DNA of 42,452 nucleotides from a virus: IMG/VR virus record IMGVR_UViG_3300028146_000019, positions 1 through 42,452 of that record. One strand, written 5' to 3'. Of this stretch, positions 1 through 42,452 are shown in pieces; the first letter of the stretch is position 1; each line of letters opens with the position of its first letter. The notes below the pieces were generated by a model that worked only from the letters and a program-made list of their open reading frames with translations, ran no database searches and was not told where the DNA came from. A program made the translations under genes and the position numbers.

Positions 1-108
1 ATCTCCCTTTTGCGTGCGTGGCGATTTCGCCTAGAGCAACCGTCACGCTGAGTCACCGTCCTAAGTGGACGTCCAATGTAGACGCTCTCGGCTAGCTACC
101 GGGAGTTG

Positions 109-138
109 GCAGCCCCGAGTTTCCAGGCTCGGGGCTGC
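109..138 (+). promoter_or_regulatory. Hairpin upstream of the first gene
   Basis: A perfect 11-bp inverted repeat (GCAGCCCCGAG at 109-119 with CTCGGGGCTGC at 128-138, 8-nt loop) ends about 20 nt before the first start codon. There is no T-tract, so it is more likely an attenuator, a processing site or a packaging-related structure than a clean intrinsic terminator. Bases 1-108 hold no gene I can support. Confidence 0.5.
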
Positions 139-158
139 TGCCATTCCTGGAGAAGATC

Positions 159-1109
159 ATGGCGCGAGTCCGAGACGTTCCCTGCTCCGGCGGCTGCGGC
201 CAGTTGATCTGGCGAGGCAAAGGCTGCCTACCGCCCGGTCAGTCGAAGTGCCAGGAGTGCCGCAAGCTCGCCCGGCGGCGCCAGTGCATCATCTGCGGGG
301 CTGCGTTCACGCCGCCGGACAAGAAGCGCTTGACGTGCTCGGACGGTTGTCGTGCCGAACGCTTCGCGGAGGTTCAGGCCCTCGGGGCAGTGTCCGCAGC
401 AGCGCGGAGAAAGCCTCTGCCGCGCTGCGAGATCTGTCGAGTGGAGTTCCGCCCCTCAACGCGCGGCGCGAGGCTGCAGCGCACCTGTGGCCGTGCGTGC
501 GGCTTGGAACTCAAACGCCGCGTGACCGTGCAGTGCATCTGCAAGGGATGCGGGCGCGAGTTCGCTCGTTCTCGGGCGTCGAGCGCTCGCGTGTACTGCA
601 ACGCATCTTGTCGTGAGCGATTCCAAGCCCCGTCGAGACCGTTGCGCGCCTGCGAGTTCTGTGGCGCGATGACCGGCTTCCGGTTCTGCAGCAAGCGACA
701 CAGTGATCGGTGGTGGAACGCCGAGCGCGCGGCGCAGCGCGGCACTCGTAGGTGCTCGTGCGGCGCCCCTGCGACGTCGTCCCGGCACCACAAGTGCGAA
801 CGCTGCCGAGAGTCCTCGCGCCGGAAACGACGACTGTACGAGCGTCGCCGCGTAAGCGAGTCCTTCGTGAGCGAGCCGTACACCCTTGCCGAGATCGCCG
901 CCCGGGATCGCTTCATGTGCGGGATCTGCCGTCGCCGAGTCGCGATGACGAAGGTCGTGCCCCATCCGAAGGCGCCCACGATCGACCACATCATCCCTCT
1001 TTCGGAGTATGGCGATGACGTCAAAGCGAACGTCCGGCTCGCGCACTTCCTCTGCAACTCGATCCGCGGCAACCGCGGAGGCGGCGAGCAACTCGCCCTC
1101 ATCGGCTGA
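159..1109 (+). CDS. Zinc-knuckle-rich HNH endonuclease
   Basis: This 316-aa protein has a C-terminal HNH nuclease domain: Cys-x-x-Cys (CGIC) near residue 251, the D-H-I-I-P-L-S core near 275-282, and a closing H-F-L-C-N-S element near 295-300. The first 240 residues are a tandem series of Cys pairs (CQEC, CIIC, CEIC, CEFC, CERC and others), probably small zinc ribbons that bind DNA. HNH genes beside terminase genes often take part in cos cleavage or packaging in tailed phages, but free-standing homing endonucleases also sit here. The ATG at 159 has a GGAG about 7 nt upstream. The 3' end overlaps the small terminase gene by 95 nt. Role in packaging versus homing is not resolved. Confidence 0.85.
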   Translation: MARVRDVPCSGGCGQLIWRGKGCLPPGQSKCQECRKLARRRQCIICGAAFTPPDKKRLTCSDGCRAERFAEVQALGAVSAAARRKPLPRCEICRVEFRPSTRGARLQRTCGRACGLELKRRVTVQCICKGCGREFARSRASSARVYCNASCRERFQAPSRPLRACEFCGAMTGFRFCSKRHSDRWWNAERAAQRGTRRCSCGAPATSSRHHKCERCRESSRRKRRLYERRRVSESFVSEPYTLAEIAARDRFMCGICRRRVAMTKVVPHPKAPTIDHIIPLSEYGDDVKANVRLAHFLCNSIRGNRGGGEQLALIG

Positions 1110-1392
1110 CTCGATCGAGCGGGTCGTTCCGCGCGGCAACCGGCGCGCTTCTCTCGCCGCGATCCGCGACCGACTCGCCGCTGAGACCAGCGACACCCTC
1201 TGGAACAAGCACAAGGACGAGTGCCACTGCGTCTGCGGAATGGGCGACGGTCGGATGCTCGTCGCGTTGGTGAAGGAACTGCGCGCGGTCATCACCGAAC
1301 TCGAGGCCCTGGGTGGGGCCGAGGAGGTATCCACGAGTGACGATCTCGCCGCTCGTCGCCAGGCAAGGATCGCGGGCGCCGCGGGTCAGTAA
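1015..1392 (+). CDS. terS: Terminase small subunit (probable)
   Basis: This 125-aa protein has the features of actinophage small terminases. After a Ser/Ala/Thr-rich leader of about 35 residues comes a helical R-x-x-L-A-A-E-T segment, a Leu/Val/Ile-rich helix ending E-L-E-A-L-G-G, and a charged D-D-L-A-A-R-R-Q-A-R tail. It would recognise the phage DNA end and regulate the large subunit. I chose ATG 1015 because GGAG (1004-1007) lies 7 nt upstream; ATG 1009 is only one base from that GGAG. No GTG or TTG start occurs further in frame, so the gene really begins inside the HNH coding sequence. It overlaps terL by 56 nt. The assignment rests on position and general pattern, not on a strong motif. 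Confidence 0.7.
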   Translation: MTSKRTSGSRTSSATRSAATAEAASNSPSSADSIERVVPRGNRRASLAAIRDRLAAETSDTLWNKHKDECHCVCGMGDGRMLVALVKELRAVITELEALGGAEEVSTSDDLAARRQARIAGAAGQ

Positions 1393-2812
1393 GTTCCCCG
1401 TCACCTCGTCCAGCGCCGGCCAGGAAGCTGTCGAACTGGCGGCGAGCGCCGGTCTGCACCTCGATCCGTGGCAACAGGACGTGCTCGTAGCGAGCCTGTA
1501 CGAGCGTCCCGGCGGTCAATGGGCCTCGTTCGAGGTCGGACTGGTCGTGCCTCGCCAGAACGGCAAGGGCTCGATCCTCGAAGCCCGGGAGTTGGCCGGA
1601 CTGTTCCTCTTCGGCGAGAAGATGATCGTCCACACCTCACACGAGTTCAAGACCAGCCTCGAAGCGTTCCGACGCATCCGGTACCTCATCGAGTCGACAC
1701 CGGACTTGGAACGGAAGGTCGTCCGGTTCTGGCAGACGACCGGCTACGAGGGCATCGAGCTGAAGAACGGCTGTCGGCTCCGGTTCGTGGCCCGGTCGAA
1801 GGGCTCGGGTCGAGGCTTCTCCGGCGACCTGGTCATCCTCGACGAGGCGTTCGCCCTGACCGCCGACCAGCTCGAGGCGCTGATGCCGACCATGTCGGCC
1901 CGGCCCAATCCGCAGATCTGGTATACGTCCTCCCCGCCACTGGACGGCATCTCCGGGGAGCCGTTGTTCAGCCTCCGAGCCCGCGGCGAGTCGTCCGACC
2001 CGCCGGATTCCCTGTGCTGGTTCGACTGGGGCGCGGCGATGGGCGCCGACCCGGATAGCCGCCACGTGTGGGCGCAGACGAATCCGGCGCTGGGGTACCG
2101 CATCACCGAGGAGTTCATCGCCCGGGAGCGTGCGGCCATGGCCCCGGAGGGGTTCGGCCGTGAACGGTTGGGGATCTGGCCGAAGACGGTCGCCGAGCAG
2201 TGGCTGATCATCCCGAAGGCCGACTGGGAAGCCGCAGCAGACCCGCGGTCGTCCGTTGTAGACCCGGTCGCGTTCGCCGTGGCGTTGAGCACCGATCGGC
2301 AGTGGGCGACGATCGGTGCGGCCGGCCGACGTGAGGACGGCCTGGTCCACGTCGAGGTTATCGACCGGCGCCAGGGCACCGGCTGGGTCACTGGCCGGTT
2401 GCAACAGCTGATCGAGCGGTGGCGGCCGTGCGCTGTCGTCATCGACAAGGGCTCCCCAGCCTCGTCTCTCGCCGCCGAGGCGGAGGAGGCGGGGGTCGAG
2501 TTGACCCCGATCCAGACCCGGGACGTGGCCGCCGCGGCTGGTGCCCTGTATGACGGGATCGCTGGCCGACCGGCACCGGACCCGGACACGGGGGAGATGG
2601 GCCGGGACCCGAGGGTGATCCGCCACCGGGACCAGCCCGAGCTGACCGCGGCTGTGGCCGCAGCAGTGAAGCGGCCCCTATCGGCCCAGTGGGCCTGGGA
2701 CCAGCTCGCCGCGTCCGCTGACATCACTCCTGTCATCGCGTGTTCGAACGCCCTCTGGGGGTTCACCACCCGCGCTCCGTCAACAGCCGAAGCGTGGGTG
2801 ATGTACGGGTGA
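1337..2812 (+). CDS. terL: Terminase large subunit
   Basis: This 491-aa protein is the ATP-driven packaging motor and nuclease. A Walker A variant V-P-R-Q-N-G-K-G lies at residues 71-78, and the Walker B L-V-I-L-D-E ends at D169-E170. A coupling-motif-like Y-T-S-S-P-P follows near residue 197. The C-terminal half (about 290-480) fits the RNase H-like nuclease, with acidic residues in F-A-V-A-L-S-T-D and V-V-I-D-K-G. I chose GTG 1337 because GAGGAGG (1321-1327) sits 9 nt upstream; the in-frame GTG at 1313 has no such site. The stop overlaps the next start (GTGA). Confidence 0.95.
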   Translation: MTISPLVARQGSRAPRVSKFPVTSSSAGQEAVELAASAGLHLDPWQQDVLVASLYERPGGQWASFEVGLVVPRQNGKGSILEARELAGLFLFGEKMIVHTSHEFKTSLEAFRRIRYLIESTPDLERKVVRFWQTTGYEGIELKNGCRLRFVARSKGSGRGFSGDLVILDEAFALTADQLEALMPTMSARPNPQIWYTSSPPLDGISGEPLFSLRARGESSDPPDSLCWFDWGAAMGADPDSRHVWAQTNPALGYRITEEFIARERAAMAPEGFGRERLGIWPKTVAEQWLIIPKADWEAAADPRSSVVDPVAFAVALSTDRQWATIGAAGRREDGLVHVEVIDRRQGTGWVTGRLQQLIERWRPCAVVIDKGSPASSLAAEAEEAGVELTPIQTRDVAAAAGALYDGIAGRPAPDPDTGEMGRDPRVIRHRDQPELTAAVAAAVKRPLSAQWAWDQLAASADITPVIACSNALWGFTTRAPSTAEAWVMYG

Positions 2813-3000
2813 CCCACGCACAGGCCCTCCTGTTGGCCGCGGTTGGGCTGACTCACGTCGTCGTCGGCGTGGTGTGGCTGTTCGGGCCGTGGGCCCTCGT
2901 CGGGTCCGGTCTGTGTTTGTTCGCTGTCGCTCTGTTCGTGCCTTGGAAGGAGCGGCGTGGCGAACCTGTTCCGGAGTCTGATCTCCCGCCGCCCGACTGA
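2809..3000 (+). CDS. Small two-helix membrane protein
   Basis: This 63-aa protein starts at a GTG that overlaps the terL stop. Residues 5-47 form two hydrophobic helices, separated by the short turn F-G-P-W, then comes a charged tail (K-E-R-R ... P-P-P-D). No family is recognised. The last 44 nt overlap the portal gene, so translation is probably coupled. Small membrane proteins between terminase and portal are common in actinophages, but no function can be assigned. Confidence 0.7.
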   Translation: MTHAQALLLAAVGLTHVVVGVVWLFGPWALVGSGLCLFAVALFVPWKERRGEPVPESDLPPPD

Positions 3001-6000
3001 CGAGGTCGCGAGGTTCTCCACCCAGGACTACCTGCGGTGGCTGAGTTCCGCGTGGAACGGTCTCGTTCAGCCGATGTACCCGTCGACGTCGACGTACTCG
3101 CAGGGTAGGCCGGCGGAGCGGATCGAGAACTCGTTCACCGGCTACGTGTACGGCGCGTACAAGGTCAACCCGATTGTGTACGGGCTGATGACGCGCCGCT
3201 CGTCGGTGTTCTCCGAGGCCCGGTTCATGTGGCGCGAGGTCCTCGACGGCAAGCCGGGTGACCTGTTCTGGAACGACACCCTGCAGGTGCTGTCGCGGCC
3301 GTGGCCGAACGGCACGACGGGTGAGTTGCTGACGCGGATGATCCAGGACGTGGACCTGGCGGGGAACTGTTACATCGTCAACGAGGGCGACCGTCTGCGC
3401 CGGTTGCGCCCCGACTGGGTGCAGATCATCCTGTCCGGCAACCCGCTGACGGATCCCGACGTGGACGTGGTGGGGTACACCTTCACTCCTGGCGGGCCGG
3501 ATGCAGGCGAGCCGGTGCCGTACATGCCCGACGAGGTGTGTCACTGGAGCCCGATCCCGGACCCGGACGCGCAGTACCGGGGCATGTCGTGGCTGACGCC
3601 GGTGGTGCGGGAGATCCAGGGCGACCAGGCCGCCACGTCCCACAAGCTGGCCTTCTACCGCAACGGCGCCACCCTCGGCCCGATCGTGAAGCTTCCGAAG
3701 GAGATGACTCCGGAGCAGTTCAAGAAGTTCATCCAGGCCGACCGGGAAGCCCATGCCGGCGCGGAGAACGCCTACTCGACCATGTACATCGGCGGCGGCG
3801 CGGATGTGACGCTGGCCGCGGCAAACATGCAGCAGCTCGACTTCAAGGCGGTCCAGGGCGCGGGAGAAACGCGGCTGTGCGTGGCCTCAGGAGTTCCGGC
3901 GGTCATCGCGGGAGTGTCGGAGGGCCTGTCGGGGTCGTCGCTGAACGCCGGCAACTACGGAACAGCTAAGCGCAGCTTCGCCGACGGCACCCTGCGGACC
4001 CTGTGGCGGTCCGCCTGCGCTGCCCTGTCGACGATCCTCGAGGTTCCCGACGATGCGGAACTCTGGTACGACGAGTCGCACATTGCGTTCCTGCGTGAGG
4101 ACCAGCAGGACCAGGCGCAGATCGACCAGACCACCATGGCGACGATCGTGTCGGGCATCACTGGCGGGTTCGAGCCGGCCACGGTGGTGGCGACGGTGCG
4201 TCCTCAGTGGAGCAAGTCGCTGCAGCACTCCGGCCTGATGTCGGTGCAGCTGACCCCGCCCGGGTCGGAGCCCACGGACACCGTCGACGGAACCGACGTT
4301 CCGCCCCCCGATGACGGGGTTCCGCCGGATCAGGCCCGTTCCCAGGCCGACCTCGACGATGAGCTGGACGAGGTCTTGTGGGCGCTCGACGAGGTGATCG
4401 AGCGCTCCTACAACCCGGACCAGGCGCGCATCAGCGCCGGCCACGTAGGCGGCGGCCGCTTCGGCAGCAAGATCACGCCGCTGCTTGAGCACTGGCTGGC
4501 GGCCGGCGGTAAGGGCGACCCGCTCGGCGAGGCAGGCGTCAGCCGGCAGACGATCGTGGCCGCCGCCAAGGCCCACGGCGTCGAGGTCCCGCCGCGCATG
4601 CCGCTGGCGGCGCTGAAGGCGGCCCTGTACGCGGCGGTGCATGAGCGGGCAGTGGCGCACACTGGCGGCACCCTGCACCCGGAGGTCACCGAGCACCAGC
4701 ACCGGGTCCGCCGCATCGAAGCGGCCCGCCCTCTCGCCACTCTGGCCCGCGACATCGACTCCGCGTCGACCCTGTCGGAGACTCCCGATCCCGGGCAGCC
4801 GAGTCGGTCCCAGGTCATCGGGGAGCACATCGACGGAGCGGAGCAGGCCGGAGAGCTGACCCCGGACCAGGCGGCGAAGCTGCGGTCCACACTGGCCGGC
4901 GAGGGTGGCGCCTCGAAGGTCAAGGCCGCCGTGACTCGGATGAACAAGGCCAACGGGGTCTCGTTGATCGGCAACGCCGACAAGACCACCACCTTCGACC
5001 CCGCCTTGCACAAGCCCCTGGTCCACGACACTGCGGCGGACTCGATCGCCCCGGGTACCCGGGTACGGGTAGTGCAGCAAGGACACACCGTCGACGGCAC
5101 CACAGTCGAGAAGGCGGTCGTGGCACCCGTTGGTCGGGCGACCGGGCGAGTTCCAGCGGTAGCGCCGGCCACGGGCGCGCTGCCCGGCGAGCAGAACGAC
5201 CTTTCGGCCAAGGAACTGTCGGATCTGGCCATGATGGCCGACCTGCCGCGCCACTACCTCGCAGACGTGCGGCCGGGATCGAACCAGGCCGCGAACAAGC
5301 GGGTCGACAAGCTGGTGCGGCTGGGGTACATGACCCGAGACGCTGATGGACGGCTCGAAGTCACGGACGCTGGTCGGAAGCGGGCAGGCGTCAAGTCGGC
5401 GGAGGAGTGGTCGACCGGCGCGAAGCCCTCCGTGGCACCGGTCGGACGGGCGCCGCGTTCAACCCCGAGCGGCGGCGAGAACCCGTTCGAACTCGCCCCG
5501 GGCTATAAGGGTGCCCGAGGTCGCGCCCGGCAGGCGGAGCGGGAAGAGGCGCTGCTGGCAGTAGCCCAGCACGGCACCTACGGCGCGGGCCAAGGGGCGC
5601 AACTTGAGGCACTCCAAGCGCTGGCGAGCAGCGGCTACCTCAAGCGCGAGGGAGGCAAATGGCAACTGACCGCGCTAGGACGTGACTACGTTGCCCGGAA
5701 GTCGGGAGCGTCTTCTCCGGCTCCGGTGGGACGACCGGCGAAGAAGGCGACACCGGCGAAGAGGCTCACCGCCCGCGATGCCGCGAAGCTCACCCCCGCC
5801 GAGCTGCAGCAGGCGGTGGCCGACGGTCGGGTGACACCCCGGGTGGCGGAGCAGGCCGTCACCGGCGGCCACCTCGCGGCCAAGAAGGCCGGGACGACCA
5901 AGGTCGCTGACCCGGCGGGGAAGCCTGGTCTTCTGCGGGTCCTGCCACAGGTGCAGCGCGGCGAACCCGGCGACGGCAGCTACCGCAACCCGGACGGCAC

Positions 6001-8266
6001 CCGTGGCCCATGGGGTCGCTTCGGCGCCTCGGGCCTGCTGCTGCGCCACGTCGGCGAAGACGGTGTGCCCCGCTACCTAATGGCCAAGCGGTCCGCCGGA
6101 GTCGAAAACGGCGGTACGTGGGCATTCCCGGGTGGCGCCCTGGACCAGCACGAGTCCGACTACCAGGGGGCCACACGCGAGCTGGTGGAGGAACTCGGCC
6201 TGAAGCCGTCCGATGTGGAGGCTGGTCGAGTTCACGGCACGCACACCACGACAACGCCCGGCGGGTGGCACTACACCAGCATCGCCGCGACCGTCCCCAC
6301 CCAGGTCGCGCCGAAGCTGTCGTCGTCGCACTGGGAGACCGGCGAGACCCGGTGGATGACTGCCGACGAGATCGCTGACCTGGACCGGCAGGGCCTCCTG
6401 CACGGCGCCCTCGGCGGGGGACAACTGCAGGCCAACGTCCTCGACCTGTTCCCACCCCCACCGACCAAGGCGGCGAAGCAGACCGCGCCCCGCCCGACGA
6501 TTCCGACCTACGCGCCGCCGTCGAGTTTGAGCGCGGCCGACCGGGCCCGGGTCGAGCGACTCGTCCGCGCGGACCCGCAAATCCACGCCACCACCATTGA
6601 TCGGTTCGGCCCGATCTCGTCGTCAGGCGCACTGAGGCCGGCGGACGCGGCGTGGCTCCAGTCGGTGTACGAGCGGGAGCCGGCGTACATCAACCACGTG
6701 GCGCAGGACGTCCGGGTCGCTGACCTCATCGCCCGGCGGGCGACAGCGGCCGGGGAGACGCCGGAGGCGTACAAGGCAGACGTCGCGGCCCGACTGAAGG
6801 CGACGCTCGCGGACAAGCCCATCGCGGTCCGGGTACGCGACCAAGCCGCACTGCGCGCCATCCTTGCCGATGGGCGATTCAAGACCCAGCACGAGGGCGT
6901 CAAGCGGGCCCCCGGGCTGGGAGCGGACGCCGCCCGCCGTCGGTTGGGCGAAGCGATCCTGGGCGTCCCAGCCGACGCCCCGACGAGTACGCGGCCCGTA
7001 TACGGCTATGTGGCGATCAACGGCGTTGAGCCGGCTCTGACCCCGGGCCGGAAGATCGCCGGCGTCGCGCAACGCGAGGGATCGAAGGACGCTCTCAGCG
7101 AATACGGTCAGGTGCAGGTGGTGTTGAAGCCGGGAGTCCGGTCGAGGACGACAGCCACCGTCGGAGACAGCCTCGATGAGATCGGCTTGGTCCGACCGTC
7201 CCCTGTAGACAACCCGTCGGCCGAGTCGCTGGGTGCGTCATCGCTTGACTCGCTTGAGTCGCCCAGCTTCACCCGAACCCGTTACGTGGAGGCGCAGATC
7301 CACGGCGGCGTGTCCTCCGGCGACATCGCTGAGGTCGTCTTCGCAGACCCGCCCGACGCCGCAACAACCCGGGCCCTGGACCGGGCTGGTGTGCCGTGGC
7401 GAGTGCTGACTCCCCACTCAGGTGCGCCATCTGCTCCAGCTAAGGAGACCGCGGCCCCGAACCCCGGCCGTCACGGCTGGGGCGACAGCCCACCCTCAAC
7501 CGACCGCATGGCGTTCGAGACTGGTGAGGCAGGGGACCCGGCGTACATGCCCCCACCCCGCTCCGACCACACCGTGTACCCGCATCCCGACGCCGAGGTC
7601 CGGACCGCGGTCGAGGACGCGTGGGCCAGGGTGGCGAACAGCACCGGCTTCGCGAAGCTCGCGGACATCCGCGACCAGCTCGGTGCAACGTACCCATGGG
7701 ACCAGGTGAACCGGGTCCTGCGGGACATGACCACGGGAACGGAACCTGCTGGGGTGCTGCTGCCCGAGTCCAACCAGCAATCCCTGACCCAGCGGGACCG
7801 GGACGCGCGGATCAACCTGGGCGGCCAGACGAAACACCTTCTGACCTTCGACGACGCTCCGGCGGCCAGGATCCGGGCCCGGCAGACCGGTTCGGCGGTC
7901 CGCTCCTCCGCCCTGGACGACCTGTCCGAGGATCCCTCCCTCGACGAGATCCGCTCCATGGCGGACGACGAGGGCATCGAGCGGGCGGCAGGACACGACG
8001 TCACGCTCGGGCACGACGAGCTGCACCACTACTGGGTCGAGGGCGAGGGGCGACACCTCTGGGTTGATTCGCCGACCCCGTGGCGGACCCTGTACGCGCT
8101 CGTGACTGCGGCGGTGCGGAAGAACAAGCGGGCCGTGCCGCCCGAGGTGATCAAGACCTGGGTGTCCCGCTGGTTCATCGAGGCCAAGGGCTACGCCGCC
8201 GGCTCGGACCGCAACAGGGTCGAGCACGGCCAGCCGCCACGTGGCCACAAGGTCGGGCCGGGCTGA
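2957..8266 (+). CDS. Giant portal fusion: portal + winged-helix repeats + Nudix + ART-like domain
   Basis: At 1769 aa this is three to four times the usual portal length, with no stop or obvious break. Residues 1 to about 430 are an HK97-type portal (R-P-W-P-N-G-T..., W-S-P-I-P-D-P, G-V-P-A-V-I-A-G-V-S-E-G). Residues 495-505 carry G-H-V-G-G-G-R-F-G-S-K, a motif shared with two downstream proteins. About 750-812 and 861-913 are two similar winged-helix-like segments (G-Y-M/L-x-R ... L-T/V-x-x-G-R), separated by A-P-V-G-R linkers. About 1015-1150 is a Nudix hydrolase with a complete Nudix box (G1060, E1066, R1074-E1075, E1078-E1079, G1081). About 1285-1490 resembles DUF3626/ADP-ribosyltransferase-like proteins (R-V-R-D at the start, R-T-T-A-T-V-G-D-S, Y-V-E-A-Q-I-H-G-G). 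The final ~130 residues are a conserved phage tail-piece (H-H-Y-W-V-E-G ... H-G-x-P-P-R-G-x-K-V-G-P-G). The portal and Nudix calls are firm; the ART-like call is by pattern. Stop and next start overlap (TGATG). Confidence 0.9.
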   Translation: MANLFRSLISRRPTDEVARFSTQDYLRWLSSAWNGLVQPMYPSTSTYSQGRPAERIENSFTGYVYGAYKVNPIVYGLMTRRSSVFSEARFMWREVLDGKPGDLFWNDTLQVLSRPWPNGTTGELLTRMIQDVDLAGNCYIVNEGDRLRRLRPDWVQIILSGNPLTDPDVDVVGYTFTPGGPDAGEPVPYMPDEVCHWSPIPDPDAQYRGMSWLTPVVREIQGDQAATSHKLAFYRNGATLGPIVKLPKEMTPEQFKKFIQADREAHAGAENAYSTMYIGGGADVTLAAANMQQLDFKAVQGAGETRLCVASGVPAVIAGVSEGLSGSSLNAGNYGTAKRSFADGTLRTLWRSACAALSTILEVPDDAELWYDESHIAFLREDQQDQAQIDQTTMATIVSGITGGFEPATVVATVRPQWSKSLQHSGLMSVQLTPPGSEPTDTVDGTDVPPPDDGVPPDQARSQADLDDELDEVLWALDEVIERSYNPDQARISAGHVGGGRFGSKITPLLEHWLAAGGKGDPLGEAGVSRQTIVAAAKAHGVEVPPRMPLAALKAALYAAVHERAVAHTGGTLHPEVTEHQHRVRRIEAARPLATLARDIDSASTLSETPDPGQPSRSQVIGEHIDGAEQAGELTPDQAAKLRSTLAGEGGASKVKAAVTRMNKANGVSLIGNADKTTTFDPALHKPLVHDTAADSIAPGTRVRVVQQGHTVDGTTVEKAVVAPVGRATGRVPAVAPATGALPGEQNDLSAKELSDLAMMADLPRHYLADVRPGSNQAANKRVDKLVRLGYMTRDADGRLEVTDAGRKRAGVKSAEEWSTGAKPSVAPVGRAPRSTPSGGENPFELAPGYKGARGRARQAEREEALLAVAQHGTYGAGQGAQLEALQALASSGYLKREGGKWQLTALGRDYVARKSGASSPAPVGRPAKKATPAKRLTARDAAKLTPAELQQAVADGRVTPRVAEQAVTGGHLAAKKAGTTKVADPAGKPGLLRVLPQVQRGEPGDGSYRNPDGTRGPWGRFGASGLLLRHVGEDGVPRYLMAKRSAGVENGGTWAFPGGALDQHESDYQGATRELVEELGLKPSDVEAGRVHGTHTTTTPGGWHYTSIAATVPTQVAPKLSSSHWETGETRWMTADEIADLDRQGLLHGALGGGQLQANVLDLFPPPPTKAAKQTAPRPTIPTYAPPSSLSAADRARVERLVRADPQIHATTIDRFGPISSSGALRPADAAWLQSVYEREPAYINHVAQDVRVADLIARRATAAGETPEAYKADVAARLKATLADKPIAVRVRDQAALRAILADGRFKTQHEGVKRAPGLGADAARRRLGEAILGVPADAPTSTRPVYGYVAINGVEPALTPGRKIAGVAQREGSKDALSEYGQVQVVLKPGVRSRTTATVGDSLDEIGLVRPSPVDNPSAESLGASSLDSLESPSFTRTRYVEAQIHGGVSSGDIAEVVFADPPDAATTRALDRAGVPWRVLTPHSGAPSAPAKETAAPNPGRHGWGDSPPSTDRMAFETGEAGDPAYMPPPRSDHTVYPHPDAEVRTAVEDAWARVANSTGFAKLADIRDQLGATYPWDQVNRVLRDMTTGTEPAGVLLPESNQQSLTQRDRDARINLGGQTKHLLTFDDAPAARIRARQTGSAVRSSALDDLSEDPSLDEIRSMADDEGIERAAGHDVTLGHDELHHYWVEGEGRHLWVDSPTPWRTLYALVTAAVRKNKRAVPPEVIKTWVSRWFIEAKGYAAGSDRNRVEHGQPPRGHKVGPG

Positions 8267-9195
8267 TGGCCCTCACGCAGGCGGACATCGCCCGGAAGAT
8301 CCGGACGTTCCAAATCCTGCGTGCCGGCGTGACCGACGCCCATGGCCACCTGCACGCGCCGAAGGGCCACTTTGGTGGCCGGTTCATCGCCAAGCTGGCG
8401 GGCGCGCTGGGCAGGGACACCAAGGCAGCCTCTGGCCCGAGACCCCTTCCCGCTCCGAGATCTCGCGGACCAGCGCCGGGCGCGGGGCTTCGCGGTACCC
8501 TCACTGCCGCGAAGACAACCCGCGAGGTGTCCAGCGCAGCCACCGCGGAGGCGCGACGGATCACCGGCCGGGACATCCCGTTCGACTTCACGGGCTCCGA
8601 CCCCCACGTCGCCCGCGAACACGCCGAAGGAGTTCTTCGCGGCCTCGAACGGTATCCGCACGCCCGCCTCCGGGCTGTTGGGCTGGTCGACATGTCCCAC
8701 GAGGACGAGGACGGCTACCGGCACACCGACTGGGCAACGACCACCGTTCACACCGACGGGTCTGCCAGCATCAACTTCGACGCCGGCTACTCCAGCCCCA
8801 CCGGGGCATCTCGCTACCGGGAATCGCTGGCGGCGGCCGGAGAGCGCCGACGAATGGGGCCGGGCCTCACCACCTCCGATCCCATGGGCATCGCGCTGCA
8901 CGAGTTCGGCCACGTCCTCGCCGGATCAGGCCCCACGGGCGTGAACGGCAAAGCCCGCCAACTCGCCGACCGGGTCGCCGTCACCCACGAGACGTACCAG
9001 CACTCCGACGACCCACACGTGGCGAGAGCTTTCCGCGACCTGGCCATCGGACACGAGGTGTCGGTGTATGCCACCGAGGACAAGCCCGAGTTGACTGCGG
9101 AGGCGTTCGCTGACGTGATGGCCCACGGCGACGACGCATCCGTGTTGTCCCGCCTCATCGCGGACCTCATCGACGACGAGGTGACACCGTCATGA
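8266..9195 (+). CDS. Zincin metallopeptidase, putative virion-delivered protein
   Basis: This 309-aa protein has the zinc-binding helix H-E-F-G-H at 212-216 and a likely third ligand E279 in T-A-E-A-F-A-D, the arrangement of gluzincin-like metallopeptidases. The ATG at 8266 overlaps the portal stop. Residues 1-21 contain T-Q-A-D-I-A-R-K-I-R-T-F-Q-I-L-R, nearly identical to the start of the GNAT protein at 9407. Residues 33-44 (K-G-H-F-G-G-R-F-I-A-K) match a motif in the portal fusion and the prohead protease. Metalloprotease domains of this kind occur in MuF-type phage proteins; cleavage of a host or capsid target is inferred. The long stretch 45-90 looks like a linker. Confidence 0.85.
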   Translation: MALTQADIARKIRTFQILRAGVTDAHGHLHAPKGHFGGRFIAKLAGALGRDTKAASGPRPLPAPRSRGPAPGAGLRGTLTAAKTTREVSSAATAEARRITGRDIPFDFTGSDPHVAREHAEGVLRGLERYPHARLRAVGLVDMSHEDEDGYRHTDWATTTVHTDGSASINFDAGYSSPTGASRYRESLAAAGERRRMGPGLTTSDPMGIALHEFGHVLAGSGPTGVNGKARQLADRVAVTHETYQHSDDPHVARAFRDLAIGHEVSVYATEDKPELTAEAFADVMAHGDDASVLSRLIADLIDDEVTPS

Positions 9196-9407
9196 CCGGC
9201 ATGCCGTCGCAGTGCCTGTACTGCGCCCGCCGCAACGAACCCAGCCCCACCGGCGTGCAGACCTGCACCGCGTTTCCGTCCAGCATCCCCGACCGGATCT
9301 GGTTCAACGCAGTCGACCACCGCCATCGCGTCGACGGCGACCTGGGGCTGCAGTGGAAACCGGGACTCCAGGTCGAGGCGTTTCCCGAGTGGGCCATGCA
9401 GCGCTGA
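9192..9407 (+). CDS. Small Cys-motif phage protein
   Basis: This 71-aa protein has C-L-Y-C near residues 8-11, a further Cys in Q-T-C-T-A-F-P, then G-D-L-G-L-Q-W-K-P-G preceded by D-H-R. I know this pattern as a conserved small protein near portal/MuF genes in actinophages; its function is unknown to me. The Cys pairs and His could bind one metal ion. Start and stop overlap the neighbouring genes (ATGA at both ends), so it is translated as part of the portal-zincin-GNAT unit. Confidence 0.8.
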   Translation: MTGMPSQCLYCARRNEPSPTGVQTCTAFPSSIPDRIWFNAVDHRHRVDGDLGLQWKPGLQVEAFPEWAMQR

Positions 9408-10129
9408 TGGTCACGCAGGCGGACATCAGCCGGAAGATTCGCATCTTCCAGATCCTGCGCGGACGCCACTCGGCGGCCCCGGGCCGGCAGTTCCGGTACC
9501 GCCACGGCTGGATCCCGATCGGCGATGACGTCGCTGACAGGTTCGTCGGGTCGATGCGCGACGAGGCGACCATCCGTAAGGCCTACGAGTACCACGACGC
9601 CCAGACGGGTCTGAGCGCCCGAGTCTCGAAGATCACCGACCACGGCCCTGGCAAGCCAGTCGAAGTGGAGCTGACCTTCCACGACCGCGGCGGCGTGAAG
9701 GTTGGCGACGGGATCCGGGTCGTCGAACCCGACGGTCACAGCGTGCACCACGAAGCGCTGATCCTTTCCGGACCCGTCCAGGGGCAAGGCTTCGCGACCC
9801 GGTTCAACCAGAACGCCGAGCGCTCCTACCGGACGGCGGGCATCGACCAGATCAAGCTCCTCGCCAACGTCGACGTCGGTGGGTACGCGTGGGCCCGGGC
9901 CGGCTACGACTTCCAGAACGACCGCGCCCGCGGCAAGGTCGCCCACCGGGCCACGAAGATGCTCGGCGAGTTCACCGCCGCCGAGCAGGCGCAGATCCGA
10001 GCCGTCCTGGACGATCCGGATTTCACCCCACTGGCGATGGCTATGGCCGGCTGGCGCCCCGGGGCTACGATGTGGCCCGGGAAGCGCATCATGTTGGGCA
10101 CCAGCTGGGGTGGGGTGAAGAAGCTGTGA
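9407..10129 (+). CDS. GNAT-fold acetyltransferase, putative virion-delivered protein
   Basis: This 240-aa protein has the acetyl-CoA pyrophosphate-binding motif of GNAT enzymes, Q-G-Q-G-F-A-T at residues 125-131. It is preceded by an L-I-L-S-G-P-V strand and followed by I-K-L-L-A-N ... Y-A-W-A-R-A-G-Y-D-F, the usual beta5-alpha4-beta6 ending. The first 20 residues (T-Q-A-D-I-S-R-K-I-R-I-F-Q-I-L-R) repeat the zincin N-terminus with only conservative changes, which suggests a shared targeting peptide. The substrate is unknown. The ATG overlaps the upstream stop, and the downstream GTG overlaps its own stop. Confidence 0.85.
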   Translation: MVTQADISRKIRIFQILRGRHSAAPGRQFRYRHGWIPIGDDVADRFVGSMRDEATIRKAYEYHDAQTGLSARVSKITDHGPGKPVEVELTFHDRGGVKVGDGIRVVEPDGHSVHHEALILSGPVQGQGFATRFNQNAERSYRTAGIDQIKLLANVDVGGYAWARAGYDFQNDRARGKVAHRATKMLGEFTAAEQAQIRAVLDDPDFTPLAMAMAGWRPGATMWPGKRIMLGTSWGGVKKL

Positions 10130-10353
10130 CTCGCGACGAGATGCTCAAGGCGGCCGCCGAGGCGCACACTGCGTGGTCGTTGAAGCACGGCGACACTGTC
10201 CCCTACGTCGCCGCCGACGCCAACCCCCACGTCGAACACACCGACCTGGCGACGTGGCAGGCCGACCGCTCCGCCCCACCTGACGAGGACGACGAGCTGA
10301 ACGCGAAACTCGTCGCCCTCCTGGCGCAGCACGGGAAGTCCGCTAGGCCGTAG
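10126..10353 (+). CDS. Small acidic phage protein
   Basis: This 75-aa protein starts at a GTG overlapping the GNAT stop. It has an N-terminal helix (R-D-E-M-L-K-A-A-A-E-A-H), a middle rich in His and Asp, and a C-terminal helix (D-D-E-L-N-A-K-L-V-A-L-L-A). No family is recognised. It is the last gene before a hairpin, so it closes the portal-effector transcription unit. Confidence 0.65.
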   Translation: MTRDEMLKAAAEAHTAWSLKHGDTVPYVAADANPHVEHTDLATWQADRSAPPDEDDELNAKLVALLAQHGKSARP

Positions 10354-10396
10354 CGGGAAGTTCCGTCTACCACAGTCCACACACGATCCGAACGAG

Positions 10397-10422
10397 GGGC
10401 GTCGCCACACCAGGCGGCGCCC
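10397..10422 (+). terminator. Terminator-like or attenuator hairpin
   Basis: A 10-bp stem (GGGCGTCGCC with GGCGGCGCCC, one G-U pair, 6-nt loop) is followed by TTTCGC. It lies between the portal-effector unit and the prohead protease. The short T-run suggests partial termination that would set the relative expression of head genes. Confidence 0.5.
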
Positions 10423-10455
10423 TTTCGCATGGGCGCAGGCCGTCATGGAGGTCCC

Positions 10456-11871
10456 GTGTCGTACCGCAACGAGGGTGACGGCGAGGGCACCGGCCGCGGA
10501 CCAGCACCCAGCACCCAGCAGCAGAGCCAAGCCCACCCGCACGCGGGGAAGGGCAGCCCCAAGGGCGGCCAGTTCGTCAAGAAAGGCACCGCAACCGGCG
10601 GTGGTGGCGGCGGGCGCCGGACCCGCCGTACGGTTCAGACCCACCCGACCGGACACGGGACTCACCCAGATGCCCCGCCGAACCGGCATCGGGCGATGCA
10701 CACCGGCGACACCGGCTCCGACGTCGCCGAGCTCAACGGCCTGCTCTCCAAACTCGGTCTGGCCCACACCGGCGACTCGAGCACCTACCTGCCGTCAACC
10801 AGCGACGCCGTGATGGACGCCCAACGCCGCCTCGGGTTGAAACCCACCGGCAAGGCCTCCGCCGCGCTGCTGCGCAAACTCCACGCCGCTGTCGCCCTGT
10901 CGCCGTGCATCAAACGCTCCGACGACGACGCCGAACCGTCCGTATCCCGCGCCTACACCACCCCCCGCGAAGACCCGGACCGAGGAGGTGCGCGGATGCC
11001 CCAGGACCTCACCCGCGCCGAAATGCCCACGCAGGACGACGTGGACGCCGAGGAGGCGGTAGCCGAGCCCCTCCGGCCGCAGGGCGGGCTGGAGATCCTC
11101 CGCTACGACCGGCTGTGGGCCCTCGACGACATCGAGATCCGCCGCGGCGGTGACGGCCGCACGGTCGAGGCGTACGCGGCGGTATTCAACACCCCCACCG
11201 AGATCCGCGACCAGCACGGCCACTACATGGAGGTCATCGAGCGGTCCGCGTTCAACCGGGCCATCTCCCACGGCATCGACCGCATCGGCGTGTTCTACCA
11301 CCACGGCATGACCCTCCACGGCACCCCCAGCGACCTCGGCTCGGTCCCGATCGGATCCCCGGTGGACGTGCGCGCGGACGGCAAGGGCCTGCGCACCGTC
11401 TCCCGCTTCAACAAGTCCGCGTTGGCCGACTCGGTTCTCGAAGCGATCCGCGCCGGCGATATCAAGGGCTACTCCTTCCGGGGCCGAATCTTCCAGTCCA
11501 CGCCCAGCCGGCCGCCGGCCCGCACCAGCCGCGCCGGCGAGCTCCCCACGGTCACGCGCACCGAGCTCGGCCTGACCGAGTACGGCCCCACCCCCACCCC
11601 GTACTACGCGGACGCCGGCATCCTCGCCATCCGCTCCGCAGATGCGGTGGCCCACGAACTCCGCGCGCTCGACGAGAGCACGCGAGCGGAACTGATCCGC
11701 ATCCTGTCCGCCTCCACTCCTCCCACCGAGGACCCGGATCCGGACATCAACGCCACTCCCGCCAAGGGACCCGGCGCCGAGGACCCGCCTGCTGAGGCAC
11801 TCCGGTCGGCATCCATGGCAACGGTGCGGCGAAAGGTCGCCGCCTTCAGGATCCTTGGGAGGATCACGTGA
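10456..11871 (+). CDS. Prohead protease with N-terminal peptidoglycan-binding-like domain
   Basis: This 471-aa protein is an HK97/U35-type capsid maturation protease. The protease domain covers about 195-370: A-Y-A-A-V-F-N-T, H282-H283 in F-Y-H-H-G, and S340 in G-Y-S-F-R-G are the expected catalytic His and Ser elements. Residues about 75-140 look like a peptidoglycan-binding domain (S-D-V-A-E-L-N-G-L-L-S-K-L-G ... V-M-D-A-Q-R-R-L-G-L-K-P-T-G-K). Residues 30-42 carry the H-x-H-A-x-K-G-x-x-x-G-G-Q-F motif seen in the portal and zincin. The C-terminus (454-471) contains R-R-K-V-A-A-F-R-I-L-G, like the N-termini of the zincin and GNAT proteins. I prefer GTG 10456, behind GGAGG at 10447-10451, to ATG 10429, which has no ribosome site. 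Confidence 0.88.
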   Translation: MSYRNEGDGEGTGRGPAPSTQQQSQAHPHAGKGSPKGGQFVKKGTATGGGGGGRRTRRTVQTHPTGHGTHPDAPPNRHRAMHTGDTGSDVAELNGLLSKLGLAHTGDSSTYLPSTSDAVMDAQRRLGLKPTGKASAALLRKLHAAVALSPCIKRSDDDAEPSVSRAYTTPREDPDRGGARMPQDLTRAEMPTQDDVDAEEAVAEPLRPQGGLEILRYDRLWALDDIEIRRGGDGRTVEAYAAVFNTPTEIRDQHGHYMEVIERSAFNRAISHGIDRIGVFYHHGMTLHGTPSDLGSVPIGSPVDVRADGKGLRTVSRFNKSALADSVLEAIRAGDIKGYSFRGRIFQSTPSRPPARTSRAGELPTVTRTELGLTEYGPTPTPYYADAGILAIRSADAVAHELRALDESTRAELIRILSASTPPTEDPDPDINATPAKGPGAEDPPAEALRSASMATVRRKVAAFRILGRIT

Positions 11872-12544
11872 GCACCAAGCGCCTGGCCGAAGTCCAGGCA
11901 CAGATGGACCTGCTCAGCCAGAAGCTGGCCGAGCTGGAGGAGCTGCCCGAGCCCGACGGCGACGAGGCCCTGCGGTCGCAGGTCATCGACGAGCGCGACA
12001 AGCAGGCCGACAACTACATCGCCGAGTACAAGGCGCTCGACAAGGAGCTGGGGCCGCTTCTGGAGCGGGCCAAGGAGCTCGACGTCATCCGTGCCGCGGC
12101 ACGCGACCAGACCCGGGTCGAGTCCGGTGACGGCGCGAAGTACCTCGGCACCACCGGGCCCGAGTACCGCAAGAAGGTCGACCCGTTCGCCGGCGACATC
12201 CGCCGGGCGTCGCACGGCGAGGTCATCTCGCGGGCCATGTCCCTGGTCGACGGGGAGCGGCGTGTGCCGATCTCCGACGAAGGCAAGGCGCACCTGGAGC
12301 GGCTCATCCACCGCTCCATGGACGACGAGGAGAACGGCCAGATCGACGGCGCGTACATCGCCAAGCGGACCCTGTACACCGAGGACCCCATGTATCGGTC
12401 GGCGTTCCGCAAGTACGCCCGGTTCGGCGGGATGGCCCACTTCAACGCCGACGAGTCGCGCGCCGTGGCCGCATTCCAGGAGTACGAGGTCCTGCGTGCC
12501 GCGTCGGAGAACACCACCACCGCCGGCGGGTTCGGAATCCCGGT
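11868..12544 (+). CDS. Major capsid protein, exon 1
   Basis: This is the 5' exon of the HK97-fold major capsid gene, starting at a GTG behind GGAGG and overlapping the protease stop. Residues 1 to about 75 form a coiled-coil delta/scaffolding domain (L-A-E-V-Q-A-Q-M-D-L-L-S-Q-K-L-A-E-L), probably removed by the prohead protease. The exon ends in T-A-G-G-F-G-I-P-V. Read straight on, translation would stop at 12560 after four more residues, which is not a capsid protein. Joining 12544 to 13504 keeps the frame (GT + C) and gives ...G-I-P-V-L-I-D-P-T-I-I-L-T-S-G, the usual capsid sequence. The joined protein is 509 aa. Confidence 0.9.
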
Positions 12545-13503
12545 CAATTTGGCCGCCTGACGCCGCAAGGTGTCAGTGAAAATCCCGAGAATTGCTGGAA
12601 CATCCTGCTAGACGGTCGCACCACAGCGTGAGGCGAAAGCCTGAGCGCGACGGTTCGAGAAGCGGCCGGTAGGGACAATCAGCAGCCGAGCCCGCCTGGA
12701 CCTCGAGTCCGACGGGAAGGTTCAACGACTATGTACGGGATATCTCGTTAGATCCAACTATCGTCTACACTGAGTGTGTGGAACGAGAGTGCGAAGTCTG
12801 TAAGGCCGTCTTCCTGGCGCGTCGCGGCGTAGACAAGACCTGCGGCATGGACTGCCAGATCCAGTGGCGCCGTCGCCTCAGCCGAGAACGCGCCGCCCGC
12901 TACTACAAGCCGCGGCCGCCGCGGCCAGACACGCAATGCGAGGCATGCAAGGCCCGCATTCCGGCCCCGAGGACGGGGGCGATGCCTCGGTGGTGTGTCA
13001 GTTGTAGGGCCAAGAAGGAAGACGTCCGCGCCCGCAAAAGGGTTGCCGTCCGCCGCTGTTACAAATGTCAGGTACCCGTTCCAGGTGCGGAACGGAAACC
13101 GGGCGTGGCGGTCTGTGACAACTGCCGGGTCGACCCGCGAAAGCATCGGGCCAATCACGAGCAGCGCCGTCGGCTCCGAAAGTATGGGCTGACGCAGGTC
13201 GAATACGACCAGTTGCTTGCCCGTCAACGTGGCCAATGTCCAGGGTGCCGGACGGAAGACCCGGGCGCCAAGGGCTGGTGCATCGACCACTGCCACAACA
13301 CCGGCCGCGTTCGCGGCCTGCTGTGCAACCGGTGCAACACGATGCTGGGGCTGGCGAACGAGGACGCCTCGATCCTCCGGTCGCTCGCGGACTTCGCAGA
13401 ACGAATGAACGAGATAAAGATATAGTCTGAGCTTCGCGGAGACGCGAAGAGGCCGGCAGAAATGACCGGCCCGCCCGACATTCGTTGGGTAGTAACAACA
13501 CTG
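12545..13503 (+). ncRNA. Group I intron in the major capsid gene
   Basis: This 959-nt insert has group I core elements in order: P (AATTGCTGGAA, 12590-12600), Q (AATCAGCAGC, 12677-12686), R (GTTCAACGACTAT, 12720-12732) and S (AAGATATAGTCTG, 13417-13429). GACTAT in R pairs with ATAGTC in S (P7). P1 can form from CGGTC (12541-12545) and GGCCG (12551-12555), placing exon T12544 opposite G12552, the required U-G pair. The last intron base, G13503, is the expected terminal G. Stems with GNRA loops occur at 12631-12642 (GAAA) and 13432-13449 (GAGA). The endonuclease gene lies between R and S, in the P8 loop. Splice sites are inferred from the capsid frame and P1. Confidence 0.9.
12778..13425 (+). 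CDS. Intron-encoded endonuclease VII-type HNH homing endonuclease
   Basis: This 215-aa protein ends in a recombination endonuclease VII-type HNH domain: C-P-G-C near 154-157, then C-I-D-H-C-H-N-T-G-R-V-R-G-L-L-C-N-R-C-N, which holds the catalytic D-H and the zinc Cys pairs. The N-terminal 110 residues carry further Cys pairs (C-E-V-C, C-E-A-C, C-V-S-C, C-Y-K-C), as in the HNH protein at 159. Its place in the P8 loop of a capsid-gene intron shows a homing role: cutting intronless capsid alleles to spread the intron. It starts at GTG 12778 without a clear ribosome site. Its stop codon lies inside the S element, so coding sequence and ribozyme core overlap. Confidence 0.88.
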   Translation: MERECEVCKAVFLARRGVDKTCGMDCQIQWRRRLSRERAARYYKPRPPRPDTQCEACKARIPAPRTGAMPRWCVSCRAKKEDVRARKRVAVRRCYKCQVPVPGAERKPGVAVCDNCRVDPRKHRANHEQRRRLRKYGLTQVEYDQLLARQRGQCPGCRTEDPGAKGWCIDHCHNTGRVRGLLCNRCNTMLGLANEDASILRSLADFAERMNEIKI

Positions 13504-14356
13504 CCTCATCGACCCGACCATCATCCTCACCTCCGGCGCGATGGATGCGCCCCTGCTGCGGGTCTGCCGCATCGAGCAGGTCACCAACAACATCTGGAAG
13601 GGCGTCAGCTCGGCCGGCATGACGTGGTCGTTCGACACGGAGGCCGCCGAGGTCAGCGACGACACGGCGACCCTCGCCCAGCCGTCCGTGACGGTCCACA
13701 TGGGCCGCGGCCTGATCCCGTACTCGATCGAGGTCGGCCAGGATTACCCCGGCTTCGCCAGCGAGATGTCCCGCCTGCTCAACCAGGGCTGGATGGACCT
13801 GCTCGCGCTGAAGACCATGACCGGTACGGGTTCCGGCGAGCCGTGGGGCATCTTCACCGCCATCGACCAGACCAGCGCGTCGGAGGTCGTCACCACGACC
13901 GACGGCAGCTTCGGCGGAGTCGACGTGTTCAAGACCTGGAATGCGCTTCCTGAGCGCTACCGCTCGCGGGCGACGTGGGTCATGAACGTGACCGTCGAGT
14001 CGACCGTCCGGCAGTTCGCTGCGTCGGCGGGTTCCAGCTCGGCGTACTTCACCGTCGACCTGACCCAGGATGGCGTGTCCCGCATCAACGGTCGCCCGGT
14101 CATCCTGACCGACTACGCGCCGGCGGGCGTGAGCGGCGTCGTTCCGGGCACCACCGGCGCCCAGAACATCCTGGTCGTCGGCGACTTCTCCAACTACCTG
14201 ATCGCGCAGCGAGCGGGCATGTCCGTGGAGCAGATCCCCATGCTGTGGGGCTCGGGGAACCGGCTTCCCACCGGCCAGCGCGGCCTGTTCGCGTGGGCTC
14301 GTGTGGGCGGGGACAGCATCGCGGACAACGCCTTCCGGCTCCTGCAGAACCAGTAG
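13504..14356 (+). CDS. Major capsid protein, exon 2
   Basis: This 3' exon supplies most of the HK97 fold: L-I-D-P-T-I-I-L-T-S-G at the junction, then R-V-C-R-I-E-Q-V-T-N-N-I-W-K-G, the E-loop and P-domain region (T-W-S-F-D-T-E-A-A-E-V), and the A-domain (G-V-S-R-I-N-G-R-P-V-I-L-T-D-Y). It ends in F-R-L-L-Q-N-Q. The ATG at 13541 lies inside the fold and has no ribosome site, so I do not treat it as a separate gene start. Two competing hairpins follow the stop. Confidence 0.92.
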
Positions 14357-14372
14357 CCCCATTCCATCTACT

Positions 14373-14413
14373 CCCGGCGCCCGTTTGGACGGGCGGGCGC
14401 CGGGCCCGTCCAA
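14373..14413 (+). promoter_or_regulatory. Two mutually exclusive hairpins after the capsid gene
   Basis: Stem A is a perfect 11-bp pair, 14373-14383 with 14394-14404 (CCCGGCGCCCG / CGGGCGCCGGG). Stem B is a perfect 9-bp pair, 14385-14393 with 14405-14413 (TTGGACGGG / CCCGTCCAA). B uses the loop of A, so both can hardly form at once. With no T-tract, this fits an RNA-stability or partial attenuation element that lowers downstream expression relative to capsid. Confidence 0.6.
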
Positions 14414-14433
14414 CCGTCCACACTGGAGTAACC

Positions 14434-14658
14434 GTGGAGTACGTGTTTTCGGCCAACGACGGCCTGGTGCGCTGGAGCGACACCCGCGTATCGATGAGCC
14501 CCAACGACGTGTGGTTCGCCGACGACCCGTTCGTCGTCGCCCGGCCGGACCTGTTCAGCACCACACCTCTGGTCGTGCACTCGACGCAGGGCCGCCAGGC
14601 GCCGCCGGCGGCGCCGCTAGCGGCTGCGGCGGCGAAGGGGCGGAGTCGTCGTGTCTGA
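14434..14658 (+). CDS. Conserved small head-region protein
   Basis: This 74-aa protein starts at GTG 14434 behind GGAG (14425-14428). The pattern F-S-A-N-D-G-L-V-R-W-S-D-T-R-V, then W-F-A-D-D-P-F-V-V-A-R-P-D-L-F and V-H-S-T-Q-G-R is one I know from small proteins just after capsid genes in actinophages. The Arg/Ala-rich tail is probably unstructured. A role as a head-completion or capsid-associated protein is inferred from position. Confidence 0.8.
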   Translation: MEYVFSANDGLVRWSDTRVSMSPNDVWFADDPFVVARPDLFSTTPLVVHSTQGRQAPPAAPLAAAAAKGRSRRV

Positions 14659-16039
14659 CGTGAAGGTTTCGCTAGGGTTCGTGTACCAGAACAGCCGGCC
14701 GGCGACGTTCGACGACTGCCGCGAGCGGATGCTCGCGTTCGACCGGAACAACCTGGGCCTGTTCTGCCACGAACGTGGCCGGGTGTCGACCCGTTCGGGA
14801 ACCGATGGTCTGGTCGCCGCCCGGAACAGCGTGGTGCGAGCGTTCCTGGACGGCCCGGCCGACTGGCTGCTGTGGGTTGACTCCGACATGGGCTTCGACG
14901 AGGACGCCCCGTATCGGTTGCTGCAGGTGGCCGATCCGGTCGAGCGGCCGATCGTCGGTGGGTTGTGCTTCGTGAACCGCGAGTACGCGCACGACGGGAT
15001 GATGGGGTTCCGTACCCGGCCTGTGCCGACCCTGTACGACTGGCGCGAAGACACGGACGGGGTCCCGAAGTTCCTGTCCAACCCGATGTATCCGGTGAAT
15101 GCCCTCGTGCGGACGGCCGCGACGGGGTCAGCGTTCGTGCTGATCCACCGCAGCGTCTTTGAACGGATGGCGCAGACGGCGGAAGGCGACCCGAAGTTCG
15201 GCGAGTGGTACGACCGCATCCGGGGCCACGACGGGAAACACCTCGGCGAGGACGTGTCGTTCTGCGCCCGCGCCGGGCTGCTTGATATCCCGGTGTTCGT
15301 CTACACCGGCGTCCGCACCACGCACTTCAAGAACATCTGGCTGGGCGAGGCAGACCACTGGTTCCGCTACGTCGCACCCCAGGCCACGGAACAGACCGCG
15401 GTGATTGTCCCAACCCTGGGGCGCCCACAGAACGCGGACCCGTTCATGACGTCGCTGCGGGCGTCGACCGGTCTGGCGACCGCGTACGCGGTCTGCGACG
15501 CCGACGACCCGCAGTCCGTCGAGGCGTGGTCCGCGGCTGGCGCCCAGGTGATCGTCGACAACGCGGTGACGTTCGCGCGCAAGGTGAACCTCGGCTACGC
15601 GAAGACGTCCGAGCCCTGGCTCTTCCTGGTCGGCGACGACGTGCGCTTCCATGCCGCCTGGCTGGACCACGCCCAACACGTCGCCGACGTGTTGCAGGCG
15701 GACGTGGTCGGCACCAACGACCTCGGCAACCCCAGGGTCATGCGCGGCGAGCACGCCACCCACATGCTGATCCGCCGCTCCTACGTGGACGCGGTCGGCG
15801 GGTCGTGGGACGGTCCCGGCGTTGTAGCCCATGAGGGCTACCGGCACTGGTCGGTCGACGACGAGCTGGTGACGGCCGCGAAGCAGCGCGGCGTGTGGCA
15901 GATGGCCCTCGGGTCGGTGGTCGAGCACAACCATCCGCTGTGGGGCAAGGGCAAGGACGACCCTACGTACCGAATCGGGCCGGCCCATGCCGAGGCGGAC
16001 CGGGCACTGTTCGAGTCGCGGCTGGCGGCGAACTCATGA
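14651..16039 (+). CDS. Two-domain family 2 glycosyltransferase
   Basis: This 462-aa protein contains two GT-A-type domains. The first (about 1-240) has the metal-binding D-S-D in L-L-W-V-D-S-D-M-G-F near 75-82 and an acidic G-E-D-V-S-F-C-A-R-A-G near 197. The second (about 245-455) starts I-V-P-T-L-G-R-P and has V-G-D-D-V-R-F plus S-V-D-D-E-L. It would transfer sugars from nucleotide donors. It starts at GTG 14651, overlapping the small head gene by 8 nt, so it is made with the capsid genes. That location suggests the acceptor is the capsid. Donor and acceptor cannot be read from the sequence. Confidence 0.88.
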   Translation: MSDVKVSLGFVYQNSRPATFDDCRERMLAFDRNNLGLFCHERGRVSTRSGTDGLVAARNSVVRAFLDGPADWLLWVDSDMGFDEDAPYRLLQVADPVERPIVGGLCFVNREYAHDGMMGFRTRPVPTLYDWREDTDGVPKFLSNPMYPVNALVRTAATGSAFVLIHRSVFERMAQTAEGDPKFGEWYDRIRGHDGKHLGEDVSFCARAGLLDIPVFVYTGVRTTHFKNIWLGEADHWFRYVAPQATEQTAVIVPTLGRPQNADPFMTSLRASTGLATAYAVCDADDPQSVEAWSAAGAQVIVDNAVTFARKVNLGYAKTSEPWLFLVGDDVRFHAAWLDHAQHVADVLQADVVGTNDLGNPRVMRGEHATHMLIRRSYVDAVGGSWDGPGVVAHEGYRHWSVDDELVTAAKQRGVWQMALGSVVEHNHPLWGKGKDDPTYRIGPAHAEADRALFESRLAANS

Positions 16040-16221
16040 TGCGTTACTGCGTCGGCAAGCACGATTCGGCCGCGATCATCAACGTCCCGGCAGACGCACC
16101 ACCGTACTGCTGCGACGACTGCGCCTCCGACGACGCTGAGTGCGCCTGCGACGCGGCCGACTTTTCTGCGCCGTACGTCGGTGCGTTGCCGCCCTCACAC
16201 CCCCTGGCGCGTAAGGGATGA
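16036..16221 (+). CDS. Small Cys-rich protein
   Basis: This 61-aa protein overlaps the stop of the preceding glycosyltransferase (ATGA). It has Cys at position 5 and a dense cluster Y-C-C-D-D-C-A-S-D-D-A-E-C-A-C-D, likely a small metal-binding or disulphide unit. No family is recognised. It sits inside the sugar-modification cassette, between glycosyltransferase and methyltransferase. Confidence 0.65.
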   Translation: MMRYCVGKHDSAAIINVPADAPPYCCDDCASDDAECACDAADFSAPYVGALPPSHPLARKG

Positions 16222-16745
16222 TCACGCTCTCCTGGCGCGATGTGAGCCTGGGCGACGGTCCGGCGATCTCGACGTCGCTGACCCCGGCCGAGTCCGACGA
16301 GCTGCGCCGCCTGGCCACGGGCGCCGACGTGCTCGAGGTTGGGTCGGCGTTCGGCTACAGCGCGATCCTCATGGCACTCGCCGGCGCGCGTTCCGTCATC
16401 GCGGTGGACCCGCACGTGTGGCTGGACTCGTGGGCCACCATGGTCGCAAACGTCGAGGCGTACGGGGTTGCCGATCGGGTGACGATCTGGCGGGGTGACT
16501 CGCAGACCCTGTTGCCGACACTGGGCGCGGCGTTCGACCTGGTGTGGATCGACGGCGACCATGAAGCGTCAGCCGTGGCGCGGGACGTGGAACTGGCCCG
16601 GGCAGTGCTGCGCCCCACGGGGACGCTCGCCTGTCACGACTACGACGAGGCCACGTGTCCCGGTGTCCGGGCGGCGCTGGACGCGTGGAAGCCGCCGCCG
16701 CGGCTGGTGGACACGCTGGCCGTATACGGGCCGGGTGAGTGGTGA
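16218..16745 (+). CDS. Class I SAM-dependent methyltransferase
   Basis: This 175-aa protein has the SAM-binding motif I V-L-E-V-G-S-A-F-G-Y-S near 38-48, an acidic residue at the end of beta2 (I-A-V-D-P-H), and L-V-W-I-D-G-D-H-E near 110-118. It ends with an A-C-H-D-Y-D strand, the pattern of Methyltransf_24 enzymes that act on small molecules or sugars. It lies between glycosyltransferase and oxidoreductase genes, so methylation of a sugar added to the virion is the likely role. Start and stop overlap the neighbours. Confidence 0.87.
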   Translation: MITLSWRDVSLGDGPAISTSLTPAESDELRRLATGADVLEVGSAFGYSAILMALAGARSVIAVDPHVWLDSWATMVANVEAYGVADRVTIWRGDSQTLLPTLGAAFDLVWIDGDHEASAVARDVELARAVLRPTGTLACHDYDEATCPGVRAALDAWKPPPRLVDTLAVYGPGEW

Positions 16746-17761
16746 GAGTCGCGGTTGTCGGGGCTGGCGTGTTCGGCTGCACCGCGGCGATCGACCTCGC
16801 CCGCGCGGGCGCGCAGGTGGACCTGTTCGAGGCGCGGGGCGACATCCTGACGGGTGCGACGGCCCGGTGTCAGGCCCGGTTGCACCGCGGCTACCACTAT
16901 CCGCGTAGTGACGCGACAGCCCAAGCGGCGCGGGATGGATTCGAGGAGTTCTCGACCCGGTTCCCGACCGCCGTGAGGTCGTTCACCCACCACTACGTCA
17001 TCGCCCCCGGCAGTCGCACCACCGCAGCCGACTATCTGGCGTTCTGCGACCGGCTCGGCCTGCCCTACACGGTCCTGGACCGGCACCCCGCCGTCCACAG
17101 CGCCGATCTGATCGTGCGGGTGCCCGAGGCCATGATCGCCGTGGACGCGCTGCGGCGGCTGCTGCGCCGAGACCTGGCCGCGGCCGGGGTGACCGTGCAC
17201 CTCAACACCCCGGCGGGCGAGCTTGCCGGCTACGACCGGACGGTGTGGGCCACCTACGGACAGCCGTGGACCCACCCCCTGCGGTACGAGGTATGCGAGG
17301 TGGCGTTGGTCGAGGTGGGCCGCTACGGTCGCGACTCGTTCGTCGTCCTAGACGGCGACTACGTGTCGTTGGACCCATACGGCCGCGTCTTCGCCCTCTA
17401 CGACGTGAAGCACAGCGTCCACACCGCGAGCGTGGGCGACGGTCCGGACCTGGCGCCCGAGTACGCAGACCTGGTCCGCCGAGGTCGGGTGGGGACGTCG
17501 CTGAGCCACGCACCCGAAATGCTCGAGAGCGCTGGCCGGTTCCTGCGGGGCCTGGATCCGCACGGACGCGGCGTGAGCATCTATCACGGATCCCTGTGGT
17601 CCGTGCGGGCCGTCCTCCCCGACGTCGACGCCACCGACGAACGCCCCACGCTCATCGAAACGTCCGGCGGCGGGGTACGGATCCTGTCGGGGAAGATCTG
17701 CACCGCCCCAGCGGCGGCGCGGGCGGTGACCGCGGCGGCGCTCGGACTTGTGCCGGCATGA
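16742..17761 (+). CDS. FAD-dependent oxidoreductase of the surface-sugar type
   Basis: This 339-aa protein opens with the dinucleotide-binding motif V-A-V-V-G-A-G-V-F-G, and has F-E-A-R-G at the end of the second strand. The segment A-R-C-Q-A-R-L-H-R-G-Y-H-Y-P-R-S is typical of FAD oxidoreductases found in polysaccharide clusters, and the C-terminal G-K-I-C-T-A-P-A-A-A fits FAD binding. GTG 16742 gives M-R-V-A-V-V-G-A-G; GTG 16739 is one codon earlier and also possible. It would oxidise a sugar or related small molecule; the substrate is unknown. Confidence 0.83.
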   Translation: MRVAVVGAGVFGCTAAIDLARAGAQVDLFEARGDILTGATARCQARLHRGYHYPRSDATAQAARDGFEEFSTRFPTAVRSFTHHYVIAPGSRTTAADYLAFCDRLGLPYTVLDRHPAVHSADLIVRVPEAMIAVDALRRLLRRDLAAAGVTVHLNTPAGELAGYDRTVWATYGQPWTHPLRYEVCEVALVEVGRYGRDSFVVLDGDYVSLDPYGRVFALYDVKHSVHTASVGDGPDLAPEYADLVRRGRVGTSLSHAPEMLESAGRFLRGLDPHGRGVSIYHGSLWSVRAVLPDVDATDERPTLIETSGGGVRILSGKICTAPAAARAVTAAALGLVPA

Positions 17762-18339
17762 TCTCGGTCATCACCCCGACGTGGCAACGCCACGAACTGC
17801 TTATCACCCGGTGCATGCCGTCCGTGGCCGCGCAGACAGTCCCGGTCGAACATGTCGTAGTGTCCGACGGCCCCGACCCGGTCCTGCGTGACCTGCTCGC
17901 TGATAGCGGCGTGACGTACGCCGAGGTGGCCGAGCACGCCGACGACCCCTGCAACTACGGGGCCAGGGCCCGCAACCGGGGCCTTGAGGTCGCCAGCGGC
18001 GATCTGATTGCCTACCTCGACGACGACAACGCCTTCCACTCCGACCACGTCGCAAAACTCGCCGCGGCATTGACCGCCAACCCGGGTCGGGACTTCGCGT
18101 ACACCCAGATGATCCGCCACGGCCTGGGCGACACGATCGGCTCTGAGCCGCCAGCCCACGGGTCGATCGACTCGTCGGTGCTGATGCACCGGGCGGACGG
18201 GCCGGCCCGGTTCGGCCCGTGGCCGGTGCCGTCGCCGTACGAGGTGGACTGGGTGTTCGTGCGGACGTGGCTTGCCGCTGGTGCCACGTGGGTGTTCGTG
18301 CCCGGCGTCAGCGTCGACTACTACTACACGCCGCGATGA
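17758..18339 (+). CDS. Family 2 glycosyltransferase
   Basis: This 193-aa protein is a compact GT-A glycosyltransferase. It opens with S-V-I-T-P-T-W-Q-R, has N-Y-G-A-R-A-R-N-R-G-L near 63-73, and the metal-binding Y-L-D-D-D-N near 85-90. A basic or acidic acceptor region follows (D-S-S-V-L-M-H-R). It is shorter than most GT2 enzymes, ending soon after the catalytic core. Both ends overlap its neighbours (ATGA), so the cassette is one translational unit. Confidence 0.87.
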   Translation: MISVITPTWQRHELLITRCMPSVAAQTVPVEHVVVSDGPDPVLRDLLADSGVTYAEVAEHADDPCNYGARARNRGLEVASGDLIAYLDDDNAFHSDHVAKLAAALTANPGRDFAYTQMIRHGLGDTIGSEPPAHGSIDSSVLMHRADGPARFGPWPVPSPYEVDWVFVRTWLAAGATWVFVPGVSVDYYYTPR

Positions 18340-18947
18340 TCTCCTGGATCGTCGCCTCGAACCAGCCGGCGGTCCTCAAGGAGAACCTGCTGGCCACCCT
18401 CAACCCAGACGATGGCGACGAGGTCATCGTCATCCCGGATCCCAAGTCCATCACTCAGGCGTACGCGCAGGGGCAGGCGAAGGCCACCTGTCCGATCCGC
18501 TGCTACGTCCACTCCGACGTCGAGGTTCTCGACCCGCACCGGCTGCGCACCGAGCTTGAGGTCTGCCACCGCGCCGATGTCGGCATTGTAGGCGTCATTG
18601 GTTCGAGGGACCGGCGGATGCCGTGGTGGGACGGGCAATGCCTCGGATCGGTGGTGGATGGGCGCGGTAGCTTCGGCGTCCTCGACTTCGGACCCGGCGG
18701 GCCATGCTCCATGGTGGACGGGCTGCTCCTCGCCACTGCCCAGACGATCGACTGGGACGAGTCCTGGCCCGGGTTTCATGGCTACGACCACGACTCGTGC
18801 GCCCAGATGCTCGCCCGCGGGCTGACGAACTGGTGCCTCACCGGCGGGCACGAGCTTGTGCGGCACAACACCAGCGGCACGCGAGATCCGACTCGGCTGG
18901 GCGGCTGGGACGACTCCATTAAGCGATACGAGGCGAAGTGGGGGTAG
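18336..18947 (+). CDS. Glycosyltransferase-like protein
   Basis: This 203-aa protein has a GT-A outline: W-I-V-A-S-N-Q at the start, C-Y-V-H-S-D-V-E-V as the D-x-D-like motif near 56-64, then G-V-I-G-S-R-D, V-D-G-L-L-L-A, and F-H-G-Y-D-H-D-S-C-A-Q near 146-157. This order resembles the Glyco_tranf_2_5 group. It overlaps the upstream stop. It is the last enzyme of the first sugar cassette. Confidence 0.78.
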   Translation: MISWIVASNQPAVLKENLLATLNPDDGDEVIVIPDPKSITQAYAQGQAKATCPIRCYVHSDVEVLDPHRLRTELEVCHRADVGIVGVIGSRDRRMPWWDGQCLGSVVDGRGSFGVLDFGPGGPCSMVDGLLLATAQTIDWDESWPGFHGYDHDSCAQMLARGLTNWCLTGGHELVRHNTSGTRDPTRLGGWDDSIKRYEAKWG

Positions 18948-18950
18948 GCC

Positions 18951-19316
18951 ATGGCTGACGGTTGGGGTGTGGCCGGCGCTAACACCGCCCTCGACGCTCA
19001 CGGCACCGCCTACCCGTGGATCAAGCTGCATGTGGGATCGCCCGGCGCGGCTGGGACGACGAGCACGGCGACGGAGACGACTCGCAAGCAGGCGTCGTGG
19101 GCATCCGCCGCCAACGGGGCGAAGGCCACCGGCGCCGACCTCACCTGGACGAACGTGGCGGGGTCGGAGACGTACACCCACTACTCGCAGTGGAGCGCGG
19201 CGACGAACGGGTCATTCGGCGGCTCCGGCGCGATCACGGCCAACCCGGTAACCGCTGGGGACACCTTCACCGTCCCATCAGGTTCTCTGATCCTCACGCT
19301 GCCTCTGGCGAGCTGA
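18951..19316 (+). CDS. Small fibre-like phage structural protein
   Basis: This 121-aa protein is rich in Gly, Ala, Ser and Thr and predicted to be beta-stranded. The pattern of an N-terminal Y-P-W-I-K-L-H-V-G-S-P-G, a middle T-E-T-T-R-K-Q-A-S-W-A-S-A-A, and a later Y-S-Q-W-S-A-A-T-N-G-S-F-G-G-S-G matches proteins annotated as tail fibre or minor structural proteins in actinophages. The exact place in the virion is unknown. Its stop overlaps the next start. Confidence 0.75.
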   Translation: MADGWGVAGANTALDAHGTAYPWIKLHVGSPGAAGTTSTATETTRKQASWASAANGAKATGADLTWTNVAGSETYTHYSQWSAATNGSFGGSGAITANPVTAGDTFTVPSGSLILTLPLAS

Positions 19317-20053
19317 TGACCGAGCGCCTGTACTCCACGCAGACGCCGGAAACCGACTCGAACGACCCCGCGACGAAGCACACCTACGGGATGCGGCTGG
19401 CGTTCTCCGCTGCGGGCACGATATCGGCCGGCCGGATCTGGTGCCCGAACCCGAAACCACCCACGTACTTTGGGTGGGCGCTGTTCCGAGTCTCCGACCA
19501 GGCGCTGCTGTCCAGTGTGGACCTGACTGCGGTGAGCCTGACCGCTGGCGCGTGGAATCCGGTAACCCTGTCCGGGTCGGTGTCGGTCCTGTCGTCGGAG
19601 ACGTACGTGGTGGCCGCGCACTACGAGGGCGGGCACCAGGTGTTCAGCACCTCGTCGGTGCCGTTCCCGCTTAGCAACGGCGCCCACATCACCGCCGATA
19701 CGGGCATGTTCGTCAACGGTGGCACCCCGTCGACGTACCCGGGTAGCACATTCGCCCTGTACGCCTTCGCCGATGTGGAGTTCGCCGCAGGCGGGTCCAC
19801 CGTCACCGGTACGGCCTCAGCGACGCTGGGTGCTCTGGCCGGCGCCGCGACAGGCGTGCGCACCACCTTCGGAACGGCAGCGGCGACCCTGGGCGCGCTC
19901 GTCGGTCTGGCCACCGTCATCGGCACTCCGGCTCGTTCGACGCCGACGGTCGCCGCAGCGCGCTCGTCGGTGGACAGCACCACCGTCCGCCGCACCGCTG
20001 TCGACTCGGTCGCAGCGACCCGCACCTCCACCCCCACCGTGACGGGAGGCTGA
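19316..20053 (+). CDS. DUF4082-type carbohydrate-binding-like structural protein
   Basis: This 245-aa protein has a beta-sandwich region at about 20-160 that resembles DUF4082 (Y-G-M-R-L-A-F-S-A-A-G-T-I, W-A-L-F-R-V, Y-V-V-A-A-H-Y-E-G-G-H). The C-terminal third holds a near-repeat, G-T-A-S-A-T-L-G-A-L-A-G and G-T-A-A-A-T-L-G-A-L-V-G, followed by a low-complexity Ser/Thr/Arg/Val tail. It may bind sugars on the virion surface or host. That role is inferred from the fold type. Confidence 0.7.
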   Translation: MTERLYSTQTPETDSNDPATKHTYGMRLAFSAAGTISAGRIWCPNPKPPTYFGWALFRVSDQALLSSVDLTAVSLTAGAWNPVTLSGSVSVLSSETYVVAAHYEGGHQVFSTSSVPFPLSNGAHITADTGMFVNGGTPSTYPGSTFALYAFADVEFAAGGSTVTGTASATLGALAGAATGVRTTFGTAAATLGALVGLATVIGTPARSTPTVAAARSSVDSTTVRRTAVDSVAATRTSTPTVTGG

Positions 20054-20054
20054 C

Positions 20055-20963
20055 GTGGCGACCGTCTTCTACGCCGACACCAACGAGCTCGCGACGCTCA
20101 CCAACGTGTTCAAGGTCAGCGGGACTGCGACGGACCCGACGGCGATCAGCCTGACGGTCACGGACCCGCAGGGCACCGCCACCACGTACACGTACGCGCT
20201 CGCCGAGATCACCCGCTCGTCGGCGGGCACGTACACCAAGGACATTCCCTGCACGCTGGCGGGGATCTGGCACTACAAGTGGGTCGGCACTGGCACCGCC
20301 TCGGATGTCGTCGAGGGATCGTGGACCGTGCAGCCCGTTGGCGATCAGCTGTACGGATCGCTGGAGGAACTCAAGTCCCGGTTCGCGATCACCGACACCG
20401 TCGACGACGTTGAGCTGAAGCGGGCGATGCGCGCCGTCAACCGGGGCATCAACAACTTCTGCGGCCGGGTGTTCACTCGCGCCACCACCGCGACAGCACG
20501 CCGGATCCCGAACCTCGCGATCGGCAGCCCGTACGGGTGGGGCGGTTGCCGGGTCAACGTGCCCGACTTCTGGACCACGGCCGGTCTGGTGGTGGAGACA
20601 GACACCGGCAACGACGGGACCTTCGCCACCGCCCGTACCGACTTCGAGCTGTACCCGCTGGACGGCATCGTCGACGGTGAGACCGGCTGGCCGTACAACG
20701 AGATCGAGTTCTACAACGGCATCCTGTACCCGCCGACCAACAACCGCCCGTACTTGCGGGTGACGGCGAAGTGGGGCTGGGCGGAGGTGCCCGAGCCGGT
20801 CCACGAGGCGTTCATGATCCTCGCTTCGGACACGTTCAAGCTGAAAGACGCCCCGTTCGGCGTCGGCGGCTACGGGCAGTTCGGTGCGGTCAGAGTGCGG
20901 GAGAACCAGATGGCCGCCGCAAAGCTGTCGCCGTTCGTGCGGGACCTGGTGCTCGTCGCATGA
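20055..20963 (+). CDS. Head-tail connector with N-terminal Ig-like domain
   Basis: This 302-aa protein starts at GTG 20055 behind GGGAGG. Residues 1 to about 95 form an Ig-like beta domain (F-K-V-S-G-T-A-T-D-P ... G-I-W-H-Y-K-W-V-G-T-G). From about 100 on it resembles gp6-type head-tail adaptors: Y-G-S-L-E-E-L-K-S-R-F, D-V-E-L-K-R-A-M-R-A-V-N-R-G-I, then a beta-rich middle and a C-terminal helix K-L-S-P-F-V-R-D-L. It would join the portal ring to the tail. Confidence 0.8.
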   Translation: MATVFYADTNELATLTNVFKVSGTATDPTAISLTVTDPQGTATTYTYALAEITRSSAGTYTKDIPCTLAGIWHYKWVGTGTASDVVEGSWTVQPVGDQLYGSLEELKSRFAITDTVDDVELKRAMRAVNRGINNFCGRVFTRATTATARRIPNLAIGSPYGWGGCRVNVPDFWTTAGLVVETDTGNDGTFATARTDFELYPLDGIVDGETGWPYNEIEFYNGILYPPTNNRPYLRVTAKWGWAEVPEPVHEAFMILASDTFKLKDAPFGVGGYGQFGAVRVRENQMAAAKLSPFVRDLVLVA

Positions 20964-21391
20964 CTGACGTCGCCGCGATTCGCACCGCCCTCGCGGCCCT
21001 CGCTGAAACTGCCGCGATCACGGTGAACAGCACCAGTGTGCCGATCCGCAGCTACGACGACGTACCGACCACAGTGGACCCCGGCTCGGGTGTAGCGGTG
21101 CTGATCAGCCCCGGCGCCCCGTTCCTCACCCCGGTCACCCTCGACGGCGCCGACGACGTGTCCCTCAACGCCGTCGTCGTCACGTCGCGCTCGTCGGAGC
21201 GTTCCGCCCAGGCCCGCCTCGACGCCGCCGCGATCGCGCTCCGCGACGTGTTCACCTCCGACCACACCACGAACTGGGACTTCGTCGAGCCGGGCAACCC
21301 CACCGCCTACGGCGACTACACCTTCGGATCCGGTGACAACGCGCTGAGCTTCTACGGCTTCACCATGGCCCTGCAGGTGGCCACGTCCTGA
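20960..21391 (+). CDS. Tail terminator / head-tail joining protein (probable)
   Basis: This 143-aa protein overlaps the connector gene stop (ATGA). It has an N-terminal helix (D-V-A-A-I-R-T-A-L-A-A-L), then alternating strands and a central helix S-A-Q-A-R-L-D-A-A-A-I-A-L, the alpha/beta outline of tail terminator proteins. The ending F-Y-G-F-T-M-A-L-Q-V-A fits the final strand. Assignment depends on position between connector and tail tube and on size. Confidence 0.65.
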   Translation: MTDVAAIRTALAALAETAAITVNSTSVPIRSYDDVPTTVDPGSGVAVLISPGAPFLTPVTLDGADDVSLNAVVVTSRSSERSAQARLDAAAIALRDVFTSDHTTNWDFVEPGNPTAYGDYTFGSGDNALSFYGFTMALQVATS

Positions 21392-22410
21392 TGCGGTGGG
21401 TTGTCGCCCAGCCTGGCCCCGCGTTCAGTGTGCAGGACGTTTTCGCCGGCTGGTGTGAGGCGCTGCGCGAGCTCGGCCAGCACGTCGTTGAGTACAACCT
21501 GGACAGTCGGCTCACGTTCTACTCCGCGGCGCTCCTGCCCACCGACGAGGACGGCAAGTTCCGGCAGGCCCTGAGCCCTGAAGCGGCCAAGCACCTCGCC
21601 GTCAGTGGCATCTTCGCGACGCTGTACCAGACCCGCCCCGACGTGCTGCTCGTCGTGTCCGGCTTCTACTTGCCCACCGAGGTGTACCGCCTGGCCCGCG
21701 CGTACGGCACCCGCGTGGTGCTGCTCCACACCGAGTCCCCGTACGAGGACCAGCGCCAAGCAGCGCTCGCCGAGCTGGCCGACGTCAACCTGCTCAACGA
21801 TCCGACGAACATCGACTCGTTCCCGCCGAACACCGTGTACATGCCGCACGCCTACCGACCGTCGGTGCACGCCCCCGGTCGGGCCGTGTCGGAGTTGGCG
21901 TGTGATCTGGCGTTCGTCGGCACCGGCTACCCGTCGCGGGTGGCGTTCTTCGAAGCGATGAACCTCGACGGGCTCGACGTGCTGCTGGCTGGGCCGTGGC
22001 TGTCCACCACCGAGACGTCGCCGCTGCGTCGGTTCTTGGGCCACGACTTGGACCAGTGCCTCGACAACGCCGACGCGGTGCCGATCTACCGCTCCGCCAA
22101 GGCCGGCATCAACCTGTACCGCCGCGAGGCCGAACGACCAGAACTGTCGGAGGGCTGGGCGATGGGGCCCCGCGAGGTCGAGATGGCCGCCAGCGGCTTG
22201 TTCTTCCTCCGCGACCCGCGCGGTGAGGGCGACGAGGTGCTGCACATGCTGCCCACCTTCACCTCGCCCGAGGACGCCACAGACCAGCTGCGGTGGTGGC
22301 TGGACCGACCAGACGAACGCGCCGTCGTGGCGCGTAAGGCCCGCGAGGCAGTAGCCGACCGGACGTTCCACAAGCACGCCGCGGGGCTGCTGCGGCTACT
22401 CGACTCCTAG
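21391..22410 (+). CDS. CgeB-like glycosyltransferase next to the tail tube gene
   Basis: This 339-aa protein has the two-domain outline of GT-B enzymes of the CgeB type. Evidence is P-D-V-L-L-V-V-S-G-F-Y near 89-99, V-V-L-L-H-T-E-S-P-Y-E-D, D-L-A-F-V-G-T-G-Y-P-S-R near 172-183, and the C-terminal donor-site pattern S-A-K-A-G-I-N-L-Y ... G-P-R-E-V-E-M-A-A-S-G. It overlaps the upstream stop and ends 15 nt before the tail tube gene. A role in glycosylating the tail tube is inferred from this placement. Confidence 0.85.
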   Translation: MRWVVAQPGPAFSVQDVFAGWCEALRELGQHVVEYNLDSRLTFYSAALLPTDEDGKFRQALSPEAAKHLAVSGIFATLYQTRPDVLLVVSGFYLPTEVYRLARAYGTRVVLLHTESPYEDQRQAALAELADVNLLNDPTNIDSFPPNTVYMPHAYRPSVHAPGRAVSELACDLAFVGTGYPSRVAFFEAMNLDGLDVLLAGPWLSTTETSPLRRFLGHDLDQCLDNADAVPIYRSAKAGINLYRREAERPELSEGWAMGPREVEMAASGLFFLRDPRGEGDEVLHMLPTFTSPEDATDQLRWWLDRPDERAVVARKAREAVADRTFHKHAAGLLRLLDS

Positions 22411-22425
22411 GAAAGGGAGAAGACA

Positions 22426-22827
22426 TTGAGCCGCATCCATGGCAGGCGCGGGCGTGTGTACCTGGGCATCGCCAGTGACACGGCAGTCGCCGAGCCGCTG
22501 CCGTTCGTCGCGAAGTGGGCGATCAACCACTCCAGCGACAAGGTCGAAGTCACCGCGATGGGTGACAGCAACAAGGTCTACGTCGGTGGCCTCGCTGACG
22601 CCACGGGAACGTTCTCCGGGTCGTACGACAACGCCACTGCCCAGACGTACACCGCCGCGGTGGACGGGCTGGCGCGGAAGTTCTACCTGTACCCGGATCT
22701 GAGCACGAACACCCAGTACTGGTTCGGCACGGTCCTGGTCGACCTGTCCGTCGACGGTGGGGTGGACCAGGCGGTCAACATGTCTGCGGCCTGGAACGCG
22801 GCGAGCCAGGTCCAGAAGGTCGGCTAG
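22426..22827 (+). CDS. Major tail tube protein
   Basis: This 133-aa protein starts at a TTG (22426) behind AAAGGGAGAAG, a strong site that decides the unusual start. It has the beta-rich tail tube outline: V-Y-L-G-I-A-S, W-A-I-N-H-S-S-D-K-V-E-V-T-A-M-G-D-S-N-K, and G-T-F-S-G-S-Y-D-N-A. It ends with a strand and short helix. The position before the chaperones and tape measure supports the call. It is short for the family. Confidence 0.85.
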   Translation: MSRIHGRRGRVYLGIASDTAVAEPLPFVAKWAINHSSDKVEVTAMGDSNKVYVGGLADATGTFSGSYDNATAQTYTAAVDGLARKFYLYPDLSTNTQYWFGTVLVDLSVDGGVDQAVNMSAAWNAASQVQKVG

Positions 22828-23285
22828 TGGCGGTAGTCGAGGTTCGGGTCACTGACATCCCGGCGAAGGCGAAAGAGCTTCGCCGGGAAGCGGCCCGCCT
22901 CCAGCGGCGCATCTCCTCGGCGGCGGGTCGGGTGGTGGAGACCCACCTCCGGCCCCGCATTGTCGAGCTGGCCCCGCAGCACCTGCCGTCGGGCTACACG
23001 CCCCTGTTCACGCATGACGTGAAGGTGAAGACGTCGACCCGGTTCGTCGTCAACCCCGGCGTCACGGCGACGGTGTCGGCGCCGACGGGTGGGTCGAAGG
23101 GTCGGGACGTGCCCGCGTTGGAGCGGGGCGTGTTGGCGCATCCGCTGTTCGGCAACAAGCACCGCTGGTTCCGGCAGAAGGTCAAGGCCGGGTTGGCGAA
23201 GACGGCGCTGAAGTCGACCCGTCACGCCATCATCTCGGGCCTCGACGACGAACTCGGCAAGATCGTAAGGGAGTTGGCGACGTGA
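22827..23285 (+). CDS. HK97 gp10-like tail or joining protein
   Basis: This 152-aa basic protein has an N-terminal helical region (A-K-A-K-E-L-R-R-E-A-A-R-L-Q-R-R-I), then R-P-R-I-V-E-L-A-P and L-E-R-G-V-L-A-H-P-L-F-G-N-K-H-R-W, the element typical of HK97-gp10-like proteins in actinophages. It starts at a GTG overlapping the tail tube stop. Here it follows the tail tube gene rather than preceding it. A structural role at the head-tail joint or tail is likely. Confidence 0.75.
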   Translation: MAVVEVRVTDIPAKAKELRREAARLQRRISSAAGRVVETHLRPRIVELAPQHLPSGYTPLFTHDVKVKTSTRFVVNPGVTATVSAPTGGSKGRDVPALERGVLAHPLFGNKHRWFRQKVKAGLAKTALKSTRHAIISGLDDELGKIVRELAT

Positions 23286-23680
23286 GCGAAGTCCGGTTCG
23301 GCGACCACGACCGGGAACGGTGGGGCCTGGCCGAGTGGGTCGAGTGGGACCCGATGGACGTCTCCATCGGCGACCTCACCGAGCTGTCGGAGCGGTTCGG
23401 GTTCGACCCGACGGACTGGCCGCACGTGTTCTACGGCGAGATCCCGCTCGAGCAGGCCGGCTCGCCCGATGCGCAGCGCAAGGCGCCGAGGTGGCAGTAC
23501 CAGGCGATGGCGTGGATGGTGCTGCGGCAGAACGGCGTGGACGTGTCGTGGGATGAGGCGGGCACTGCCCGGGTGGGCCGGTTCCGGTACCGGTCCGCGA
23601 ACTCGGGAAAAGACGAGGCGGAGACGACACCCTCCGAGTCGTCCGAGCCTTCTACGACGCCGCCTTCCGAGACGTCCTGA
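23282..23680 (+). CDS. Tail assembly chaperone, short (G-type) product
   Basis: This 132-aa product is the upstream tail assembly chaperone. It contains I-G-D-L-T-E-L-S-E-R-F-G-F-D and W-Q-Y-Q-A-M-A-W-M-V-L-R-Q-N-G, a pattern of actinophage chaperones that bind the tape measure. Its C-terminal ~25 residues are a Ser/Glu/Thr tail translated from the part that also encodes the frameshift product in another frame. The GTG overlaps the preceding stop. Confidence 0.88.
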   Translation: MSEVRFGDHDRERWGLAEWVEWDPMDVSIGDLTELSERFGFDPTDWPHVFYGEIPLEQAGSPDAQRKAPRWQYQAMAWMVLRQNGVDVSWDEAGTARVGRFRYRSANSGKDEAETTPSESSEPSTTPPSETS

Positions 23681-23799
23681 ACTTCGCCTCCGACGCCGAC
23701 ATTGAGGCGTTGCCGTTCTGGCGGTGGAAGCAGTACCGCACCTACGTCGACTGGCGGCTGGGCTTGAAAGCCCCGGACGACGAGGAGTGGGATGAGTAA
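23282..23799 (+). CDS. Tail assembly chaperone, -1 frameshift (GT-type) product
   Basis: Ribosomes slipping back one base at GGGAAAA (23605-23611) would re-read A23611 and go on in the -1 frame to the TAA at 23797. The product is 172 aa, sharing the first 110 residues with the short form. The added part has F-Y-D-A-A-F-R-D-V-L-N-F-A ... L-P-F-W-R-W-K-Q-Y-R-T-Y-V-D-W-R-L, clearly real coding sequence with no start codon of its own that would make sense. Its stop overlaps the tape measure start at 23792. Confidence 0.87.
23605..23611 (+). promoter_or_regulatory. -1 ribosomal slippery heptamer GGGAAAA
   Basis: In the reading frame of the short chaperone the site reads G-GGA-AAA, the canonical X-XXY-YYZ form, so both tRNAs can re-pair to GGG and AAA after slipping. 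It lies 69 nt before the short-form stop, in the position where programmed frameshifting occurs in long-tailed phages. No strong upstream ribosome-site-like stimulator is evident. Confidence 0.9.
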
Positions 23800-25951
23800 C
23801 GACCTCGAGCTCCACATCGGCACCACCGCCGACTCGTCCGGTCTCCGCGACGCCGCTGACGAGCTGGAGCGGTCCAAGCGGGCCTCCGATGAGGCGAAGG
23901 AGTCGTTCAAGGAGACCTCGGAGGAGCTGGACAAGACCCGCCGGTCCAGTGACGGCGCCGGGGACTCCTTCAAGCGGACCGCGAAGGACACCCGCACCCT
24001 CGACCAGGAGATCAAGGACCTCCGGGCTCACATCGTCGAACTGGGCAAGGCCTACGACGAGACCGGCGACAAGTCGTTCCTGAAGCAGATCCAGGCCGAT
24101 CGGTCACAGATCGCGCAGATCGAGCGGATCAAGAAGGACCTGGTCGGCGTCGAGGGTGCGTCGAACAGTGTCGGGAAGTCGTTCCATGAGACCGCTAGGC
24201 AGTCGCACTCCCTCGATGACGAGCTGAAGAAGCTGCGCCAGCACCTGGCCGAGGTGGAGGCGCTGTACGCGGCCACCGGCGACCGCAGCCTGTTCAAGAG
24301 CATCCGGTCCGACCGGTCAGCGATCGGCCAGATCGAGAAGATCAAGAATGACCTCGAGGACATCGCCGTCGATGGCGAGAAGGCGACCGGCGTCCTAGCC
24401 GGCATGGCCTCCTCGGCGACGAAGTTCTTCGGCAGCCTGGGCGACGTCGTCGGCCCCTTGAAGTACGGCCTCATTGCGGGTGTGGTGGCAGCCGCCGCGG
24501 AGGCCGGGCCGCTGATCGTCGGCGGGCTTGGTGGGGCGATCTCGACCGCAGTCGGCGCCGGCGGTATCGCGGTGGGCTTGGTGTCCGCCGCCAAGGATCC
24601 CGCGGTCAAGTCGGCGATGAGCATGTTCGGCGCCGAGCTGAGCGACGAGTTCACTGCGGTGGGGAAGCCGTTCGTCCGCCCGTTTCAGGATGCGTTGGCC
24701 ATCCTCAGCGCCGACGTGAAGTCGCTGCGCCTGTCCGACGTGTTCGCCGATGCAGCGCCCGCCGCGACCGGGTTGGCGCACACCTTGGGCGACTTCGCGA
24801 AGAACATCATGCCGGGCTTCGACAAGGCCCTGCAGCGCTCGGGCCCCTACATGGACCAGCTGGACGCCGGGCTGTCGACCATCGGGGCGGGGATCAGCAG
24901 CTTCCTCGACGACGTGTCAGCCAGTCCGGGGGATCTGCAGGCGTTCCGCCAGGCCCTCGACCTGGCCGGAACCGGTCTGGCCATGGCCGGCAAGCTGGTC
25001 GCCAACGCCGGCGAGGCGTGGCACCTGCTCAACCACGAATGGGCGAACTTCTATCACCTCGCGGGTAAGGTCGCCCCCGGCAACCTGGGTGACCAGTTCG
25101 AGTCCCTCGCCGACCGGCTCGACCAGTACGACCAGATCGGCAGCCATGCGATCGCCACAACGGACCTGTTCGGCGCCACTGTGGGTGCGACCTCTGCTCC
25201 GATCCAGACTCTGGGCACAAACCTTGATCTGGCCACCGCCGCGACTGGGGCGCTCGGGCACGCACTAAGCGACACTCAGCAAGCATTCCTGGGCTTCATG
25301 AGCGCCGATATCAGTGCGGAGCAGGCTCTGGACGACTTCGCCAAGGCTGTCCATGAACACGGGCGCAGCCTCGATGTTCACAGTCAGTCGGGCCGGGACA
25401 ACCTGCGCATCCTCGACGAACTCGCACGAGCGGCGGAAGCGGCAGCAGAAGCAACGTTCAAGCAGACCGGCTCCGTGCAGAAAGCCCAGCAGACATACGA
25501 GGGCTTCCGGAAAGAGTTGTACGCCCTGCTGATCCAGATGCATTACACCAAGGAAGAGGCCCAGAGGCTCGTCGACCAATGGCTCGGGATGGATGGCCTG
25601 ACCGCGACGCTCACGGTGAAGGTGAAGATCAAAAAGGAGGGTGAGGCGCCCTTCGCTGACTTGCCCAAGGTGTCGTTCGGAACGTCCAAACCGACTCAGC
25701 ACCGCGCCGGCGGCGGCGGGGTCATGCCCGGGGTCCCGTACGACATCAACGAGCGCGCCGGCACCGAGGTCTACTTCCCCGAGCGCGGCCGGGTCGCGAA
25801 CCTGAGTCCGTGGGGTGGCGGGGGGGCTCCGCAGCAGTCCCGGCCCGTTGTGCTGCACGGTGGGGGCCTGGGCCAACTGGTGTTCACGTGGTTGCGTGAG
25901 GAGATCGCGAGCCGGGGCGGCGAGCTTGCGGTACTGGGGTTGAAGGCCTGA
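23792..25951 (+). CDS. Tape measure protein
   Basis: This 719-aa protein sets tail length. The first ~200 residues are charged coiled coil and contain two similar blocks of about 50 residues (near 69-119 and 137-187), each with L-D-x-E-[IL]-K-x-L-R ... T-G-D-[KR]-S-[FL]-[LF]-K ... D-R-S-x-I-x-Q-I-E. Hydrophobic membrane-like stretches follow at about 228-275 (G-L-I-A-G-V-V-A-A-A-A, G-G-L-G-G-A-I-S). The C-terminal part has a Gly-rich segment (H-R-A-G-G-G-G-V-M-P-G). At the usual ~0.15 nm per residue the tail would be about 110 nm. It is short for the family. Confidence 0.93.
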   Translation: MSNDLELHIGTTADSSGLRDAADELERSKRASDEAKESFKETSEELDKTRRSSDGAGDSFKRTAKDTRTLDQEIKDLRAHIVELGKAYDETGDKSFLKQIQADRSQIAQIERIKKDLVGVEGASNSVGKSFHETARQSHSLDDELKKLRQHLAEVEALYAATGDRSLFKSIRSDRSAIGQIEKIKNDLEDIAVDGEKATGVLAGMASSATKFFGSLGDVVGPLKYGLIAGVVAAAAEAGPLIVGGLGGAISTAVGAGGIAVGLVSAAKDPAVKSAMSMFGAELSDEFTAVGKPFVRPFQDALAILSADVKSLRLSDVFADAAPAATGLAHTLGDFAKNIMPGFDKALQRSGPYMDQLDAGLSTIGAGISSFLDDVSASPGDLQAFRQALDLAGTGLAMAGKLVANAGEAWHLLNHEWANFYHLAGKVAPGNLGDQFESLADRLDQYDQIGSHAIATTDLFGATVGATSAPIQTLGTNLDLATAATGALGHALSDTQQAFLGFMSADISAEQALDDFAKAVHEHGRSLDVHSQSGRDNLRILDELARAAEAAAEATFKQTGSVQKAQQTYEGFRKELYALLIQMHYTKEEAQRLVDQWLGMDGLTATLTVKVKIKKEGEAPFADLPKVSFGTSKPTQHRAGGGGVMPGVPYDINERAGTEVYFPERGRVANLSPWGGGGAPQQSRPVVLHGGGLGQLVFTWLREEIASRGGELAVLGLKA

Positions 25952-28900
25952 TGGCCACCGCCTACCGCTCGTCTGCGAACGTCACCAACGGCACCGCCGG
26001 CACAGCGGTTGTCGTGGCGAAGCCGGCCGGGATCGTCGACACGGGCAGCAACCCGGATCGCGACCAGCTCATCGCCTACATCGCCGCCGAGGGCGCGCCG
26101 ACGATCACACCACCCGCAGGGTGGACGCTCATCACCTCCGCTGTGGATGCGGGGAACAACGTCACCCTGTGGTGCTACCGGAAGCTGGCGTCGAGCGAGG
26201 GCGCGTCGTGGACGTGGACGCTGGGGACCTCGCACCGCAACTGGGGTTGGGTGGGCGCCTACACCGGCGTCGACCCAACAACCCCGGTCGCGTCGTCGTC
26301 GACATCCGTCTCGCTCGTGGCGAGCACGATTGTGGGCACGGGCTCGGGCAGCGCCGTCTTCCCGGCGAACGGCCAGGGCGTCATGGCCGGCGCCGCAGTT
26401 CGAGCGGCCACTGGAGTCGCAACAACATGGACGACGGACGCTGGAACCGGCACTGAGCGCGCCGATCTGTCCACGAATGGCGGAGCGGGGATAGACATAG
26501 CCGGAGCGATCGGCGACGGCACCAACTCCATCTTCCAGACGGCGGTCTACCTTCCCTTCATCACGGCGTCGCAAGCGCAGACGGCCGCCGCGGCGATCGG
26601 CATCACCCTCGCCCCATACCTCGTTCCGTACACCGCCGCCGCGGGGGACCTCGGTCTTGTGCTGGAGGCCGCGTTCGGGGTGGATCCGTCGACGGACTCG
26701 TCGGAGTGGACCTGGACCGACCTGACGGCCTTCTTGCACGAGCCGGCCCGGCTCATCCTCACGCACGGGCGGTCGAACCGAGCACAGCGGGCGGACCCGT
26801 CGCGGATGGAGTTCACGCTCCTCAACCTCAACGGGGAGTTCACCAATCCGACGGGCACCTACACCGAGGGCATGGTGCGGAACCTGCCGTTCCGGGTGCG
26901 GCTCACTGGGTTCGGGTCAGGCAACTACCACCGAGGGACGTGCTTCCTCGCGTCGATGCGGCCCCGCTGGGATGCGTCCACCAACTTCGCTGTCGTCGAC
27001 GTGGTCGCGCAAGGCAGGCTACGACGGGCGCAGCAGCGCACCGCGCCCCTACGGTCCGCCGCCTATCGCAGCATCACGGGCATCGGGCAGCCGTCGTTCA
27101 CGCCCGTCGCGTACTGGTCGCTCGAGGATGGCTCCGGTGCCACCTCGGCGGCGAGCGCCATCGCGGATGTGGCGGCAGCAGTTACGGCGAACGTGACGTT
27201 CGCGGCGGACAGCTCCTTCCTCGGCTCGGCGTCGCTACCGACCCTGTCCGCTTCGAGTTCCGTCACGGGCATACTGCCCACCTACACAGCCACGGGTCAG
27301 TGGGCGGCCGTGTGGGCGATGAAGATCCCCACCGAGCCGGCCGCGACGACAACGCTCATGGAGATCTACACGACCGGCTCCGCCCTGCGGTGGGTGCTGG
27401 AGTTGGCGCCCGGCGCTTCGGCGCTGCACATCCGCGCGTACGACGCGGCCGGCACGTCGCTCCTCGACGACCCGATTGCCGTCACCGAAGCCGATTTCTA
27501 CGGCGCCGAGCTGCTGTTCACCATGAGCGCGACGCAGAATGGTTCCAGCGTCGACTACACCTACGCCACCTTCGACAGTGCCGGTGGAGGCTCCGGCCTG
27601 TCGGGAACCCTGGCCAGTGCTACCGCCGGCAACGCCAACCGGTTCCGTGTCCCCCCGCGCGCAGGTCTCGACGGGGCGACCCTCGGACACGTGGTCATCT
27701 ACGCCGACGCGACGTTCGACCCGGACCTGGATCCGTTCACACTTTCCCGGTCAGTGCTGACCGGGCATAGCGGCGATCGGCCATGGTCCAGGTTCCAGCG
27801 GCTCTGCGCCGAAGAGAACGTCCCATACACCATGGACATATCTGCGACCCTCGACCTGACGATGGGTCCACAGGGCGTCGCCTCGTTCATGGACCTGCTG
27901 CGCGAGTGCGAGACCGTCGAGGGCTGCGTCCTCAACGACTCCGGCCGTTTCGCCGGGGCGACTGGCCTCCTGTGGTTCCCGGCCGCGAGCGACCGACTGA
28001 ACATCGACGCGACCATGACCCTCGACATGTCCGCCAGCGCCGTCAGGGACTTCCAGCCGATCCTCGACGACCAGGACATCGTCAACGACGTCGAAGTCGG
28101 CCGGCCATCGGGGTCGTCGGCGCACGTGGTCGACCAGACCTCGGTGGTGGAGGAGGGCAACTACACCGACCGGGTTACCGCCAACACCGAGGACGACACG
28201 TTCCTCGCCGACCTGGCGGGCTGGCGGGTGCACCTCGGCACCGTGGAAGGAATGCGCTTCCCCGCCGTCACCGTGAACTTCCGCGGCATCCCGTCGCTGG
28301 CCACAACGTGGATGGACTGCCTGCTGTTCACCCGGATCGACGTGACGAACCCCCCGCGGCAGTACCCACCCGACGACGTGCAGGCCATTCTGGAGGGCTA
28401 CACCGAAACCCTGTCGCGAGCCACGTTCGAGGCGACCCTGTACCTGTCGCCGTACAAGCCGTGGATCGTCGGGGAACTGGCCGACACGACGTCAGATCAG
28501 AACGTGTACGCGGGCCGGCTCGCCGGCGACGACGCCTGTGCGCTGCGGGCGGCCGTGTCCAGCGGCGCCACCACGTTCACGGTGGACCCGAACCGTACCC
28601 GGTGGACCACGACCGCTGACGACTTCGACCCCGACCTGGAGATCCGCCTCGGCGGTGAAGTGGTGGCGGTGTCGGGGATCTCCACCACCGCAGCGACGTA
28701 CGTCGCTGCGGGGGCGGCCACCCACGCCGACAACGCCGCAGTCACGCCGGCCCTGTACGCCGGCGCCACGGCCGACGACCTGATCTGTGTCCTCGCCGCG
28801 ATCCGGTCCTCCGGCACGGGAACGCTGCAGACCCCGACCGACTACACCCGCCTACCGGTGTGGGCGTCGACCGACAACGTCCAGCTGTTCGCGAAGGTCC

Positions 28901-29436
28901 ACTCCGGATCGGAGTCGGCGCCCACCGTCACCCCGACCGGCGGGTCGGCCGGTGACAGCGTGAGCGCTCTGACGTTCGGCCTGCGCGGCATGCCGGTGTC
29001 GCTGGTCGACCTCGCTGATGTCGTCGTTGACTCGGCGACGCTCCTCAACGCCGCCGCCCAGAACATCGCCTACCCGGGCCTGTACCCGTCCCTGCAGGAG
29101 GGCTGCGTCATCCTGGCCCTCGGCTGGAAGCAGGACGACTGGACGTCCGTCGCGACCCTGTCGGGCATGACCGAAGCCGCCGACGTGTCCACCACGACCG
29201 GCAACGATCAGGGCCTGGTCGTGGACTACGTCATCCAGACCACGCCGACCGTCGTCAACGAGTCGTCGTTCGTGGTCACCGGCGGGGCCGCGGCGATCTC
29301 CCGCGGCGCCCTCGTCGCACTGGCGGGCGGCTACCAGACCTTCACGATCTCGGCCCGAGCAGTGAACGGGGTCACGAAAGCCCACGCCGCCGGCACCACC
29401 CTCGAAGTGGAGGACCCCTTTGTACTCGCCCTGTAG
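25951..29436 (+). CDS. Large minor tail protein with duplicated sandwich and LamG-like domains
   Basis: This 1161-aa protein directly follows the tape measure (TGATG overlap). Residues about 31-200 form a beta-sandwich (D-Q-L-I-A-Y-I-A-A-E-G-A-P-T-I ... L-W-C-Y-R-K-L) that recurs at about 936-1120 (D-D-L-I-C-V-L-A-A-I-R-S-S-G ... Q-L-F-A-K-V-H). Between them, about 265-360 resembles a tail-tip structural part (R-M-E-F-T-L-L-N-L-N-G-E-F). About 380-590 has a LamG/concanavalin-like outline (Y-W-S-L-E-D-G-S-G). About 620-850 is a further tail-tip region. It probably forms the tail tip and touches host surface sugars. Confidence 0.85.
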   Translation: MATAYRSSANVTNGTAGTAVVVAKPAGIVDTGSNPDRDQLIAYIAAEGAPTITPPAGWTLITSAVDAGNNVTLWCYRKLASSEGASWTWTLGTSHRNWGWVGAYTGVDPTTPVASSSTSVSLVASTIVGTGSGSAVFPANGQGVMAGAAVRAATGVATTWTTDAGTGTERADLSTNGGAGIDIAGAIGDGTNSIFQTAVYLPFITASQAQTAAAAIGITLAPYLVPYTAAAGDLGLVLEAAFGVDPSTDSSEWTWTDLTAFLHEPARLILTHGRSNRAQRADPSRMEFTLLNLNGEFTNPTGTYTEGMVRNLPFRVRLTGFGSGNYHRGTCFLASMRPRWDASTNFAVVDVVAQGRLRRAQQRTAPLRSAAYRSITGIGQPSFTPVAYWSLEDGSGATSAASAIADVAAAVTANVTFAADSSFLGSASLPTLSASSSVTGILPTYTATGQWAAVWAMKIPTEPAATTTLMEIYTTGSALRWVLELAPGASALHIRAYDAAGTSLLDDPIAVTEADFYGAELLFTMSATQNGSSVDYTYATFDSAGGGSGLSGTLASATAGNANRFRVPPRAGLDGATLGHVVIYADATFDPDLDPFTLSRSVLTGHSGDRPWSRFQRLCAEENVPYTMDISATLDLTMGPQGVASFMDLLRECETVEGCVLNDSGRFAGATGLLWFPAASDRLNIDATMTLDMSASAVRDFQPILDDQDIVNDVEVGRPSGSSAHVVDQTSVVEEGNYTDRVTANTEDDTFLADLAGWRVHLGTVEGMRFPAVTVNFRGIPSLATTWMDCLLFTRIDVTNPPRQYPPDDVQAILEGYTETLSRATFEATLYLSPYKPWIVGELADTTSDQNVYAGRLAGDDACALRAAVSSGATTFTVDPNRTRWTTTADDFDPDLEIRLGGEVVAVSGISTTAATYVAAGAATHADNAAVTPALYAGATADDLICVLAAIRSSGTGTLQTPTDYTRLPVWASTDNVQLFAKVHSGSESAPTVTPTGGSAGDSVSALTFGLRGMPVSLVDLADVVVDSATLLNAAAQNIAYPGLYPSLQEGCVILALGWKQDDWTSVATLSGMTEAADVSTTTGNDQGLVVDYVIQTTPTVVNESSFVVTGGAAAISRGALVALAGGYQTFTISARAVNGVTKAHAAGTTLEVEDPFVLAL

Positions 29437-29442
29437 GTCATC

Positions 29443-29970
29443 GTGACGTTGACCGCCGTCCCCGCGGCGGGGGCCAAACTCCGGGCGGCGACACTGTCTA
29501 CCCTCTTCACCGAGCGCCAGCCGCTGACCGCCCTCCGGATCACGGACGGCACCCCGGTCAACAACTCGACCGTGTTGGTGGCCGATAGCCAGTTGACTGT
29601 GTCGCTGGTGGCGAGCCAGACGTACCTGTTCATCGCATGGCTGGTGACGACATCGGCGACCGCGGCGGACGTGAAGATCGGCTGCACCATCCCCTCCGGT
29701 GCGGCAGGCCTGTGGTCGATGGTCAGCGGGCCGACATCCGAGACAACTGCCATACAGGGGTCGGTCGACCTGGGCGCAGCCAGTTTGGCGGCGACGCACA
29801 CCCGGGTTGGTGCCGGGACGTCAACAGCGGTGGGGGCGCTCATCTACGGCTATATCACGACGTCGTCAACGGCTGGCTCGTTCACGATCACCATGGCGCA
29901 GGCCACCGCTACCGTCGCGGACACGACCATGAAGGCCGGGTCCTGGCTCAAGTTCCAGAGGACGGCGTAG
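29443..29970 (+). CDS. Minor tail / fibre protein
   Basis: This 175-aa protein starts at GTG 29443, seven bases after the preceding stop. It has an N-terminal A-G-A-K-L-R-A-A-T-L-S-T-L-F, then a Ser/Thr/Ala/Val-rich beta-sandwich with V-S-L-V-A-S-Q-T-Y-L-F-I-A-W-L and a closing G-S-W-L-K-F-Q-R-T. It matches the type of small trimeric fibre or tip proteins found after the tail tip gene in actinophages. Function beyond a structural role is not visible. Confidence 0.75.
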   Translation: MTLTAVPAAGAKLRAATLSTLFTERQPLTALRITDGTPVNNSTVLVADSQLTVSLVASQTYLFIAWLVTTSATAADVKIGCTIPSGAAGLWSMVSGPTSETTAIQGSVDLGAASLAATHTRVGAGTSTAVGALIYGYITTSSTAGSFTITMAQATATVADTTMKAGSWLKFQRTA

Positions 29971-29972
29971 TC

Positions 29973-30716
29973 ATGGCCGTGGTGTTGTTCGTGTTCGCCC
30001 ATCCCGACGACGAGACGTTGGGCGCCTGCGTGGCCCTGTCGGAGCACGTGGCGGCCGGCACGCACGACGTACACGTGCTGACGATGACCCGGGGTGCCGC
30101 GTCGGGAGTCGTCGACGAGTTGGCGGGCGCGTCGGTGGGGCACTGGTGGGGTGTCGCCCACAACCCCGCGCTCGAGGGATACACCGCGCCGACGGCGGAC
30201 GAGTTCGGGCAGCTGCGCATCGACGAGACCCGGCGGGCCCTGGACGCGTTGGCGTCGGGCCTGGGCGCCCCGATCGCCCTGCACGAGGGCGGACTTCTCG
30301 ACACGCAGGTGACCCAGGCGGACGCGCGGTCGCAGATCCTGGCGGTGTGCGACCAGATCAACCCGGGCGGCGTGGTGTGGCTGAAGGGCCACACGCACCT
30401 CGTCGACGACAACACCGACCACACCAACATCGGCAAGGCTCTGCGGGCGATCGCTGCCGCAGACCCGACGCGGTTCTCGAACCTGCGCCACTACGTCCTG
30501 CCCCGGTACTGGTCGGATCCGCGGCTGAGCCAGGTCGCCGAGCAGTGGGACCTGCCCACCAACTCGGTGATCACCTGTCACGCCATCAACGGCATGCGCT
30601 GCTACGGGGCGTGGGCCCCACCGGAGTCGCTGGCCATCGGCTACCACTCGGTGTGGTCCGACATGTTTGCGCCGCAGTTCGCGGGGCCGACGCCGAAGAA
30701 CATGTACCACCCGTGA
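29973..30716 (+). CDS. PIG-L / LmbE-type GlcNAc deacetylase
   Basis: This 247-aa protein has the diagnostic A-H-P-D-D-E-T-L-G at residues 9-17, supplying zinc ligands and the catalytic Asp. A second His element follows (G-H-T-H-L-V-D-D-N-T-D-H-T-N near 138-151). The family removes acetyl groups from N-acetylglucosamine-type sugars; MshB of mycothiol synthesis is a relative. It starts at ATG 29973, two bases after the previous stop, in the tail module. Likely roles are deacetylating host surface glycans during adsorption or modifying sugars attached to the virion. Which one is not resolved. Confidence 0.9.
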   Translation: MAVVLFVFAHPDDETLGACVALSEHVAAGTHDVHVLTMTRGAASGVVDELAGASVGHWWGVAHNPALEGYTAPTADEFGQLRIDETRRALDALASGLGAPIALHEGGLLDTQVTQADARSQILAVCDQINPGGVVWLKGHTHLVDDNTDHTNIGKALRAIAAADPTRFSNLRHYVLPRYWSDPRLSQVAEQWDLPTNSVITCHAINGMRCYGAWAPPESLAIGYHSVWSDMFAPQFAGPTPKNMYHP

Positions 30717-30737
30717 CTCGGGGCTCCGGGCCTCGGA

Positions 30738-31250
30738 TTATGGGGCTGACCACACGCATACCGCGAGCCGATTGACGGGTGCGGCCTCGGCCACGATCAG
30801 CGTCCCGTCGAGCGTGATCGAGCAGTACATCGGCGCGGCGACGGTGATCAAGCGCGGCGGCCGGTCGGGCCGCCAAGGGCGGGCCAACGCGGCGGAGGCG
30901 TCGACGTGAGTGCCGTCCGAGTACCAGACCTCGACTGTCGGTAGGTCCCCGCCGCCGGACACGACGATTGACGGAATCGGGTGAGCCCGACCCGGTGTCG
31001 CAAGTACCGTCACGGCGGCGCCTGCTGCGCCCGCGAAGAGTGCGGTCGCGGTGAGCAGCCCGCCCAGCCGCGTCCAACCTCTCGATAATCGTGCGCGTGA
31101 GCGCGCGCCGCCGTTATCCAGATCGATTTCGGCGGCGGCGGCACGTTCATCAATGTCCACCACGAGCCGAGGGTACTGCCGGCCTGCCAGTCGAGGAAAC
31201 TGGGTCACTTCGCCATATCTGCGGGGCCGATCGGCGAACTTCACACTCAT
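30738..31250 (-). CDS. Antisense-oriented membrane protein (moron candidate)
   Basis: This 170-aa protein is encoded against the late operon. I chose the ATG at 31250 because AGGA lies about 7 nt upstream; a longer in-frame ORF begins at 31322. It has a basic N-terminus, a single membrane helix near 85-108 (L-G-G-L-L-T-A-T-A-L-F-A-G-A-A-G), and an outside part rich in beta-prone residues (V-E-V-W-Y-S-D-G-T-H, P-M-Y-C-S-I-T-L-D-G-T-L). No family is recognised. A lone reversed gene inside a late operon suggests expression from its own promoter, perhaps in the lysogen. Confidence 0.65.
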   Translation of the reverse strand: MSVKFADRPRRYGEVTQFPRLAGRQYPRLVVDIDERAAAAEIDLDNGGARSRARLSRGWTRLGGLLTATALFAGAAGAAVTVLATPGRAHPIPSIVVSGGGDLPTVEVWYSDGTHVDASAALARPWRPDRPPRLITVAAPMYCSITLDGTLIVAEAAPVNRLAVCVWSAP

Positions 31251-31299
31251 TCGAGTTCCTGTCCGTAGCCGAATGGCCGCCATCCAGAGGAGGTAGACC

Positions 31300-32238
31300 G
31301 TGACCCAGTTCCTGTGGGACACCTCCCACTACGACGGCCCCCTGTCGGTCGCGACGCTGCGCACGGCCCACGCGCAGGGCATCGTGGGCCTGACCCACAA
31401 GGTGGGCGAGGGCACCGGCGGGGACGACCCGCTCGACGGCCCGGTGCTGGCCAACGCTCGCGACGCCGGCATTCCGCTGCTGGGCGGGTACCACGTGGTC
31501 CGGTCCGGCCCGGTGGGCCCGCAGGTGGATGCGCTGCTCGCGCTGGCCGACCGTGACGAGCCGTGGTGGCGGACGTGGCCAGGCTGGTTCTGGCAGGTGG
31601 ACCTGGAGCGTTGGCCGACGGACCCTGTGCCGGCCGCCACGGGGATCGCGTTCGGCCGGGAACTACGCAGGCGCACGGGCCGGGTGGTGGCGATGTACGC
31701 CAGTCGCGGCCAGTACGGTGACCAGCTCGCCGGGTGGACCGCCGACGACGGGCCACTGTGGAACGCCCGGTACGTCAGCGGGGAGGGCGACTTCCGCGAG
31801 ATCTACCCGGGCGACAAGTCGGCCGGGTGGGCACCGTACTCCGGGCGAGAGCCCGACTTCCTGCAGTACTCGTCGCGGGCGACCATCGCTGGCGTGACCA
31901 CATCCGACGCGAGCGCCTACCGCGGCACGCTCGAGCAGCTGACCGCGTTACTCACCGGAGGAGCAGCCATGACCAGCCCCAATCCCGTAGAGATCGACGC
32001 CCTGAGCATCCTGACGGGGCTCGCCCACGGCGTGGAAAAGGTGACTGTCCACGACCGCGACGGCGTCCTGCTGCTGTCGCCGTACTACGCCCGCATCGCC
32101 GCCGAGGTGGCTAAGAACATCCCGGCCGTCGTGGTCGACGCCGCCGCGGTGGCTGCCGCGCTGGCCAGGAACGCTGAGTTCATGGCTGCGGTGGCGAAGG
32201 CCGTCAACGACGACGCGGCCCGCCGTCTGGCCCAGTAG
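31300..32238 (+). CDS. GH25-type endolysin
   Basis: This 312-aa protein is a glycoside hydrolase 25 lysozyme: the opening L-W-D-T-S-H-Y (D7) and the catalytic W-Q-V-D-L-E (D101, E103) are visible. About 1-215 is the catalytic barrel, including M-Y-A-S-R-G-Q-Y and a late D-F-L-Q-Y-S-S. Residues 224-312 form a separate C-terminal part of helices rich in Ala and Val, possibly for wall binding or oligomerisation. It starts at GTG 31300 behind AGGAGG. It cuts host peptidoglycan at lysis. An internal start makes the C-terminal part alone possible. Confidence 0.9.
   Translation: MTQFLWDTSHYDGPLSVATLRTAHAQGIVGLTHKVGEGTGGDDPLDGPVLANARDAGIPLLGGYHVVRSGPVGPQVDALLALADRDEPWWRTWPGWFWQVDLERWPTDPVPAATGIAFGRELRRRTGRVVAMYASRGQYGDQLAGWTADDGPLWNARYVSGEGDFREIYPGDKSAGWAPYSGREPDFLQYSSRATIAGVTTSDASAYRGTLEQLTALLTGGAAMTSPNPVEIDALSILTGLAHGVEKVTVHDRDGVLLLSPYYARIAAEVAKNIPAVVVDAAAVAAALARNAEFMAAVAKAVNDDAARRLAQ
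31969..32238 (+). CDS. Possible separate C-terminal endolysin subunit from an internal start
   Basis: In frame inside the endolysin, ATG 31969 lies 5-7 nt after a strong ribosome-binding site, GGAGGAG (31957-31963). It falls exactly between the catalytic barrel and the C-terminal domain. It would yield an 89-aa product (M-T-S-P-N-P-V-E-I ... R-R-L-A-Q). Several endolysins are known to make extra wall-binding subunits this way and assemble with the full-length chain. Here the use of the start is inferred from the site only. Confidence 0.55.
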   Translation: MTSPNPVEIDALSILTGLAHGVEKVTVHDRDGVLLLSPYYARIAAEVAKNIPAVVVDAAAVAAALARNAEFMAAVAKAVNDDAARRLAQ

Positions 32239-32271
32239 CCACCACCAGCACCATGCAAGAAGGGCGGCTAC

Positions 32272-32538
32272 GTGGGTGATGGTCTCGCCGGACTCCTTCC
32301 GTACCTGCAGCAGGCGCCCCTCGGCGTCGTGGTCCTCTACCTCCTCAGGCTGTGGACCCGAGCCGTCGCGGACGTTCGAGACGAGCGACGCGACCACGAA
32401 CGCACCCAGCAGCAGCTGGACGACGAGCGAACCCGGCGCCGCGCAGTCGAGGACGACATGGCATCCGTGAGGCGGGAAGTCGCGGCACTGCGCGCCGAGG
32501 TAGCCGCGCTTCGCCACCAGCTGGGCGAGGCCACATGA
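32272..32538 (+). CDS. Membrane-anchored coiled-coil protein of the lysis region
   Basis: This 88-aa protein starts at GTG 32272 behind AGAAGGGCGG. A short hydrophobic helix (A-P-L-G-V-V-V-L-Y-L-L-R-L-W, about 15-28) is followed by a long charged coiled coil (R-D-E-R-R-D-H-E-R-T-Q-Q-Q-L ... V-A-A-L-R-A-E-V-A-A-L-R). Its place after the endolysin and its form suggest a holin-like or spanin-like accessory lysis protein. No family can be named with certainty. Confidence 0.7.
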   Translation: MGDGLAGLLPYLQQAPLGVVVLYLLRLWTRAVADVRDERRDHERTQQQLDDERTRRRAVEDDMASVRREVAALRAEVAALRHQLGEAT

Positions 32539-33071
32539 CGATCAGCAAGCAACGCCGCATCACGTGGGGCATCGTGGCCATCATCATCGCCGCGGTGATC
32601 GTCTCGCTGATCATCGGCGACATCATCACCCACCGGCAGCAGTCCGAAACCAACCGCGCGGACACTGCGGTCGCCGCCCTCGCCGATGCCTGCCGCCAGG
32701 TCGAGCGGCTCGGCGGGCACTGCGCCGTCGACCCCTCCTCGCTGAAGGGCGACCGTGGCGACGTCGGCCCACCCGGCCCGATGGGTCCCGCAGGGCCGGC
32801 CGGTCAGGACGGCATGACGATCGTCGGCCCCTCCGGTGCCCCCGGGCCGGCCGGGCCGCAAGGTCCCGCCGGCGCGCAGGGCCCGGCTGGCGCCGCCGGT
32901 CCGGCCGGGGCTCAGGGTCCCGCGGGCCAGGATGGTGCGCCGGGGCCGGCGTGCCCGACCGGGTACCACCAGCAGCCGTTGACGGTCCTCACCGCAAGCG
33001 GGCCGCAGGACGTCGTCGCGTGCGTGCCCGACCCCGCGCCAACGACTCCGCCGGCGGCGAGGAAGCGCTGA
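32535..33071 (+). CDS. Membrane protein with collagen-like repeats
   Basis: This 178-aa protein overlaps the previous stop (ATGA). One membrane helix spans about 10-32 (I-T-W-G-I-V-A-I-I-I-A-A-V-I-V-S-L-I-I-G). Residues about 72-141 are G-x-y triplets, with many G-P-A, G-P-Q and G-A-x steps, which would form a collagen-like triple helix, broken once near M-T-I-V-G-P-S. A Pro-rich tail ends it. Collagen-like segments are usual in fibres; in a membrane protein of the lysis region the role is unclear. Confidence 0.8.
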   Translation: MTISKQRRITWGIVAIIIAAVIVSLIIGDIITHRQQSETNRADTAVAALADACRQVERLGGHCAVDPSSLKGDRGDVGPPGPMGPAGPAGQDGMTIVGPSGAPGPAGPQGPAGAQGPAGAAGPAGAQGPAGQDGAPGPACPTGYHQQPLTVLTASGPQDVVACVPDPAPTTPPAARKR

Positions 33072-33077
33072 CGCCTG

Positions 33078-33344
33078 TCAGCCGAGGTTCAGCCAGTTCC
33101 CTTGCCGGGCCTGGCGGATCCGGGTCAGCAGCGCCCGGGCGTTAGCCTCATCGGCGATGTCGGGCGACGCCCAGAAGCGCGTTGAGTCGAGGCCGCCCTG
33201 CTGTGCCTCGACCCGCCACGTCTCGCGGGTCGGGCCGACCCACTTCTTGAGCCACAGATCGTAGCGGGCCATCCGCCCCCACGACCCGTTCCACCAGTGC
33301 TCGACCGTGACTTCCACTCGAACAACTGTACGGAGGGACACCAT
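33078..33344 (-). CDS. Reverse-strand small conserved-looking protein
   Basis: This 88-aa protein is encoded against the lysis genes. It has a consistent fold-like pattern with many Trp: H-W-W-N-G-S-W-G-R-M-A-R-Y, L-W-L-K-K-W-V-G-P-T-R-E-T-W-R-V-E-A-Q-Q-G-G, then a helix D-E-A-N-A-R-A-L-L-T-R-I-R-Q-A-R. The start is uncertain: ATG 33344 has no ribosome site, and the GTG ten codons in (near 33317) would still keep the conserved-looking part. Its 5' end overlaps the holin gene start on the other strand. Confidence 0.6.
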   Translation of the reverse strand: MVSLRTVVRVEVTVEHWWNGSWGRMARYDLWLKKWVGPTRETWRVEAQQGGLDSTRFWASPDIADEANARALLTRIRQARQGNWLNLG

Positions 33345-33546
33345 GGACCGCTACACCAAGGCGATCGTCGCTGCGCTGATGGCCGGTCTCGGCGCGCTCG
33401 GCACCGCCTTCGCCGACGGGCACGTCACCGCCACCGAGTGGGTCGTCGTCGCGGGCGCAGCCGTGGCCGGTCTGACCGCCGTGTGGGCGGCGCCGGCGAA
33501 CACCGTCCCGGCCAGCCGGCCGGGTGAAGAAGGAGAGCAGAAGTGA
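33343..33546 (+). CDS. Holin (probable)
   Basis: This 67-aa protein begins at ATG 33343 behind CGGAGGG. Two hydrophobic helices (A-I-V-A-A-L-M-A-G-L-G-A-L-G-T-A-F and E-W-V-V-V-A-G-A-A-V-A-G-L-T-A-V-W) flank a short turn (A-D-G-H-V-T-A-T), the pattern of actinophage holins, with a charged tail. It would open the membrane at lysis. Its separation from the endolysin by three genes is not unusual. Confidence 0.8.
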   Translation: MDRYTKAIVAALMAGLGALGTAFADGHVTATEWVVVAGAAVAGLTAVWAAPANTVPASRPGEEGEQK

Positions 33547-33566
33547 ACACCGTCGAAGGAGCGCCA

Positions 33567-33848
33567 ATGCAGAAGCCGAGCCTTGGCCGAATCGTCATCG
33601 CACTGGTCGACCCGGCCATCAACAACGGCACCGACGAGGCGCCGGCCGTCATCACCCACGTCTTCAGCGATACGATCGTCAACGTTCGCGTACTGCTCGA
33701 CGGCGACCAGACCCCCTGGAAGACCTCGATCTCGTTGCACCCGGATCGGGCGGCGGTCGACGCCGCGCGGTCGAAGGTGGCGGAGGACTCCGGGACTCCC
33801 CTGGCCGACGTGCGGATGCACGCCGCGTTCTGGCCGCCGAGGGTCTGA
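33567..33848 (+). CDS. Conserved small phage protein
   Basis: This 93-aa protein is read from ATG 33567 because GAAGGAG lies about 7 nt upstream; the GTG at 33543 is weaker. It has G-R-I-V-I-A-L-V-D-P-A and V-I-T-H-V-F-S-D-T-I-V-N-V-R-V-L-L-D-G-D, a small beta-barrel-like outline, then H-A-A-F-W-P-P-R. I know similar short proteins from late regions of actinophages without a known role. Confidence 0.75.
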   Translation: MQKPSLGRIVIALVDPAINNGTDEAPAVITHVFSDTIVNVRVLLDGDQTPWKTSISLHPDRAAVDAARSKVAEDSGTPLADVRMHAAFWPPRV

Positions 33849-33849
33849 G

Positions 33850-34200
33850 ATGCCGCTGCTGACCCCGACCAACCCCAACGACCCGATGCAGGCCAACCCG
33901 ATCACGGTGTACGTGTCGATCGGCAACACGGACGGCAAGCTGACTCACGCCGAGTGGGCCGAGTACTGGTCCTTCACCAACGAGCTGCTGACCGAGGTGG
34001 GCCTGACCACGGCGACGTTCGGCGTCTGGCACAGCCTCCCGGCGACGCCGTATGTGAACGCCTGCTGGGCGGTCCAGATCCCGGCCCGCCAGGTCGACGC
34101 GGTCCGTCTCGGCCTCGTCGGGGTGGCCCGCAAGTTCCGGCAGGACTCGGTGGCGTGGGCCGTGGCAGAGACCGAGTTCCTGACCACGGAGGAGGCGTGA
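33850..34200 (+). CDS. Conserved late-region protein
   Basis: This 116-aa protein has V-Y-V-S-I-G-N-T-D-G-K-L-T-H-A-E-W-A near 20-37, then G-V-W-H-S-L-P-A-T-P-Y-V-N-A-C-W-A-V-Q-I, and ends in Q-D-S-V-A-W-A-V-A-E-T-E-F-L. This pattern recurs in actinophage and actinobacterial prophage proteins of unknown function. It starts at ATG 33850, one base after the preceding stop. No catalytic motif is visible. Confidence 0.78.
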   Translation: MPLLTPTNPNDPMQANPITVYVSIGNTDGKLTHAEWAEYWSFTNELLTEVGLTTATFGVWHSLPATPYVNACWAVQIPARQVDAVRLGLVGVARKFRQDSVAWAVAETEFLTTEEA

Positions 34201-34202
34201 CG

Positions 34203-35435
34203 ATGTCCCGACCCAGACGCGCGGCCGCCGCCGCTCTGATCGCCCTCGCCGTAGTTCTCGCGGTGGGGGCGCTTTCGTTCGCCGGCCCGTCGGCAACAGC
34301 CGTGGGGGGCCTGTCGCCACTGGAGGTGGCGCAGGTCCAGCGGGCGAACTGTCAGGTCCTGCTTGTCCACGCCACGTCGAGCGCGCAGCGCACCCGGGCG
34401 AACCAGTGCATCGCCGACCAGACGGTCATCATCAACGCGCTGACCGTCTCACCGAGCCCGTCGGGGTCGCCGTCGCCGACTCCTCCCGGCCCCACGGCGA
34501 CCCCGACGCCCAGCAGCACCACCACTCTTCCTAGCCCGACGACGTCTCTTCCTAGCCCGACCCCTACACCGTCACCGACCGGCACCCCGTTAGGAAGTTG
34601 GCCGACCCCGGGTGACACCGCGGCCGGGACCACGGGGTGGCGGCACACCGGGGTCACCCTGACCGTGCACACCGGTCTGTGGCGCATCACCACTCCCGGC
34701 GCGGTCGTGGACTCCGTCGACGCGGTCGACGGCATCGAGGTGCAGGCGAACAACGTGACGATCCGGCGCAGCCGGGTGATGGGCGCCAACACCGGGCCGG
34801 GCGCGGGGATCTGGATCGACCGCGGTGTCGACGGGACCCTCATCGAGGACGTCGAGGTCACCTCCCGCCCGGGCGCGGACCCAGCCGTGGAGGCCTCGCT
34901 GGTCGACCGGGCCATCACCGCCCAGTACACGACCAACACGGTGATGCGGCGGGTCTACGCGCACCGGATGATCCGCGGTCTCGAACCGGGCTGCTCCACC
35001 CTGGTCGAGGACTCGTACGTCGACGACGAGGTCAACCCGGGCGGTGCGCACATGTCCGCGGTCGGCACGGAGACCTGCGCACAGTTCGTCGAGACGGTGC
35101 GGCACAACCACATCGGGTTGAGCCCGAACAGGGACGACTCGGCGGCGCTGCTGATCTACCCGCCGCAGGTCGGCTCGTACGGCACGCAGAACGTGGCGAT
35201 CTCCTGGACGGACAACCTGATCGCCGGCGGCACCTACTGCCTGTGGCTGTCCAGCGATCCGCAGTTCGTCGGCGCGGTCACGGTGATGGGCAACCGGTTC
35301 TCGACGGCGTACTACAGCACCTGCGGCCTGTACGGGCCGGCGTTCACGGACAACCTGCTCCACGAGGGTCAGGTCGCGGTGACGTGGTCGGACAACGCGT
35401 TCGTCGACGGCCGGGTGGTCGACGGCCCGGCGTAG
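34203..35435 (+). CDS. Secreted right-handed beta-helix protein
   Basis: This 410-aa protein starts at ATG 34203, 7 nt after GGAGG. It has a signal peptide (R-P-R-R-A-A-A-A-A-L-I-A-L-A-V-V-L-A-V-G), a mature N-terminal helical part to about 80, and a Pro/Ser/Thr linker at about 82-135. From about 140 on it resembles parallel beta-helix proteins (G-I-E-V-Q-A-N-N-V-T-I-R-R-S-R-V, G-T-L-I-E-D-V-E-V-T, V-A-I-S-W-T-D-N-L-I). Members bind or cut polysaccharides. As the last gene before the terminator it may be a lysogenic conversion factor or a diffusible glycan-binding protein. No catalytic residues are assigned. Confidence 0.8.
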   Translation: MSRPRRAAAAALIALAVVLAVGALSFAGPSATAVGGLSPLEVAQVQRANCQVLLVHATSSAQRTRANQCIADQTVIINALTVSPSPSGSPSPTPPGPTATPTPSSTTTLPSPTTSLPSPTPTPSPTGTPLGSWPTPGDTAAGTTGWRHTGVTLTVHTGLWRITTPGAVVDSVDAVDGIEVQANNVTIRRSRVMGANTGPGAGIWIDRGVDGTLIEDVEVTSRPGADPAVEASLVDRAITAQYTTNTVMRRVYAHRMIRGLEPGCSTLVEDSYVDDEVNPGGAHMSAVGTETCAQFVETVRHNHIGLSPNRDDSAALLIYPPQVGSYGTQNVAISWTDNLIAGGTYCLWLSSDPQFVGAVTVMGNRFSTAYYSTCGLYGPAFTDNLLHEGQVAVTWSDNAFVDGRVVDGPA

Positions 35436-35520
35436 GACCCGCTTCCGGAGGTCGTCCGATCGGACGTATCCCGGCTGACCGAAAGTATGAGCCGACCGAT
35501 CTGACCCCCAAACGCAAAAA

Positions 35521-35559
35521 GAGCCCGGCACCAGTCCCTCTCGGGACGGTGCCGGGCTC
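35521..35559. terminator. Bidirectional intrinsic terminator
   Basis: A 12-bp perfect outer stem (GAGCCCGGCACC with GGTGCCGGGCTC) and a 5-bp inner stem (GTCCC/GGGAC) enclose TCTC. It is followed by CTTTGCTT on the plus strand and preceded by CGCAAAAA, a U-tract for the minus strand. It ends the late operon and the convergent minus-strand gene at 35575. Confidence 0.9.
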
Positions 35560-35574
35560 CTTTGCTTGTCTGTC

Positions 35575-36210
35575 TCACGCCTCCGGGGGTGCCTCCATCA
35601 ACGGCCTCCCGTTCAAACCGGGCTTGCTCGGCCCAGTCACCTGCGGGCCACTGCGGCCCCCCGCCGGGACTGACCTCCGCACCCTGCCCACCGTCGCCGC
35701 CTGCGTCGGCGCGGGGGTTGCGGGCTGAACCCCCACCGGCCCAGGCGACACCGGGACCGGCAGCAGCTTGGCAGCCTCCCGCACCACCTGCTCGCCGACC
35801 GCCTGCGGAGTTTCCATCGACCCGATCTTCGCGCCCAGCTCCACAAGGGACACCGAGGCGACGACGATCAGACCGTCCACAGTGAACGGGATCAGGAAGG
35901 GCGAGGAACCTGTCTCGCCGTACCGGGCCGCGACGGCGGCCATGTGCCAGTAGGAAATCCAACCCGCGATACCCGCGATCGCCGCCGTAGCGAGGATGCG
36001 GACCGCCGCGAGCGAGCGGCGGTGGACGGGGATACGAGAGACCAGCTCGACGGTGAGCAGCAGGGCCAGCGGTGGCCATGCCGAGATCGTCCGGCTGATC
36101 GGGTTCGGGTTCGCATGGAGGATGTTCGCCGCCACCGAGGCGGCGATGCCGAGCGCGAGAACCAGACGCACGGCCCACCGGAGACGCTTGAGCTGACCGA
36201 TGCTGAGCAT
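35575..36210 (-). CDS. DUF2637/SpdB-like membrane protein
   Basis: This 211-aa protein has the DUF2637 pattern of actinobacterial plasmid spread (SpdB-like) proteins: W-P-P-L-A-L-L-L-T-V-E-L-V-S-R near 44-58, I-S-Y-W-H-M near 85-90, and I-P-F-T-V-D-G-L-I-V-V-A-S near 107-119. Four hydrophobic helices are visible, then a Pro/Gly-rich cytosolic tail. ATG 36210 has GAGGAGGG upstream. The family is common on conjugative actinobacterial elements and also occurs in temperate phages. Its role in a phage is unclear. Confidence 0.83.
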   Translation of the reverse strand: MLSIGQLKRLRWAVRLVLALGIAASVAANILHANPNPISRTISAWPPLALLLTVELVSRIPVHRRSLAAVRILATAAIAGIAGWISYWHMAAVAARYGETGSSPFLIPFTVDGLIVVASVSLVELGAKIGSMETPQAVGEQVVREAAKLLPVPVSPGPVGVQPATPAPTQAATVGRVRRSVPAGGRSGPQVTGPSKPGLNGRPLMEAPPEA

Positions 36211-36617
36211 CGTCCCTCCTCGGGAAGAGTCGGTGTGACGACCGATTGGCCGCCCCCGCGGTGGCCAATGGCGTACCCGGGCGCCGGTGTCGGCTGCTCC
36301 TGGGCTGTGTGTCTAAAGTGGACGCCCGGGGCCCGCACCCGGAATGCCGCTGGTTCGTCCTCCGCCCCCTCACGCGTGGCGTACGTCGACGGTGCTCGGC
36401 GGTCGACCCCAGCCGGCGGCGACAGCCGGCGTACCGCGCCGCGATTCGGCGGCTGCTCCCTACGCCCCCTTCGGTGGCGGCCCTATCCGGCTTCGGCGGA
36501 GTCCCTAGCCCTCGTGACGCTGTGGGGCTTGCGTCCCGCGTTGACGTGCGGGCGGTACGGCATTGCTGCGTGCCGGCCCGGGGCTCGAACCCGGGTGCCT
36601 GCCAGTCCGGCGCCCTT
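36211..36617. other. Non-coding stretch with inverted repeats and a T-arm-like hairpin
   Basis: No gene is supported here; a long plus-strand ORF that crosses it looks accidental. An inverted repeat (ATTGGCC ... GGCCAAT) lies near 36244-36268. At 36578-36594 the minus strand reads like a tRNA T-arm: stem CCGGG/CCCGG, loop TTCGAGC. It is enclosed by a further short helix (36572-36576 with 36607-36611). No full cloverleaf can be drawn around it. Confidence 0.4.
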
Positions 36618-36827
36618 TCAGTCGACGTTGAAGTAGCCGAGCACCGTGACCTGGTCGGCGTAGCCGACCGTGGCGCTGCGACCCCACCCGTTGTCGAGGG
36701 TGATCGTGTTGTATCCCTCGTGGACCTTCTGGACCTCGATCCGCTCGCCGGCCGCCGTCTGCACGACGGTGCCGGGCTTGACGATGTTGGCCCAGATGCT
36801 GGTCCCGATCGCAGGGAAGGTGATCAT
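36618..36827 (-). CDS. Small beta-rich protein
   Basis: This 69-aa protein starts at ATG 36827 behind GAGGGAGAC. It is strand-rich: G-T-V-V-Q-T-A-A-G-E-R-I-E-V-Q-K-V, Y-N-T-I-T-L-D-N-G-W-G-R-S-A-T-V, Q-V-T-V-L-G-Y-F. It resembles a small SH3-like barrel, but no family is recognised. It lies alone, with tRNA-like folds on either side on the same strand. Confidence 0.7.
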   Translation of the reverse strand: MITFPAIGTSIWANIVKPGTVVQTAAGERIEVQKVHEGYNTITLDNGWGRSATVGYADQVTVLGYFNVD

Positions 36828-36869
36828 GTCCGTCTCCCTCGGACTGGCCGCCTGGGTGGCGGCGGGAGT

Positions 36870-36957
36870 GGACCTTGCGGGGAGTCGAACCCCGCTCGGC
36901 GAGCGTCTTACCTCCGGGTGTGCCCCGGCTGCGCTCGCCTGCATTGCCCTGCGGTCC
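36870..36957 (-). other. tRNA-like fold (degenerate or unusual phage tRNA)
   Basis: On the minus strand, 5' GGACC (36957-36953) pairs with 3' GGTCC (36874-36870), enclosing about 88 nt. Inside are an 8-bp stem (36932-36939 with 36898-36905) and a T-arm-like hairpin, GCGGGG-TTCGACT-CCCCGC (36895-36877). The acceptor stem is only 5 bp, there is no clear D-arm, and no anticodon loop with U33. I therefore do not call it a working tRNA. Confidence 0.3.
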
Positions 36958-37212
36958 GTGGCCCCCGGGCGACCGTTCGGCAGGTGTGGTCACTGCGTCG
37001 ACTGCCTCGGGGGCGGGCGCCGGTCTGTCCCGGCTGTCTTCGTTGCTGTTCGGTGGATGGGTGTCCGCTGGTTCACGTCTCCCGGGGGCTTTTCCCGAGT
37101 CCGTCGCGGTTTCCCGCCGACTTCCGCTGCCCTTCCGGCCCGGCTCCGGCGTGTCCCTTCGCGGGGACCTTCCTCGGCCTTGGTGTCGGAGCTTCTCCTG
37201 TTGTCTACCTCC

Positions 37213-37241
37213 ATCATACAGCGCTAGCGCTGCACACGCAA
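37213..37241 (-). promoter_or_regulatory. Operator-bearing minus-strand promoter, copy 1
   Basis: Read on the minus strand, -35 TTGCGT (37241-37236) and -10 TATGAT (37218-37213) are 17 nt apart. The perfect 14-bp palindrome CAGCGCTAGCGCTG (37219-37232) fills the spacer and abuts the -10. The 20-nt block at 37211-37230 recurs exactly at 37484-37503. A repressor bound here would block RNA polymerase. Confidence 0.6.
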
Positions 37242-37289
37242 GGCGAGATGCTCCCGATACAGCGCTACGGCTGTCGGGTTGCTGACAGT

Positions 37290-37478
37290 TCAGACGGCAG
37301 GCTTCCGTGGGCGGGCCGACTGCCACGCGTCCACGGTCGAGGCGAGCCACCAAGGCGTCCGGCCGTCGTACTCGCCATCCGGCTTCGGGGCCTGCTCGCG
37401 AGCCACATACGAGCGCCACGTCGACGGCCGGATACCAAGCCGGGCCGCAACCCCGGCGACCGTCAGGCGCTCATCCAT
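37290..37478 (-). CDS. Small helix-turn-helix DNA-binding protein
   Basis: This 62-aa protein has the AlpA/excisionase-like pattern R-L-T-V-A-G-V-A-A-R-L-G-I-R-P-S-T-W-R-S-Y-V-A, then A-P-K-P-D-G and W-W-L-A-S-T-V-D-A-W. I place the start at ATG 37478: it lies 7 nt after the -10 TATGAT (37491-37486), so the message would be leaderless. Upstream in-frame ATGs overlap the -10. It may bind the palindromes in its own promoter and in that at 37213. Confidence 0.75.
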   Translation of the reverse strand: MDERLTVAGVAARLGIRPSTWRSYVAREQAPKPDGEYDGRTPWWLASTVDAWQSARPRKPAV

Positions 37479-37483
37479 GCCGG

Positions 37484-37513
37484 CCATCATACAGCGCTAG
37501 CGCCGTGCGACAA
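37484..37513 (-). promoter_or_regulatory. Operator-bearing leaderless promoter, copy 2
   Basis: On the minus strand, -35 TTGTCG (37513-37508), a 16-nt spacer, and -10 TATGAT (37491-37486) precede ATG 37478. The near-perfect palindrome CAGCGCTAGCGCCG (37492-37505) fills the spacer and abuts the -10, in the same geometry as copy 1. Confidence 0.65.
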
Positions 37514-37566
37514 CCGAACCGAACGGACGACTCCGATCAAGACCCGCGGCTGCCACGCTCGTCGCC

Positions 37567-38121
37567 GTGACCGTGCCGATCGTCCCGGGGCCGCCGCCTC
37601 AGCAACAACCCGCTGTGCAGCCCGTCTGGCCGCTGCCCGCACCACCTGCCCCATCCCCTGCGACGGGCCGGTGGCTGGTCCCGGCGGTGATCGGGGCCGT
37701 CGCCGTGGCCCTCGTCGCGGCAGGCATCGCCTTCGTCGTCTACCGCCTGCCCCGGCCGGCACCGGCGACGCCAACCTCGTTCAGCGCCACGGGCGATCTC
37801 ACGCTCACGCCAACCAACCTGGACGCCGCCCTATCGATCCACATGGGTGCTCCATGCGCCGGACGGGGCGGTTACGACGACATCCGAGCCGGCACCGACG
37901 TGGTCGTCTACGGACCGCAGGACGAGACCGTTGGCCTCGGCCGCCTATCGCCCGGGACGGGGTCGGGGAGCACCGACCATCCGACGTGCGTGTTCACCTT
38001 CACCGTGCCGAACGTCCCCGTCGGCAAGCAGTTCTACTCGATCGAGGTCGCCCACCGCGGCAAGCTCCACTACACAGAGGCCCAGCTGCACGCCGACCTG
38101 CACCTGACGCTGGGCGGCTAG
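37567..38121 (+). CDS. Membrane-anchored extracytoplasmic protein
   Basis: This 184-aa protein has a Pro-rich cytosolic N-terminus (1-35), one membrane helix (W-L-V-P-A-V-I-G-A-V-A-V-A-L-V-A-A-G-I, about 36-59), and an outside beta domain. The latter contains C-A-G-R-G-G-Y-D-D-I-R-A-G-T-D-V-V-V-Y-G and C-V-F-T-F-T-V-P-N-V-P ... F-Y-S-I-E-V-A-H-R-G, with two Cys that could bridge. I know this domain from secreted proteins of actinobacteria. It begins at GTG 37567 without a clear ribosome site. A surface role in the lysogen, such as superinfection exclusion, is possible but unproven. Confidence 0.75.
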   Translation: MTVPIVPGPPPQQQPAVQPVWPLPAPPAPSPATGRWLVPAVIGAVAVALVAAGIAFVVYRLPRPAPATPTSFSATGDLTLTPTNLDAALSIHMGAPCAGRGGYDDIRAGTDVVVYGPQDETVGLGRLSPGTGSGSTDHPTCVFTFTVPNVPVGKQFYSIEVAHRGKLHYTEAQLHADLHLTLGG

Positions 38122-38318
38122 AGCCCGTACCGCTCCCACGTCTCCGCGGCGATCTGGCGGGCGACTGCCCCGGTGACCGTGTCGACCAGGTCGCCACGTA
38201 GCCGCAGGCGCCGGATGCGCTCCACGGCCCGGTCGATGGTGCGCTGGCGGGGGCGGCGGGTGCGGGCCCAGCCCCCGCCGACGCGCGGGGCGGAGCGGAC
38301 CCCGCCGGCATCGCTCAT
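38118..38318 (-). CDS. Small basic protein
   Basis: This 66-aa protein starts at ATG 38318, overlapping the stop of the gene upstream on the same strand (ATGA). It is very basic in the middle (R-R-P-R-Q-R-T-I-D-R-A-V-E-R-I-R-R-L-R-L-R), then has a helix ending A-E-T-W-E-R-Y-G-L. No family is recognised; nucleic-acid binding is possible. The stop overlaps the end of the convergent gene by four bases. Confidence 0.65.
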   Translation of the reverse strand: MSDAGGVRSAPRVGGGWARTRRPRQRTIDRAVERIRRLRLRGDLVDTVTGAVARQIAAETWERYGL

Positions 38319-38620
38319 CGCGCCCACCCCAGGAACCGTCGCCACAGCACGCTGCGCGACACGTCGGGCATGTCCTCGTGCGCCTGCCCCAGGTAGCCGG
38401 ACATCTCCAGCGTCATCGACAGGGTCGACCCGCAGCTGCGCCGGACCACCGACGCCCGCCGCCGGGGACACGGCCATTCCCGCCGGCAGGTCCGGCACCG
38501 CCAGTCGGCGCGGTCCGGGACGTGTTCGGCGCGGGTCACGATCCGCCGCACCCAGGTGTTGGGCATCACCGTGGCCTTGTGGCCAACCGGCAGCTCGAGG
38601 TCGTGGGGGAGCAGGCCCAT
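38315..38620 (-). CDS. Actinobacterial zinc-finger-like protein
   Basis: This 101-aa protein starts at ATG 38620 behind GGAAGGA. Its core D-W-R-C-R-T-C-R-R-E-W-P-C-P-R-R-R-A, near 39-56, has three Cys of a zinc-ribbon-like motif that is common in Micromonosporaceae- and Streptomyces-type accessory proteins. A helical C-terminus follows (L-S-M-T-L-E-M-S-G-Y-L-G-Q-A-H-E-D-M). It forms a two-gene minus-strand unit with 38118-38318. Function is unknown. Confidence 0.75.
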   Translation of the reverse strand: MGLLPHDLELPVGHKATVMPNTWVRRIVTRAEHVPDRADWRCRTCRREWPCPRRRASVVRRSCGSTLSMTLEMSGYLGQAHEDMPDVSRSVLWRRFLGWAR

Positions 38621-38779
38621 CGGGTTGCGTTCCTTCCGTCCGGGCCCCGCAGCCCATCGGCGAGTACGGGGCCCGTCTCGACGACGGCGATTGGTCCGGG
38701 GACGGTGGCGGAGGATCGCGACCGTCCCCGGGGGGTGCCGTTCCGGTGTCTACCCGGGAACAGCGTTCGTGAGCGTACC

Positions 38780-38834
38780 CACCTAGCCACCTAGGTGTCT
38801 AGGTACCATCGACGGTGAGTTGGCCACCTAGGTG
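38780..38834. promoter_or_regulatory. CACCTAGGTG operator cluster before the GntR gene
   Basis: The perfect palindrome CACCTAGGTG occurs at 38788-38797 and 38825-38834. Two half-sites, CACCTAG (38780-38786) and CTAGGTACC (38799-38807), flank the first. The two full sites are 37 bp apart, and the second ends 15 nt before the start of the GntR gene. This fits autoregulation by that protein, with the promoter between or over the sites. Confidence 0.7.
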
Positions 38835-38849
38835 CTTGAGGGAGGGGAC

Positions 38850-39110
38850 ATGCCTGTGATCGACTTACCGGGTCTACCCGGGAGTGCAGTCACCATGTCG
38901 TACCTCGCCATTGCCGAGGATCTTGAACGTCGCATCACCTCGGGCGAGTACCCGCCCGGCTCGCGGTTGCCCACGTATCAGCAGCTTGCCGAGCGGTACG
39001 AGGTCGGCGTGACCACCGTCCAGGCAGCGCTGCGCGTGCTGCGGGTCAAGGGGTTGACGACGTCGCAGCCCGGTGTGGGGATCTTCGTCGCGGCTCCGCC
39101 ATTGACCTGA
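38850..39110 (+). CDS. GntR-family transcriptional regulator (DNA-binding domain only)
   Basis: This 86-aa protein is a GntR winged-helix domain: Y-L-A-I-A-E-D-L-E-R-R-I-T-S-G-E-Y-P-P-G-S-R-L-P-T near 18-42, Q-Q-L-A-E-R-Y-E-V-G-V-T-T-V-Q-A-A-L-R-V-L near 44-64, then a G-V-G-I-F-V wing. The effector-binding domain of full-length regulators is missing. I start at ATG 38850 behind GGGAGGGG, since the GTG at 38832 lies in the operator. It probably binds the CACCTAGGTG sites. Confidence 0.88.
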   Translation: MPVIDLPGLPGSAVTMSYLAIAEDLERRITSGEYPPGSRLPTYQQLAERYEVGVTTVQAALRVLRVKGLTTSQPGVGIFVAAPPLT

Positions 39111-39312
39111 CCCGGACCGTTACGTCGACTCGCGGACCAGGGTCATCTCGATCCGGATGGCCGATGGGTAACGGACCGATGGTCCTATGTGCATGTGGGC
39201 CTTGCAGGTTGCAGTTGCAGCCGTGTCGGGTGATGTGATCTCTCCGTAGTCAAGCGTTGACTCGGCGTCTTCGGGCCACAACGGCGTGGCCCCGATGACG
39301 GGAGGCAACACG

Positions 39313-39750
39313 ATGGACAATCCTGTGCGCTGGTCGGTGCGCTGGCTGCTGATCACCGGCGGCCTCGGGCTGGCGTACGTCATGATGGTGCTGACCCTGG
39401 TGGTGTTCGACGGACCCGGCGGGCCAGGCCTCGACCCCCGTATCCACAGCCTCATCGTCACCAGCCTGGCGGTCTGCATCCTGCTGGCCGGCAACGCGGC
39501 CGCCTCCGACGCTGCGCGGGATCGAGCCACCGTCCACTTCAACAGCCGATTGGACGACCTCCCGTCCAAGGCCGACTTCGAGGCGATCGTCGCCGCTCAG
39601 CGGTCGTTCGAGATTGCGCTGACGGAGGTCCTCTACCAGCTGCAGGCCATGGCCGAACGTGAGCCCGCGACACCTCGCGTGGACCCCGATGTGGTGGAGA
39701 TCGGCGACCGCCTGGGCCGTCGCCTCGGCGTCGAGGGCGTGCGTCGCTGA
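39313..39750 (+). CDS. Two-helix membrane protein
   Basis: This 145-aa protein starts at ATG 39313 behind GGGAGG. Two membrane helices (L-L-I-T-G-G-L-G-L-A-Y-V-M-M-V-L and L-I-V-T-S-L-A-V-C-I-L-L-A-G) are joined by a short loop. A charged helical cytosolic part follows (D-F-E-A-I-V-A-A-Q-R-S-F-E-I-A-L-T-E-V-L-Y-Q-L). No family is recognised. It is the last plus-strand gene before attP. The 200 nt upstream hold no gene I accept. Confidence 0.7.
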   Translation: MDNPVRWSVRWLLITGGLGLAYVMMVLTLVVFDGPGGPGLDPRIHSLIVTSLAVCILLAGNAAASDAARDRATVHFNSRLDDLPSKADFEAIVAAQRSFEIALTEVLYQLQAMAEREPATPRVDPDVVEIGDRLGRRLGVEGVRR

Positions 39751-39756
39751 TGCGTC

Positions 39757-39842
39757 GCCAGCCCCTATCGATGGCTGGCTTCCGCTGGTCTGGGCTGGCG
39801 TAAACGCCCAGGTCAGAGACCCTCGCGAGCCTCTGACCTGGG
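39757..39842. repeat. Inverted repeats flanking the attachment site
   Basis: GCCAGCC (39757-39763) pairs with GGCTGGC (39773-39779) seven bases after the membrane-protein stop, probably as its terminator. A second perfect 12-bp repeat, CCCAGGTCAGAG (39807-39818) and CTCTGACCTGGG (39831-39842), lies just 8 bp before the tRNA-identical core. Its place suggests integrase arm sites or a fold that sets the attP architecture. Confidence 0.6.
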
Positions 39843-39850
39843 CACAGTCC

Positions 39851-39900
39851 CTTCCTTGACACGGAAGAGGTCACTGGTTCAAACCCAGTATCGCCCACCA
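39851..39900 (+). other. attP: attP core: 3' half of tRNA-Val(GAC)
   Basis: These 50 bases are a tRNA-Val 3' half from the anticodon arm on: stem CTTCC/GGAAG with loop TTGACAC (anticodon GAC, 39858-39860), variable AGGTC, T-arm ACTGG-TTCAAAC-CCAGT, acceptor strand ATCGCCC, then ACCA. The D-arm and 5' acceptor strand are absent, so it is not a working tRNA. It lies beside the integrase gene and would rebuild the host tRNA end upon integration. Confidence 0.9.
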
Positions 39901-39910
39901 GTAAAACCCC

Positions 39911-39940
39911 AGGCCAGCGGCTGTTTTCAGCCGCTGGCCT
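39911..39940. terminator. Integrase terminator overlapping the stop codon
   Basis: A perfect 13-bp stem (AGGCCAGCGGCTG, CAGCCGCTGGCCT) with a TTTT loop is followed by TTCTTCG on the plus strand. On the minus strand the stop codon lies in the loop, and GGGGTTTTAC follows. It separates attP from integrase and can end transcription from both sides. Confidence 0.75.
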
Positions 39941-41078
39941 TCTTCGTGCCCGGGGGCCGTGCGTCACCCATGCGTCGCCACGATTCGTGAACCTTGTCGT
40001 GCGCGTCCGGCGCGAGGTGCGCGTACCGCTGCGTCGTGGCGTAGCTCTCGTGCCCGAGCAGAGCCTGTACCCGGTACAGGTCGACGCCATCCATCACCAG
40101 CCAGGACGCCGCGGTGTGCCTGAGCGCCCGGGGCGGTAGCCGGCGCAAGCCGGCCGCCTCGATGGCTGGATACCAGACCCGCAGCCGGAAGTCGGAGTCA
40201 TCCACCAGTCCGCCCTTCGGCGCCGTGAAGACGATCGACGTGATCGGCCTGCCCTCCATAAGCGCCGATAGGCGCGGCATCTGCCACGGTGGGACCGGTA
40301 CGACCCGGTGGCTCTTGCGGGACTTCGGATACTCCCTGAGACCCTCACGGGTCTGGACCCGGGTGACCTCGATCTGGTTGCGGAGCCAGTGGACCCGATC
40401 GCCGTAGAGCCCGAAGATCTCGCCCGGCCGCAGGCCGACCCACATGCCCAGCCCGACCAGCGCGGCCCACTGGGGCGCGTAGTTCCGCTCCAGCTCGGCC
40501 AGCAGCGCCTCGGCCTCGTCGTGGCTGAAGAAGTCGATCGGGGATGGCGGGACGACCGGCAGGTCCAAATCGACGAACGGGTTGCTGAGCACGATCGGTG
40601 GGCGTTCCCGTACGGCCGCCTCGAACAGCGCGGACATCACGTGGACGATCTGGTGGACCGTGGCGGCGGAGATCGTCGGGGCCTGCTCCTCGAGCTTCTC
40701 GGCGTCGACCCCCTTGTGGCGGGCGCGCCGCTTCCGCCTCAGGACCTTGACCCACTCCTCGGCTTCCATGCGCGTGATGGCCTCCATGGGCCAGGTGCCC
40801 CACTGGCCGAGGCAGTGGGTGCGCCAGAGCGATTCGGTCTTCGCCGCGGTGACCGGGTCGGTGCCGCGGACCGCCACGCGCCGGCCGTACCATTCGCTCA
40901 CCGTGATGTGGCCGGCCCGGGGATCACGGATCTCGCCCCGGGCGTATCTCGCTTCTTCGTCGCGGGACCACTCGGCCACGATCCGCTTGAGCGGGTCGGT
41001 CTTCGTGATCCGCTTCCCGCTGGGGTGGCGGACGGTAGCTTGCCAGAGGCCTGACGGAAGCTTACGAATGTAGGCCAT
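39927..41078 (-). CDS. int: Tyrosine integrase
   Basis: This 383-aa protein is a tyrosine recombinase with an N-terminal arm-binding domain (residues 1-60, L-P-S-G-L-W-Q-A-T-V-R-H-P-S-G-K-R), a SAM-like core domain (about 75-190), and a catalytic domain (about 195-370). Catalytic Arg lies in V-G-L-R-P-G-E. The second box reads P-P-R-A-L-R-H-T-A-A-S, then L-L-G-H-E-S and the nucleophile Tyr in T-T-Q-R-Y-A-H-L. The His usual at the first place of the H-x-x-R box is Arg here. It starts at ATG 41078, overlapping the repressor stop. It would join attP to the host tRNA-Val gene. Confidence 0.95.
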   Translation of the reverse strand: MAYIRKLPSGLWQATVRHPSGKRITKTDPLKRIVAEWSRDEEARYARGEIRDPRAGHITVSEWYGRRVAVRGTDPVTAAKTESLWRTHCLGQWGTWPMEAITRMEAEEWVKVLRRKRRARHKGVDAEKLEEQAPTISAATVHQIVHVMSALFEAAVRERPPIVLSNPFVDLDLPVVPPSPIDFFSHDEAEALLAELERNYAPQWAALVGLGMWVGLRPGEIFGLYGDRVHWLRNQIEVTRVQTREGLREYPKSRKSHRVVPVPPWQMPRLSALMEGRPITSIVFTAPKGGLVDDSDFRLRVWYPAIEAAGLRRLPPRALRHTAASWLVMDGVDLYRVQALLGHESYATTQRYAHLAPDAHDKVHESWRRMGDARPPGTKKASG

Positions 41079-41494
41079 CAGCTCGCCTTCCTCGGCCGCC
41101 GCCTCGGCGCCGCGGGTGGTCCGTCCGCCATCGCGGCGAGCAGGCGGAGCGTCTGCCGAATGTAGTCCTTGGTCGCCTCATTGGTGTTCGGGTCGGCCAG
41201 CCTGCGCAGCAGCGCCGCCACGTCCGGGTCCATGGGCTGCTCGGGAGTGGCCTCCCGCGGCCCGACGCCCAGGGCGGCTAGGGCTTCTCCAGGCGATACG
41301 CCCAGCCCTGCACAGAATTGGCGGACCTTGTCCACCGTCGGGGCAACCTCGCCCCGGCGCCAGCGGTGAAAGGTCGAGGCGCGGATCCCCGTCGCCGCCT
41401 CGATCTGCGGGTCAGTCATGCCCCGCTCCCGTGCGGCAGCGAGTGCACGCTCGACAAAGCGAGCGAAGCGCACGCGGTCCACAGCAGATGGCAT
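41078..41494 (-). CDS. XRE-like phage repressor (probable)
   Basis: This 138-aa protein has a helix-turn-helix near 15-60: E-R-A-L-A-A-A-R-E-R-G-M-T-D-P-Q-I-E-A-A-T-G-I-R-A-S-T-F-H-R-W-R-R-G. The following helices C-A-G-L-G-V-S-P-G-E-A-L-A-A-L-G complete the XRE fold. The C-terminus is helical and basic. I choose ATG 41494: -10 TATGTT ends 6 nt upstream, giving a leaderless message, as many phage repressors have. The longer ORF start at 41632 lacks support. It is cotranscribed with integrase and probably binds the palindrome at 41659. Confidence 0.83.
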   Translation of the reverse strand: MPSAVDRVRFARFVERALAAARERGMTDPQIEAATGIRASTFHRWRRGEVAPTVDKVRQFCAGLGVSPGEALAALGVGPREATPEQPMDPDVAALLRRLADPNTNEATKDYIRQTLRLLAAMADGPPAAPRRRPRKAS

Positions 41495-41500
41495 GCGTGC

Positions 41501-41506
41501 AACATA
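41501..41506 (-). promoter_or_regulatory. Leaderless repressor promoter -10
   Basis: On the minus strand TATGTT (41506-41501) is followed by GCACGC and the ATG at 41494. This spacing puts the transcription start at or within a base of the A. No strong -35 is visible, as expected for a promoter that needs activation. Confidence 0.5.
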
Positions 41507-41658
41507 ACTGCTGTTCGTGGGCCGGTTATCCCGTGGACGAAGATGCTCCCGCAGGTGCCACTGATCGACTCGCGCCTTCCGGCGGGTCATCCGATCGGAC
41601 AGTCGGAGTGCACGGCGTGCTGACATGCCCAAAGGTTACGACCATCGATCACTTCGAT

Positions 41659-41713
41659 AATCAGCCGTTCGGCTGATTTGGTGGCACGCGTGGCAGCGGC
41701 TACGGTCACTCGC
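41659..41713 (+). promoter_or_regulatory. Operator and leaderless promoter of the excisionase gene
   Basis: A perfect 20-bp palindrome (arms AATCAGCCG and CGGCTGATT, centre TT) covers 41659-41678. Its last base is the first base of -35 TTGGTG (41678-41683). After a 17-nt spacer comes -10 TACGGT (41701-41706), then seven bases to ATG 41714. A repressor on the palindrome would overlap the -35 and shut off early genes. Confidence 0.7.
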
Positions 41714-41953
41714 ATGCATGCCACTGACGACGACTCCGGTCCCACGGATGGCATCGACCGTGACCGGATCGCCTACACCATCAAGGACACGGCCCGCCTC
41801 CTGTCCTTGAGCACCCGGAAGGTCCGGTACCTGGTCGCCACAGGGGAGTTGCCGTCCATCAAGGTCGGTGTTGCGCGCAGGGTGCACGGCTCGGCCATCG
41901 AGGCGTACGCGCTCGCGCACCTGAAGCCCGGTAGCAAGGAGCGGGCGTCGTGA
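41714..41953 (+). CDS. Excisionase-like HTH protein
   Basis: This 79-aa protein has the HTH_17/excisionase pattern: Y-T-I-K-D-T-A-R-L-L-S-L-S-T-R-K-V-R-Y-L-V-A-T-G-E-L-P-S-I-K-V-G near 21-52, then R-R-V-H-G-S-A-I-E-A-Y. I start at ATG 41714, the leaderless position after -10 TACGGT, rather than at the TTG 41678 inside the operator. As the first gene divergent from repressor and integrase, it is the likely directionality factor. Confidence 0.82.
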   Translation: MHATDDDSGPTDGIDRDRIAYTIKDTARLLSLSTRKVRYLVATGELPSIKVGVARRVHGSAIEAYALAHLKPGSKERAS

Positions 41954-42222
41954 CCCGGTCCATGCCTCCCCAGTCACCTCCGCCCCCGCCCGGCCCGACC
42001 CCGCCACCGCGGCCGGGCGGCCCCGGGCGGCTCTACACGGTCGTCGAGGTGGCCGAGCTGTGGGCCTGTTCGGACCAGCTCGTCTACGACCGCATCAGCG
42101 CCGGCGACCTCGCCGTGGTCGACATCGGCCGCGGCAAGGCGAAGATTCGCGTCCCCGAGTCGGAGGTGCTCGCGTTCATCGCGAAGCACCTCCGCCGCGC
42201 ACCCCGGAGGGCTGCCGCATGA
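41950..42222 (+). CDS. Second HTH DNA-binding protein
   Basis: This 90-aa protein starts at GTG 41950, overlapping the previous stop. A Pro-rich N-terminus (P-P-Q-S-P-P-P-P-P-G-P-T-P-P-P-R-P) precedes an HTH_17 domain: L-Y-T-V-V-E-V-A-E-L-W-A-C-S-D-Q-L-V-Y-D-R-I-S-A-G-D-L and K-I-R-V-P-E-S-E-V-L-A-F-I. Either this or the preceding protein could be the excisionase; the other would be an early regulator. Confidence 0.82.
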   Translation: MTRSMPPQSPPPPPGPTPPPRPGGPGRLYTVVEVAELWACSDQLVYDRISAGDLAVVDIGRGKAKIRVPESEVLAFIAKHLRRAPRRAAA

Positions 42223-42338
42223 CCTCGTTCTCTCCCGCCCCTACCCCGAAGCCTCAGCGCGGTAGCTGCGGCGCCCTGGTGGTCGGTGCGCTGGTGTTCC
42301 TCGCCGGTGTGGTGTTCGCCCTGCGGGGTGGGCTGTGA
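42219..42338 (+). CDS. Very small membrane protein
   Basis: This 39-aa product overlaps both neighbours (ATGA before, GTGA after). A Pro/Ser-rich N-terminus is followed by one membrane helix (G-A-L-V-V-G-A-L-V-F-L-A-G-V-V-F-A-L). It was inferred from translational coupling and the clear hydrophobic segment. No function is known. Confidence 0.6.
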   Translation: MTSFSPAPTPKPQRGSCGALVVGALVFLAGVVFALRGGL

Positions 42339-42452
42339 CCGGCCCCGCCATGCCCGACCCGCCGCCGCCCGGCCCGAACCCCGGGCCCCCACGGCCCGCC
42401 GTGGCGCGGACGGATCCGCTGAGCCCGCATCCGGCCCCGCCCCGCCCCACCG
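42335..42452 (+). CDS. Partial Pro-rich early ORF, cut by the window end
   Basis: It starts at GTG 42335, overlapping the preceding stop, and stays open to the last base. The visible 39 residues are mostly Pro, Gly and Ala (P-D-P-P-P-P-G-P-N-P-G-P-P-R-P), like the N-terminus of the HTH protein at 41950, so a DNA-binding domain may follow outside the window. Confidence 0.5.
   Translation, partial: MTGPAMPDPPPPGPNPGPPRPAVARTDPLSPHPAPPRPT

Follow-up and report, generated by a model that had tools for sequence, protein, structure and literature searches.

Putative head and tail glycosylation modules beside the capsid and tail tube genes of a temperate actinobacterial phage

Glycosyltransferase (GT) genes lie beside both the capsid gene and the tail tube gene of a phage in the IMG/VR collection, which raises the question of whether each set of enzymes serves the structural protein encoded next to it. 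A preliminary description of the DNA had proposed that both proteins are glycosylated and that one enzyme set is paired with each. The window, i.e. the whole stretch of DNA that we analysed, is a 42,452-base IMG/VR record classed as linear, with a GC content of about 69 %. The portal gene lies near its left end and the late operon runs on the plus strand, while a tyrosine integrase is encoded on the minus strand (39927-41078). As it carries this integrase, the phage is temperate; it is a soil-type phage of actinobacteria (Actinomycetota). A megablast search with positions 10400-22900 against isolate phages gave no match.

All the genes named in the preliminary description were found where it had placed them (Table 1), each enzyme being backed by a Pfam match, including the methyltransferase, the FAD oxidoreductase and the two further GT-A enzymes. 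The stop-start overlaps it had reported are real, with eight coordinate pairs through the block (14651/14658, 16036/16039, 16218/16221, 16739/16745, 17758/17761, 18336/18339, 20960/20963 and 21391/21391). The GTs had been said to follow the capsid gene directly; the cassette is indeed beside that gene, but a 74-aa ORF intervenes. Three genes had been missed: a 61-aa Cys-rich ORF, for which no match was found in Pfam or PHROG, the head-fibre-like gene and the gene of the DUF4082 protein. The capsid gene was present as described, but a group I intron interrupts it.

Table 1. Features of the capsid-to-tube region of the window
Feature	Coordinates	Strand	Evidence or remarks
Major capsid protein, exon 1	11868..12544	+	Splice joint via alignment to intronless relatives L002/L006/L011
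Group I intron in capsid gene	12545..13503	+	Rfam RF00028 in two pieces
HNH-like homing endonuclease ORF within intron	12778..13425	+	Cys/His-rich; sequence inspection only
Major capsid protein, exon 2	13504..14356	+	Identity with capsids of Gordonia phages about 40 %
74-aa ORF between capsid and GT	14434..14658	+	Homologues in 84 loci
Two-domain GT-A glycosyltransferase, 462 aa	14651..16039	+	PF00535; AF2 pLDDT 94.3
61-aa Cys-rich ORF	16036..16221	+	ATGA overlap at each end
Methyltransf_24-type methyltransferase	16218..16745	+	PF13578, E 7.6e-20
DAO-type FAD-dependent oxidoreductase	16739..17761	+	PF01266, E 1.6e-18
GT2 glycosyltransferase	17758..18339	+	PF00535, E 2.5e-13
GT-A glycosyltransferase, Glyco_tranf_2_5	18336..18947	+	PF13712, E 9.2e-18
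Head-fibre-like protein	18951..19316	+	PF23140 Gp80, E 1.4e-12; phrog_240 head protein, E 4.5e-22
DUF4082 protein	19316..20053	+	PF13313, E 9.2e-8
Head-tail connector	20055..20963	+	Position and homologues; syntenic in relatives
Tail terminator	20960..21391	+	Position and homologues
GT-B glycosyltransferase, CgeB/PF13524, GT4-like	21391..22410	+	PF13524, E 7.1e-13; AF2 pLDDT 90
Major tail (tube) protein	22426..22827	+	phrog_10528, E 2.5e-10

The intron has the features of group I: a conserved core, a U at the end of the 5' exon, a G at its own end and in-frame ligation of the exons, which yields a capsid protein of 509 aa with the joint GFGIPV/LIDPTIILT. RF00028 matched at 12535-12796 (34.1 bits, E 1.2e-6) and again, with 21.7 bits, at 13415-13447, where the 3' core lies. 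Each piece scores below the Rfam gathering score of 50; the ORF splits the model.

The first capsid-side enzyme had been described as having two domains, and the AlphaFold model agrees, with tandem GT-A domains at about residues 1-240 and 241-462; in relatives the domain pair is either fused (49) or unfused (39). The nearest solved fold to the N domain is STIV A197 (Z 19.3, rmsd 2.1, 172 residues aligned), and those nearest to the C domain, heparosan synthase, PcManGT, RmlT and ppGalNAc-T2, are tied near Z 18-19. Across 31 sequences with 38-71 % identity to the window, no variation was seen at D77, D79, E200 and D201 and almost none at D329-D330 of the C domain. The enzyme thereby combines a Pfam match above the cut-off with the fold and the conserved acidic metal-binding motif of a GT-A. 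When the FAD enzyme and the GT encoded last in the cassette were compared with isolate phages by tblastn, neither had a match. Sequence searches of the PDB with the GT-B, the FAD enzyme and GT2 returned nothing useful; phmmer gave no match of GT2 among the PDB sequences, the match to STIV A197 being structural only.

To relate these genes to the capsid, we retrieved IMG/VR contigs with capsid exon 2 alone; with only capsid sequence in the query, the sampling does not favour GTs. The count covered 66 capsid loci, some of them near-duplicates of each other, with 1.6 kb or more of sequence past the capsid gene; in 64 of them a GT2 N-domain homologue followed that gene within 2 kb (median 495 nt). 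The two exceptions, L172 and L175, have no island, since the connector follows the capsid gene by only 698 and 296 nt, respectively. In the relatives, the interval from GT2 to the connector is a variable island. The methyltransferase-FAD-GT-GT order of the window was also present in L002, L005/L006, L011 and L188, and in L123, L133 and L144 the island held methyltransferases together with GDP-mannose-dehydratase-like epimerases. Five cultured relatives by capsid (Kita, QueenHazel, prophiGD02-2, REQ1 and Sbash, 32-40 % capsid identity) have no GT annotated at the capsid-connector or terminator-tube junction, indicating that the GTs are additional genes, placed at two defined junctions; in prophiGD02-2, an oxidoreductase and a decoration protein are annotated after the capsid gene. 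With tens of contigs sharing it, the arrangement is, judged from the sequences, more than chance.

On the tail side, the GT-B gene precedes the tube gene, as had been claimed, with 15 nt between them; the tube call itself rests on the PHROG major tail families. The GT-B scored 49.2 bits against PF13524 (cut-off 25), and its model matched the GT4-type enzymes PimA, BshA and MshA at Z about 24-25. Residues H113, E115, N241, Y243-E246 and G259-E262, comprising an HxE and a GPRExE set, are invariant. Its Pfam match above the cut-off, its GT-B fold and the conservation of residues in what is predicted to be the donor region thus place the protein among the CgeB-like GT-Bs, although a shared fold does not reveal its acceptor. 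At least 188 relatives were found in IMG/VR, while tblastn gave no match among 50,697 isolate phage records, and of the 299 genomes of the Klenkia order screened, only Klenkia carried the gene.

A GT-B was encoded upstream in 86 of 86 loci with a strong match to the tube family of the window and enough upstream sequence, a biased count in that most of these loci were fetched via the GT-B; it was likewise upstream in all 11 tube-family loci fetched without using it. The distance to the tube gene was at most 150 nt in 74 of the 86 loci (median gap 22 nt), and wider gaps often contained HNH-like inserts. Conversely, the 13 capsid-lineage contigs that lack this tube family all lack the GT-B as well and, where checked, have tube genes that belong to different PHROG families of major tail proteins (phrog_9522, 4574 or 4971). 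Two loci, L120 and L170, were considered as tubes without a GT-B and rejected, their tube scores of about 25 bits being too weak for the family.

We then compared pairwise distances between the proteins, taken raw and with phylogeny ignored. GT2 distances correlated with those of the capsid (r=0.81, n=76) far more than with those of the GT-B (0.34) or the tube (0.32), while GT-B distances correlated with those of the tube (0.64, n=88) and the terminator (0.76) and not with those of the capsid (0.02, n=25). In addition, a Klenkia brasiliensis prophage carries the GT-B/tube pair with a different capsid, and no GT match was found in its head region. Taken together, the distance correlations and this prophage indicate, at the level of sequence, that the head and tail enzymes are inherited independently, each with its structural neighbour, and that the two modules reassort.

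Linkage alone would produce some co-inheritance of adjacent genes, and the GT-B might accordingly be linked cargo, or a tail-assembly gene with a target other than the tube. Consistent with this, its distances did not single out the tube over its other neighbour; since the terminator tracked it at least as well, the acceptor of the GT-B is not fixed by synteny alone. A passenger gene, however, would be missing from some of the 86 contigs, whereas the GT-B is kept in all of them with its active site intact, even where HNH-type inserts part it from the tube gene. That the enzyme genes are retained almost everywhere, with their catalytic residues intact, argues for function, and we consider mere linkage unlikely. 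The pairing rule of the preliminary description is therefore strong as a comparative-genomic rule, given the 64/66 and 86/86 counts and the reassortment, while its tail half does not pin down the acceptor.

On the head side, the cassette might glycosylate the head-fibre-like protein, the DUF4082 protein or both, rather than the capsid protein. The head-fibre-like gene begins 3 nt past the last GT gene and the DUF4082 gene overlaps next, the C-terminal region of the DUF4082 protein is 30 % Ser+Thr, and gp80 relatives occur in the same island of L074, L128, L139 and L141. Nevertheless, compared with the GT2 pair in 64 of 66 capsid contigs, gp80 was found in 16 loci and DUF4082 in six, too few for either to be a general acceptor. 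We therefore regard this substitution for the capsid protein as rather improbable, while both proteins are possible alternative acceptors in the window genome.

A known role of temperate-phage GTs is to remodel the surface glycans of the host, be it in lysogeny or in infection, as in serotype conversion or superinfection exclusion (PMC12619734), and the phage is temperate. That role is very unlikely here, however, as the genes are part of the late virion operon and covary with the capsid, and none of the enzymes of the block has a membrane segment. Hypermodification of phage DNA is hardly credible, for although T4 alpha-glucosyltransferase, an enzyme that acts on DNA, is among the structural matches of the GT-B (Z 22.8), no modified-base synthesis gene was found among the window genes scanned, and gene position and covariation indicate virion proteins.

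To place virion glycosylation by these enzymes in context, we compared the window with known systems. In Che8, Corndog and Myrna, the capsid and tail tube are described as glycosylated, with glycans at their C-termini (PMC12363180, PMC12619734); Che8 gp110 and Corndog gp38 are reported to be essential for glycosylation, the latter for that of the capsid (PMC12363180, citing Freeman 2023). Dylan, a Corndog relative (cluster O), stood in for Corndog in our comparison. Like the window, this actinobacteriophage has a methyltransferase and three GTs in overlapping genes among its head genes. Unlike in the window, its cassette (O-methyltransferase, GT, GT, GT) lies between portal and protease, lacks an FAD oxidoreductase and is not accompanied by a GT before the tube. 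Dylan gp35 and Che8 gp110 are homologous (47 %). The window GTs showed no sequence homology to Dylan 33-35, and phmmer gave no match of the window GTs to the Che8 gp110/Dylan gp35 type (Glyco_transf_25). Che8 gp108-110 likewise bring together a GT2, a Methyltransf_24 domain and small GTs, with gp108 being a GT2-Methyltransf_24 fusion, although their genes are at the far 3' end, near neither capsid nor tube; the best BLASTP match of a window GT was GT2b against Che8 gp108 (E 0.017, 42 residues). Phage-encoded GTs alongside a methyltransferase, as in the mycobacteriophage type, are thus found here too.

The C-termini differ. The capsid and tube end in GS and GS in Che8 and in GS and DS in Dylan, while those of the window end in LLQNQ and VQKVG, without the C-terminal Ser; among relatives, nine of 95 capsids and four of 89 tubes end in Ser. 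We also sought a Ser/Thr column special to GT-bearing capsids and found none. Outside tailed phages, STIV A197, the nearest solved fold to the capsid-side N domain, is also a virus-encoded GT-A; it is essential, and its presumed target is B345, a capsid protein that is glycosylated (PMC10551542). It differs in being a single-domain enzyme of an archaeal virus, with 15 % identity in the structural match. The GT-B belongs to the same Pfam family as CgeB/YkvP (PF13524), and CgeB is thought to participate in spore-crust glycans (PMC10502511); unlike these, the GT-B is fixed to the tail tube of one phage lineage. The earlier reading of the locus as a virion glycosylation system thus finds precedents in Dylan, Che8 and STIV A197, but not in the C-terminal Ser of the Che8 and Dylan acceptors. 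By analogy, the system would work like the Che8/Corndog type while lying outside their enzyme family.

Beyond what was observed, namely which genes are present, their folds and intact catalytic motifs, their conserved adjacency and their independent inheritance, the locus is probably best read as two separate modules for virion glycosylation in a temperate actinobacterial phage, for which we propose the following acceptors, sugars and order of steps. In the head module, the GT-A pair beside the capsid gene would make or start a glycan on the capsid, be it on the capsid protein or on a decoration of it; the variable genes that follow the pair would extend and tailor this glycan, here through the methyltransferase, which may methylate the sugar, the FAD enzyme and the two GTs, and in relatives through other methyltransferases and NAD-dependent epimerases. 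In the tail module, the CgeB-like, GT4-like GT-B would use a nucleotide-sugar to modify the tube subunit encoded downstream. Both modules would be expressed alongside the late virion genes, and the glycans may have a protective or adsorption-modulating role.

A wider proposal, to which we would give not quite an even chance, is that, throughout a large lineage of uncultured actinobacterial phages, each major virion polymer has its own co-inherited GT, the GT-A pair for the capsid lineage and the CgeB-like GT-B for the tube family, such that glycosylation would be obligate and coupled to assembly, and head and tail glycosylation would be swapped as separate modules. The novel element is one enzyme set per structural polymer, virion glycosylation itself being already known from Che8, Corndog and STIV. 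The rule is simple and testable, as it states which enzyme serves which structural protein; it would aid the annotation of many unlabelled GTs in viral metagenomes and may offer dedicated protein glycosyltransferases with predictable acceptors. Documented cases of phage virion glycosylation have so far come from only a few mycobacteriophages; in the widespread lineage described here, known mostly from metagenomes, it would belong to the core traits, with a bearing on how the particles make contact with their surroundings and hosts.

The group I intron inside the major capsid gene is 959 nt long and carries an HNH-like ORF, and the splice joint lies exactly at 12544/13504, yielding a 509-aa protein that is collinear with those of intronless relatives. 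Introns in capsid genes are already known from LittleE and Tuc2009 (PMC3706429).

The small protein encoded between the capsid and the two-domain glycosyltransferase (GT) was retained at 84 loci. Many relatives of this protein share a C-terminal motif like VE(Q/T)ATAAPGEKR, a tail that is a possible O-glycan acceptor; the window copy is without such a motif.

Features of the capsid region and portal gene
Feature	Position	Remark
Portal fusion ORF	2957-8266	1769 aa
Major capsid gene	11868-14356	split by group I intron
Small conserved protein gene	14434-14658	between capsid and GT

Within the portal fusion, the portal part (residues 107-392) is joined to a long extension that includes a NUDIX domain (residues 1040-1140). 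The S78 prohead protease (10456-11871) has a PG_binding_1 domain at its N-terminus. Downstream of the tail genes, 29973-30716 encodes a PIG-L/LmbE-type GlcNAc de-N-acetylase, whose target might be the glycan or the cell wall.

Among the related loci, some capsid relatives without the CgeB-like glycosyltransferase (GT-B) have two distinct major-tail-protein genes close together (L123:7820-8986, L131:9840-11764), and the gap between GT-B and the tail tube gene recurrently holds HNH-like ORF inserts on the reverse strand (L039, L041, L052, L064 and L071). A prophage of Klenkia brasiliensis DSM 44526 (L092) places the GT-B/tube module in a cultivated host, and an experimental system for this module is at hand.
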